40,554 bases of DNA, from the NCBI GenBank assembly GCA_944359065.1, contig CALVSP010000006.1:1-40554 (forward strand), written 5' to 3'. This document shows positions 1-40,554 of this stretch, piece by piece. Both the position numbers and the translations under genes were made by a program. The notes under the pieces are model-generated. The model was not told the origin of the DNA, did not search any database, and was given only the letters and a program-made list of their open reading frames with translations. How positions within the stretch are numbered: position 1 is the first letter of the stretch; every line of letters begins with the position of its first letter. The stretch is from an uncultured Bacilli bacterium (GTDB lineage: Bacteria > Bacillota_I > Bacilli_A > RF39 > UBA660).

Positions 1-1
1 A

Positions 2-76
2 GAATTTGATGGATTAGAATCTGTTAGTTATGGTGAAACACCTAATAGATATACAGTTATAAAAATTAAAGACTAA
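2..76 (+). CDS. C-terminal end of a Jag/KhpB-like R3H RNA-binding protein (partial)
   Basis: An open frame enters from the left edge and stops at 74-76. The last residues read SVSYGETPNRYTVIKIKD. This resembles the end of the R3H domain of Jag/KhpB (SpoIIIJ-associated RNA-binding protein), where a Gly-Glu-x-Pro-x-Arg stretch leads into the last beta strand. The position just before mnmE-mnmG-rsmG also fits jag, which usually precedes mnmE near oriC in Bacillota. Only 24 codons are visible, so the call rests on a short motif plus gene order. Confidence 0.5.
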   Translation, partial: EFDGLESVSYGETPNRYTVIKIKD

Positions 77-88
77 TAGTCTTTTTTT
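68..88 (+). terminator. Rho-independent terminator of the upstream gene
   Basis: AAAGACT and AGTCTTT form a 7-bp stem with an AAT loop, followed by a T run. The stop codon of the upstream gene lies inside the hairpin. Confidence 0.75.
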
Positions 89-89
89 C

Positions 90-118
90 TTGATTATTAT
101 TCAAACTTATTTTATAAT
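90..118 (+). promoter_or_regulatory. Sigma-A-type promoter for the HD gene and mnmE operon
   Basis: TTGATT (90-95) and TATAAT (113-118) are separated by 17 bp. They lie directly after the terminator and 25 bp before the HD-domain start codon. This probably drives the HD gene, mnmE, mnmG and rsmG as one operon, since those genes touch or overlap. Confidence 0.75.
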
Positions 119-142
119 ATTCTAGGTGAAAGGGGAAAAATA

Positions 143-658
143 ATGTCTGAACAATTGCCAAGTAAAATATTAGATGAATTAGATGATGAATATTTAAGTA
201 TAATTAATCCAATAATTACTAATGAAGAATTTATTAGAAGAAAAAAATTTAATCATCATGAACATCGTTCAGTTTATGGTCATAGTTTAATGGTTTCGGT
301 AAAATCTTACCATTTGGCTAAAAAATTAAAGCTTGATTACAAAGCTGCTGCTATCGGTGGATTATTACATGACTTTTATTATAATGACTGGCAGTTAAAT
401 AAAAGTAAAATGCCGTTAAGAAAACAGCACGGTTTTGTCCACGCTCGTGAAGCTTTAGAAAATTCTAGAAAATTATTTCCAGAATTGATCGATAAAAAAG
501 TAGCTAATATAATAAAAAGACATATGTTTCCTTTAAATTTTATTCCCCCATTCTATTATGAAAGTTGGTTAATTTGTTTTGTCGATAAATATTGTTCTTT
601 AGAAGTGTTTAAAAGTCCTAAAGAATGGTATAAATACGTAGGTTTAAGAAAGAAGTGA
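143..658 (+). CDS. HD-domain metal-dependent phosphohydrolase
   Basis: A 171-residue protein with an HD superfamily metal-site pattern: H47 (in YGHS), H76-D77 (LLHDF), H100, H127 and D148. HD proteins hydrolyse phosphoesters, often of nucleotides or signalling nucleotides; the substrate here is unknown. The ATG follows a good AAAGGGG ribosome site. It is the first gene of the operon and ends 4 bp before mnmE. No membrane segment or extra domain is visible. The HD call is firm from the motif; a specific family such as YqeK-type Ap4A hydrolases is possible but not shown. Confidence 0.75.
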   Translation: MSEQLPSKILDELDDEYLSIINPIITNEEFIRRKKFNHHEHRSVYGHSLMVSVKSYHLAKKLKLDYKAAAIGGLLHDFYYNDWQLNKSKMPLRKQHGFVHAREALENSRKLFPELIDKKVANIIKRHMFPLNFIPPFYYESWLICFVDKYCSLEVFKSPKEWYKYVGLRKK

Positions 659-662
659 TTAT

Positions 663-2018
663 ATGGAAGATACAATAGTAGCAATATCCACAGCCTTAGG
701 TGTTGGGGCTATATCAATAATAAGAGTAAGTGGTAACGAAGCTATAAGTATAGTAAATAAAATAACTAAGTTTAAAAAATTAGATAAAGTAGATACTCAT
801 ACTATTAATTATGATTATATAGTTGAAGATAATAAAATAATAGATGAGGTTTTAATATCTGTTATGAAAGCACCTAAAACTTTTACTAAAGAAGATATAG
901 TTGAAATAAATTGTCACGGAGGTATAGCTACAACTAATAAAGTTTTAGAACTATTATTAACTAATGGATGTAGATTAGCTGAACCAGGTGAATTTACTAA
1001 ACGTGCTTTTTTAAATGGAAGAATTGATTTAATTGAAGCTGAAGGTGTTATGGATTTAATTAATTCTAAAACAGAAATATCACGTAATTTAGCTATCAAT
1101 CAAGTAAATGGTAGTACATCACAATTAATTAAAGATTTAAGACAATCTATTATTGAAATATTAGCTAATATTGAAGTTAATATCGATTATCCGGAATATG
1201 AAGATATCGAAGAAATGACTACTAAAATGTTAGGTGAAAGAATATCTGATATTGAAGATAAAATTAAAACAATTCTTAATAAAAGTGAAAATGGTAAAAT
1301 TGTTAAAGAAGGAATTAATGTTGCTTTAATAGGAAGACCAAATGTTGGCAAAAGTAGTCTATTAAACTGTTTATTAGAGGATGAAAAAGCTATTGTAACT
1401 GATATTGCAGGTACTACTCGTGATTGTGTTGAAGGTACAATAAGTATCGATGGAATAATAGTTAATTTAATTGATACAGCAGGTATTAGAGAAACTAAAG
1501 ATATAGTAGAAAGTATTGGGGTTAATAAAAGTATCGATTTAATGAATAACTCTGATTTGGTACTTTTATTACTTAATAATAATGAAGAATTAAATAATGA
1601 AGACTTAGAACTATTAGATAAAATTAAAAATAAAAATTATTTAATAGTTATCAATAAAAATGATTTAGATTCTAAATTAGATATTAGCAAACTAGATGAT
1701 TCTAAATTAATTTATATAAGTGCTTTAAACAATGAAGGTATCGATGAATTAAAAAATAAAATTAAAAGTATATTTAATTTAGATAAAATAGAAACATCTG
1801 ATTTAACATATCTAACTAATGCAAGATCTATCTCTTTATTAAAACAATCACTTAATGCAATCACTGATATTAAAATGGGTATAGGTAATAATTTGCCTAT
1901 AGATATGTTAGAAATAGATTTAAAAAATGTCTGGAATTTATTAGGTAGTATAATTGGTGTTACATATGAAGAAGAATTAATTGATCAATTATTTAGTCAA
2001 TTTTGTTTAGGAAAGTAG
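663..2018 (+). CDS. mnmE: tRNA uridine-5-carboxymethylaminomethyl modification GTPase MnmE
   Basis: MnmE works with MnmG to place the (carboxymethyl)aminomethyl group on wobble U34 of certain tRNAs, using a folate one-carbon donor. The 451 residues are normal for the family. The N-terminal folate-binding region is followed by a helical domain that contains the inserted G domain: P-loop GRPNVGKSS at 224-232, TDIAGTTRD at 246-254, DTAG at 271-274, NKND at 331-334. The chain ends FCLGK, the conserved C-x-G-K catalytic tail. It starts 4 bp after the HD gene and is followed directly by its partner mnmG, which supports the call. Confidence 0.97.
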   Translation: MEDTIVAISTALGVGAISIIRVSGNEAISIVNKITKFKKLDKVDTHTINYDYIVEDNKIIDEVLISVMKAPKTFTKEDIVEINCHGGIATTNKVLELLLTNGCRLAEPGEFTKRAFLNGRIDLIEAEGVMDLINSKTEISRNLAINQVNGSTSQLIKDLRQSIIEILANIEVNIDYPEYEDIEEMTTKMLGERISDIEDKIKTILNKSENGKIVKEGINVALIGRPNVGKSSLLNCLLEDEKAIVTDIAGTTRDCVEGTISIDGIIVNLIDTAGIRETKDIVESIGVNKSIDLMNNSDLVLLLLNNNEELNNEDLELLDKIKNKNYLIVINKNDLDSKLDISKLDDSKLIYISALNNEGIDELKNKIKSIFNLDKIETSDLTYLTNARSISLLKQSLNAITDIKMGIGNNLPIDMLEIDLKNVWNLLGSIIGVTYEEELIDQLFSQFCLGK

Positions 2019-2026
2019 GTGTTAAA

Positions 2027-3886
2027 ATGGAATATGAAGTAATCGTTGTTGGAGGCGGTCACGCGGGTTGTGAAGCGGCTTTAGCTTGTGCTAATAAAAA
2101 TCATAAAACTTTATTAGTAACTGGTCGTATTAATAATATTGCGACTATGCCTTGTAATCCTTCAATAGGTGGCTCAGCTAAGGGTATTGTCGTAAGAGAA
2201 ATCGATGCTTTAGGTGGAGCAATGGGTAAAATAGCTGATCAAAGTTTATTACAAATCAAAATGTTAAACTTTGCTAAAGGTCCTGCTGTAAGGGCCTTAC
2301 GTGCTCAAGCCGATAAAATAACTTATCCACAGCAAATGTTAAAACTATTAAATGAAACACCTAATTTAACTTTAAAAGAAGCAATAATTGAAGACTTAAT
2401 GATTGAAAATGGTAAAGTAGTTGGCGTTGTAACCGAAAATGGTGAAAAAATAACATCTAAAATAGTTATTTTAACTACTGGTACTTATTTAAAATCTGAT
2501 ATCTTAATTGGTGACACAAGAACAAGAGAAGGTCCTCACGGAGAAAAACCAAGTAATTATTTAAGCGATAATTTAAAAAAATATGGTTTTAAAATAATAA
2601 GACTTAAAACAGGTACTCCTCAAAGAATAGCTAAAGATAGTATTGATTTTTCTAAAACACAAGTAGAAAATGGCGATTTAGTATACCATACTTTTAGTTT
2701 CGATAATAATCCACAGTATAAAATAGAAGAACAAATACCTTGTCATTTAATCTATACAACTCCCCTAACCCATAAAATAATTTTAGATAACTTAAATAAA
2801 TCAAGTATGTATGGTGGATTAGACGATATAACAGGTATTGGTCCAAGATATTGTCCTTCGATTGAAGATAAAATAGTTAGATTTAAAGATAAAGAAAGAC
2901 ATCAATTATTTTTAGAGCCAGAAAGTTTATATTATGATGATATATATTTACAAGGTTTTTCAACAAGTATGCCTAAAGATGTTCAAGAACAAATGGTTCA
3001 TAGCCTATCTGGTTTAGAACATGCAGTAATCAATAAATATGCTTATGCAATCGAATATGATGCAATATATCCTACTCAAATAAAAAGATCATTAGAAACA
3101 AAAATAATTGAAAACTTATTTACTGCTGGTCAAATAAATGGTACTAGTGGTTACGAAGAGGCAGCTTGTCAAGGATTAATGGCTGGTATAAATGCTAGTT
3201 TAAAACTAGAAAATAAAGAGCCATTAATATTAAAAAGAAATGAAGCTTATATTGGTGTTTTAATTGATGATTTAGTTACTAAAGGAGTAAGAGATCCATA
3301 TCGATTATTAACTTCTCGTGCCGAATATCGTTTATTATTAAGACACGATAATGCTGATTTAAGATTAAGAGAATATGGCTATCAAGTTGGTTTAATTGAT
3401 GAAGAAAGACATAATAAATTGATTGATAAAATAAATAAAATTAATGAATTAAAAGATAAATTAAAGAGTGTTAAAATTACGCCAACTTCCAATGATTTAT
3501 TGATTAGTTTAGGTAGTACACCTTTAAAAGATGGTATAAGTTTATATGACTTATTAAGAAGACCAGAAATAACTTTATCTAAAATGAATTATACCTTTAA
3601 TTATGATGATGAAATTATTGAACAAGTAGAATTAAATATTAAATATGAAGGTTATATTAATAAAGCTACTAAAGAAGCTCAAAAATTAATTAATTTAGAA
3701 AATAAAAAAATACCAGAAGATATTGATTATAATAATATACCTAATTTAGCCTCAGAAGCCCGTCAAAAATTAAATGAAGTTCGCCCTACTTCAATTGGTC
3801 AAGCTATTAGAATAAGTGGCGTAAATCCAGCTGATATTGCTATATTAAACGTATATTTAAAAAAGGAGTATTATGAATCAAGATAA
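2027..3886 (+). CDS. mnmG: tRNA uridine-5-carboxymethylaminomethyl modification enzyme MnmG
   Basis: The FAD-dependent partner of MnmE in U34 modification. The N-terminus carries the FAD dinucleotide motif VGGGHAGCEAA, followed by the conserved NPSIGG. Further on are GVRDPYRLLTSRAEYRLLLR and the C-terminal GVNPADI element. I use the ATG at 2027, giving 619 residues, because it follows an AGTAGGTG ribosome site and the FAD motif then begins at the usual distance. An in-frame start at 2003 would overlap mnmE and add eight unlikely residues. Its end overlaps rsmG by 14 bp. Confidence 0.97.
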   Translation: MEYEVIVVGGGHAGCEAALACANKNHKTLLVTGRINNIATMPCNPSIGGSAKGIVVREIDALGGAMGKIADQSLLQIKMLNFAKGPAVRALRAQADKITYPQQMLKLLNETPNLTLKEAIIEDLMIENGKVVGVVTENGEKITSKIVILTTGTYLKSDILIGDTRTREGPHGEKPSNYLSDNLKKYGFKIIRLKTGTPQRIAKDSIDFSKTQVENGDLVYHTFSFDNNPQYKIEEQIPCHLIYTTPLTHKIILDNLNKSSMYGGLDDITGIGPRYCPSIEDKIVRFKDKERHQLFLEPESLYYDDIYLQGFSTSMPKDVQEQMVHSLSGLEHAVINKYAYAIEYDAIYPTQIKRSLETKIIENLFTAGQINGTSGYEEAACQGLMAGINASLKLENKEPLILKRNEAYIGVLIDDLVTKGVRDPYRLLTSRAEYRLLLRHDNADLRLREYGYQVGLIDEERHNKLIDKINKINELKDKLKSVKITPTSNDLLISLGSTPLKDGISLYDLLRRPEITLSKMNYTFNYDDEIIEQVELNIKYEGYINKATKEAQKLINLENKKIPEDIDYNNIPNLASEARQKLNEVRPTSIGQAIRISGVNPADIAILNVYLKKEYYESR

Positions 3887-4553
3887 ATTTATATTAGAAC
3901 TATCTAAATTAAATATTAATATAACTCCATTACAACTACAACAATTAGAAAGATATTATGAATTATTAATTGAATATAATAAAGTTATGAATTTAACTGG
4001 CATAACTGATAAAGAAGAAGTTTATTTAAAACACTTTTATGATAGTTTAACTATTACTAAAGTAATTGATTTAAATAATTATAGTACTTTATGTGATGTC
4101 GGAACAGGAGCTGGATTTCCTGGTTTAGTGATTAAAATAATATATCCACATTTAAAAGTAACACTATTAGATTCTTTAAATAAAAGATTAAACTTTTTAA
4201 ATATAGTTATAAAAGAACTTAATTTAAAAGATATTACTACTGTTCATACAAGAGTCGAAGAATATAATAAAAAATTTGATATTACTGTAGCCCGTGCAGT
4301 CGCACCATTAAATATCTTATTAGAATATTGTATTCCAATTACAAAAGTTAATGGTTATTTTATTGCAATGAAAGGCAAAAATGAAGAGGCTTCAAATGCT
4401 TTATCAAAATTAAGTAGTGAAATAATTGAAACTAATTTATTTTTATTACCTATTGAAAATAGTAATAGAACAATAATAAAAATAAAAAAAATAAAAGAAA
4501 CAGATAAAAAATATCCTCGTAAATATATTGAAATTAAAAAAAATCCTTTATAA
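3873..4553 (+). CDS. rsmG: 16S rRNA (guanine527-N7)-methyltransferase RsmG
   Basis: RsmG (GidB) methylates N7 of G527 in 16S rRNA using S-adenosylmethionine. The 226 residues contain the SAM-binding loop DVGTGAGFPG and the later ARAVAPL element typical of the family. A strong AAGGAG site lies inside the end of mnmG, and the 14-bp overlap suggests translational coupling. In many Bacillota the next genes are noc/parA/parB. Here that order is interrupted by a DGR target gene and a minus-strand pair before the ParB-family gene at 15396. Confidence 0.96.
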   Translation: MNQDKFILELSKLNINITPLQLQQLERYYELLIEYNKVMNLTGITDKEEVYLKHFYDSLTITKVIDLNNYSTLCDVGTGAGFPGLVIKIIYPHLKVTLLDSLNKRLNFLNIVIKELNLKDITTVHTRVEEYNKKFDITVARAVAPLNILLEYCIPITKVNGYFIAMKGKNEEASNALSKLSSEIIETNLFLLPIENSNRTIIKIKKIKETDKKYPRKYIEIKKNPL

Positions 4554-4569
4554 AATGTAGGATTTTTTT
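4536..4569 (+). terminator. Terminator of the mnmE-mnmG-rsmG operon
   Basis: AAAAATCCT and AGGATTTTT pair around a short AT loop, ending in a T run. The left arm contains the end of rsmG. Confidence 0.8.
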
Positions 4570-4590
4570 GTAAACTAATTCAAAAAAATT

Positions 4591-4643
4591 TTCCGCGCGC
4601 GCGTAATTTAGGCCTAGACAAAAATAAAAAAATAATGTATACT
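4591..4643 (+). promoter_or_regulatory. Promoter of DGR target gene 1, with an alternating CG run upstream
   Basis: TAGACA (4615-4620) and TATACT (4638-4643) are 17 bp apart. The same arrangement, TAGACA-17-TATAAT, precedes the second target gene (38397-38425). Shared sequence continues upstream (AATTTAG then CTAGACAAAAATAAAAA). Just before it is a 10-bp CGCGCGCGCG run at 4594-4603, striking in such AT-rich DNA; the second copy has an ATACACACC stretch in the same place. The promoter call is good; a role for the alternating purine-pyrimidine tract is speculation. Confidence 0.7.
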
Positions 4644-4692
4644 TGTATTAAATTAAAGATATCAGTCTTTGCTATATGAAAGGAGAATATAT

Positions 4693-6417
4693 ATGTACAA
4701 AAGACACAATGCCTTTACTTTAATTGAATTACTTGCAGTAATAATTATTTTAGCAATAGTAGCACTTATTGCTACACCAATAATATTAGATGTAGTCGAA
4801 GATGCTCGTATATCAGCAGGTAAATCAGAAGCCCAAATTATATTAGGTGGGATAAATAACTATTGTGCAACCGAAGATATAAAATATCAAATGGATAATA
4901 GTTATACAAAAATATGTACATCAGATATGGATGTAAATGATGTACCAACAATGGTTAATTTAGGAAATGCTGAAATAATAAGCATAAATTATGATGGAAC
5001 TAAATTAACAGAATTAGTTATAGAAAGTAATAACCATAAATTTACATTATGCTCAAATAATCAATTTGCAATGGATGATGAAGAATGTCCAAAATTTCCA
5101 GCATCATTAATTTCGTTATTATTAGAACAATATTCTGAAGATAATACAACAGGTTTAGTAAAAGATAGTACAAATGAAAATTTATATTACTATAAAGGGA
5201 CAAATGAGCAAGTAGAAAATAATTTTTTATGGTATGGGGGACATCAATGGCGAGTATTAGAGTTTGATGCTTCTGCTAATACATTGACTTTGATAACTCA
5301 ACAACCATTAACATCAATACAACCAGCGAGTGTCGCATGGGAAAGTGAAGAAGCATATAATAATAGTTATATAAACAAATGGCTAAATGAATATTTTTGG
5401 AATAGTTTAGATAGTAGTATACAAGCAACTATTCAAAATTCAATATTTAATGTTGGTATATACAATAATATTAGTGAAATAACAACAACTAAAAAAGTGG
5501 GATTATTAGATGAAGACCAATATAAAAGAGCAGGCGATGGAACTACTGGGCAAGATTCATTCTTAGATATTAAAGATTATTTTTGGTTAGAAAATAGATA
5601 TAGTTCGTCTCACGTTCGGATCGTGAGCAACGGTGGTAGCCTCAATAGTGCTTCGGTGTCGAATACGTATGGCGTCCGTGCAGTTATAAAAATTTCTGAT
5701 ATAACCATCACTGGAGGCGATGGTACTCTTATGAATAATTATCAAGTAGCAAACAAAACAACAAATACAGATAATGTACAAGTAGGAGAATATATCAACG
5801 TCCCATATAGCGGAAGTGATAATGCTTGTGGAAATGATAATATGTGTACATTTAGAGTAGTAAGTAAAGATGAAGACAGTATAAAAGTAGTACTAAATGG
5901 ATTACTTCCAATGGCAAGTCAATATGGAAGTTCAGTAACAATAACTACGAGTCATACAATATATACACCACTTAATACATTTGTGGAAGGAATAAGCGAA
6001 ACATATCGATATATAGGAAATAAAACATTCTATATAGGAAATTATCCACGTGTATCAGGAACTGGTCAAAATTATGAAGATGTCCAAGACGAAACAATGG
6101 AAGCCAATGTAGGATTACCAACAGTAGGAGAGATGTTCAGTGGAAATGATATCGATATGGCATATCCTGTTGATGGTGCAAAAACAATTGTAGATGTAAA
6201 TACAATCGAAAATCCAACTGCATCAAGTTATTATTGGACAATGAATAGATTTAGTTCGTCTAGCGTTCGCTACGTCAGCTACCTTGGTGACCTCGGTAGT
6301 AGTTCGGTGTCGAGTACGTTTGGCGTCCGCGCAGTTATATATCTGAAGTCAGGGCTGGCAGCATTAGACTTCACTGGAGGTGAAGGTACTCCAAATTCAC
6401 CATATGAAATGCAATAA
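4693..6417 (+). CDS. DGR target protein 1: prepilin-like N-terminus with two C-type-lectin-like variable domains
   Basis: A 574-residue predicted surface protein. It starts with a short basic leader (MYKRHNA) and FTLIE, the type IV prepilin/pseudopilin cleavage motif with Glu at +5, followed by one long hydrophobic helix. The residue before the cut is Ala, not the usual Gly. A Cys-containing pseudopilin-like region follows to about residue 130. Two lectin-fold-like modules come next (about 150-345 and 355-574); the first has WYGGHQWRVL and WLNEYFWNSL, resembling the DUF6273 type. Each module ends in a variable repeat (residues 303-330 and 520-547) that leads into a GVRAVI strand. The start at 4693 has an AAAGGAG site; an upstream TTG would add a poor extension. 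No pilus assembly genes are in the window. Probable role: a displayed binding protein whose ligand surface is diversified by the DGR. Confidence 0.85.
   Translation: MYKRHNAFTLIELLAVIIILAIVALIATPIILDVVEDARISAGKSEAQIILGGINNYCATEDIKYQMDNSYTKICTSDMDVNDVPTMVNLGNAEIISINYDGTKLTELVIESNNHKFTLCSNNQFAMDDEECPKFPASLISLLLEQYSEDNTTGLVKDSTNENLYYYKGTNEQVENNFLWYGGHQWRVLEFDASANTLTLITQQPLTSIQPASVAWESEEAYNNSYINKWLNEYFWNSLDSSIQATIQNSIFNVGIYNNISEITTTKKVGLLDEDQYKRAGDGTTGQDSFLDIKDYFWLENRYSSSHVRIVSNGGSLNSASVSNTYGVRAVIKISDITITGGDGTLMNNYQVANKTTNTDNVQVGEYINVPYSGSDNACGNDNMCTFRVVSKDEDSIKVVLNGLLPMASQYGSSVTITTSHTIYTPLNTFVEGISETYRYIGNKTFYIGNYPRVSGTGQNYEDVQDETMEANVGLPTVGEMFSGNDIDMAYPVDGAKTIVDVNTIENPTASSYYWTMNRFSSSSVRYVSYLGDLGSSSVSSTFGVRAVIYLKSGLAALDFTGGEGTPNSPYEMQ
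5599..5683 (+). repeat. DGR variable repeat VR1 (internal domain of target 1)
   Basis: An 85-bp copy of the template repeat at 40258-40342. I count 10 mismatches, all at template A positions (13, 21, 23, 29, 34, 35, 41, 52, 53, 70 of the unit). It is in frame. At the ten template Asn codons it encodes H, I, S, N, G, S, N, A, N, Y. It is GC-richer than its flanks and ends in the invariant GGCGTCCGTGCAG. Confidence 0.95.
6250..6334 (+). repeat. DGR variable repeat VR2 (C-terminal domain of target 1)
   Basis: An 85-bp template copy with 17 mismatches: 15 at template A positions and two elsewhere (unit positions 27 G to C and 81 T to C). At the ten template Asn codons it encodes S, Y, S, Y, L, D, G, S, S, F. 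It is the most diverged of the four variable repeats and ends 80 bp before the stop codon. Confidence 0.95.
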
Positions 6418-6463
6418 GCAAAAACAGTATAGATAACAGTAATATATAAACGAAGTAAAGACA

Positions 6464-6489
6464 CACCTTGCCGATAAAGTGGCAAGGTG
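6464..6489 (+). promoter_or_regulatory. Conserved hairpin downstream of target gene 1
   Basis: CACCTTGCC and GGCAAGGTG form a perfect 9-bp stem with the 8-base loop GATAAAGT. The same hairpin with identical loop lies at 40209-40234, and in both loci it begins exactly 130 bp after the end of the last variable repeat. About 48 bp around it are identical between loci, more conserved than the coding DNA. It lacks a T run, so it is not a normal terminator. Known DGRs use a hairpin/cruciform near the variable repeat for target recognition; that role is inferred here. Confidence 0.7.
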
Positions 6490-6493
6490 AGGG

Positions 6494-6502
6494 TTATCCA
6501 CA
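6494..6502 (+). promoter_or_regulatory. Single DnaA-box-like sequence
   Basis: TTATCCACA, a perfect match to the bacterial DnaA box consensus, lies between the hairpin and the terminator. The neighbourhood is origin-linked, but I see no cluster of further boxes here, so this is not enough to call oriC. Confidence 0.35.
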
Positions 6503-6509
6503 GTATAAC

Positions 6510-6538
6510 AAAAACTCATAAGCAAATTATGAGTTTTT
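6510..6538. terminator. Bidirectional terminator between target gene 1 and pgi
   Basis: AAAAACTCATAA and TTATGAGTTTTT form a perfect 12-bp stem with a 5-base loop (GCAAA). With A and T runs at its ends it can act on both strands. The pgi stop codon lies in the right arm. Confidence 0.85.
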
Positions 6539-7702
6539 AAGTTCTATATTAATTAAATCTTTATAAGCATTGACACTCGGTTGATCAAATGGATTAACAC
6601 CTAATAAATAACCACCTGTTGCAGCTGCTATTTCAAAGAAATATATTAACATACCAATATGTAATTCGTCTAATTTATCAATAGAAATAATAGTACTTTC
6701 AATATCATTTTTTAAATGGGCTAAGGCAACTTTATTTAAAGCAATATTATTTATTTCATTTAAGGTTTTATTATATTTTGTGATTAAATTACCTTTATCA
6801 TTTATATTTAATACTGTTTCAAATATAATTGGTGTACCATCTTGATAAAATTGACCTAGAGAATGTAAATCTCTTGTATTAGAAGAAAAGGTTGGATAGA
6901 TACCTTTTTTTTCTTTACCTTGGGTTTCACCAAATAGTTGTTTTAACCATTCGGTAAAATAATATAATTTAGGTTCATAGAAAGTAAATGATTCTATTAA
7001 TTTTCCTTGTTTATATAATATATCTCTATTTATAGCGTATTTAAAGGCATCATCAACTGAAACATATTTTGTACCTAATAATATTTGTTCGATATCAAAT
7101 CCGGCTAAAGCAATAGGTAATAAACCTACTGGAGTTAATACGGAATATCTACCACCAATTTGATTAGGAACTTCAAAGGAACAATAGTTTTTTTCATTAA
7201 CTAGTTTTCTTAATTCTCCTTCTTTAGCATCGGTAGTAATTATTATTCTTTTTTGAAGTTCTATGTCATTATATTTTTTAAGCATTTCTTTATAAATTAT
7301 ATCAAATGTTATACTTGGTTCTAAAGTTGTACCTGATTTTGATATAACATTAACAATTGTGTCTTTATCACGCATAAACTCAATTAATTCTAATAAATAT
7401 GTTTCTGATAAAGAAGTTCCGGCAAATACTATTTTTTTATCATTAAAGTAAGGAGATAAGGCGGATATAACAGCTTTAGCACCTAAGAATGATCCGCCTA
7501 TTCCGATTACAATTAATAAATCAAATTTAGTTTTACTTAAATTTTTAATTCTAGCAATATCTTCTTTACTAATACATTTTGTAATATCATACCAATCGGT
7601 CATATTATCGGTAGATAGTTTTTCTTTAATTTTTTTTATTTTATCTTGATATTCATCATAATTTTTTTCTTTTTGATAGGTATTAAAATCAATTTTTAGC
7701 AT
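6527..7702 (-). CDS. pgi: Glucose-6-phosphate isomerase (short form)
   Basis: Interconverts glucose 6-phosphate and fructose 6-phosphate in glycolysis. Family signatures include GIGGSFLGAKA, the sugar-phosphate loop SKSGTTLE, GGRYSVLTPVG, GQFYQDGTPIIFE and GVNPFDQPSVNAYK with the catalytic region near the end. I start at 7702, where a GGAGG site lies 5-6 bp upstream; the ATG at 7714 overlaps that site. The resulting 391 residues are shorter than the roughly 430-450 common in Bacillota enzymes, but the key motifs are all present. It overlaps the end of the upstream giant gene by 14 bp, so the two are probably co-transcribed. Confidence 0.93.
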   Translation of the reverse strand: MLKIDFNTYQKEKNYDEYQDKIKKIKEKLSTDNMTDWYDITKCISKEDIARIKNLSKTKFDLLIVIGIGGSFLGAKAVISALSPYFNDKKIVFAGTSLSETYLLELIEFMRDKDTIVNVISKSGTTLEPSITFDIIYKEMLKKYNDIELQKRIIITTDAKEGELRKLVNEKNYCSFEVPNQIGGRYSVLTPVGLLPIALAGFDIEQILLGTKYVSVDDAFKYAINRDILYKQGKLIESFTFYEPKLYYFTEWLKQLFGETQGKEKKGIYPTFSSNTRDLHSLGQFYQDGTPIIFETVLNINDKGNLITKYNKTLNEINNIALNKVALAHLKNDIESTIISIDKLDELHIGMLIYFFEIAAATGGYLLGVNPFDQPSVNAYKDLINIELKNS

Positions 7703-10700
7703 TGTTACCTCCATATACTTTTATATTATGCTCTAACATATCATTTTTTAGTGGTATGTATTTAACAGTTTTATCATCAAATATTATTTTATTTTCTTTT
7801 GAATTTATAACTGTTATGTTATATTTTGTATCAAAATATTTATAAGTTATTTCATATTGTTTCCAAGTACTAGGTATATTTGGTTTGATATATAGTTTAT
7901 TTTTTCTTAAGTTAAATCCTAATATATCGATTAAAGCAACGTGATAAAACCAACCTGCACTTCCTGTATACCAATTCCAACCACCTCGTCCTAAGAAGTT
8001 TTCATTACTATAAATATCAGCACTTATAACATAAGGTTCTAGTTTATATTTATCGGTATCTTCTTTTGTTTTAGTTCTTTCGATTGGATTAATCATTTGG
8101 AATATTTGGTACGCTAAATCGTTATTACCTGCTTTAATTAAAGCTTCGATATACCAAGCAACAGCATGCGTATATTGCCCCCCATTTTCTCTTATTCCTT
8201 TAGGATAATTCATAATATATCCAGGATTATTTTTATTATTTTTAAATGGTGGGGTTAACAATTTAACGATATTAATATTTTTATCGACTAATTTTTCTTC
8301 AACATTTTTTAACATTGATTTAATTTGTTCTTCACTAGCAATTCCAGAAAGAATAGCAAAACTTTGGGATAATAAATCAATTTTACATTCTAAACATTCA
8401 TTAGATCCTAATTTTGTACCATTATCGAAATATGCTCTTAAGTAATATTCGCCATCCCAAATATTTAATAAACTTGTTTTTAATTTATTAATTTCATTTG
8501 TATAATCAATTTTACTAAACTCACTAAATCTATTTAATATAATATATAAGAAGAATCCTAGCCAAACACTAGTTCCGATACCTTTTTCCCCTACTTTATT
8601 CATTCCATCGTTCCAATCACCGCCACCCATAAGTGGTAATCCATTAGAACCTAGTTCGTTTAAAGTTTTATTTATAGCAAATAAACAATGATCATATAAA
8701 GTAGCAGTTTCTTCAGTATAACTATAATTAATACCTTTTTCCATCTCATTATCTAATAAAGATGGTCCTGTAACAAAAGGTATTTGGGTATTTAATATAT
8801 CATAATCTTCAGTTATTTCGATATATTCACATACTGCATAAACTAACCATAAATAATCATCTTTATATCTTGATCTTAAACCAATATTAGTTTCTTTATG
8901 CCACCAGTGTAAGACATCCCCTTCTTTAAATTGATGTTTAGCGTTCCATAAAATAATTTCTTTAGTCATCTCTGGATGGATGGTACATAAATTCATTGCA
9001 TCTTGTAATTGATCACGATAACCAAATGCGCCACCGACTTGATAAAATCCTGCTTTAGCGTATAATCTTGATGATATATTTTGATATGCAAGCCAACCAT
9101 TAACCATATAGTTAAAACTATCATCAGGTGTTTTTACTTGAATATTTTCTAACATATTTTGCCAGTAATTCTCGACATTTTTTTCTTCTTTATTAATAGT
9201 TTTAATATCATATTTATTTAATAAATTAGTTATATTTTCTTCATCACAGCAACCTAAAATAAATGACAATTCAACTTCTTCTTTAGAATCGATATAAAGA
9301 GATGTTTCAATTTCTTTATTTAGTATTCTTTTAACATTATAATCACTTATTTTATTAGTACAACTCATAAATGTAATAAGGTTAGAAAAATGCTCACTAT
9401 ATTTATTTTTTAATGTGACATAATTGTCTTTTATTTCACTTAAAATATAACGACTTGTTTTTTCTTCAGTAACACCTAAACAAGGATTTATCCAGTATTT
9501 TAATACTATTCTTTGTTTATGAGGATTATTGTTTTTAATTTTTAATTTATAAAATTTAATAGGATCAGTAACTGATACAAATTGCGTTAGCTTTAAATCG
9601 TAATCTTTATACTTACCTAAGTAAACATTTTTACCAAAACTTACTTCAGTTATATGATATTTTAAATTAACATCATTAATTTTAATACCTTCAGACATAT
9701 CCAATAATAATGGATCATTTGTCCAAGATGTTAATTTATATTCACGACTATTTTTATAATAGGTAAATCCTGTTTGATTATTAGATATAATAGTTCCAAA
9801 AGTAGGATTAGTTATAACATTATTCCAAATCAAAGGTGTATCAGGATTAGTAATTATATATTTTTTACCATTTTTACTAAATCCACCATATCCATTATAA
9901 AAAGTAAGATTATCATAAGATATAGGTAGACTATCTACATTTTTAATTACATCTTTTCTACTTATAGTATTTGACTTTTGTAAATCATTAACAAAGTCTT
10001 CTAATGAATGAAATTTATTACTATCGATATAAATACGAGCAACAGTTTTAAATAGATTTATTTCATCTTCATTAACATCATTATTATCTATTAAATAAAT
10101 ATTACCTGGTGTTTTATTGAAACTATTTAAAGCATACATATGATATTTTTCATCATCGATTTCTTTAGTAATAATTTCTTTATCCTCACAATTATTTAAT
10201 ATAATTAAATCGATAAATATTGATTTACTTTTATAATATTCAAATAAATGTAGTAATTCTTTAGTTAAACTTAAGTCATCTAAACTATTGATACTAAGGT
10301 AGACAATTGGTCGATCTCCTGAAATACCAAATTTCCACAAATTAGTTTGATTTAATTTATTAATTGCTAAAGTTTTAATTCTTTCTTTAGTAATTGCAAT
10401 ATGACTAGTTTGATATAAATAATTTAATAAAGTATTAAATACGCGCATATCACGCCCAGTAATATTGACCATTTTATTAGTAACATTGCTCATTAGAGTT
10501 GCTACTTCAAATCCTTTTTCTAATATATTTTCTTCATTAGAGAAGGTATTAACTATATCTAATACTTGTTCTTTTGATTTACCAAATCCAATTATTAAAT
10601 AAACAGTTTTTTCATCATTTGCTTTAACAGTAATTTTATTTCTTAAACTAACTATTGGATCAACGCAAGTTCCATCTTGATTTGATAAAGTTTTATTTAA

Positions 10701-13700
10701 AGCAATTGGATCAGAACTATTATGATTTCTACCGATAAAATTCTCTCTATTAGTTTCGAAACTAGAATTTTCAACATCATCAGTTAATAATTTATTTATA
10801 AAATAATAATGATTATCGCTATCTCTTAATTTACGATACATAATAACTGAATTAGTATCGGCATCATATTCACTTTGTACAAATAAATTTTGGAAGGTTT
10901 TATGACTTATATCATCGATATTTTCTGATAAAATTGGTTCAGTGTAAGATGTTAATTCTAAAACTTTGTCTTCATCACTATTATTTTTAAAAGTGATTTT
11001 TCTTATTTCAGAATGATATGTTTTTGGAACAACTATTTCGGTTGTTGTAATGATATCTTCATCCATTCTTACAAATTTAATTCTATCTAAAGCAAAAACT
11101 ACTTCATATTTATCAGGCATAATATTAATTGGGGCATAAGTATTAGACCAGATTTTATTATTATTTAAATCTTTAACATACATAAATATACCATAATCTT
11201 GTTCAGTTATTTTACGATATCTATTTAATTGAATAGTACGATATCTACTAAAACCATTACCTCGGTCATTAATGAATGTACTATATTTAGAATTAGATAA
11301 TACTGATACTTCTGGTAAAGTTGCTAAGTTATGGAATACTCTAACATCATTGATAAATGTTTCTTTTTCATATGTGTACTTTTTATACTTAGTGATATTA
11401 ACATCAATGATTGGTTTTAATTGAACTTTTTCTTTATTCAATATTTCAAATGCTTGATTATTGATATCTTTAATAAAATATTTTTGAATAATATTTTCTT
11501 TTAAAGCATTAGTGATACTAGCTAAAATCATACCTTGATGGTGCGCAAAATAAGAGTAAACTATTTTTTTATCTTCGGCATCATAAGATTCATAATAGCC
11601 ATATTCACCTTTTAAATCTAATTTATTTAATTTTTTAATATTATGCATAACTTCATCTGGAAATCTTGTTAAAGCAAGTAAAGAACTATATGGTGAAATA
11701 ACAATTCTACTATTTGCTTCTTCTTGTAATTTCAAATAAGGAGTAGCAAAAGCTTTATACTTATAGTTTTGGGAATCATCTAATTCATTATAAGCTGATT
11801 CGGAAATTCCCCAAGGATATTTACGATTTATTTCTTTCATATATTCTTTTTGAGCATAGAAAGCAAAATCATAACTTTCATCAACTAAAGTATTTTCATA
11901 AGTTGGAATAAATATTAATGGCATAAAATATTCAAAAGAAGTTCCTGACCACGATACAAGACCTTTCTTCTTTTTAAAAGTAGTTAAAGTCTTATCTAAA
12001 TTAAACCAGTGATTACTTAAAATATCCCCTTTAGCAATAGCTACAAAACTAGTAATTCTACTTTCACTAGCAAATTTATTATAGTTATAAGGTAATAAAT
12101 TGCCTTCATCGACATTATATCCAATACTAAATACATCTTCATTACTATATAGATATTTAAAATCAGTATTATTAATTATTTTTTCAATTCTTTTAGTTAA
12201 TTGAACTTCATTTAACTCTTTTAAAAATTCTTTTACAGTAATTAAGGAAGCAACAAAATTACCACTATCGACAGTTGATACAAAGTTAGGATATAAAACA
12301 TTTAAAGTATTGATATTATACCAATTGAATAGATGTCCATGCCATTTGTCTAATTTATCGATTGTATCAATAATATTAATTATATAATTAATAGTTTCTT
12401 CTTTATTTATAAAATTTAATTTATAAGCAGAAACGATAGATACTAAAGATAATCCAATATTAGTAGGAGAAGTTTTATAATCTAATTTTTTCTCTCTATT
12501 CAATTGATAATTATCGGGAATTAAATAATTATTTTCTTTATTTAAATTATCTTTAAAAAATTTCCAAGTTAAATTAGCTATTTCTAATAATTCATCTTTT
12601 TCTTTTTCATTTAATTTTTTAATTGATTTTTTAATATCTTCACTAATTGCGAAGGCTAAAAAAGGAGCAATTAGGAAGAATATTGCAATAACCATACATT
12701 CATAAGGATGAGAATTATTGATAAGCGCTAGAACAACGAATGATAAAGCTGCAATGTAATTGATAGTATATTGTTTTAAATGATTATATAAATTCCCTTT
12801 AACTTGTTTTGCCGCATCTTCCGCAGTTAACCATTGTAATAAATGCTTTTTACTAATAAACATTCGGTAAGTAGCAGTTAATAAAGATTTTGTATATAGA
12901 TAAGCATTATAAGGAATACTTGTAAAAACAGATAAAGTTCTTAAAATAAATGCTTGATAACCAAACGCCATAATATTGTAATATTTTAAGTTTTTACTGT
13001 ATTTTTTTTGAGCGATAAATACTTGTAATAAATAAGATATAACTGGTAAAACAACGACAAATAAAATAAATCCTAACCACCAATAAGGATGGGTTATAAC
13101 GATACTAGATAATAAAAACAAAATAATAAGTAAACTTAAATCTAATAATTCTCTTCTAATGTTATCGATAATTTTAAATTTACCTAATAAACTAATTGGA
13201 TTTTTATATCTTCTATTAAATTCATCTTTGACATAAGGTAATATCCACTTAATTATTTGCATATCTCCCCTAGTCCATCTTGACCTTCTTGTTGCATCAA
13301 CTAAATATTTAGAAGGAAAATCATCAATTAATTCAACATCACTGACAAAACCACATTTTAAATAATTACCTTCTAATAAATCGTGGCTTAAAATTAAATT
13401 ATTTGGAAATCTTCCTTTTAAAACTTTTTGAAATATTTCTAAATCATAGATACCTTTACCGATAAAATTACCTTCTTTAAAAACATCTTGATAAAAATTA
13501 GGTGTTATCGTTGAATAAGGATCTAAACCACCGATACCAGCATATATTTGCGAAAATAAAGACTTATTAGTCGATTCAATATCGACACTAATTTTAGGTT
13601 GTAAAATACCATAACCTTTAATAACTTTAGTTTTACTATCATTTAAAATTGGTTTATTTAAAGGATGAGCCATCGTTCCAACTAATTTTAAAGCACTGTT

Positions 13701-15245
13701 TAAGACTAATTGTGTATCTGAATCTAAAGTAATAACATATTTAATTTTATGTTTAAAATTATCAAAAGTTTGAACTTTAAACCATTCTTTCTTCTCTTTA
13801 TCATTAAAATTATTTAAAAGCAAATCATTAAAATGTAATAAAGCTCCTCTTTTTCTTTCAAAACCTAAATAACTATTTTCATATTTATTGTATTTTCGAT
13901 TACGATAAGCGAAATAAAATATTTCATTTTTATATTTTTTATTTAATTCTAAAACTTTTAAAAGACCTTCATTAGCAATTTCATCATCTTTTTCGTAATT
14001 TTCTGTTTTACATTCACAAGCGTCACCTAAAAGAGTGAAATAAATATTTTTTGACTTATTAGATAAATAATACTTTTCTAAAGTATCAAACATTTCATCA
14101 ACTTTTTCTTTATTCTTTAAAATAGTTGGAATTACGACCATCGTTTTATAATTTTTAGGTATGCCATCTTTAAAATCAAGTTTAAAAATAGGTCTACTAG
14201 GATATATTTTTAAATATATCTTATTAACAAATGTAATAACAAATTCACTAACAGGAATAAATAAAACAATAAATCCTAAAATTTTATTAGAAATAAAATA
14301 ATTTGATAAAATTAAAGTTAAAATAATACTTAAGGATAAAATGATTAATAAATAAATTATAGTTTTAAAATTATTGTTTTTGCGTTTAAATAACACATTG
14401 CCAATATTCTTATCTTCATCAATTAATTTTGAAGCACAACTAAATACATCTTGCTTATTTTTTCTAGCAATTTTAAACAATTGTTTGCGGTATAAAAATT
14501 TAGTTTCTTTCGTCATTAAATGATAATAAGGATCCTTTTTTAAAATATCTTCTATTTCACATAAATTGTTAAATAAATTTTCAATTTCAATTAAGTCAAC
14601 CTTTTTAATACTGTAAAATATATTGTTGATTAAAATGTTTAAATTTGTATTATTTAAATGTTCTTCATTGATTAATTTTCTTAATGATAAATTATTCTTT
14701 TCTAAAATTTTATTGAATAGTTTAAATATATTATTAGAATTTTTACTTATTTTTTTAATTTGTTCACTAAAATAAACAATAGTATATGGTGAATAATTAA
14801 TAATATCATTTAAACAATCTTTGTTAAAGTTTTTAATTAATTTATCAACTTTTTTTCTTTCTTTAATTTTGTTTTTTTCAATGACACATATTTCTTTAAT
14901 TTTTTTCATTAAAATAATGTTTAAAATAACGGGAATAATTTCAAGTTCTTGATAAATTAATTTAATGTTATTTTCTTCACAATAACTTTTAATATCACTA
15001 ATTAAGATATTTTCATCAATTTTGTAATTTCTATTTTCTAAAATTGTTACTAACATTAAAATCAATTTATCAGTTAAATATTTTCTTTGCTTTTTATTTT
15101 TTTTAAAATTTTTAATTGAATCATTTTTTTCAACTAACATATAATAATTATCGACAATCCATTCATTAGTGATTCCGATAAATAAATGTTGTTTAGTTAA
15201 ATTAACTAATTTATTATAAAAATTTGTTATATATTTGAAATCCAT
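7689..15245 (-). CDS. Giant membrane GT84/GH94 protein, cyclic beta-1,2-glucan synthase-like (NdvB type)
   Basis: A 2518-residue protein with the architecture of NdvB-type beta-1,2-glucan synthases. A hydrophobic pair near residues 305-345 leads into a glycosyltransferase with TLDSDTQL (about 510), SHDLLEG and RWTRGD, followed by several membrane helices (about 690-870). Next comes a glycoamylase-like domain (GHLFNWYN about 970, HHQGMILASI about 1240), then a GH94 phosphorylase region with GGGDWNDGM near 2210, NGGQYTHA and GWNWYTGSAGWFYH. It probably polymerises and trims or cyclises a cell-surface beta-1,2-glucan from UDP-glucose; the product is inferred. Start at 15245 is chosen for the GGGAG site 8-12 bp upstream; the frame is open to 15278. 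It overlaps pgi, which links it to glucose phosphate supply. Confidence 0.88.
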   Translation of the reverse strand: MDFKYITNFYNKLVNLTKQHLFIGITNEWIVDNYYMLVEKNDSIKNFKKNKKQRKYLTDKLILMLVTILENRNYKIDENILISDIKSYCEENNIKLIYQELEIIPVILNIILMKKIKEICVIEKNKIKERKKVDKLIKNFNKDCLNDIINYSPYTIVYFSEQIKKISKNSNNIFKLFNKILEKNNLSLRKLINEEHLNNTNLNILINNIFYSIKKVDLIEIENLFNNLCEIEDILKKDPYYHLMTKETKFLYRKQLFKIARKNKQDVFSCASKLIDEDKNIGNVLFKRKNNNFKTIIYLLIILSLSIILTLILSNYFISNKILGFIVLFIPVSEFVITFVNKIYLKIYPSRPIFKLDFKDGIPKNYKTMVVIPTILKNKEKVDEMFDTLEKYYLSNKSKNIYFTLLGDACECKTENYEKDDEIANEGLLKVLELNKKYKNEIFYFAYRNRKYNKYENSYLGFERKRGALLHFNDLLLNNFNDKEKKEWFKVQTFDNFKHKIKYVITLDSDTQLVLNSALKLVGTMAHPLNKPILNDSKTKVIKGYGILQPKISVDIESTNKSLFSQIYAGIGGLDPYSTITPNFYQDVFKEGNFIGKGIYDLEIFQKVLKGRFPNNLILSHDLLEGNYLKCGFVSDVELIDDFPSKYLVDATRRSRWTRGDMQIIKWILPYVKDEFNRRYKNPISLLGKFKIIDNIRRELLDLSLLIILFLLSSIVITHPYWWLGFILFVVVLPVISYLLQVFIAQKKYSKNLKYYNIMAFGYQAFILRTLSVFTSIPYNAYLYTKSLLTATYRMFISKKHLLQWLTAEDAAKQVKGNLYNHLKQYTINYIAALSFVVLALINNSHPYECMVIAIFFLIAPFLAFAISEDIKKSIKKLNEKEKDELLEIANLTWKFFKDNLNKENNYLIPDNYQLNREKKLDYKTSPTNIGLSLVSIVSAYKLNFINKEETINYIINIIDTIDKLDKWHGHLFNWYNINTLNVLYPNFVSTVDSGNFVASLITVKEFLKELNEVQLTKRIEKIINNTDFKYLYSNEDVFSIGYNVDEGNLLPYNYNKFASESRITSFVAIAKGDILSNHWFNLDKTLTTFKKKKGLVSWSGTSFEYFMPLIFIPTYENTLVDESYDFAFYAQKEYMKEINRKYPWGISESAYNELDDSQNYKYKAFATPYLKLQEEANSRIVISPYSSLLALTRFPDEVMHNIKKLNKLDLKGEYGYYESYDAEDKKIVYSYFAHHQGMILASITNALKENIIQKYFIKDINNQAFEILNKEKVQLKPIIDVNITKYKKYTYEKETFINDVRVFHNLATLPEVSVLSNSKYSTFINDRGNGFSRYRTIQLNRYRKITEQDYGIFMYVKDLNNNKIWSNTYAPINIMPDKYEVVFALDRIKFVRMDEDIITTTEIVVPKTYHSEIRKITFKNNSDEDKVLELTSYTEPILSENIDDISHKTFQNLFVQSEYDADTNSVIMYRKLRDSDNHYYFINKLLTDDVENSSFETNRENFIGRNHNSSDPIALNKTLSNQDGTCVDPIVSLRNKITVKANDEKTVYLIIGFGKSKEQVLDIVNTFSNEENILEKGFEVATLMSNVTNKMVNITGRDMRVFNTLLNYLYQTSHIAITKERIKTLAINKLNQTNLWKFGISGDRPIVYLSINSLDDLSLTKELLHLFEYYKSKSIFIDLIILNNCEDKEIITKEIDDEKYHMYALNSFNKTPGNIYLIDNNDVNEDEINLFKTVARIYIDSNKFHSLEDFVNDLQKSNTISRKDVIKNVDSLPISYDNLTFYNGYGGFSKNGKKYIITNPDTPLIWNNVITNPTFGTIISNNQTGFTYYKNSREYKLTSWTNDPLLLDMSEGIKINDVNLKYHITEVSFGKNVYLGKYKDYDLKLTQFVSVTDPIKFYKLKIKNNNPHKQRIVLKYWINPCLGVTEEKTSRYILSEIKDNYVTLKNKYSEHFSNLITFMSCTNKISDYNVKRILNKEIETSLYIDSKEEVELSFILGCCDEENITNLLNKYDIKTINKEEKNVENYWQNMLENIQVKTPDDSFNYMVNGWLAYQNISSRLYAKAGFYQVGGAFGYRDQLQDAMNLCTIHPEMTKEIILWNAKHQFKEGDVLHWWHKETNIGLRSRYKDDYLWLVYAVCEYIEITEDYDILNTQIPFVTGPSLLDNEMEKGINYSYTEETATLYDHCLFAINKTLNELGSNGLPLMGGGDWNDGMNKVGEKGIGTSVWLGFFLYIILNRFSEFSKIDYTNEINKLKTSLLNIWDGEYYLRAYFDNGTKLGSNECLECKIDLLSQSFAILSGIASEEQIKSMLKNVEEKLVDKNINIVKLLTPPFKNNKNNPGYIMNYPKGIRENGGQYTHAVAWYIEALIKAGNNDLAYQIFQMINPIERTKTKEDTDKYKLEPYVISADIYSNENFLGRGGWNWYTGSAGWFYHVALIDILGFNLRKNKLYIKPNIPSTWKQYEITYKYFDTKYNITVINSKENKIIFDDKTVKYIPLKNDMLEHNIKVYGGNNAKN

Positions 15246-15315
15246 AATACCAACTCCCATCCTCATATATAATATCATATTTTTAAAAAATTATAAAACA
15301 ATTATTAAAATAAAA

Positions 15316-15361
15316 TTATTTCCCAAAAACTATTGCATTATTTCCCAAAATATAGTATCAT
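15316..15361 (+). promoter_or_regulatory. Putative parB promoter with a spaced direct repeat
   Basis: TTATTTCCCAAAA occurs twice, at 15316-15328 and 15338-15350, with starts 22 bp apart, about two helical turns. TTGCAT (15333-15338) and TATCAT (15356-15361) with a 17-bp spacer may be the promoter. The second repeat sits inside this spacer, so it could be an operator. The gene on the minus strand starts only 70 bp away, so the site may affect both directions. Confidence 0.4.
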
Positions 15362-15395
15362 GATGATATAAAAGAATTAGGAAGGGGTTTTTTGT

Positions 15396-17018
15396 GTGCA
15401 GAACGAAAGAAAAGTAGTTGAATTGAATCTATCCGATGTATTACCAAATAGATTTCAGCCCCGTATTAAATTTGATGAAAATGCCATCAATGAGTTAGCT
15501 ATATCAATTCAAAAATATGGAGTAATTCAACCAATTGTAGTTAGACAAATTGGTAATAAATATGAGATAATTGCTGGTGAACGAAGATATAAAGCAAGTA
15601 AAGTTGCAGGAAAACAAACAATACCTGCTATTATATCTGAGTTAAACGATAAAGATAGTGTTGAAATAGCTTTGATTGAAAATGTTCAAAGAGAAGATTT
15701 GACACCAATAGAAAAAGCAGTATCTTATAAAAAAATATTAGATATGGGTTATATTAATCAAGAAGATTTAGCTAAAAAAGTTGGTAAATCACAATCTGCA
15801 ATAGCTAATACGTTGAGATTACTTAACTTATCTGATGATGTCCAAGAAGCATTATTAGAAAATAAAATATCAGAAAGACATGCAAGATCATTATTAAAAA
15901 TTAAAGATGAAAAAAAACAAGTTGAAATGTTAAATAGAATAATAAACGAAAGATTAACAGTTAGAAAATTAGATGAGGAGATAGATAAAATGAATAATGT
16001 GCCAGAAATAAATAATGTACCTGAATCAAAACCAGAAGAAGTTGTACAAATTCCAGATACTGCAATGAATACTATTGCTCCTGGATTTATGAATATTGAT
16101 GCTATAGAAAATAATGCTCAAGATATTATTCAACCAGAAAGACCAGTAGCTAATATGGAGCAACTATTACAATCAAATGCACCAAAACCAGAAGAAACTC
16201 AACCAGTAGAACCAACAGGGAAATTTTTTAATTTCTTTGATCAACCAACACCACAACCACCACAACAAGACAATTTTAATTTAGAAAATTTCTTTGGTAA
16301 TATGAATCCAGAAGCTACTTCACAAGCTCCAGCAATGGAAACTCCAAGTATGCCTGAGGTTGCACCACAAGCTCCAGCAATGGAAACTCCAAGTATGCCT
16401 GAGGTTGCACCACAAGCTCCAGCAATGGAAGCTCCAAGTATGCCTGAGGTTGCACCACAAGCTCCAATAATGGAAGCTCCAAGTATGCCTGAGGTTGCAC
16501 CACAAGTTCCAGCAATGGAAGCTCCAAGTATGCCTGAGGTTGCACCACAAGTTCCAGCAATGGAAGCTCCAAGTATGCCTGAAGTTACACCACAAGTTCC
16601 AGCAATGGAAGCTCCAAGTATGCCTGAAGTTACACCACAAGCTCCAATAATGGAAGTTCCAAGTATGCCTGAAGTTGCTCAACCAGCTCCAACAATGGAA
16701 ACATCAAATTTACAAGAAACTCCAATATATGAAGTTCCTATTGCCCCTACAACTGAAAATGTTCCAGTTATAGATAAGCCAATAGAACCATCAATTAATG
16801 TTGGAAATACAAATGTTGAAACATTTACGCCACCAGCTAATAATATTCCAGAACCAACTGCAAATCCAACTATAAAAGCAGCAGTTCCAAATATGCGTGT
16901 AGCGTTAAATACAATTAGAGAATGTGAAAATACATTAGAAAAATATGGATTTAATGTTGATGTCGAAGAAATCGATTTTGAAGATTCTTATCAAGTTATA
17001 TTTAAAATTGAAAAATAA
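15396..17018 (+). CDS. parB: ParB/Noc-family chromosome-binding protein with a proline-rich repeat linker
   Basis: The first 200 residues are a ParB/Spo0J/Noc N-terminal domain: DVLPNRFQPR, GVIQPIVV, the CTP-binding GERRYKAS motif, ENVQREDL, then a helix-turn-helix around QEDLAKKVGKSQSAIANTLR. It should bind parS-like sites and slide on DNA as a CTP clamp. A long Pro/Glu/Met-rich linker includes a 15-residue tandem repeat. A short conserved-looking C-terminal domain (about 500-540) may dimerise. The start is GTG, 9 bp after GGAAGGGG. No parA is adjacent, unlike the usual soj-spo0J pair, so Noc or an orphan ParB are both possible. The linker makes it much longer than the usual 280-300 residues. 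Confidence 0.85.
   Translation: MQNERKVVELNLSDVLPNRFQPRIKFDENAINELAISIQKYGVIQPIVVRQIGNKYEIIAGERRYKASKVAGKQTIPAIISELNDKDSVEIALIENVQREDLTPIEKAVSYKKILDMGYINQEDLAKKVGKSQSAIANTLRLLNLSDDVQEALLENKISERHARSLLKIKDEKKQVEMLNRIINERLTVRKLDEEIDKMNNVPEINNVPESKPEEVVQIPDTAMNTIAPGFMNIDAIENNAQDIIQPERPVANMEQLLQSNAPKPEETQPVEPTGKFFNFFDQPTPQPPQQDNFNLENFFGNMNPEATSQAPAMETPSMPEVAPQAPAMETPSMPEVAPQAPAMEAPSMPEVAPQAPIMEAPSMPEVAPQVPAMEAPSMPEVAPQVPAMEAPSMPEVTPQVPAMEAPSMPEVTPQAPIMEVPSMPEVAQPAPTMETSNLQETPIYEVPIAPTTENVPVIDKPIEPSINVGNTNVETFTPPANNIPEPTANPTIKAAVPNMRVALNTIRECENTLEKYGFNVDVEEIDFEDSYQVIFKIEK
16350..16709 (+). repeat. 45-bp in-frame tandem repeat in the parB linker
   Basis: Seven consecutive 45-bp units (16350-16664) encode variants of MPEVAPQAPAMEAPS, with a degenerate eighth unit to 16709 and a degenerate copy before the first. 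Differences between units are few and mostly single substitutions (A/V, A/I, A/T), which indicates recent expansion by slippage or recombination. Copy number is likely to vary between strains. Confidence 0.9.
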
Positions 17019-17037
17019 GGTATTTAATTACCTTTTT
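17017..17037 (+). terminator. Terminator after parB
   Basis: AAGGTA and TACCTT form a 6-bp stem around TTTAAT, followed by a T run. The parB stop codon is at the base of the stem. Confidence 0.7.
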
Positions 17038-17078
17038 CTTTTACCAAAAATGATATATAATATTAAATGGTGATATAT

Positions 17079-17372
17079 ATGTTTGAATTAGTATCTAAAT
17101 ATAAACCAAGCGGTGATCAACCAGAAGCAATAAAAGAATTAGTAGATGGTATAAATGGTAATAAAAAATATCAAGTTTTATTAGGAGCTACAGGTACTGG
17201 TAAAACTTTTACGATTGCTAATGTCATAAAAGAAGTTAATAAACCAACTTTAGTTTTAGCTCACAACAAAACCTTAGCAGGACAATTATATGCGGAATTA
17301 AAAGAACTATTTCCTAATAACAGAGTTGAATATTTTGTATCTTATTATGATTTGTCATGTATTTATTGCTAA
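17079..17372 (+). pseudogene. uvrB: uvrB 5' fragment cut off by the integrative element
   Basis: The first 91 codons match UvrB ([15 protein letters not shown], Walker [18 protein letters not shown]). The frame then runs six codons into the element (LSCIYC) and stops. Reading break and similarity break coincide with the 19-bp direct repeat at 17334-17352. This is the host's original start region: it keeps a TATAAT (17056-17061) and follows parB. Compared with the intact copy at 34679, 12 of the 91 residues differ. The product lacks all helicase and beta-hairpin parts, so it cannot work as UvrB; a 97-residue peptide might still be made. Confidence 0.93.
17334..17352 (+). other. attL core (19-bp direct repeat)
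   Basis: TTTGTATCTTATTATGATT inside the uvrB fragment, at codons encoding FVSYYD. It is identical to 34934-34952. Sequences diverge at once on the right side, which marks the crossover zone. Confidence 0.85.
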
Positions 17373-17452
17373 TTTAGTATTAAGATCATCAATTAAATGT
17401 TACAAAACAGTATAATACAAGATCTATTAGAACTATATAAAAAAGATTGTTA

Positions 17453-17484
17453 TTTGTGACTTTTATTCGTGTAATATCGTGTAA
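17453..17484 (+). repeat. Left arm-type repeats of the element
   Basis: TTTGTGACTTTT followed by CGTGTAA at 17468-17474 and 17478-17484. The same block, with the same 10-bp spacing, is near the right end (34529-34560). Direct repeats at both ends and off the core are typical integrase/excisionase arm sites. Confidence 0.65.
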
Positions 17485-18169
17485 TGATGTATCAACCCAT
17501 TAGATGATGTGTGTCTAAAAGTGAGAAATTAACGAGAACAAATGAAATGTATTTATTTAATAGAATCTATGTCTAAATTAATTTGTTTAATCAAAGTATT
17601 TTAAAATTGATTTTAAAGTATGTTAATAAAATTTCCGTGTATTATTAATGTTATGAAATAATATTAGGTTTTAATATGAACAGACAGCAATATAAGAACA
17701 AATAGATACTTCAAACAATATAATATTCTTTGTGGTTTAGGAATTGGTGGTTAATTATTTAAAAAGTAGAAGTGAAGAGTCTACTAAGTATGAAAATATT
17801 AAAGTATAAAAAAATTTATAAAATTTATTTCTAGGTCTTGTCTTTTACTATAATAGCTGTTAAAATGTGAGTAATTAAAGGTTTTGCCTTTGATGGAATA
17901 ATATCATTTCGGTTGTTAAAAGAAATGGTAGCATCGTTGATAATACATCACTAGGAAGTAAGTTCCTAGCGGGCTCTTATGTAAATATTGTACATACGAC
18001 CTCGTTATTACTAACCAAAAACAATACTACTAATATCACTAATAAAAGAAAAGAAAACAATACTACTAACATCACTATAACTAACACTACTAATAATACT
18101 ACTAATACTAACACTACTAATACAAAAACTATCATTACACATACTAAAACTAAATATAAAGAATTACGG

Positions 18170-18200
18170 AAACAGGAGATGAAACATTCTCCTGTTTTAT
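18170..18200 (+). terminator. Terminator in the left non-coding region
   Basis: AAACAGGAGA and TCTCCTGTTT form a perfect 10-bp stem with an 8-base loop (TGAAACAT), followed by TATTAT. It lies upstream of the first clear element gene. Confidence 0.7.
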
Positions 18201-18276
18201 TATGCACTAATTGAAAATTCAGATTCAGTATTAGCAAATTTCCTATTGTTATACCATGTAAATGGGAGGATAAATT

Positions 18277-18582
18277 ATGAATGAAATTGAAACAATGAAA
18301 ACAGAAGAAGAAATATCACATAAGAAATTTCTTGCTTATTTAATTGCTGATATGATCTATATTCATTACAAACATTACAAAAATTCAAATTTTGAAAGTT
18401 ACAACCAATTTTATCATAGTAGTATGCAATTTATCAATTATAACAAAAAGGAGCAGGAAGAAATATATCAAAATGTTGACTCTATTCTTGAAGAAAAATA
18501 TGATTTATTCTTTGCCCACAATGAAAAAGATGAACCTATTTATTTAGTTGATATTTCAGGAGAGGAAGATGATGTATGTTGA
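18277..18582 (+). CDS. Hypothetical protein, first gene of the ssb-pcfKJ operon
   Basis: 101 residues, not recognised. Acidic and rich in Tyr, His and Glu, with a helical N-terminal half and no membrane segment. A clear GGGAGG site lies 7 bp before the ATG. It overlaps the ssb gene by 7 bp, so it belongs to the same transcript. The context of replication and conjugation-accessory genes suggests an element maintenance role, but no function can be assigned. Confidence 0.7.
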   Translation: MNEIETMKTEEEISHKKFLAYLIADMIYIHYKHYKNSNFESYNQFYHSSMQFINYNKKEQEEIYQNVDSILEEKYDLFFAHNEKDEPIYLVDISGEEDDVC

Positions 18583-18902
18583 ATCAAATTGTTTTAGTAG
18601 GTCGTTTAGTTAAAGATCCAGAAGTAGTTACTACGGAGTCTGGTAAAAATATAAGTCATATAACTTTAGCAATACCAAGATCATTTAAGAATGTTGAAGG
18701 AGAATATGATACAGATTTTATTAATTGTGTATTATGGAATACAGTTGCTGAAAGTACTTCAGAGTATTGTAGAAAAGGAGATATTATAGGAGTTAAAGGT
18801 CGTGTTCAAAGTTGTATTGTTGAAGATGCAAAAGGAAAAGATTACAGTAAAATTGAAATAGTTGCCGAAAGAGTTACATTCTTATCTAGTAAGAAGGAGT
18901 AA
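18576..18902 (+). CDS. ssb: Single-stranded DNA-binding protein
   Basis: A 108-residue OB-fold SSB: LNQIVLVGRLVKDPEV at the start, then DFINCVLWNTVAES and KGDIIGVKGRVQS, all typical of bacterial and phage SSBs. It stops right after the OB fold and lacks the Gly/Pro-rich linker and acidic DDDIPF-like tail that recruits host partners. It is therefore an element-type minimal SSB. ATG at 18576 follows AGGAGAGGAAG. It probably protects single-stranded DNA during element replication or transfer. Confidence 0.9.
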   Translation: MLNQIVLVGRLVKDPEVVTTESGKNISHITLAIPRSFKNVEGEYDTDFINCVLWNTVAESTSEYCRKGDIIGVKGRVQSCIVEDAKGKDYSKIEIVAERVTFLSSKKE

Positions 18903-18909
18903 TAATTGC

Positions 18910-19347
18910 ATGGAGTTTGTCTATGCTACCGGTGGTAGAGAAAAATATTTTAAAGCTGATGAAGTTGATGATTGTGTATGTAGAGCTATTGCCAATGCTA
19001 CAGGCATGGATTACAAAGAAGTATATGATTTGATTAATAGTTATGCTAAACGAGAACATTTAAGCAAAAGGAAGAAACATAAATCGTATGCACGAAATGG
19101 AGTTTATAAAGATACAATTTATAGGGTGATTACTGACTTAGGTTGGAAGTGGATACCAACAATGTCTATTGGTTCTGGTTGCCAAGTCCATCTAAATGAA
19201 AATGAATTACCTAATGGTACATTGATAGTTAGTGTTAGTAAGCATTTAACTTGTGTTAAAGACAAGAAGTTATATGACACTTATGATTGTACTCGTGCTG
19301 GTACTAGATGCGTATATGGGTACTATGTTAAGGAAGTTGAGGGATAG
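18910..19347 (+). CDS. Papain-like cysteine peptidase-fold protein of mobile elements
   Basis: 145 residues. The pattern DDCVCRAIANATG (Cys22), then SKHLTCV (His112) and YDTYD (Asp123/Asp126), resembles small phage and plasmid proteins with a C-H-D papain-like arrangement. The function of that family is not known to me. I start at the ATG 18910 after AAGGAG; the open frame extends upstream over the end of ssb. It sits between ssb and PcfK-like genes. The fold assignment is inferred from motif spacing alone. Confidence 0.5.
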   Translation: MEFVYATGGREKYFKADEVDDCVCRAIANATGMDYKEVYDLINSYAKREHLSKRKKHKSYARNGVYKDTIYRVITDLGWKWIPTMSIGSGCQVHLNENELPNGTLIVSVSKHLTCVKDKKLYDTYDCTRAGTRCVYGYYVKEVEG

Positions 19348-19350
19348 TCA

Positions 19351-19701
19351 ATGAATGGTGTTGAGAGATTAAAAAAATTAGCAGAAGGTCAAGAAGATAC
19401 TTCTCTACTTAGGGTTATAGAATATCTAGTTAATATCGATGATATGGATGAGATGTTTCTAAATGAAGATAAATCTTTAAAGAGTATGGTTGATTATATA
19501 AAGGGTGAAGCTAAGAAATTAGCAAAAGATGGATATTGTTGGGTTGAAGATGCTACTGTTTATGAATGGGCTGTTAATTATTGGTCTAAAACAGATGACG
19601 AGTTAGGGATAAAGAAACCTGTAGTTGCACCTATACTAAAGGTAGAAAAGAAAGAGGTTGTTCCAGAAGTTAAAGAGTATGGGCAACTATCATTATTCTA
19701 G
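19351..19701 (+). CDS. PcfK-like protein
   Basis: 116 residues. The N-terminal helical part, AKDGYCWVEDATVYEWAVNYW and the short C-terminal YGQLSLF tail match the PcfK-like family first named from enterococcal conjugative plasmid pCF10. Its molecular role is unclear. The QLSLF end resembles a beta-clamp-binding peptide, as found on many replication and repair proteins; that is my inference. It is followed directly by the PcfJ-like gene, the usual pairing, which strengthens the call. Confidence 0.7.
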   Translation: MNGVERLKKLAEGQEDTSLLRVIEYLVNIDDMDEMFLNEDKSLKSMVDYIKGEAKKLAKDGYCWVEDATVYEWAVNYWSKTDDELGIKKPVVAPILKVEKKEVVPEVKEYGQLSLF

Positions 19702-19713
19702 GTGGTTATTCTT

Positions 19714-21141
19714 ATGGGTTATATCAAAAAAGAATTACAAGACCTTATAAAGTATATGGACGAAACTTTTTTAGTTGAATCTGGGGTGAGAAAGTGGCTG
19801 AGACAAAGTATTTACCCTAAACATAATCTTATACTAAAATCAAAAGACGGTTATTATTGTACAAATTGTAAAAAATCATTTCACTCTACTGCTAGAGTTG
19901 GTGAATATGTTGAGTGTCCTAAATGTAAAGAAACATTACTTGTTAGGATGAAGACATTACAATATCAAATATTCAAAGATGATTTTAGAATTCTTAATTA
20001 TATCAATGGGGACTTTGTATTAAGAGGGTTTGAGGTATCATCTACATATAGTAGTAATAAGGTTACACATAGGTACCGAGAGTATCAGAGATTGGTTATA
20101 AGCAAGGATAAAATTTACTTGTTAGTGTCAAATGTATTCAAAAACTATATGGGATATACAATGGTTAATTATAACGAAAAACATATTCGGTGGAGGCTAC
20201 TAGATAGTCAGTATAGATGGTATATGTCTAGAGGGAGTATCTACTGGGGAGATCTAGAGGGAGACCTAGAGGGAACACCCTATCAGTATTGTAATTTAGA
20301 GGGAGGTCTATCACCCTATACTAGTGAAGATATTGAAGTTTTATTACAGAGAGTTTTGAAGAATCCTGTTGCATATGAGTTATTACAAAAAGAAAATCTT
20401 ACTAATCTTGCTATTCATTGTGATAGATTTATTAATAGAGGTTCATTTGAAAAAAGGTTTGGTGTTACTAAGGATTATCTGCCATTTATGGTAAAGCACA
20501 ATATTACATATAACGAATTAGAGGTATTACAGATAATTAAACATAAGAACATTAAGGTTGTAAGAAAACTTGTAGAGTTAAATAGTTATAAAGAGTTAGC
20601 ACAATATGTTGATTTAGAAAAAGCATTAGCAAATGGTCTTACTAAAAGTAATGAGCATATGTATGTGGACTACTTTGGCTTTGCAGAACGACTACATCTT
20701 AATATGAAAGATAAACGATTGTTATACCCTAAAGATATTTTTAAATCACACGATGAACTTATGCACCAAGTAGAAACTATTGAAAACCAAGAAATAATTG
20801 AGAAAATTAAGATAAGGTATGAAGAATTAAAAGTCTTAAGTTATCAAGATGATAAGTACATAATCTATCCAGTTCCAACAATGAGTGATTTAATTAACGA
20901 GTCAGAAGTACAAAATATATGTATTAGAAGTTACAACGAGCGATATGCTAATGGTGAAACAAACTTGTTCTTCATGAGAAATATTAAAAATATAACTAAA
21001 CCTCTCATAGCAATTGAAGTACGAGATAAAAAAATTATACAAAGTCGTGGAAAAGGTAATGATGAACCTACTAGATTACAAAAAGCATTTATTACTAAGT
21101 GGGAAAATGAAGTGTTGAAAGGAAGTGTGTTATATGCCTAG
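19714..21141 (+). CDS. PcfJ-like protein
   Basis: 475 residues from the ATG at 19714 (AGGTGG site 8 bp upstream; a GTG at 19702 is the alternative). An N-terminal zinc-ribbon is visible: C49-x2-C52 and C68-x2-C71. The remainder resembles PcfJ proteins, found with PcfK on conjugative and integrative elements of Bacillota. Biochemical function unknown. A small glycine/glutamate-rich insert near residues 178-195 (repeats of GDLEG) looks like local slippage. The gene overlaps the next one by 8 bp. Confidence 0.75.
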   Translation: MGYIKKELQDLIKYMDETFLVESGVRKWLRQSIYPKHNLILKSKDGYYCTNCKKSFHSTARVGEYVECPKCKETLLVRMKTLQYQIFKDDFRILNYINGDFVLRGFEVSSTYSSNKVTHRYREYQRLVISKDKIYLLVSNVFKNYMGYTMVNYNEKHIRWRLLDSQYRWYMSRGSIYWGDLEGDLEGTPYQYCNLEGGLSPYTSEDIEVLLQRVLKNPVAYELLQKENLTNLAIHCDRFINRGSFEKRFGVTKDYLPFMVKHNITYNELEVLQIIKHKNIKVVRKLVELNSYKELAQYVDLEKALANGLTKSNEHMYVDYFGFAERLHLNMKDKRLLYPKDIFKSHDELMHQVETIENQEIIEKIKIRYEELKVLSYQDDKYIIYPVPTMSDLINESEVQNICIRSYNERYANGETNLFFMRNIKNITKPLIAIEVRDKKIIQSRGKGNDEPTRLQKAFITKWENEVLKGSVLYA

Positions 21142-21412
21142 ATTTCAATTAGGAAAACTTGTTATAACAAGTGGAATACAAAACATAATAAATGAAAAGC
21201 CTAGTTTTCGATATGAATTAGTTAATTATTTAAATAGATATTTAAACGAAGATTGGGGGGAAATATGTGATGGTGATAAACAAATGAATGATGCTGCAAT
21301 AAAAACTAATGAAAGAATACTTGCATCATATGATACAACTAAAGGTAATATATACGTAATAACTGAAAGAGACAGGTCTTACACTACAATTTTATTGAGG
21401 AATGAGCACTAA
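21134..21412 (+). CDS. Small conserved mobile-element protein
   Basis: 92 residues from the ATG at 21134, which has an AAAGGAAG site. The pattern ITSGIQ...DWGEICDGDKQMND...ERILASY...ITERDRSYTTILLRNEH matches a widespread family of small proteins on plasmids and integrative elements, usually described only as plasmid-related. Function unknown. The stop codon overlaps the ATG of the next gene (TAATG), indicating coupling. Confidence 0.65.
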   Translation: MPRFQLGKLVITSGIQNIINEKPSFRYELVNYLNRYLNEDWGEICDGDKQMNDAAIKTNERILASYDTTKGNIYVITERDRSYTTILLRNEH

Positions 21413-21666
21413 TGAATCACAAAAGTAAAACTATATACAAAATAGTGGCAGAAAATATAAAATATTACCGTGAAGCAAAAGGAATGACAATAAGTGATTT
21501 AGCTCAAAAAACAGGATATACTAAAGACTTTATTACTAAATTAGAAGCAGCTCTATACACCAAAAAATGTACAATAACAGTTGTATATAATATAGCAATT
21601 GCTCTTGAAATTAATACAGATTTATTATTGATGGATACAAAAAAAGTAAATTCAAAATCAGTATAG
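21412..21666 (+). CDS. XRE-family helix-turn-helix regulator
   Basis: 84 residues with a Cro/CI helix-turn-helix: KIVAENIKYYREAKGMTISDLAQKTGYTKDFITKLE, followed by the helices of the fold and no other domain. A transcription regulator, possibly of the operon it closes. It overlaps the preceding stop codon by one base. The IS110 insertion lies just after it. Confidence 0.75.
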   Translation: MNHKSKTIYKIVAENIKYYREAKGMTISDLAQKTGYTKDFITKLEAALYTKKCTITVVYNIAIALEINTDLLLMDTKKVNSKSV

Positions 21667-21772
21667 TGCGAGATTAGATTATGCTATGATTAAATTGAAA
21701 GACTCTTATAATAAAAACTAGATAAGTAAAGCTATACAAAATTTGATACAATTAATCTAGGAGGATGATGTT

Positions 21773-23026
21773 ATGAGAGTTGAAGAAAAAATCAAAAGAA
21801 TTACACCAGACACTTTGATATGTGGAATAGACGTAGGAAAAACAAAGTGTTGCGCAAGATTTTGTGATTTTAGAGGGATGGAGGTGTATCATAAAGTATG
21901 GTTTGATAAAACAGAAAATTTAGATATTATTGGTTGCAACATAACGGCTGCAATGTATGAGGAAAATAAAACAGATGTAATTATTGCATTTGAACCGACA
22001 GGACATTATTGGTTAAACATTGATAAATATTTTAAAGATTGTGGTCAAGAAACAGTATTAATGCCAACATATACAGTTAAACAATCAAAAGAACAATATG
22101 ATCAAAATCCAACAAAAAGCGATCCCAAGGATGCTTTGTTAATAGCAAGACTTACATCTGAAGGAAAATATGTAAAGCCAATAGAAAGAGAAGAATTATA
22201 TCAAGATATATATTCTGGTTATCACATCTATGATGACATGCAAAAAGAAATTAATAAAATTAAAAATAAAATACATGTATGGAATGATAAATATTTCCCA
22301 GAGATAGAAAAAGTATATAAAATAACTTCTGAAAGTATCAAACCAATATATGAAAGAGAGTTACTACCTAATGAAATAAAAAATATGACATTAGAAGCAT
22401 TTACTGAAATAATGACAAAAAATAATCGTTATTCTAAAAAAAGTAATATTCAAAAATTAAAAGAATTATGTAAAAAAAGCAATGGAATAAATCCTGATAA
22501 ATTTACTAAGCAAGAAATAAAAAGACTATACGAAAGATATCAAGAGCTTTTAAAAGAATGTGAAGAAATAGAAAAAGAATTAATAGAATTAGCAAGTCAA
22601 ATTGACTATGTAGAAAAAGCTGTTGAAATTACAGGTATAGGATACATAAGTATAATAGGAATTATTGCAGAAACAGGAAATTTAAAGAACTATGAACATG
22701 CTAAACAGGTTTTAAAAATGAGTGGATTAAGTCTTAAGGAAAGCTCAAGTGGGCAAAAAAAAGGAAAGAAACATATTTCCAAACGAGGACGTGCTAAATT
22801 AAGACGAAATTTAAAACAAATCGGCATCGTTCTAGTTGGAAAAAATTCTTTCTTCCTGCAATTGCATAATTATTATACCACACAAAGAGAAAATAAGTTA
22901 AGTAAATTAATATCAATAAATGCAATAATAAGAAAATTTATGTATATACTTATGGCTATAGTAAAAAGTGGAGAATCATTTAGTGAAGAAAAGGCAATAA
23001 GAGAAAGTTGCATAAATTTTAGTTAA
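21773..23026 (+). CDS. IS110-family DEDD transposase
   Basis: 417 residues. The N-terminal RuvC-like DEDD domain shows D20 (CGIDVGKTK), E74 (IAFEPTGHYW), D117 and D120 (SDPKDALLIARL). A helical middle region is followed by the C-terminal Transposase_20 region with VEITGIGYISIIGIIAETG and SSGQKKGKKHISKRG, where the catalytic Ser of this family is found. These enzymes work with an element-encoded bridge RNA that pairs with target and donor DNA. A GGAGG site precedes the ATG. The protein looks intact. Confidence 0.93.
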   Translation: MRVEEKIKRITPDTLICGIDVGKTKCCARFCDFRGMEVYHKVWFDKTENLDIIGCNITAAMYEENKTDVIIAFEPTGHYWLNIDKYFKDCGQETVLMPTYTVKQSKEQYDQNPTKSDPKDALLIARLTSEGKYVKPIEREELYQDIYSGYHIYDDMQKEINKIKNKIHVWNDKYFPEIEKVYKITSESIKPIYERELLPNEIKNMTLEAFTEIMTKNNRYSKKSNIQKLKELCKKSNGINPDKFTKQEIKRLYERYQELLKECEEIEKELIELASQIDYVEKAVEITGIGYISIIGIIAETGNLKNYEHAKQVLKMSGLSLKESSSGQKKGKKHISKRGRAKLRRNLKQIGIVLVGKNSFFLQLHNYYTTQRENKLSKLISINAIIRKFMYILMAIVKSGESFSEEKAIRESCINFS

Positions 23027-23040
23027 TAATATCATTAAAT

Positions 23041-23096
23041 CTAGTTTGGTGAATTAAGATTATAAAAATATTTGTAGTTTTAATTCACTAAACTAG
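23041..23096 (+). repeat. 17-bp inverted repeat after the transposase
   Basis: CTAGTTTGGTGAATTAA (23041-23057) and TTAATTCACTAAACTAG (23080-23096) pair with one G-T wobble over a 22-base loop. There is no following T run. It separates the transposase from the guide-RNA candidate; it may be a processing or attenuation hairpin. Confidence 0.7.
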
Positions 23097-23099
23097 AAA

Positions 23100-23270
23100 T
23101 AGATTAGTGATATTATATGAAGTGGAATTTGGTAACATTCTCCATAGGACTTGATCTAGAGCGAAAGAATCACCAAGGCCAGTTTCATATAATGCCGTAT
23201 TAAAGAGTTTAGGTAGATATAAAGATATCAATACAGAGTGAAATGAGAGGATAAGCATATATGAAAAACA
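23100..23270 (+). ncRNA. Candidate IS110 bridge RNA
   Basis: The stretch after the transposase has nested complementarity. ATTATATGAA (23112-23121) pairs with TTCATATAAT (23184-23193); inside it TTGGT pairs with ACCAA and ATTCT with AGAAT, leaving an internal loop. A second unit has GTATT pairing with AATAC and GATAT with ATATC. Two loop-bearing stems are what is expected of the target- and donor-binding loops of a bridge RNA. Start, end and loop assignment are inferred. An antisense 61-codon open frame here is most likely spurious. From 23314 to the next gene at 23482 I see only AT-rich DNA; another inverted repeat, ACTTAATTAT/ATAATTAAGT, is at 23287-23313. Confidence 0.55.
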
Positions 23271-23481
23271 CATTGGCTATTAGTCCACTTAATTATAAAT
23301 ATAATAATTAAGTTAACAAAAATTTAAAAAAATGCCTATGTTAACAGTTTTAATTATGCTTAAAATTAGAAATGATAATGATAAAAACTAGAGAAATAAT
23401 TAGTTTAAAATAAAAAAATATAAATTTTATAAAGTTTTGTATAGAAAATACTTGACTTTATTATGAGAGGAGAATTTTTAT

Positions 23482-23982
23482 ATGAAAAACGAATTATATA
23501 AAGAAATTAGAAAAATGAAATCAAATGATTTAATATGCGTAGCATCACGACCTGGTCAAGGAAAAACAACAACACTATTAGCGTTAGTGGATGATTTGCT
23601 AACAAATAATAAAAACATTGTTTTTGTTACACTAGAATCATCAACAGAATTATTAAAATCAAAAATCAAAAGTAAAAGCAATAAAAAATTAAATGTTGTT
23701 GATTTACCTAATTCATCAATTGAAGAGTTATCTGATGTTGTTGAAAAAATCAAGAAAAAAACAAAGGTAGATTATGTTTTCGTTGATTATATTCAACTTC
23801 TAAACTGTGATGTTAAAGTAAGAGATGCTTTATTGAAAGAATTGACAATATCATTGAATATACCTTTTGTTGTATCCTCACAACTACCTAGAAATTATAA
23901 TGAAATGAATATTGGATTAGAAAAACAAGAGTATACTAAAATATTCATAATCAAAGATTTTAATGAGTATGAAATTTTATAA
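23482..23982 (+). CDS. DnaB/RecA-type P-loop ATPase, minimal
   Basis: 166 residues. Walker A is ASRPGQGKTT (21-30), Walker B is YVFVDYIQLL (about 97-106), followed by VVSSQLPRNYNE. This order matches the C-terminal ATPase of replicative helicase DnaB or RadA-like proteins. It is much shorter than DnaB and lacks the N-terminal domain and the Arg-finger end. It may be a remnant of a helicase gene, perhaps disrupted when the IS entered, or a small regulatory ATPase. A GAGAGGAG site precedes the ATG. The full-size helicase of the element is at 30069. Confidence 0.7.
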   Translation: MKNELYKEIRKMKSNDLICVASRPGQGKTTTLLALVDDLLTNNKNIVFVTLESSTELLKSKIKSKSNKKLNVVDLPNSSIEELSDVVEKIKKKTKVDYVFVDYIQLLNCDVKVRDALLKELTISLNIPFVVSSQLPRNYNEMNIGLEKQEYTKIFIIKDFNEYEIL

Positions 23983-24062
23983 TATACTATGAATGTTATC
24001 TAAAAATCATCTAATTCAATAGCTAAACAAAAACGTAATTAGTAGTTGATGATTACTTTAAG

Positions 24063-24087
24063 ACATACCTTAATTGGTGTGTTTTTA
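24063..24087 (+). terminator. Terminator after the small ATPase
   Basis: ACATACC and GGTGTGT pair (one G-T) around TTAATT, followed by TTTT. Confidence 0.6.
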
Positions 24088-24152
24088 GTTAGTTCAGTAT
24101 CAGTATGTATTACAGTGTATTGGTAGTAAAATAAGTGTTGAGGTGGTTTATA

Positions 24153-25112
24153 GTGAATTTGAGTTCTATAATTGATAATAAACTGATGGTACATGACTAT
24201 GAATTTATTATTAAGGATTGGTTATTAGATGCAGAAATATCTATCAATAGTAAGGATACATACGAATATGCGGTAAGAAGATATATAAAATATTTACAAG
24301 AAAAAGATATTACTTCAACTAGAAATACAGTTATAGAGTTTAAAAATGAAATGATAAATAGTTATTCAAATAGTACAGCATATATTCTCTTATCGGGTGT
24401 TAAAAGTTTTTATAGATATTTGGCAAGAAAGTATAGTATACAAGATGTTGCTAAAGATGTTAAGTTACCAAAAATACCTAGGGGCTTTAAAAAAGATTGT
24501 TTAACTGTGGAACAGGTATCACAATTGCTTAATTCATTAAATGAAAATACTTTAGCACAGCTAAGAGATAAAGCTATGATTAATTTATTTATAAGATGTG
24601 GATTAAGGTGTTGTGAAATAATAAATGCAAATATTGAAGATATAGGAACTAAAGATGGTCAAAAGGTACTTTACATCAAAGGCAAAGGGCATACCGAAAA
24701 AGATGATTTTGTAGTATTAACTACTGATATGTTAAGAATATTAGATAAATATTTGGTAAAGCGGAAAGAATACATAGATAAAAGTCCACTATTTGCTAGT
24801 GTTAGTAATAGATCTTATGGAAAAAGATTAGATAGTAGTACAGTTAGAGCAATTTGTAAAAGATATTTTAAAAATATAGGAATTAATACACCAAGAGTTT
24901 CAACACATAGTCTACGACATACAGCAATTACTCTTTCTATTTTAGCAGGTGCTGGGATAATAGATGTAAGGGATTTTGCACGACATACTGATATTAATAC
25001 TTCATTAAGGTATATTCATAATCTTCAAAGGTTAGAAAATGCACCTGAATTAAAAATTGATGAATTTTTAAAGAAAAACAGTTCAAAAGAAAAGGATGAA
25101 ATCATAAGTTGA
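24153..25112 (+). CDS. Tyrosine recombinase (XerC/D-like), internal to the element
   Basis: 319 residues from GTG 24153, chosen because GAGGTGG lies 6 bp upstream. It has a SAM-like N-terminal core-binding domain and a catalytic domain with Arg in RCGLRCCEI (about 150), Lys in IKGKG, HSLRH (about 252-256), the second His in ARHTD (about 276) and the nucleophile Tyr in SLRYIHN (about 287). It has no arm-binding domain, unlike the two integrases at the right end. It may resolve multimers or move a smaller cassette inside the element. Confidence 0.88.
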   Translation: MNLSSIIDNKLMVHDYEFIIKDWLLDAEISINSKDTYEYAVRRYIKYLQEKDITSTRNTVIEFKNEMINSYSNSTAYILLSGVKSFYRYLARKYSIQDVAKDVKLPKIPRGFKKDCLTVEQVSQLLNSLNENTLAQLRDKAMINLFIRCGLRCCEIINANIEDIGTKDGQKVLYIKGKGHTEKDDFVVLTTDMLRILDKYLVKRKEYIDKSPLFASVSNRSYGKRLDSSTVRAICKRYFKNIGINTPRVSTHSLRHTAITLSILAGAGIIDVRDFARHTDINTSLRYIHNLQRLENAPELKIDEFLKKNSSKEKDEIIS

Positions 25113-25180
25113 AATCACCCTTTTATGCTACTAAAAACTAAGCCTAATTAACACTAATTATTATTATAGTGTATTAAAAT

Positions 25181-25570
25181 TTAATGATTATTTTTGTTTA
25201 ATAATCCGTTTATATATCCAATAACATTTGCTTTGTCTTCTTTACTAAGTTCATTGTATTTAGTAACTAATAAATTATATTCTTCACTATCATATTTTAA
25301 TAATTCATCAACTTTTGTTGATATATTAGTTCTGTCTAACAAATAATCTATATTGACATCAAAATAATCTGCAAGTTTTATTAATGAAACTAAACTTGGA
25401 TGTTTTGTGTTATACCTATATCCTTGAATTGATGAATCAGATAAATATAACTCCGTTCCTAATTTAGTATCATTTATATTTTTATTTTTCATTATGGTTT
25501 CAAGATTATTCATAGAAATATTTTTTTTAACTTGGTTATAATTATCTTTATTAGAATCAGAAAAACGCAT
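25181..25570 (-). CDS. CI-like XRE repressor
   Basis: 129 residues. A helix-turn-helix at about 20-75 (LETIMKNKNINDTKLGTELYLSDSSIQGYR and IKLADYFDVNIDYLL) is followed by a short helical tail, with no LexA-type peptidase domain. Strong GGGAGGTG site. It is divergent from the gene pair starting at 25716, a switch-like arrangement, and probably represses that operon and itself. Confidence 0.83.
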   Translation of the reverse strand: MRFSDSNKDNYNQVKKNISMNNLETIMKNKNINDTKLGTELYLSDSSIQGYRYNTKHPSLVSLIKLADYFDVNIDYLLDRTNISTKVDELLKYDSEEYNLLVTKYNELSKEDKANVIGYINGLLNKNNH

Positions 25571-25586
25571 TATAATACACCTCCCA

Positions 25587-25694
25587 AGTGGCTTTAGTAA
25601 AAATATTATTCCACAATATGGTTATATAAATACGCCACTATATGAGAAGTTAATTTGAAAATACCACTACAAAGAGTATAAATTATGATATAAT
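25587..25694 (+). promoter_or_regulatory. Divergent control region with inverted AGTGGC/GCCACT sites and extended -10
   Basis: AGTGGC (25587-25592) and GCCACT (25634-25639) are inverted copies, with another CCACT at 25663-25667. For the plus strand TGATATAAT (25686-25694) is an extended -10. The sites flank both start regions and are candidate operators of the CI-like repressor. Confidence 0.5.
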
Positions 25695-25715
25695 AGATTT
25701 AAGGTGGTGAAACTT

Positions 25716-26138
25716 ATGCATGTAAGAATAATTCCTATGTCGTTATATGATGAAACTTTTGTAGGTAAATGTATTGAGGAAATACAAAAAGACTTCTTTA
25801 AAGATTATTTAATTAATGTTAGTAAAGGTTGGTATTATTATGGAAAAAGTGGCTTAGAAGCAAATTCTGGTGATTTATTATTATTTCAAATGAATAATCA
25901 GGTAATTGCCTCTGCTATATTAGAAAATGTTATACAATTTACTAAACCTACTATTGATGGTAATACTGGTGCTTTAATACTTGATAGAAGAACGATCAAA
26001 GTTTTTCCCCCAATTAAAAAAGAAGAACTATCTTTATTTATTAAAAAGTTTATATCTTTTAATCAAGTAAAGCAAAAGTTTGACGTTAAAGATGTAGACT
26101 TTCCTTCTTTGGAAAAGAGGATGAAGGAAAATGATTAA
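25716..26138 (+). CDS. Small protein with PUA/EVE-like features, partner of the nuclease
   Basis: 140 residues from ATG 25716; AAGGTGG lies 9 bp upstream, and a GTG at 25704 is the alternative. Not firmly recognised. The stretch SGDLLLFQMNNQVIASAILENVI resembles the beta-barrel core of PUA/EVE/ASCH-type domains, which bind modified bases or RNA. The aromatic patch GWYYYGKSG precedes it. It overlaps the downstream nuclease gene by 8 bp and follows an extended -10 promoter. A recognition subunit for the nuclease is a reasonable but unproven idea. Confidence 0.5.
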   Translation: MHVRIIPMSLYDETFVGKCIEEIQKDFFKDYLINVSKGWYYYGKSGLEANSGDLLLFQMNNQVIASAILENVIQFTKPTIDGNTGALILDRRTIKVFPPIKKEELSLFIKKFISFNQVKQKFDVKDVDFPSLEKRMKEND

Positions 26139-26778
26139 AATCAAGTTCAATCCTATCAATGATCGCATTATTGATGAAATAATTAAGGAAAAAGAAAGCG
26201 TTAATTTTGATAAAAAATTAATTAAAGATGATGAAAATTTAAGTGGAAGTTTTAATAAGTTGGTTGGAAATTTGACTGCTATGACTTTAAGAAAATATAT
26301 ATCTAACATAATAAATTATCATGGATTAAATTATAAAGTTTCTAATTCTAATGCATTTGTTAAAGGATGTCCTATTGAGTGGGATTTAATTATATTAAAA
26401 AGTAGTGCTGAAGATATAAATAATACTAATGTTTTTGATGCTAGAGATTGTATATGCTTATTAGAATTTAAAACAAGCGGTTTGATGCCTAATCAATTTA
26501 AAGATATTAATAAAACATTTAATACTCAATTTAGTCATTTGTATGCTTTGAGAAAAATTGCAAAAAGAAATATTCCTTTTGGATATGTAACATTTGCAGA
26601 AAGTATTGAATACTATGATAAAAATTTAAAATATTTTGATAACATGAATGGATTAAATAATACTGCGTTTGCATTTTTAGATTATCAAGAATTAGCCCTT
26701 AATGATGAGAAAAAATATATTGATGTATGTAATGATTTTGAAAGATATTTGTTCGATTTATTAAATCAAAGTAAATAG
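26131..26778 (+). CDS. PD-(D/E)XK nuclease-like protein
   Basis: 215 residues. A PD-(D/E)XK active-site pattern is visible: D85 in PIEWDLIILK, then E112-F-K114 in CLLEFKTSG, with a hydrophobic strand before each. The sequence between (VFDARDCICL) forms the expected core hairpin. The family includes restriction and repair nucleases. No helicase or second domain is present. It is coupled to the preceding small gene by an 8-bp overlap. Together they may be a two-gene restriction or anti-phage cassette; this is inference. Confidence 0.65.
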   Translation: MIKIKFNPINDRIIDEIIKEKESVNFDKKLIKDDENLSGSFNKLVGNLTAMTLRKYISNIINYHGLNYKVSNSNAFVKGCPIEWDLIILKSSAEDINNTNVFDARDCICLLEFKTSGLMPNQFKDINKTFNTQFSHLYALRKIAKRNIPFGYVTFAESIEYYDKNLKYFDNMNGLNNTAFAFLDYQELALNDEKKYIDVCNDFERYLFDLLNQSK

Positions 26779-26810
26779 TTAATAAAAGGTTAAGGTGATG
26801 ATAAATATTT

Positions 26811-27848
26811 ATGAAAAATATAAAAAATTTTATTAAGAATAATAAGGCATTATCAATATTATTGTTTACATTATTGATTGTTGCTTTTATAATTGCAGCT
26901 TCATATGTATCAAATAGTAATAATATATTAAGTAATAGTGAAAGTAGTATAATTAATTATGAAGATGATTATTATTGGATTTCAACAGATGATTATTTTT
27001 ATGATGAAAAAAAAGATTTAATCATTTCTAATACTGCATATGCTTTTAAATTTTTAGATAATAATAAATGTTATATTGCTACAATAAATGGTGATACAAT
27101 TTATGACAATAATCAAGTGTATTATAAATTTAAAAAATACAAATCAGCTTTAATAGAAAAGCAAGGAGTTTGGCTTTCTAATTTGGAAGAATGTTCTTAT
27201 CAAATAAATGATAATCACATATACATAAACCCACTTAATGATGATGTAACATTATTTAATGGTGAAATTTTCAAAGACAAAGATAAAATAGAAATAATTT
27301 GGAATGGTGATAATAGAAAGACAACGTATTATAACATAAAAATTGAAAATAATATTTTATTTAGTTACACATTTTTTTTGGAATATGATGATATTTATGA
27401 ATATGAAGTTTTTGATTATGACTTTGATTCACATATTAGAAAACCTGATGATGGAATTGATTATGGAATTAGAATTGACGAAATAATCAAGCCTATATTG
27501 TTAGAACAAAATTTAGATATAAGTGTAGATGAATTTTGGAGGTTCAATTCAACAATGTTGAATTCTGATTCTTTGGAATATAATGCATTTTTTAGTGGTA
27601 GTTTATATAGTTATGGTTCATATAGTAAAATTGGACTTAGATCACCGGGAATTGAACAGGCCCGGGGAAAAGTATTAAAATTATATGCCCCAAGGAGAAA
27701 GTTAACAAGAGAAGAAGTTATTGAAAAAATTTCTAATGAAACAAATATTACATATGAAAATATAGTTGTTCCTGATACTATAAAGTATTTGGAAAATGCA
27801 ACTATTTATATAACCTCAATGGATGTTCTAAGAGATTACATATATTAA
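26811..27848 (+). CDS. Hypothetical membrane-anchored extracellular protein
   Basis: 345 residues, not recognised. A lysine-rich start (MKNIKNFIKNNK) leads into one hydrophobic segment at about 14-33, so the remainder is probably outside the cell and anchored by the N-terminus. The ectodomain is rich in Tyr, Asp and Asn, without Cys pairs or repeats. The C-terminal part has a basic stretch (LYAPRRKLTREEVIEKIS). Ribosome site AAGGTGATG is a little distant. Cargo of the element; could be a surface or immunity protein. Confidence 0.6.
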   Translation: MKNIKNFIKNNKALSILLFTLLIVAFIIAASYVSNSNNILSNSESSIINYEDDYYWISTDDYFYDEKKDLIISNTAYAFKFLDNNKCYIATINGDTIYDNNQVYYKFKKYKSALIEKQGVWLSNLEECSYQINDNHIYINPLNDDVTLFNGEIFKDKDKIEIIWNGDNRKTTYYNIKIENNILFSYTFFLEYDDIYEYEVFDYDFDSHIRKPDDGIDYGIRIDEIIKPILLEQNLDISVDEFWRFNSTMLNSDSLEYNAFFSGSLYSYGSYSKIGLRSPGIEQARGKVLKLYAPRRKLTREEVIEKISNETNITYENIVVPDTIKYLENATIYITSMDVLRDYIY

Positions 27849-27877
27849 AAAGCGATAGATTAACAACTGTCGCTTTT
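27847..27877. terminator. Bidirectional terminator between convergent genes
   Basis: AAAAGCGATAG and CTGTCGCTTTT pair with one G-T around an 8-base loop, with A and T runs at the ends. The minus-strand stop codon lies in the right arm. Confidence 0.75.
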
Positions 27878-28945
27878 ATTTAATTCACAATCTAACTGTC
27901 GCTTATACTTTTCAAGGTCCCTTTTCTTAGATTTATCTTTTGGCCCAAGATGTTCAACATTATAAATTAATGTTTTATTCTTACTTTTATAGATATTATT
28001 CACAAGATAGTCATATGTTTCTCGTTTCGTATTTTCATAATTTTTGACACTTTCGTCTCTGTTAATTTTTTTGCATTTATCGCAAAGAAGTTTTTTGTAT
28101 TTAGATATATAATTGCTTGAGACTATAACCTCTTTGCTTAAAGTAGAAAGACATTTGTGACACTTTGCAAATACTATCCATTTGTGTTGCAACTCTTCTT
28201 CAATTTTAACATAAGTTATAGATGATGCAATATTATTGAGTAAAGTTTCATAAGGAAAAGTAAATAGATTAGTTACATATCTTATTGGAATAAGGTTTTC
28301 ATCATCTAAATTTTTAGTTATCACAGTTTTGTATCTACCGAGGTTAGCCCTTCCATTAATGTTATCTAAAAAATCAACAATTTTAGTAAGAACATCATAA
28401 GTCAAATCATCATCTTCAATTTCAATGGCCTGATATAATGTTTTATAATCTTCATAATTTGATGCTAAGTCTGTATATGCAAAATTTATTATATAAATCA
28501 TAATAATATTATTAACTAATTCGTGAACAGATATATTATCTTCTAAGTATTCACTATTATTTCTTTCTATAGAGTAGATAGGAATATTATAATTTGATAT
28601 GAATTCTATACATAAAGGTAAAACTGCCTTTATTTTTTTATTGATTGTTTCATTACTTACAAAATCTTGGGTTAAATCCTTATATGTTCCATTATTAAAA
28701 ATAGGTTTTAAGGAGTCTTTGAATAATAAATAAAATTTTTCACCTAGTGTTAATATATCTTCAAACAATTTATATTCATCTAATTCCCCATAAGATAATT
28801 CGCTTGGATCATATTTTGTGTTCTTTATATAGCAGTAATCACCATTATAATATGTAGTAAAATCCCAATTATCATAAAACTTACCAAAACAGACTTTGCA
28901 AGACTTATCGACATGATTTTCATTATAAATAATTTTATATTTCAT
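27860..28945 (-). CDS. Hypothetical zinc-knuckle protein
   Basis: 361 residues, not recognised. Three CxxC pairs are visible: C16-x2-C19 (SCKVCFG), KCHKC about 275 and LCDKCKK about 300. The last two probably form one zinc knuckle. The middle is helical (IMIYIINFAYTDL). The C-terminus is highly charged (GPKDKSKKRDLEKYKRQ). It has an AGGTGG site and is transcribed away from the Rep-like gene. HNH-like or DNA-binding roles are possible, but I see no catalytic motif. Confidence 0.55.
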   Translation of the reverse strand: MKYKIIYNENHVDKSCKVCFGKFYDNWDFTTYYNGDYCYIKNTKYDPSELSYGELDEYKLFEDILTLGEKFYLLFKDSLKPIFNNGTYKDLTQDFVSNETINKKIKAVLPLCIEFISNYNIPIYSIERNNSEYLEDNISVHELVNNIIMIYIINFAYTDLASNYEDYKTLYQAIEIEDDDLTYDVLTKIVDFLDNINGRANLGRYKTVITKNLDDENLIPIRYVTNLFTFPYETLLNNIASSITYVKIEEELQHKWIVFAKCHKCLSTLSKEVIVSSNYISKYKKLLCDKCKKINRDESVKNYENTKRETYDYLVNNIYKSKNKTLIYNVEHLGPKDKSKKRDLEKYKRQLDCELNKSDSC

Positions 28946-29078
28946 ATATTATCCACCTGATTTCATCTGATAATTTCTTTTTATGATTATAACACAAAAC
29001 GATATATAATGGAACAACAGAAGCAGAAAAAGGCCTGAAAGATTTCAATTCTACTTCTAAAAAGAAAGGAAAATAAAT

Positions 29079-29936
29079 ATGAAAGATAAACAAAGATATT
29101 TTTTTACGGTTCATGATGAATTATTCTTTGATTTAATTGTTCCTGATGAATCATTAAAAACAAAAGAAAAAAAAGCGAGGGTTGCACTTACAAATAAAAC
29201 ACAGATGTTTACCGTTCATGAATTGATATTGTGGACTATATTGGTGGATTTTAAATTGAAGAACCCAAGCAATTGTTTTGCAATATCATTAAGTTATATT
29301 CATAAAAAATATAGAGAAAAGAGAACTGGAAAAACAGAAGTTATGAGTAAATCAGACCTAGATGCATATATGAATGCATTAAATGGTTTACAAAGAAAAA
29401 GAATAAATCTTAAAATTAGTAATACAAGAGTACGTTATCATCTAAATCATAAAGAAATTGCAAATGGAAGAATATTTAAAATCACAAATATTACAGGTAA
29501 GCAAAACGGGGATTTAATATTTGAATATACATTGGGAGAGTATGGTGAAATAATATCAAAAAGTAAAAGATATTCAGATATGCTTCCTATAGACATATTA
29601 AAGATTCCATATAAGCAAAATATGAAACTTTATATTGCAATGTATATAGCTAGATTGGTTTTTATAAACAAAAAAAGAAATTTAAACGAATTTATTATTA
29701 CAACTGAAAGTATTATGAAAAAAATAAGATTGCATGATAGCAACGGAATTGATATCGGTAAAAATCTCTATGAACTTACTAAGGAAAACAATATTACTAA
29801 ATATTCAAAATTAAAAATATTCAATAATTATTTAAATGATGTATTAGAGATGCTTAAGAAAAATGGGACTATATATAATTATGATACGTCATTAGAGGAT
29901 GGTAGAAAATGTCATATTGATTTAAAAATTAAGTAA
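29079..29936 (+). CDS. Replication-initiator-like winged-helix protein
   Basis: 285 residues. Features such as FTVHELILWTILVDFKL, a middle Lys/Arg-rich region and the element YSDMLPIDILKIPYKQNMKLYIAMYIARL resemble plasmid and integrative-element initiators with paired winged helices. It follows an AAAGAAAGGAAA ribosome site. The next genes are a DnaB-like helicase and the integration module, consistent with a Rep-helicase pair for autonomous replication of the excised circle. No iterons were seen just upstream. The assignment is moderate. Confidence 0.5.
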   Translation: MKDKQRYFFTVHDELFFDLIVPDESLKTKEKKARVALTNKTQMFTVHELILWTILVDFKLKNPSNCFAISLSYIHKKYREKRTGKTEVMSKSDLDAYMNALNGLQRKRINLKISNTRVRYHLNHKEIANGRIFKITNITGKQNGDLIFEYTLGEYGEIISKSKRYSDMLPIDILKIPYKQNMKLYIAMYIARLVFINKKRNLNEFIITTESIMKKIRLHDSNGIDIGKNLYELTKENNITKYSKLKIFNNYLNDVLEMLKKNGTIYNYDTSLEDGRKCHIDLKIK

Positions 29937-29952
29937 TTACATTAAAAAAAAT

Positions 29953-29975
29953 TCTACTTAAAAAAGTAGATTATT
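29953..29975 (+). terminator. Weak terminator after the Rep-like gene
   Basis: TCTACTT and AAGTAGA form a 7-bp stem with an AAAA loop, followed by TTATT. Confidence 0.45.
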
Positions 29976-30012
29976 AAAAAGTTCTTATAAATAAACGAAA
30001 AAAGGAGGGAGT

Positions 30013-30072
30013 ATGGGGGCTAATATATTAATATATAATTCATTAGAAAAAGTTAGCCCTCACAGAATATGA
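30013..30072 (+). CDS. 19-residue leader ORF coupled to the DnaB-like gene
   Basis: A very strong AAAGGAGGGAG site is 3 bp before an ATG that opens the short frame MGANILIYNSLEKVSPHRI. Its TGA overlaps the helicase ATG (ATGA, 30069-30072). The helicase itself has no ribosome site, so it is probably translated only by coupling. GGGCTAA (30017-30023) and TTAGCCC (30053-30059) pair across the leader, a likely translation-control hairpin. Confidence 0.7.
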   Translation: MGANILIYNSLEKVSPHRI

Positions 30073-31655
30073 AAAATGAAGATAAAAACGTATTGGTAAA
30101 AAACATTATATATAGTAGAATTCTTCTAGCTGTTTCTTTAATAAAAAGTGAAAATAAAGAAGAATATTTAAAAAAAATATTAAACATAAAATTTTTAACG
30201 GATATTGAGAAATATAAATGGGAATGTTTGTATAAGTGTTTCACACGTACTGGTAATATTTTAAAAGCAGATATTGTTAGAATTTTTAATTTAGACCAAT
30301 TAAATATTGAATTTATAAATAAATTATTATCTTGTGATGATAATGATGAGATTGATAGTTATTTTAAAATTTATGAAAATGTTATGAAATATACTGATTT
30401 ATTTTATACATTAGGTAATCTAAGGAAGAAATTATTTAACGAAGGAATATTTGATGGGAATGAAATCATACAAAAAATGCATAACATAACAAATGCAAAA
30501 TCAGTAAATGTAGATATTTTAACTAATTTGGAAAATATTTACGATGAAGCTATTGATATGACTAAAATATCAACTTGTATTAAACAAATTGATGATCTTA
30601 ATGCTGAATTTAGAAAAGGAACTGTTAATGCAGTAATGGGATATACTGGTTCATATAAAACATTGTACTGTACCAATGTTTGTTATGGGGCTATAAAAAA
30701 AGGAATTAATACCTGTTATGTATCATTGGAAATAAGTACAAGTGAGATGTATTATAATTTCCTATCTAGATATTCAAATGAGGCAATATTTGATAGAAAA
30801 ATATGTCATACGGATATAAAATTTAAGGAATTATCAGATGATGATAAAAACTATTTGTTTCATACTATAGTACCATCATTTAAAGAGGAATTATCAAAAC
30901 ATTTAGTTGTTATTGATGAAACTAACTTTAGTTCAAACACATTGACAACGTTTGATGATATTTTTAGTACAGTTGAGACAAATTTTATTAAAACTACTGG
31001 AAGAGGCGTTGATTTAGTAGTTATAGATCATTTAAATCTACTTAAATTTAGTGATTCTAGTGGTATGAATGACTATAGCAAGGTTAATCATTGGATGTCA
31101 TATTTTAGAAGAAATTGTATGAATTTTCTAAAAAAACATAAACAAGTGTGTATTTTAGTTGCAGTTCAATGCAGTAGAGATGGTTATGAAAGAGCCAAAA
31201 GAAATGGAGGAACTTACTCATTAACAGGCGTGGCAGAAGCTAACGAAGTTGAAAGAGCATCAGAAAATGTTCTTGCTATCTATTCTGATTGTAGTTTAAA
31301 AGAACATTTAAAAGCAAAAATACAAATAATAAAAGGAAGAAATTGTGGTGAAACGAGTACTCCACTAATGATATCAGTAAATCCTAAATACTATATTGTT
31401 TCAGATAATGATGAAGATGAAGAAAATTTAGATAATGACTTGACAGATGTAACAGCTATTAATAAAAAAGTAAATTTAAACGATAAAAAGGCAGACGAAA
31501 CAACTATTATTCAAAATGAAGATAGTAATATTAATTTTAGCACATTAATGTCTATGGATAACTCAATGAGTAGTACTAATTTGAATATTCCACCTGAGAA
31601 AGCTGAAATTTTGGAAAAACTTGGAGTGCATTTTCTAAAAAATCAGAATCAGTAA
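30069..31655 (+). CDS. DnaB-like replicative helicase
   Basis: 528 residues. A helical N-terminal region (about 1-165) is followed by a RecA-type ATPase: Walker A GYTGSYKT (about 191-198), the conserved CYVSLEIS strand, Walker B LVVIDHLNLL (about 316-325), VAVQCSRDGYERAK and the EVERASENVLAIY loop. These match SF4 DnaB. Walker A has Ser-Tyr where Gly-Lys is more usual. The 70-residue acidic C-terminal tail is unlike host DnaB. Probably unwinds element DNA with the Rep-like protein. Confidence 0.85.
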   Translation: MKNEDKNVLVKNIIYSRILLAVSLIKSENKEEYLKKILNIKFLTDIEKYKWECLYKCFTRTGNILKADIVRIFNLDQLNIEFINKLLSCDDNDEIDSYFKIYENVMKYTDLFYTLGNLRKKLFNEGIFDGNEIIQKMHNITNAKSVNVDILTNLENIYDEAIDMTKISTCIKQIDDLNAEFRKGTVNAVMGYTGSYKTLYCTNVCYGAIKKGINTCYVSLEISTSEMYYNFLSRYSNEAIFDRKICHTDIKFKELSDDDKNYLFHTIVPSFKEELSKHLVVIDETNFSSNTLTTFDDIFSTVETNFIKTTGRGVDLVVIDHLNLLKFSDSSGMNDYSKVNHWMSYFRRNCMNFLKKHKQVCILVAVQCSRDGYERAKRNGGTYSLTGVAEANEVERASENVLAIYSDCSLKEHLKAKIQIIKGRNCGETSTPLMISVNPKYYIVSDNDEDEENLDNDLTDVTAINKKVNLNDKKADETTIIQNEDSNINFSTLMSMDNSMSSTNLNIPPEKAEILEKLGVHFLKNQNQ

Positions 31656-31698
31656 ATTTAATCAAAATAAAATAGTAGAATAAAGGAGGAAAAATTTT

Positions 31699-31893
31699 AT
31701 GAATAACATTAATATGGTATATTCTCCAAAAGAAATTCAAAAAATGTTGGGAATTGGAAAAGAAAGCGTATATGAATTTCTTGAAGAAGTTTATAAAAAC
31801 AAGAAACCATTTATGGTTATAAAGATTGGTAAATTATATAAAATACCAAAAGAGCCATTTAATCGTTGGTTAAATGGAGAAACAAATGCCTAA
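31699..31893 (+). CDS. Excisionase-like helix-turn-helix protein
   Basis: 64 residues. YSPKEIQKMLGIGKESVYEFLEE followed by FMVIKIGKLYKIPKEPFNRWL is the winged MerR-like fold of small excisionases. AAAGGAGG site. It sits 28 bp before the first integrase, the usual xis-int order. It likely controls the direction of recombination at the uvrB attachment site. Confidence 0.8.
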   Translation: MNNINMVYSPKEIQKMLGIGKESVYEFLEEVYKNKKPFMVIKIGKLYKIPKEPFNRWLNGETNA

Positions 31894-31921
31894 ATAGTAC
31901 ATAAAGTTAGGAGGTAGTACT

Positions 31922-33100
31922 ATGAGTGTAAATAAAATTGGAAATGCTTTCTTTGAAAGAGGTTCGTGGTACCATCGTACCAAAACTTTATGTGATAATG
32001 GTACGACAAAATATGGTAAACTTGGAGGATTTACTACCCCAGAAGAAGCTGAAACAAGTTATAAAAAACATGAAGAAGAATATCAAAAACTTAAGCGTGA
32101 ATATTGGCTAATTAAGGAAAATCAAGAAATAATGTTTAAAGATTATATTGTATACTGGTTTGAAAATATGTATTTAGAAAGAACTGAAACTACAACTCAA
32201 AGTTTAGGAGCATATGCAATATATAATTTAATTATTCCAAATATTGAATATGATATTAAATTAAGGCAAGTTACTACTTCATATTTAGATCAAATTATAA
32301 ATGCTTGTTCTAAAATGACAAAATCTAGTGGTGAATTAAGTAGATTTATAATCTATTTATCTCTAAGGGATGCTGTATCTAATGGTTTCATTAGTTTTAA
32401 CCCTGCTAAAGATACTAAAGCATATCCTAGACCTAAACCAAATATAAGAATATTAAGTGAAAATGATATAAAAAAATTACTGGATAATGCACAATATACA
32501 AATTGGTATTTAGAGTTACTGTTGGGATTATTTTGTGGTTTAAGAAAAGGTGAAATATTAGGACTTAAAGTATCTGATTTTAATATTGAAAATAGAACAT
32601 TGAGTATATCTAGGCAACTAGTAAACGATGTTAAATTGGAAAAAGGAACTAATAAAGTTATATCAAGTAAAATTGTTGAAAGACCACCAAAAACTGAAAA
32701 TAGTTATAGAACTATTAGAGTTCCTGATATAATTATCGATGAGTATAAAAAAAGGCTTCAGCTAATAAATAAATATAAATTACAATATAAGGAAAAGTAT
32801 ATAGATAACAAATATATTTCTTGTACTAAATATGGAAAAAACCATGCTTTAAGTTCCCTTAATGGGATTTTAACAAAATTATGTAAGAAAGCAAGTATTC
32901 CAAAAGTTACTGTGCATAGTTTAAGACACACATTTGCCACAATTTTGTTGGAGCAAGGTGTATCGTTAGAACAGATATCTGCTTTACTAGGACATAGTTC
33001 TATACATACAACTTATGAATATTATTGTGAAGTTATTTCAGAAAAAGAAAAAATATTATCTTATATTAATGATGTTTTTAGCGTCGAAAAGGAGTTATAG
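31922..33100 (+). CDS. Tyrosine integrase 1 of the right-end pair
   Basis: 392 residues with an N-terminal arm-binding region, a core-binding domain and the catalytic domain: Arg in CGLRKGE (about 208), HSLRH (about 332-336), GHSS (about 357) and Tyr in TTYEYYCE (about 364-367). Resembles integrases of Tn916-like and phage-like elements. It ends 2 bp before a second, different integrase, so they are co-expressed. Confidence 0.9.
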   Translation: MSVNKIGNAFFERGSWYHRTKTLCDNGTTKYGKLGGFTTPEEAETSYKKHEEEYQKLKREYWLIKENQEIMFKDYIVYWFENMYLERTETTTQSLGAYAIYNLIIPNIEYDIKLRQVTTSYLDQIINACSKMTKSSGELSRFIIYLSLRDAVSNGFISFNPAKDTKAYPRPKPNIRILSENDIKKLLDNAQYTNWYLELLLGLFCGLRKGEILGLKVSDFNIENRTLSISRQLVNDVKLEKGTNKVISSKIVERPPKTENSYRTIRVPDIIIDEYKKRLQLINKYKLQYKEKYIDNKYISCTKYGKNHALSSLNGILTKLCKKASIPKVTVHSLRHTFATILLEQGVSLEQISALLGHSSIHTTYEYYCEVISEKEKILSYINDVFSVEKEL

Positions 33101-33102
33101 AT

Positions 33103-34392
33103 ATGAGTTTAATATTAAGAAATGATACTTATATAAATTGGAAAATATATTCAGTTACTAGAATAAAAGGAAAATATGGTTTTAGAATAAAATTAGATTA
33201 TAATAACGAAACAATAGTTCAACAGAAATCAGGATTTAGTACAAAAAAAATGGCAGAAGAAAGAAGAAATACCGTTATTGCTGAATTAACTAATCATTCA
33301 TATGTAATGTATTCTAATATCAAAATATCTGAATTTTATGACTATTGGTTAAATGAAGTTATGAAGCCCAAGATAGAATATAATAGTTACATGAGTTATA
33401 GAAATGCAATACATAACTATATTATTAAAGAATATGGTAATTTAAAAATGACTACATTAAATCAATCTCATATTCAAAAGTTATATAATAGTGTTACTAA
33501 AAAGCATGTATCTATTGCTAGGCTTGTTAAAACTATAATGAATAATAGTCTTGATTATGCAAAATCTATGAATATAGTTAGTGTTAATGTTGCTACTGAT
33601 GTAGGATTGCCTAAATGTGTCAAAAAGAAGGAATATAGAAAATTAAATATTGATAGTTCTAAAACTTATAATATAGAGCAAGTCAAACAATTACTGCAAG
33701 TTAGCAAGAATACTCCAATTTATTTAGAAATTATGTTTGCAGTATTAATGGGGATGAGAATTAGTGAAATAAATGCAATTAAATATAGTGACATTGATTA
33801 TGTAAACAAAAGGTTACATGCATCAATACAATTAGGAAAAGATTTAAGAATAGATCCTACCAACTTAAAGAAGAAAACCATTACAAAACAGGAAAAGAAG
33901 ATGAAAACTAAAAATAGTAAGCGATGGTTAGATATTCCTGATATATTATTTAATGCAATAATTGAACAAAGAGTAATATATGATAAAAACAAACGAAGAA
34001 GAATAAATGATAAGCATAACCCATTTGTTGATGAAAATTATATTTGTTGTTCTACCTATGGACATTCAAGAAGCCGTGGCTTTCATTATAACTATTATAA
34101 AGAAATTATTAAGAGAGCCAATCTACCATATATACGATTTCACGATTTAAGACATACTTATACTACAATACTAGTTAAAGCTAATTTTAGTGTTAAAGCA
34201 ATTTCACAAATTTTAGGGCATTCAAACGAAATAATTACTGTTGATGTTTATACTGATAAACTTCAAATAATTCAAGATTGTTTAGAATTGTTAAACCCGT
34301 ATATAGAAAAAATACTGCCGTCACGAAAAAATACAAAATTTATAGATTGTACAAAAGTACAACTAAATGATTATTTTTCTAAATTTGTTTAA
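33103..34392 (+). CDS. Tyrosine integrase 2 of the right-end pair
   Basis: 429 residues with arm-binding, core-binding and catalytic domains: Arg in GMRISE (about 218), HDLRH (about 347-351), GHSN (about 373) and Tyr in VDVYTDK (about 383). It is divergent from integrase 1, so not a recent duplicate. It lies closest to the attachment site and is the best candidate for uvrB integration. GGAG site inside the end of integrase 1. Confidence 0.9.
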   Translation: MSLILRNDTYINWKIYSVTRIKGKYGFRIKLDYNNETIVQQKSGFSTKKMAEERRNTVIAELTNHSYVMYSNIKISEFYDYWLNEVMKPKIEYNSYMSYRNAIHNYIIKEYGNLKMTTLNQSHIQKLYNSVTKKHVSIARLVKTIMNNSLDYAKSMNIVSVNVATDVGLPKCVKKKEYRKLNIDSSKTYNIEQVKQLLQVSKNTPIYLEIMFAVLMGMRISEINAIKYSDIDYVNKRLHASIQLGKDLRIDPTNLKKKTITKQEKKMKTKNSKRWLDIPDILFNAIIEQRVIYDKNKRRRINDKHNPFVDENYICCSTYGHSRSRGFHYNYYKEIIKRANLPYIRFHDLRHTYTTILVKANFSVKAISQILGHSNEIITVDVYTDKLQIIQDCLELLNPYIEKILPSRKNTKFIDCTKVQLNDYFSKFV

Positions 34393-34399
34393 ATATCGG

Positions 34400-34428
34400 G
34401 GAAGCATAAATGTGTTTCCTTGTTTTGT
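34400..34428 (+). terminator. Terminator after the integrases
   Basis: GGAAGCA and TGTTTCC pair (one G-T) around TAAATG, followed by TTGTTTTGTT. It would stop integrase transcripts before uvrB. Confidence 0.6.
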
Positions 34429-34528
34429 TATACGAAAAATGGTAAAATATATATTGTTTGGATGACCTGTTTAATAAGATTTAGTTCTGACTAGTCTAAT
34501 TGAATGTTAGAATGTCTTATTTAATAGA

Positions 34529-34632
34529 TTTGTGACTTTTGCTCGTGTAAATTCGTGTAAGCCCAGTATTAGCCATTAAAATAAAGTTTTGTTAATATGA
34601 ATTACACGAATTTTATTAAATAATTGCACGAA
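34529..34632 (+). repeat. Right arm-type repeats of the element
   Basis: TTTGTGACTTTT followed by CGTGTAA at 34544-34550 and 34554-34560, matching the left end in order and spacing. An inverted TTACACGAA is at 34602-34610 and a variant TTGCACGAA at 34624-34632. The last would overlap a possible -35 (TTGCAC) of the element-supplied uvrB start. No gene lies between 34393 and 34678. Confidence 0.6.
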
Positions 34633-34678
34633 TTTTTAGGTTAATACTAATCATAATAATAGAAAGGATGTGACAGCA

Positions 34679-36625
34679 ATGTTTGAATTAGTATCTAAAT
34701 ATAAACCAAGTGGTGATCAACCACAGGCAATAAATGAATTGGTTAAAGGTGTTGAAAATGGCAAGAAATATCAAGTTTTACTAGGAGCAACAGGTACAGG
34801 TAAAACATTTACGGTTGCTAATGTTATTGCTAAAGTTAATAAACCTACTCTAGTTTTAGCTCACAATAAAACTTTAGCAGGACAATTATATAGTGAATTA
34901 AAAGAGCTTTTTCCTGAAAATCGTGTAGAATACTTTGTATCTTATTATGATTATTATCAACCAGAAGCTTATGTTGCTAAGACAGATACTTATATAGAAA
35001 AAGATGCATCTATCAATGATGAAATAGATGAATTAAGGCATTCTGCTACATCTTCTTTACTAAATAGAAGAGATGTTATCGTAGTAGCATCTGTTTCTTG
35101 TATATATGGTATAGGTGAAAAAGAAGAATATAAAAATAAAATGTTAACTTTAAATGTTGGCGATAATGTTGAAAGAAATGATATATTAGAAAAATTAGTC
35201 GAAATGTTATATGAAAGAAACAATTTGGATTTAAAAAGAGGATCATTTCGCGTACGAGGAGATATATTAGAAATAGTTCCTATAAACCAACACAACCATG
35301 CTATTAGAATTGAATTTTTTGGTGATGAAATTGATAAAATATTAGAAGTAGATATTTTAACTAATAAAGTAATAAATAACAAAAAATCAATTTCTATCTT
35401 CCCTGCTAGTCACTTTGTAACTAGCGAAGATAAATTAAAAATAGCTATTAAAAATATACGACAAGAACTAGAACAACAATTAGAAAAATTTAAAAGTGAA
35501 AATAAACTATTAGAATATCAAAGATTACAAGAAAGAACTAATTATGATTTAGAAATGTTAGAAGAAACGGGATTTTGTCGCGGTGTTGAAAACTATTCTA
35601 GACATATAGCTTTAAAAGAACCAGGCGCAACCCCTACTACATTAATAGATTTTTTTGATAAAGATTTTTTATTAGTAGTCGATGAATCACATGTTACTCT
35701 ACCCCAAGTAAGAGGAATGTATAATGGTGATCGAGCTAGAAAAGAAGTTTTAGTTAATTATGGTTTTAGATTACCTAGTGCTTTAGATAATCGACCTTTA
35801 AAATTTGATGAATTTGAATCTAAAATAAATCAAGTTATTTGTGTATCTGCTACACCTGGAGATTATGAATTAGAAAAGACAAATTATAAGTTTGTCGAAC
35901 AGATAATTAGACCAACTGGTCTTTTAGATCCAATTGTAGAAGTAAGAAAATCAAAAAATCAAATAGATGATTTGGTAAATGAAATAAATAATCAAATTAA
36001 TAAAAATGAAAGAACATTAATTACTACTCTAACGATAAGAATGGCTGAAGAATTAACTAATTATTTGAAGAAAATAGATATTAAAGTAGCTTATTTACAT
36101 ACTGAAGTTAAAACATTAGAAAGATTGAGAATAATTAATGATTTAAGAAAAGGTAAATACGATGTTTTGGTAGGTATAAATTTATTAAGAGAAGGCTTAG
36201 ATATACCTGAAGTAAGTTTAGTAGCTATATTAGATGCTGATAAACAAGGATTTTTAAGAAGTGAAAGAAGCTTAATTCAAACTATTGGACGTGCTGCAAG
36301 AAATGCTAATGGTAAGGTTATTATGTATGCTGATACTATTAGTGAATCTATGGATAAAGCCATAAAAGAAACTAACAGAAGAAGAAAAATCCAAGAAGAA
36401 TATAATATTAAACATAACATAACTCCTAAAACAATTATCAAAGAAATAAGAGAAGTTGTTACAAATAATAAAGATATTGAAAAAGATACTAATAAAATTA
36501 GTAAAAAAGATAAACAAAAATTAATGATTGACATTGAAAGAGAAATGAAAGAAGCAGCTAAAAACTTAGATTTTGAAAGAGCAATGGAATTAAGAGATAT
36601 ATTATTTGAATATAAGTCTGAATAA
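34679..36625 (+). CDS. uvrB: Excinuclease ABC subunit B (restored by the element)
   Basis: 648 residues, complete. UvrB verifies DNA damage after UvrA and recruits UvrC in nucleotide excision repair. Motifs: GATGTGKT Walker A, the [11 protein letters not shown] beta-hairpin, the DESH box ([11 protein letters not shown]), [21 protein letters not shown], the later helicase motifs (QTIGRAARN) and the C-terminal UVR motif [22 protein letters not shown]. Start at 34679 corresponds to the MFELVSKYK of the fragment at 17079; AAAGGATG precedes it. The first 91 codons lie inside the element and the remainder is host, joined at 34952. No uvrA follows. Confidence 0.97.
34934..34952 (+). other. attR core (19-bp direct repeat)
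   Basis: TTTGTATCTTATTATGATT inside uvrB, identical to the attL core and in the same reading frame. Left of it the sequence is the element's own uvrB start; right of it is the host gene. Confidence 0.85.
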
Positions 36626-36648
36626 TCTATCTTTTTTTTTAGAAAGTA

Positions 36649-36657
36649 TGATATAAT
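36649..36657 (+). promoter_or_regulatory. Extended -10 promoter for lgt-trxB
   Basis: TGATATAAT is a perfect extended -10, 24 bp before the lgt ATG; the -35 side is a T-rich tract without a clear box. Confidence 0.6.
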
Positions 36658-36680
36658 TATTATAGAGAGGAATGATAAAA

Positions 36681-37496
36681 ATGAATCCAGTTTTATTAGA
36701 TTTAGGTGTTATAAAAATTTATTGGTATTCTGTAATGATATTATTAGGAGTTTTTGTGGGGGGTTCTTTGATTATAAAAGAGGCAAAAAAATTTAAAATT
36801 CCCGAAGATTATATAGTAAATCTGATATTATATACATTAATATTTGGAATAATAGGAGCAAGATTATATTATGTTGCTTTTGAATGGCAATATTATAGTA
36901 ATCATTTACTTGATATAATCAAAATTTGGGAAGGTGGATTAGCTATCCATGGTGGTATATTATTTGGTTTAATAGTTATAATAATTTATACTAAAAAATA
37001 TAATGTAAATACTTTTAGAATGCTAGATATTATAGTTGTTGGTTTAATAATCGGTCAAGCTATTGGTAGATGGGGAAATTTTTTTAATGGTGAAGCTCAT
37101 GGGCCAGCAACATCGTTAAGTTATTTACAATCATTACATTTGCCTAGTTTTATAATAGAAGGCATGAAAATTAATGGAACTTATTACCAACCAACATTTT
37201 TATATGAATCAATATGGTGTTTAATTGGATTTATATTACTATTACTATTTAGAAAAAGAAGATATTGTAAAATAGGTCAAACTACAGCATTATATTTAGT
37301 ATGGTATGGTATAGGAAGATATATAATAGAAGGATTGAGAACAGATAGTTTGATGTTATTTGACTTCAAAATAGCTCAAATAGTATCTATGGCATTAATA
37401 ATAATTGGTTTAATAATATTATTAGTTAAATCCAAAGGAACTGTATTTACAAATCAATACAATGATAAGGAGAATATCGATGAAGTACGATTTTGA
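36681..37496 (+). CDS. lgt: Prolipoprotein diacylglyceryl transferase
   Basis: Transfers diacylglycerol from phosphatidylglycerol to the lipobox Cys of lipoprotein precursors in the membrane. 271 residues with about seven hydrophobic segments, the Lgt signature GRWGNFFNGEAHG, the early LARLYY-like GARLYYVAFEW and the late PTFLYESIW. The ATG at 36681 is preferred over 36672, since GAGAGG is then 10 bp upstream. It overlaps the next gene by 17 bp. Confidence 0.95.
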   Translation: MNPVLLDLGVIKIYWYSVMILLGVFVGGSLIIKEAKKFKIPEDYIVNLILYTLIFGIIGARLYYVAFEWQYYSNHLLDIIKIWEGGLAIHGGILFGLIVIIIYTKKYNVNTFRMLDIIVVGLIIGQAIGRWGNFFNGEAHGPATSLSYLQSLHLPSFIIEGMKINGTYYQPTFLYESIWCLIGFILLLLFRKRRYCKIGQTTALYLVWYGIGRYIIEGLRTDSLMLFDFKIAQIVSMALIIIGLIILLVKSKGTVFTNQYNDKENIDEVRF

Positions 37497-38349
37497 TTGT
37501 GTCGTGGTCGGTTCTGGTATAGCCGGAATGACTGCAGCAATATATTTAAAAAGATCAAATGTAAACGTATTAATATTAGATAATGATGCTCCAGGTGGCT
37601 TATTAAATAAAATAAGTATAATAGAAAATTATCCGGGATTTGATAAAATATCAGGACCTGATTTAGCCTATAAAATTTTTGAACAAGTTAATAAATTAGG
37701 TATAGAAATAAGATATGGTAAAGTGTTAGATATAAATAATCATATAGTTAAAACAGATATTGAAGAAATATCTGCTAATAAAGTTATTTTAGCTCTAGGT
37801 CGTAAAGCACGTAAATTAGAAAATACTAATGATATTAAAAATATAAGCTATTGTGCGTTATGTGATGGTAATTTATATAAAGATAAAGTAGTAGCTATTG
37901 TAGGTTATAGTAATTCCGCATTAGAAGAAGCTATTTACTTATCAGATATATGTAAAAAAGTTATTATTATAGGTCGAGGTTCTAAATTTAATGGTGAAGA
38001 TAGTTTAATTGATAGAATTAAAAAAATTAATAATATTGAAATTCAACTTGATTGTGTAATAGAAACACTTAATAAAGAAAATGAATCATTAACCGAAATT
38101 ATTACCAATAAAGGCTTATTTAAAGTAGATGGTATGTTTGTTTCAATAGGATACGAACCGAATGTTACTTTTTTAAATGATATTAATAAAGATAATGGTT
38201 ATATAATAGTTGATAATAAAATGAAAACGAATATTGATTATATATATGCTTGTGGTGACATTATAAAAAAAGATATATATCAGTTGACAACAGCAGTTGG
38301 CGAAGCAACTATTGCTGCTATAAATGTTAAAAAAAAATTAAGAAATTAA
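37480..38349 (+). CDS. trxB: Thioredoxin reductase-like FAD/NAD(P)H protein
   Basis: 289 residues. FAD motif VVGSGIAGMTAAIYL at the start, redox pair CALC (about 125-128, then DG), NAD(P)H motif VAIVGYSNSALEEA and the closing ACGDI. These fit thioredoxin reductase, which passes electrons from NADPH to thioredoxin. It is somewhat shorter than the usual 305-320 and its Cys pair is CALC instead of CATC, so a related disulfide reductase is possible. Start at 37480 follows AAGGAG inside the end of lgt. Confidence 0.88.
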   Translation: MKYDFDCVVVGSGIAGMTAAIYLKRSNVNVLILDNDAPGGLLNKISIIENYPGFDKISGPDLAYKIFEQVNKLGIEIRYGKVLDINNHIVKTDIEEISANKVILALGRKARKLENTNDIKNISYCALCDGNLYKDKVVAIVGYSNSALEEAIYLSDICKKVIIIGRGSKFNGEDSLIDRIKKINNIEIQLDCVIETLNKENESLTEIITNKGLFKVDGMFVSIGYEPNVTFLNDINKDNGYIIVDNKMKTNIDYIYACGDIIKKDIYQLTTAVGEATIAAINVKKKLRN

Positions 38350-38357
38350 TTTTTTTT
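38331..38357 (+). terminator. Terminator after trxB
   Basis: AAAAAAATTAA and TTAATTTTTTT pair around GAAA. The trxB stop codon is within it. Confidence 0.7.
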
Positions 38358-38372
38358 TAATAATTATAAATT

Positions 38373-38425
38373 TTCCATACACACCGAATTTAGTACTAGA
38401 CAAAAATAAAAAAAAATTATATAAT
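38373..38425 (+). promoter_or_regulatory. Promoter of DGR target gene 2
   Basis: TAGACA (38397-38402) and TATAAT (38420-38425), 17 bp apart, with upstream bases GAATTTAGTACTAGACAAAA shared with the first target promoter. The two targets are thus likely co-regulated; the -10 here is the stronger. Confidence 0.75.
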
Positions 38426-38449
38426 TAACTTATAATAGGAGAGATAATT

Positions 38450-40162
38450 ATGGGAAATTTAAAAAATTTTAAGAAATTTGGTTTTACTTTGATCGAATTA
38501 CTGGCAGTAATAATTATACTAGCTATAGTAGCGCTTATTGCTACACCAATAATATTAGATGTAGTAGAAGATGCCAGAATATCAGCAGGAAAATCAGAAT
38601 CACAAATGGTATTAAGCGGAATAAATAACTATTGTGCAACTGAAGATATAAAATATCAAATGGACAATAATTATACAAAAATATGTACATCAGATATGGA
38701 TATAAATGATGTACCAACAATGGTTAATTTAGGAAATGCTACAATTGATAAGATTAAATATAATGGAACTAAATTAACAGAATTAGTTATAGAAAGTAAT
38801 AATCATAAATTTACACTATGTTCAAGTGGTCAATTTGCAATGGATGATGAAGAATGTCCAAGAGATCCTAATTCACTAATAACTAAGTTATTAGCTCAAT
38901 ATTCAGAAGGAAATACTACTGGTTTAGTAAAAGATAGTACAAATCCTAATTTATATTATTACAAAGGAACAAATGAAGAAGTGGCAAACAATTATTTGTG
39001 GTATGGTGGTCATCAATGGCGAGTAATAGAATTTGATACAAGTGCTAATACATTGACACTAATAACGCAACAACCATTAACAGCAATACAACCAACCAGT
39101 GCCGTATGGGAAACTGAAGAAGCATATAATAATAGTTATATAAACATTTGGCTAAATGAATATTTTTGGAATAGTTTGGATAGCAGTATACAAGCAACAA
39201 TTCAAGATACAACATTTAATATAGGAATATATACTGATATAGATGAAATAACGACAACAAAAAAAGTAGGATTATTAGATGAAGACCAATATAAAAGAGC
39301 AGGCGATGGAACTACTGGGCAAAATTCATTCTTAGATATTAAAGATTATTTTTGGTTAGGAAATAGATCTAGTTCGTCTGACGTTCGATACGTGGACTAC
39401 AATGGTTACGTCAATAGTAGTTCGGTGTCGGTTGCGAGTGGCGTCCGTGCAGTTATAAAAATTTCTGATATAACCATCACTGGAGGGGATGGTACTCTTG
39501 TGAGCAATTATCAAGTAGCAAACAAGGCAACAAATACAAATGATGTACAAGTAGGAGAATATATCAATGTACCATATAATGGAAGTGATAATGCTTGCGG
39601 AAATGATAATATATGTACATTTAGAGTAGTAAGTAAAGATGAAGATAGTATCAAAGTAGTACTAAATGGTTTACTTCCAACAGAAAGTCAATATGGAAGT
39701 TCGGTAACAATAACTACAAGTCATACAATATATACCACACTGAATACATTTGCTAATGGAATAAGTAACACATATCGATATACCGGAAATAAAACATTCT
39801 ATATAGGAGATTATCCATCTGGAGCAAATTATGAAGATGTCCAAGATGAAACATTGGAAGTAAGTGTTGGATTACCAACAGTGGGCGAGATGTTCAGTGG
39901 GAATGATATAGATATGGGAAGTTCCAAAACATTTGTCGATGTAAACACAATAGAAAATCCAACAGCATCAAGTTGGTATTGGACAATGAATAGATATAGT
40001 TCGTCTAACGTTCATAACGTGAGCTACAGTGGTTACCTCGGTAGTAGTTCGGTGTCGGATACGGATGGCGTCCGTGCAGTTATATACCTGAAGTCAGGGA
40101 CTTCAGCCATAACCTTCACAGGAGGTGAAGGTACTCCACAATCACCGTATGTTTTGCAATAA
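38450..40162 (+). CDS. DGR target protein 2: prepilin-like N-terminus with two C-type-lectin-like variable domains
   Basis: 570 residues, clearly a paralogue of target 1 along its full length. The leader ends KKFG and is followed by FTLIE, the canonical Gly/Phe prepilin cleavage site (Ala in copy 1), then a hydrophobic helix. The pseudopilin-like Cys region and both lectin-like modules are kept, with variable repeats at residues 307-334 and 516-543. It lies 95 bp before the template repeat, the usual cis arrangement of a DGR target. Ribosome site AGGAGAG. Differences from copy 1 concentrate in the variable repeats and in loops before the second repeat. Expected location: cell surface or a pseudopilus tip. 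Confidence 0.87.
   Translation: MGNLKNFKKFGFTLIELLAVIIILAIVALIATPIILDVVEDARISAGKSESQMVLSGINNYCATEDIKYQMDNNYTKICTSDMDINDVPTMVNLGNATIDKIKYNGTKLTELVIESNNHKFTLCSSGQFAMDDEECPRDPNSLITKLLAQYSEGNTTGLVKDSTNPNLYYYKGTNEEVANNYLWYGGHQWRVIEFDTSANTLTLITQQPLTAIQPTSAVWETEEAYNNSYINIWLNEYFWNSLDSSIQATIQDTTFNIGIYTDIDEITTTKKVGLLDEDQYKRAGDGTTGQNSFLDIKDYFWLGNRSSSSDVRYVDYNGYVNSSSVSVASGVRAVIKISDITITGGDGTLVSNYQVANKATNTNDVQVGEYINVPYNGSDNACGNDNICTFRVVSKDEDSIKVVLNGLLPTESQYGSSVTITTSHTIYTTLNTFANGISNTYRYTGNKTFYIGDYPSGANYEDVQDETLEVSVGLPTVGEMFSGNDIDMGSSKTFVDVNTIENPTASSWYWTMNRYSSSNVHNVSYSGYLGSSSVSDTDGVRAVIYLKSGTSAITFTGGEGTPQSPYVLQ
39368..39452 (+). repeat. DGR variable repeat VR3 (internal domain of target 2)
   Basis: 85-bp template copy with 12 mismatches: 11 at template A and one C to G (unit position 43). 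At the ten template Asn codons it encodes D, Y, D, Y, N, Y, N, S, V, S. Confidence 0.95.
39995..40079 (+). repeat. DGR variable repeat VR4 (C-terminal domain of target 2)
   Basis: 85-bp template copy with 11 mismatches: 10 at template A and one G to A (unit position 20). At the ten template Asn codons it encodes N, N, S, Y, S, Y, G, S, D, D. It is the variable repeat nearest the template, 178 bp away. Confidence 0.95.
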
Positions 40163-40208
40163 GCAAACATAGTATAAATAACAATAATGTATAAACGAAG
40201 TAAAGACA

Positions 40209-40234
40209 CACCTTGCCGATAAAGTGGCAAGGTG
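40209..40234 (+). promoter_or_regulatory. Conserved hairpin downstream of target gene 2
   Basis: Same 9-bp stem (CACCTTGCC/GGCAAGGTG) and GATAAAGT loop as at 6464-6489, at the same 130-bp offset from the last variable repeat. Here it stands between VR4 and the template. Since locus 1 has the hairpin but no template, it probably serves target recognition rather than template RNA. Confidence 0.7.
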
Positions 40235-40242
40235 AGGCAAAT

Positions 40243-40353
40243 ATGGGTGTAAGGCTATATAGTTCGTCTAACGTTCGAAACGTGAACAACAATGGTAACC
40301 TCAATAGTAATTCGGTGTCGAATACGAATGGCGTCCGTGCAGATTCCTTCTAA
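40243..40353 (+). other. Short open frame spanning the template repeat
   Basis: ATG at 40243, preceded by AAGGTGAGG from the hairpin arm, opens a 36-codon frame that reads through the template in the same frame as the targets (Asn-rich) and stops at 40351-40353. Template repeats are usually non-coding; this may reflect derivation from a gene end or allow translation of the unmutated repeat. I do not claim a real protein. Confidence 0.35.
40258..40342 (+). repeat. DGR template repeat (TR)
   Basis: An 85-bp unit containing 26 adenines, arranged as ten AAC/AAT codons in the target frame. It matches VR1-VR4 over the same 85 bp with 46 of 50 mismatches at its A positions. It begins TATAGTTCGTCT and ends in the GC-rich GGCGTCCGTGCAG, the likely initiation-of-mutagenic-homing end. 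Homology to the VRs stops abruptly after 40342. Confidence 0.95.
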
Positions 40354-40554
40354 ACTTAATTTATATGATTAAAGTTGTATAAAACAAGAATTAGGAAACA
40401 ATTCTTATTCCCTAGGTATAAACCTAAAACTATTGGTGATAGTACAACCAGAATAAAAGTGGTTTAGTAGAGTAAAATGGGTCTAGGATTTCTGGTGTGA
40501 AGTAAAATTCTATAAAAATAGATGCGAAAAATAAAAAAGCAAGAATTTCTAGTG
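40343..40554 (+). other. Structured non-coding region after the TR, to the window edge
   Basis: No gene. Three small hairpins in a row: AAGAATT/AATTCTT (40386-40406), TAGGT/ACCTA (40413-40426) and AACCA/TGGTT (40446-40464). In studied DGRs the RNA downstream of the TR is structured and needed for cDNA priming by the reverse transcriptase. The reverse transcriptase and any accessory gene are not seen before the edge. Confidence 0.55.

Follow-up and report, generated by a model that had tools for sequence, protein, structure and literature searches.

A diversity-generating retroelement with dispersed template repeats and prepilin-like targets in an uncultured Bacilli bacterium

Our analysis of 40,554 nucleotides of DNA from an uncultured Bacilli bacterium (the whole stretch is called the window here) leaves us confident, short of certainty, that it holds a template repeat (TR) and four recipient variable repeats (VRs) of a chromosomal diversity-generating retroelement (DGR) serving a prepilin-like protein family, with a reverse transcriptase (RT) and Avd inferred to act in trans and a promoter whose spacing is inferred to be set by a (GT)n tract. 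This reading is anchored in adenine-specific differences between TR and VRs, TR-imposed identity at non-adenine sites, the presence of several separate TR cassettes in a genome and, in sister species, an operon of the form TR-MSL-Avd-RT. The system is a genuine DGR, and it is new in its template layout and, if our reading of the promoter holds, in its control. The original prediction mentioned neither the pilin character of the targets nor the dispersed TRs and the repeat-spaced RT promoter, and the last two are not visible from the window alone.

Results

The TR is 85 nt long (40258..40342, plus strand), and the four VRs, also on the plus strand, sit inside coding genes and are nearly identical to it; VR1 (5599..5683) and VR2 (6250..6334) are the first and second VRs of target gene 1, and VR3 (39368..39452) and VR4 (39995..40079) are those of target gene 2. 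A DGR had originally been predicted here from adenine-directed substitution and AAY codons, and this reading is supported both by our recount and by sister genomes in which MSL-Avd-RT lies within about 1 kb after the TR cassette. Ungapped alignment of positions 40258-40342 with each of the four VRs reproduced the predicted 10, 17, 12 and 11 mismatches, and 46 of these 50 fall on TR adenines, as had been claimed, though adenine accounts for 26 of the 85 TR positions (binomial P = 1e-19; hypergeometric P for single VRs, 2e-5 to 4e-8). The ten AAY codons were likewise found when the TR was read in the VR frame. From VR1 to VR4, differences from the TR number 10, 15, 11 and 10 at adenine sites and 0, 2, 1 and 1 elsewhere, the latter amounting to 4 of 236 non-adenine sites over the four VRs, and the similarity breaks off sharply at both TR ends.

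The two target genes are paralogues that are 82-93% identical in the VR flanks and 84% identical over the rest of the gene. Within the VRs, their non-adenine sites are 98% and 95% identical, and the sites at TR adenines are 27% and 58% identical. Since so few non-adenine sites differ from the TR, and none in VR1, while the paralogues are 7-18% apart elsewhere, the overwriting of the VRs seems to have been recent. The pattern is consistent with VRs overwritten by TR copying that errs at adenines, the mark of retrohoming, although neither reads nor experiments bear on it. No strain variants were found in viral contigs.

Target gene 1 (4693..6417, plus strand) codes for a protein with a prepilin-like N terminus (N_methyl), DUF6273 and two VRs, and target gene 2 (38450..40162, plus strand) has the same composition, with DUF6273 at residues 216-338. 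The class III signal and N-terminal helix of the targets scored above cut-off with both PF07963 and TIGR02532. In target gene 2, the DUF6273 match ends on VR3 and the C terminus is close to VR4, which gives each protein two variable segments. The full-length model has a long N-terminal helix followed by beta sheet, with low confidence beyond the pilin part, and the first VR domain was modelled with a pTM of 0.71. The second-best PDB match of this domain model was the C-terminal domain of Legionella Lcl, with weak scores (E 0.06, prob 0.96, TM 0.41/0.55), and the VR domain, searched as a profile against PDB sequences, yielded nothing useful. The C-type-lectin fold is the usual one for DGR targets, and the predicted fold of the first VR domain is compatible with it, without proof. 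Target-related genes occur on at least seven further contigs of the genome, and on one of these, C25, such a gene adjoins genes for a pilus-type ATPase and for a minor-pilin-like protein. As read from the sequence, target gene 2 has a putative promoter at 38397..38425 on the plus strand (TAGACA, 17 bp, TATAAT). Most prepilin targets have a CCGCGCGCGCG-TAATTTA motif, striking in an AT-rich genome, which is found at 4560-4610, a little way upstream of the -35 element, as well as upstream of targets on C11, C39 and C5 and in relatives; it is degenerate at target gene 2. Whether this motif is an operator or a repeat is a question that we leave standing.

Between the stop codon of target gene 2 and the TR lies a conserved 5' hairpin, CACCTTGCC-GATAAAGT-GGCAAGGTG (40209..40234, plus strand), and the TR is followed by a conserved 3' flank of about 133 nt (40343..40475, plus strand) that goes with complete TR copies throughout the genus. 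The flank has predicted helices and a terminator, with only two pairs showing changes on both sides, and no Rfam family matches the TR RNA. By inference, it is probably the part of the TR RNA that RT and Avd would bind. In the window, the usual terminator (AAATCGAAAAATCGCTTTTT) is replaced by the end of an ISL3-type insertion sequence (IS; 40473..40554, plus strand), in which the contig runs out, 212 bp past the TR; the same IS-end sequence recurs at the end of contig C10. The possibility that the window ends in a tandem array or in TR-like sequence was thereby ruled out.

The hairpin also occurs without a TR at 6435..6492 (plus strand), after target gene 1, and it is retained at other target genes that lack a TR (L014, L015, L017 and L019). 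In six TR-less copies homology ends at about the same point, just past the hairpin, which raises the question of whether this marks a recombination boundary or an RNA-processing boundary.

With the TR region as query against the whole bin, three TR cassettes were found in the genome, on C6 (the contig of the window), C11 and C39, and the hairpin and 133-nt 3' flank are common to all of them. The C11 and C39 cassettes have housekeeping genes as neighbours, apparently fmt and tilS, and no RT alongside. The window TR accounts for the VRs of the window and those of C2, and the C39 TR fits VRs on its own contig and on C5 and C25, with 2-4 non-adenine versus 10-17 adenine differences. These last VRs are outside the limit of 10 non-adenine differences that we set for matching when compared with the window TR, and because VRs on three contigs fit the C39 TR but are out of reach of the window TR, we infer that the C39 TR serves as a template. 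The VR adjoining the C11 TR is fitted better by the C39 TR than by its neighbour, and even the C39 TR, the best fit, leaves 10 non-adenine differences. Decayed cassettes are present as well, as a 3' flank alone on C34 and a truncated TR on C3. Among same-genus genomes, 17 of 18 gave a match to the TR region, and in five (G002, G006, G008, G011 and G013) RT-linked and RT-free cassettes occur together; a covariance model of the TR flank also found RT-free copies in another genus. Given RT-free cassettes both here and in genomes with an RT-linked one, it is probable that several dispersed templates depend on one RT acting in trans, and the use of these satellite TRs, likewise probable, is inferred from the TR-VR matches.

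No RT is present in the window, and the cognate MSL-Avd-RT operon was not found in the bin, which is 85% complete. Because the contig ends inside the IS end, three possibilities stand: an RT past the IS, an RT at some other place, or loss of the RT. In nine same-genus genomes MSL-Avd-RT comes after the same TR cassette or what is left of it, with the RT above the RVT_1 cut-off and the MSL, a MutS domain I protein, above that of MutS_I. Avd was detected in relatives only, below the curated cut-off (DivGenRetAVD, E 9e-10). The RT of the genus has YMDD and GLSIGNLTSQ motifs. Several relatives carry the operon between mfd and spoVT; in the present genome that site is empty, and a location of the RT there was ruled out. 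In G005 all that remains between these genes (L234, around 1500) is a scar of the TR 3' flank, so this genome has probably lost the operon, and in G010 the TR has been lost. The bin yielded a single RT, which belongs to a second DGR on C76 (L010), arranged avd-TR-RT with a bAvd-like neighbour. The enzyme looks DGR-type, is cut by the contig end and shares 39% identity with the genus RT, and the contig also has an apparent mobilisation-relaxase gene. As a candidate for the cognate RT it was rejected, since its own TR has different flanks and no VR for that TR exists in the bin.

All nine RT loci have the arrangement TTGACA-AC-(GT)n-GATAAT between the TR terminator and MSL, with n of about 4-10 and small interruptions of the tract in two. 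The -35/-10 spacer measures 20 bp in five genomes, 22 bp in two (one with an interrupted tract), 18 bp in one and 10 bp in one, the last at a locus that also lacks a TR; spacers of 10, 20 or 22 bp, found in eight of the nine, are outside the usual 16-18 bp. Tracts of (GT)7 or longer number eight in 18 genomes, seven of them at the RT promoter, and about 0.04 would be expected in total from base composition. Sigma factor use and promoter function were read from consensus only. The (GT)n promoter does not qualify as a trait of DGRs in general: when 80 DGR-like RT loci from Bacilli and related bacteria were compared, only those of the same genus had tracts of (GT)6 or longer near the RT. A pattern scan of 386 genomes of the family encountered the arrangement at a single RT locus (G011) and in front of one surface-protein operon (L246, 1500, minus strand; TTGACA-(GT)n-TATAAT), the latter not a DGR.

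Homopolymers were seen at other loci, with poly-G tracts in the promoters of target genes from two further genera. A different Bacilli MAG (L151) has four target-type genes, each with a TTGCAA-N10-G8/9-TATAAT promoter (G8-G9 tracts at 1475, 2565, 6228 and 7320), and two VRs of these genes match the local TR with 17 adenine and 0 non-adenine differences and with 18 and 5, respectively. In another genus (G018; L121, 413), a G10 tract precedes TATTAT upstream of a prepilin DGR target. From these arrangements we infer that expression may be phase-variable, for the RT in this genus and for the targets elsewhere, in the absence of strain-level or expression data. A G9 tract within the start of an MSL reading frame (L129, about 420) is a possible translational switch.

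The remainder of the window has other features. A probable integrated element occupies 17067-34670; on its left side is a second copy of the uvrB 5' end (17070-17352, 83% identical to 34670-34952), and it contains PcfJ, IS110, a DnaB-like gene and a tyrosine integrase (33103-34392) right before intact uvrB. A ParB-like gene at 15396-17018 includes a tract of approximately 45-bp tandem repeats (16263-16757), and 7689-15278 codes for a very large GH94/glucoamylase-type protein of 2529 aa.

Discussion

Other explanations of these data have to be weighed against the trans-acting DGR proposed here. The window could be part of an ordinary one-locus DGR whose RT lies just past the contig end, the other TRs being dead duplicates and the (GT)n tract incidental. 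Sister genomes do have an RT after such a cassette, and decay is evident in the lone 3' flank of C34, the truncated TR of C3 and the TR lost from G010; however, a dead duplicate should not fit VRs on three contigs with 2-4 non-adenine differences, as the C39 TR does and the window TR does not, and seven of the eight long (GT) tracts stand at the RT promoter against the 0.04 expected. We regard this explanation as unlikely. It is also conceivable, and in our opinion quite unlikely, that the species has lost its RT and that the VRs are fossil diversity, as might be suggested by a bin without a cognate RT, by the scar left between mfd and spoVT in G005 and by the replacement of the TR terminator by an IS in the window. 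A relic is difficult to reconcile with a VR1 free of non-adenine differences, with 4 of 236 over the four VRs and with paralogues 7-18% apart elsewhere, and the missing RT carries less weight in a bin that is 85% complete and a contig that breaks exactly here.

That the C76 RT drives the window TR is very unlikely, even though it is the sole RT found in the bin, has a DGR-type look and stands beside a bAvd-like gene; it comes with a TR of its own with different flanks and without a VR in the bin, the contig has what reads as a mobilisation-type gene, and the enzyme shares no more than 39% identity with that of the genus. Gene conversion or ordinary divergence among pilin paralogues, without any reverse transcription, is scarcely credible. 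The targets are a dispersed paralogous family and some VR segments are identical between contigs, as such a process would have it, but it does not account for 92% of the differences falling where a single non-coding copy has adenine.

Under the trans-acting DGR that we favor, the cassette would be transcribed as hairpin, TR, 3' flank and terminator, and an RT-Avd complex encoded elsewhere is inferred to bind this transcript via the 3' flank. The RT would then copy the TR with errors at adenines, and the cDNA would act in trans to overwrite VRs, with a particular class of these, spread over several contigs, assigned to each TR. The (GT)n tract is inferred to set the -35/-10 spacing of the MSL-Avd-RT promoter, so that slippage would turn mutagenesis up or down. 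Promoter switching by simple repeats is familiar from Haemophilus, where the (TA)n tract of hifA/hifB makes a promoter phase-variable and switches surface proteins. Our further proposal, that (GT)n slippage flips hypermutation on and off in single cells and that one RT re-diversifies a pilin-like adhesin family in trans, is a hypothesis for which we see the case as evenly balanced. If true, a slippage-controlled RT promoter would make the mutation rate a heritable and reversible switch, and dispersed TR cassettes with a common RNA scaffold would make DGR templates modular RNAs usable in trans. Through its targets, the system also ties DGRs to surface structures that resemble type IV pili in little-known gut Bacilli. 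The regulation of DGR activity is largely open, with no more than speculation in a recent reconstitution study (PMC12875486). An incomplete literature search, limited to titles and the beginnings of abstracts, found nothing tying a DGR RT to repeat-based phase variation.

Several components of the system have already been described, namely MSL (PMC10053308), remote targets (PMC4891356) and trans action (PMC10907252). The DGR of Bordetella phage BPP-1 (avd-TR-brt; PMC12875486) has a TR RNA with a structured 3' spacer, as is predicted here, and is also similar in Avd, an error-prone RT, adenine-specific changes, and a target stem-loop and end motif. However, its target is a phage tail fibre and its single TR lies beside the RT, whereas in the present system the targets are prepilin-like and have two VRs apiece, the TRs are dispersed and MSL is part of the set, and sister species of the genus have a repeat-spaced RT promoter. 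Thiohalocapsa PB-PSB1 (PMC10907252) also has several DGR loci, some incomplete, and trans action was inferred there from perfect non-adenine matches; its targets are conflict systems and its loci are shaped by transposons, unlike the conserved TR-RNA cassette found here, dispersed with pilin genes.

Treponema denticola (PMC4891356) resembles our system in its surface-protein targets and remote VR genes, and its TR varies among strains and individuals; the passages of that article that we consulted mention no TR cassette that lacks an RT but has RNA flanks of its own in a genome that also carries an RT-linked cassette. In DGRs with MSL as an accessory (MutS domain I, PF01624; PMC10053308), MSL adjoins the RT as it does in this genus, but the repeat-spaced promoter and satellite TRs set the system of this genus apart. 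The poly-G promoter of Neisseria porA (PMC3639595) shares with the RT promoter of the genus a simple repeat within the promoter, yet the former switches a surface protein, whereas the latter would switch a mutator.
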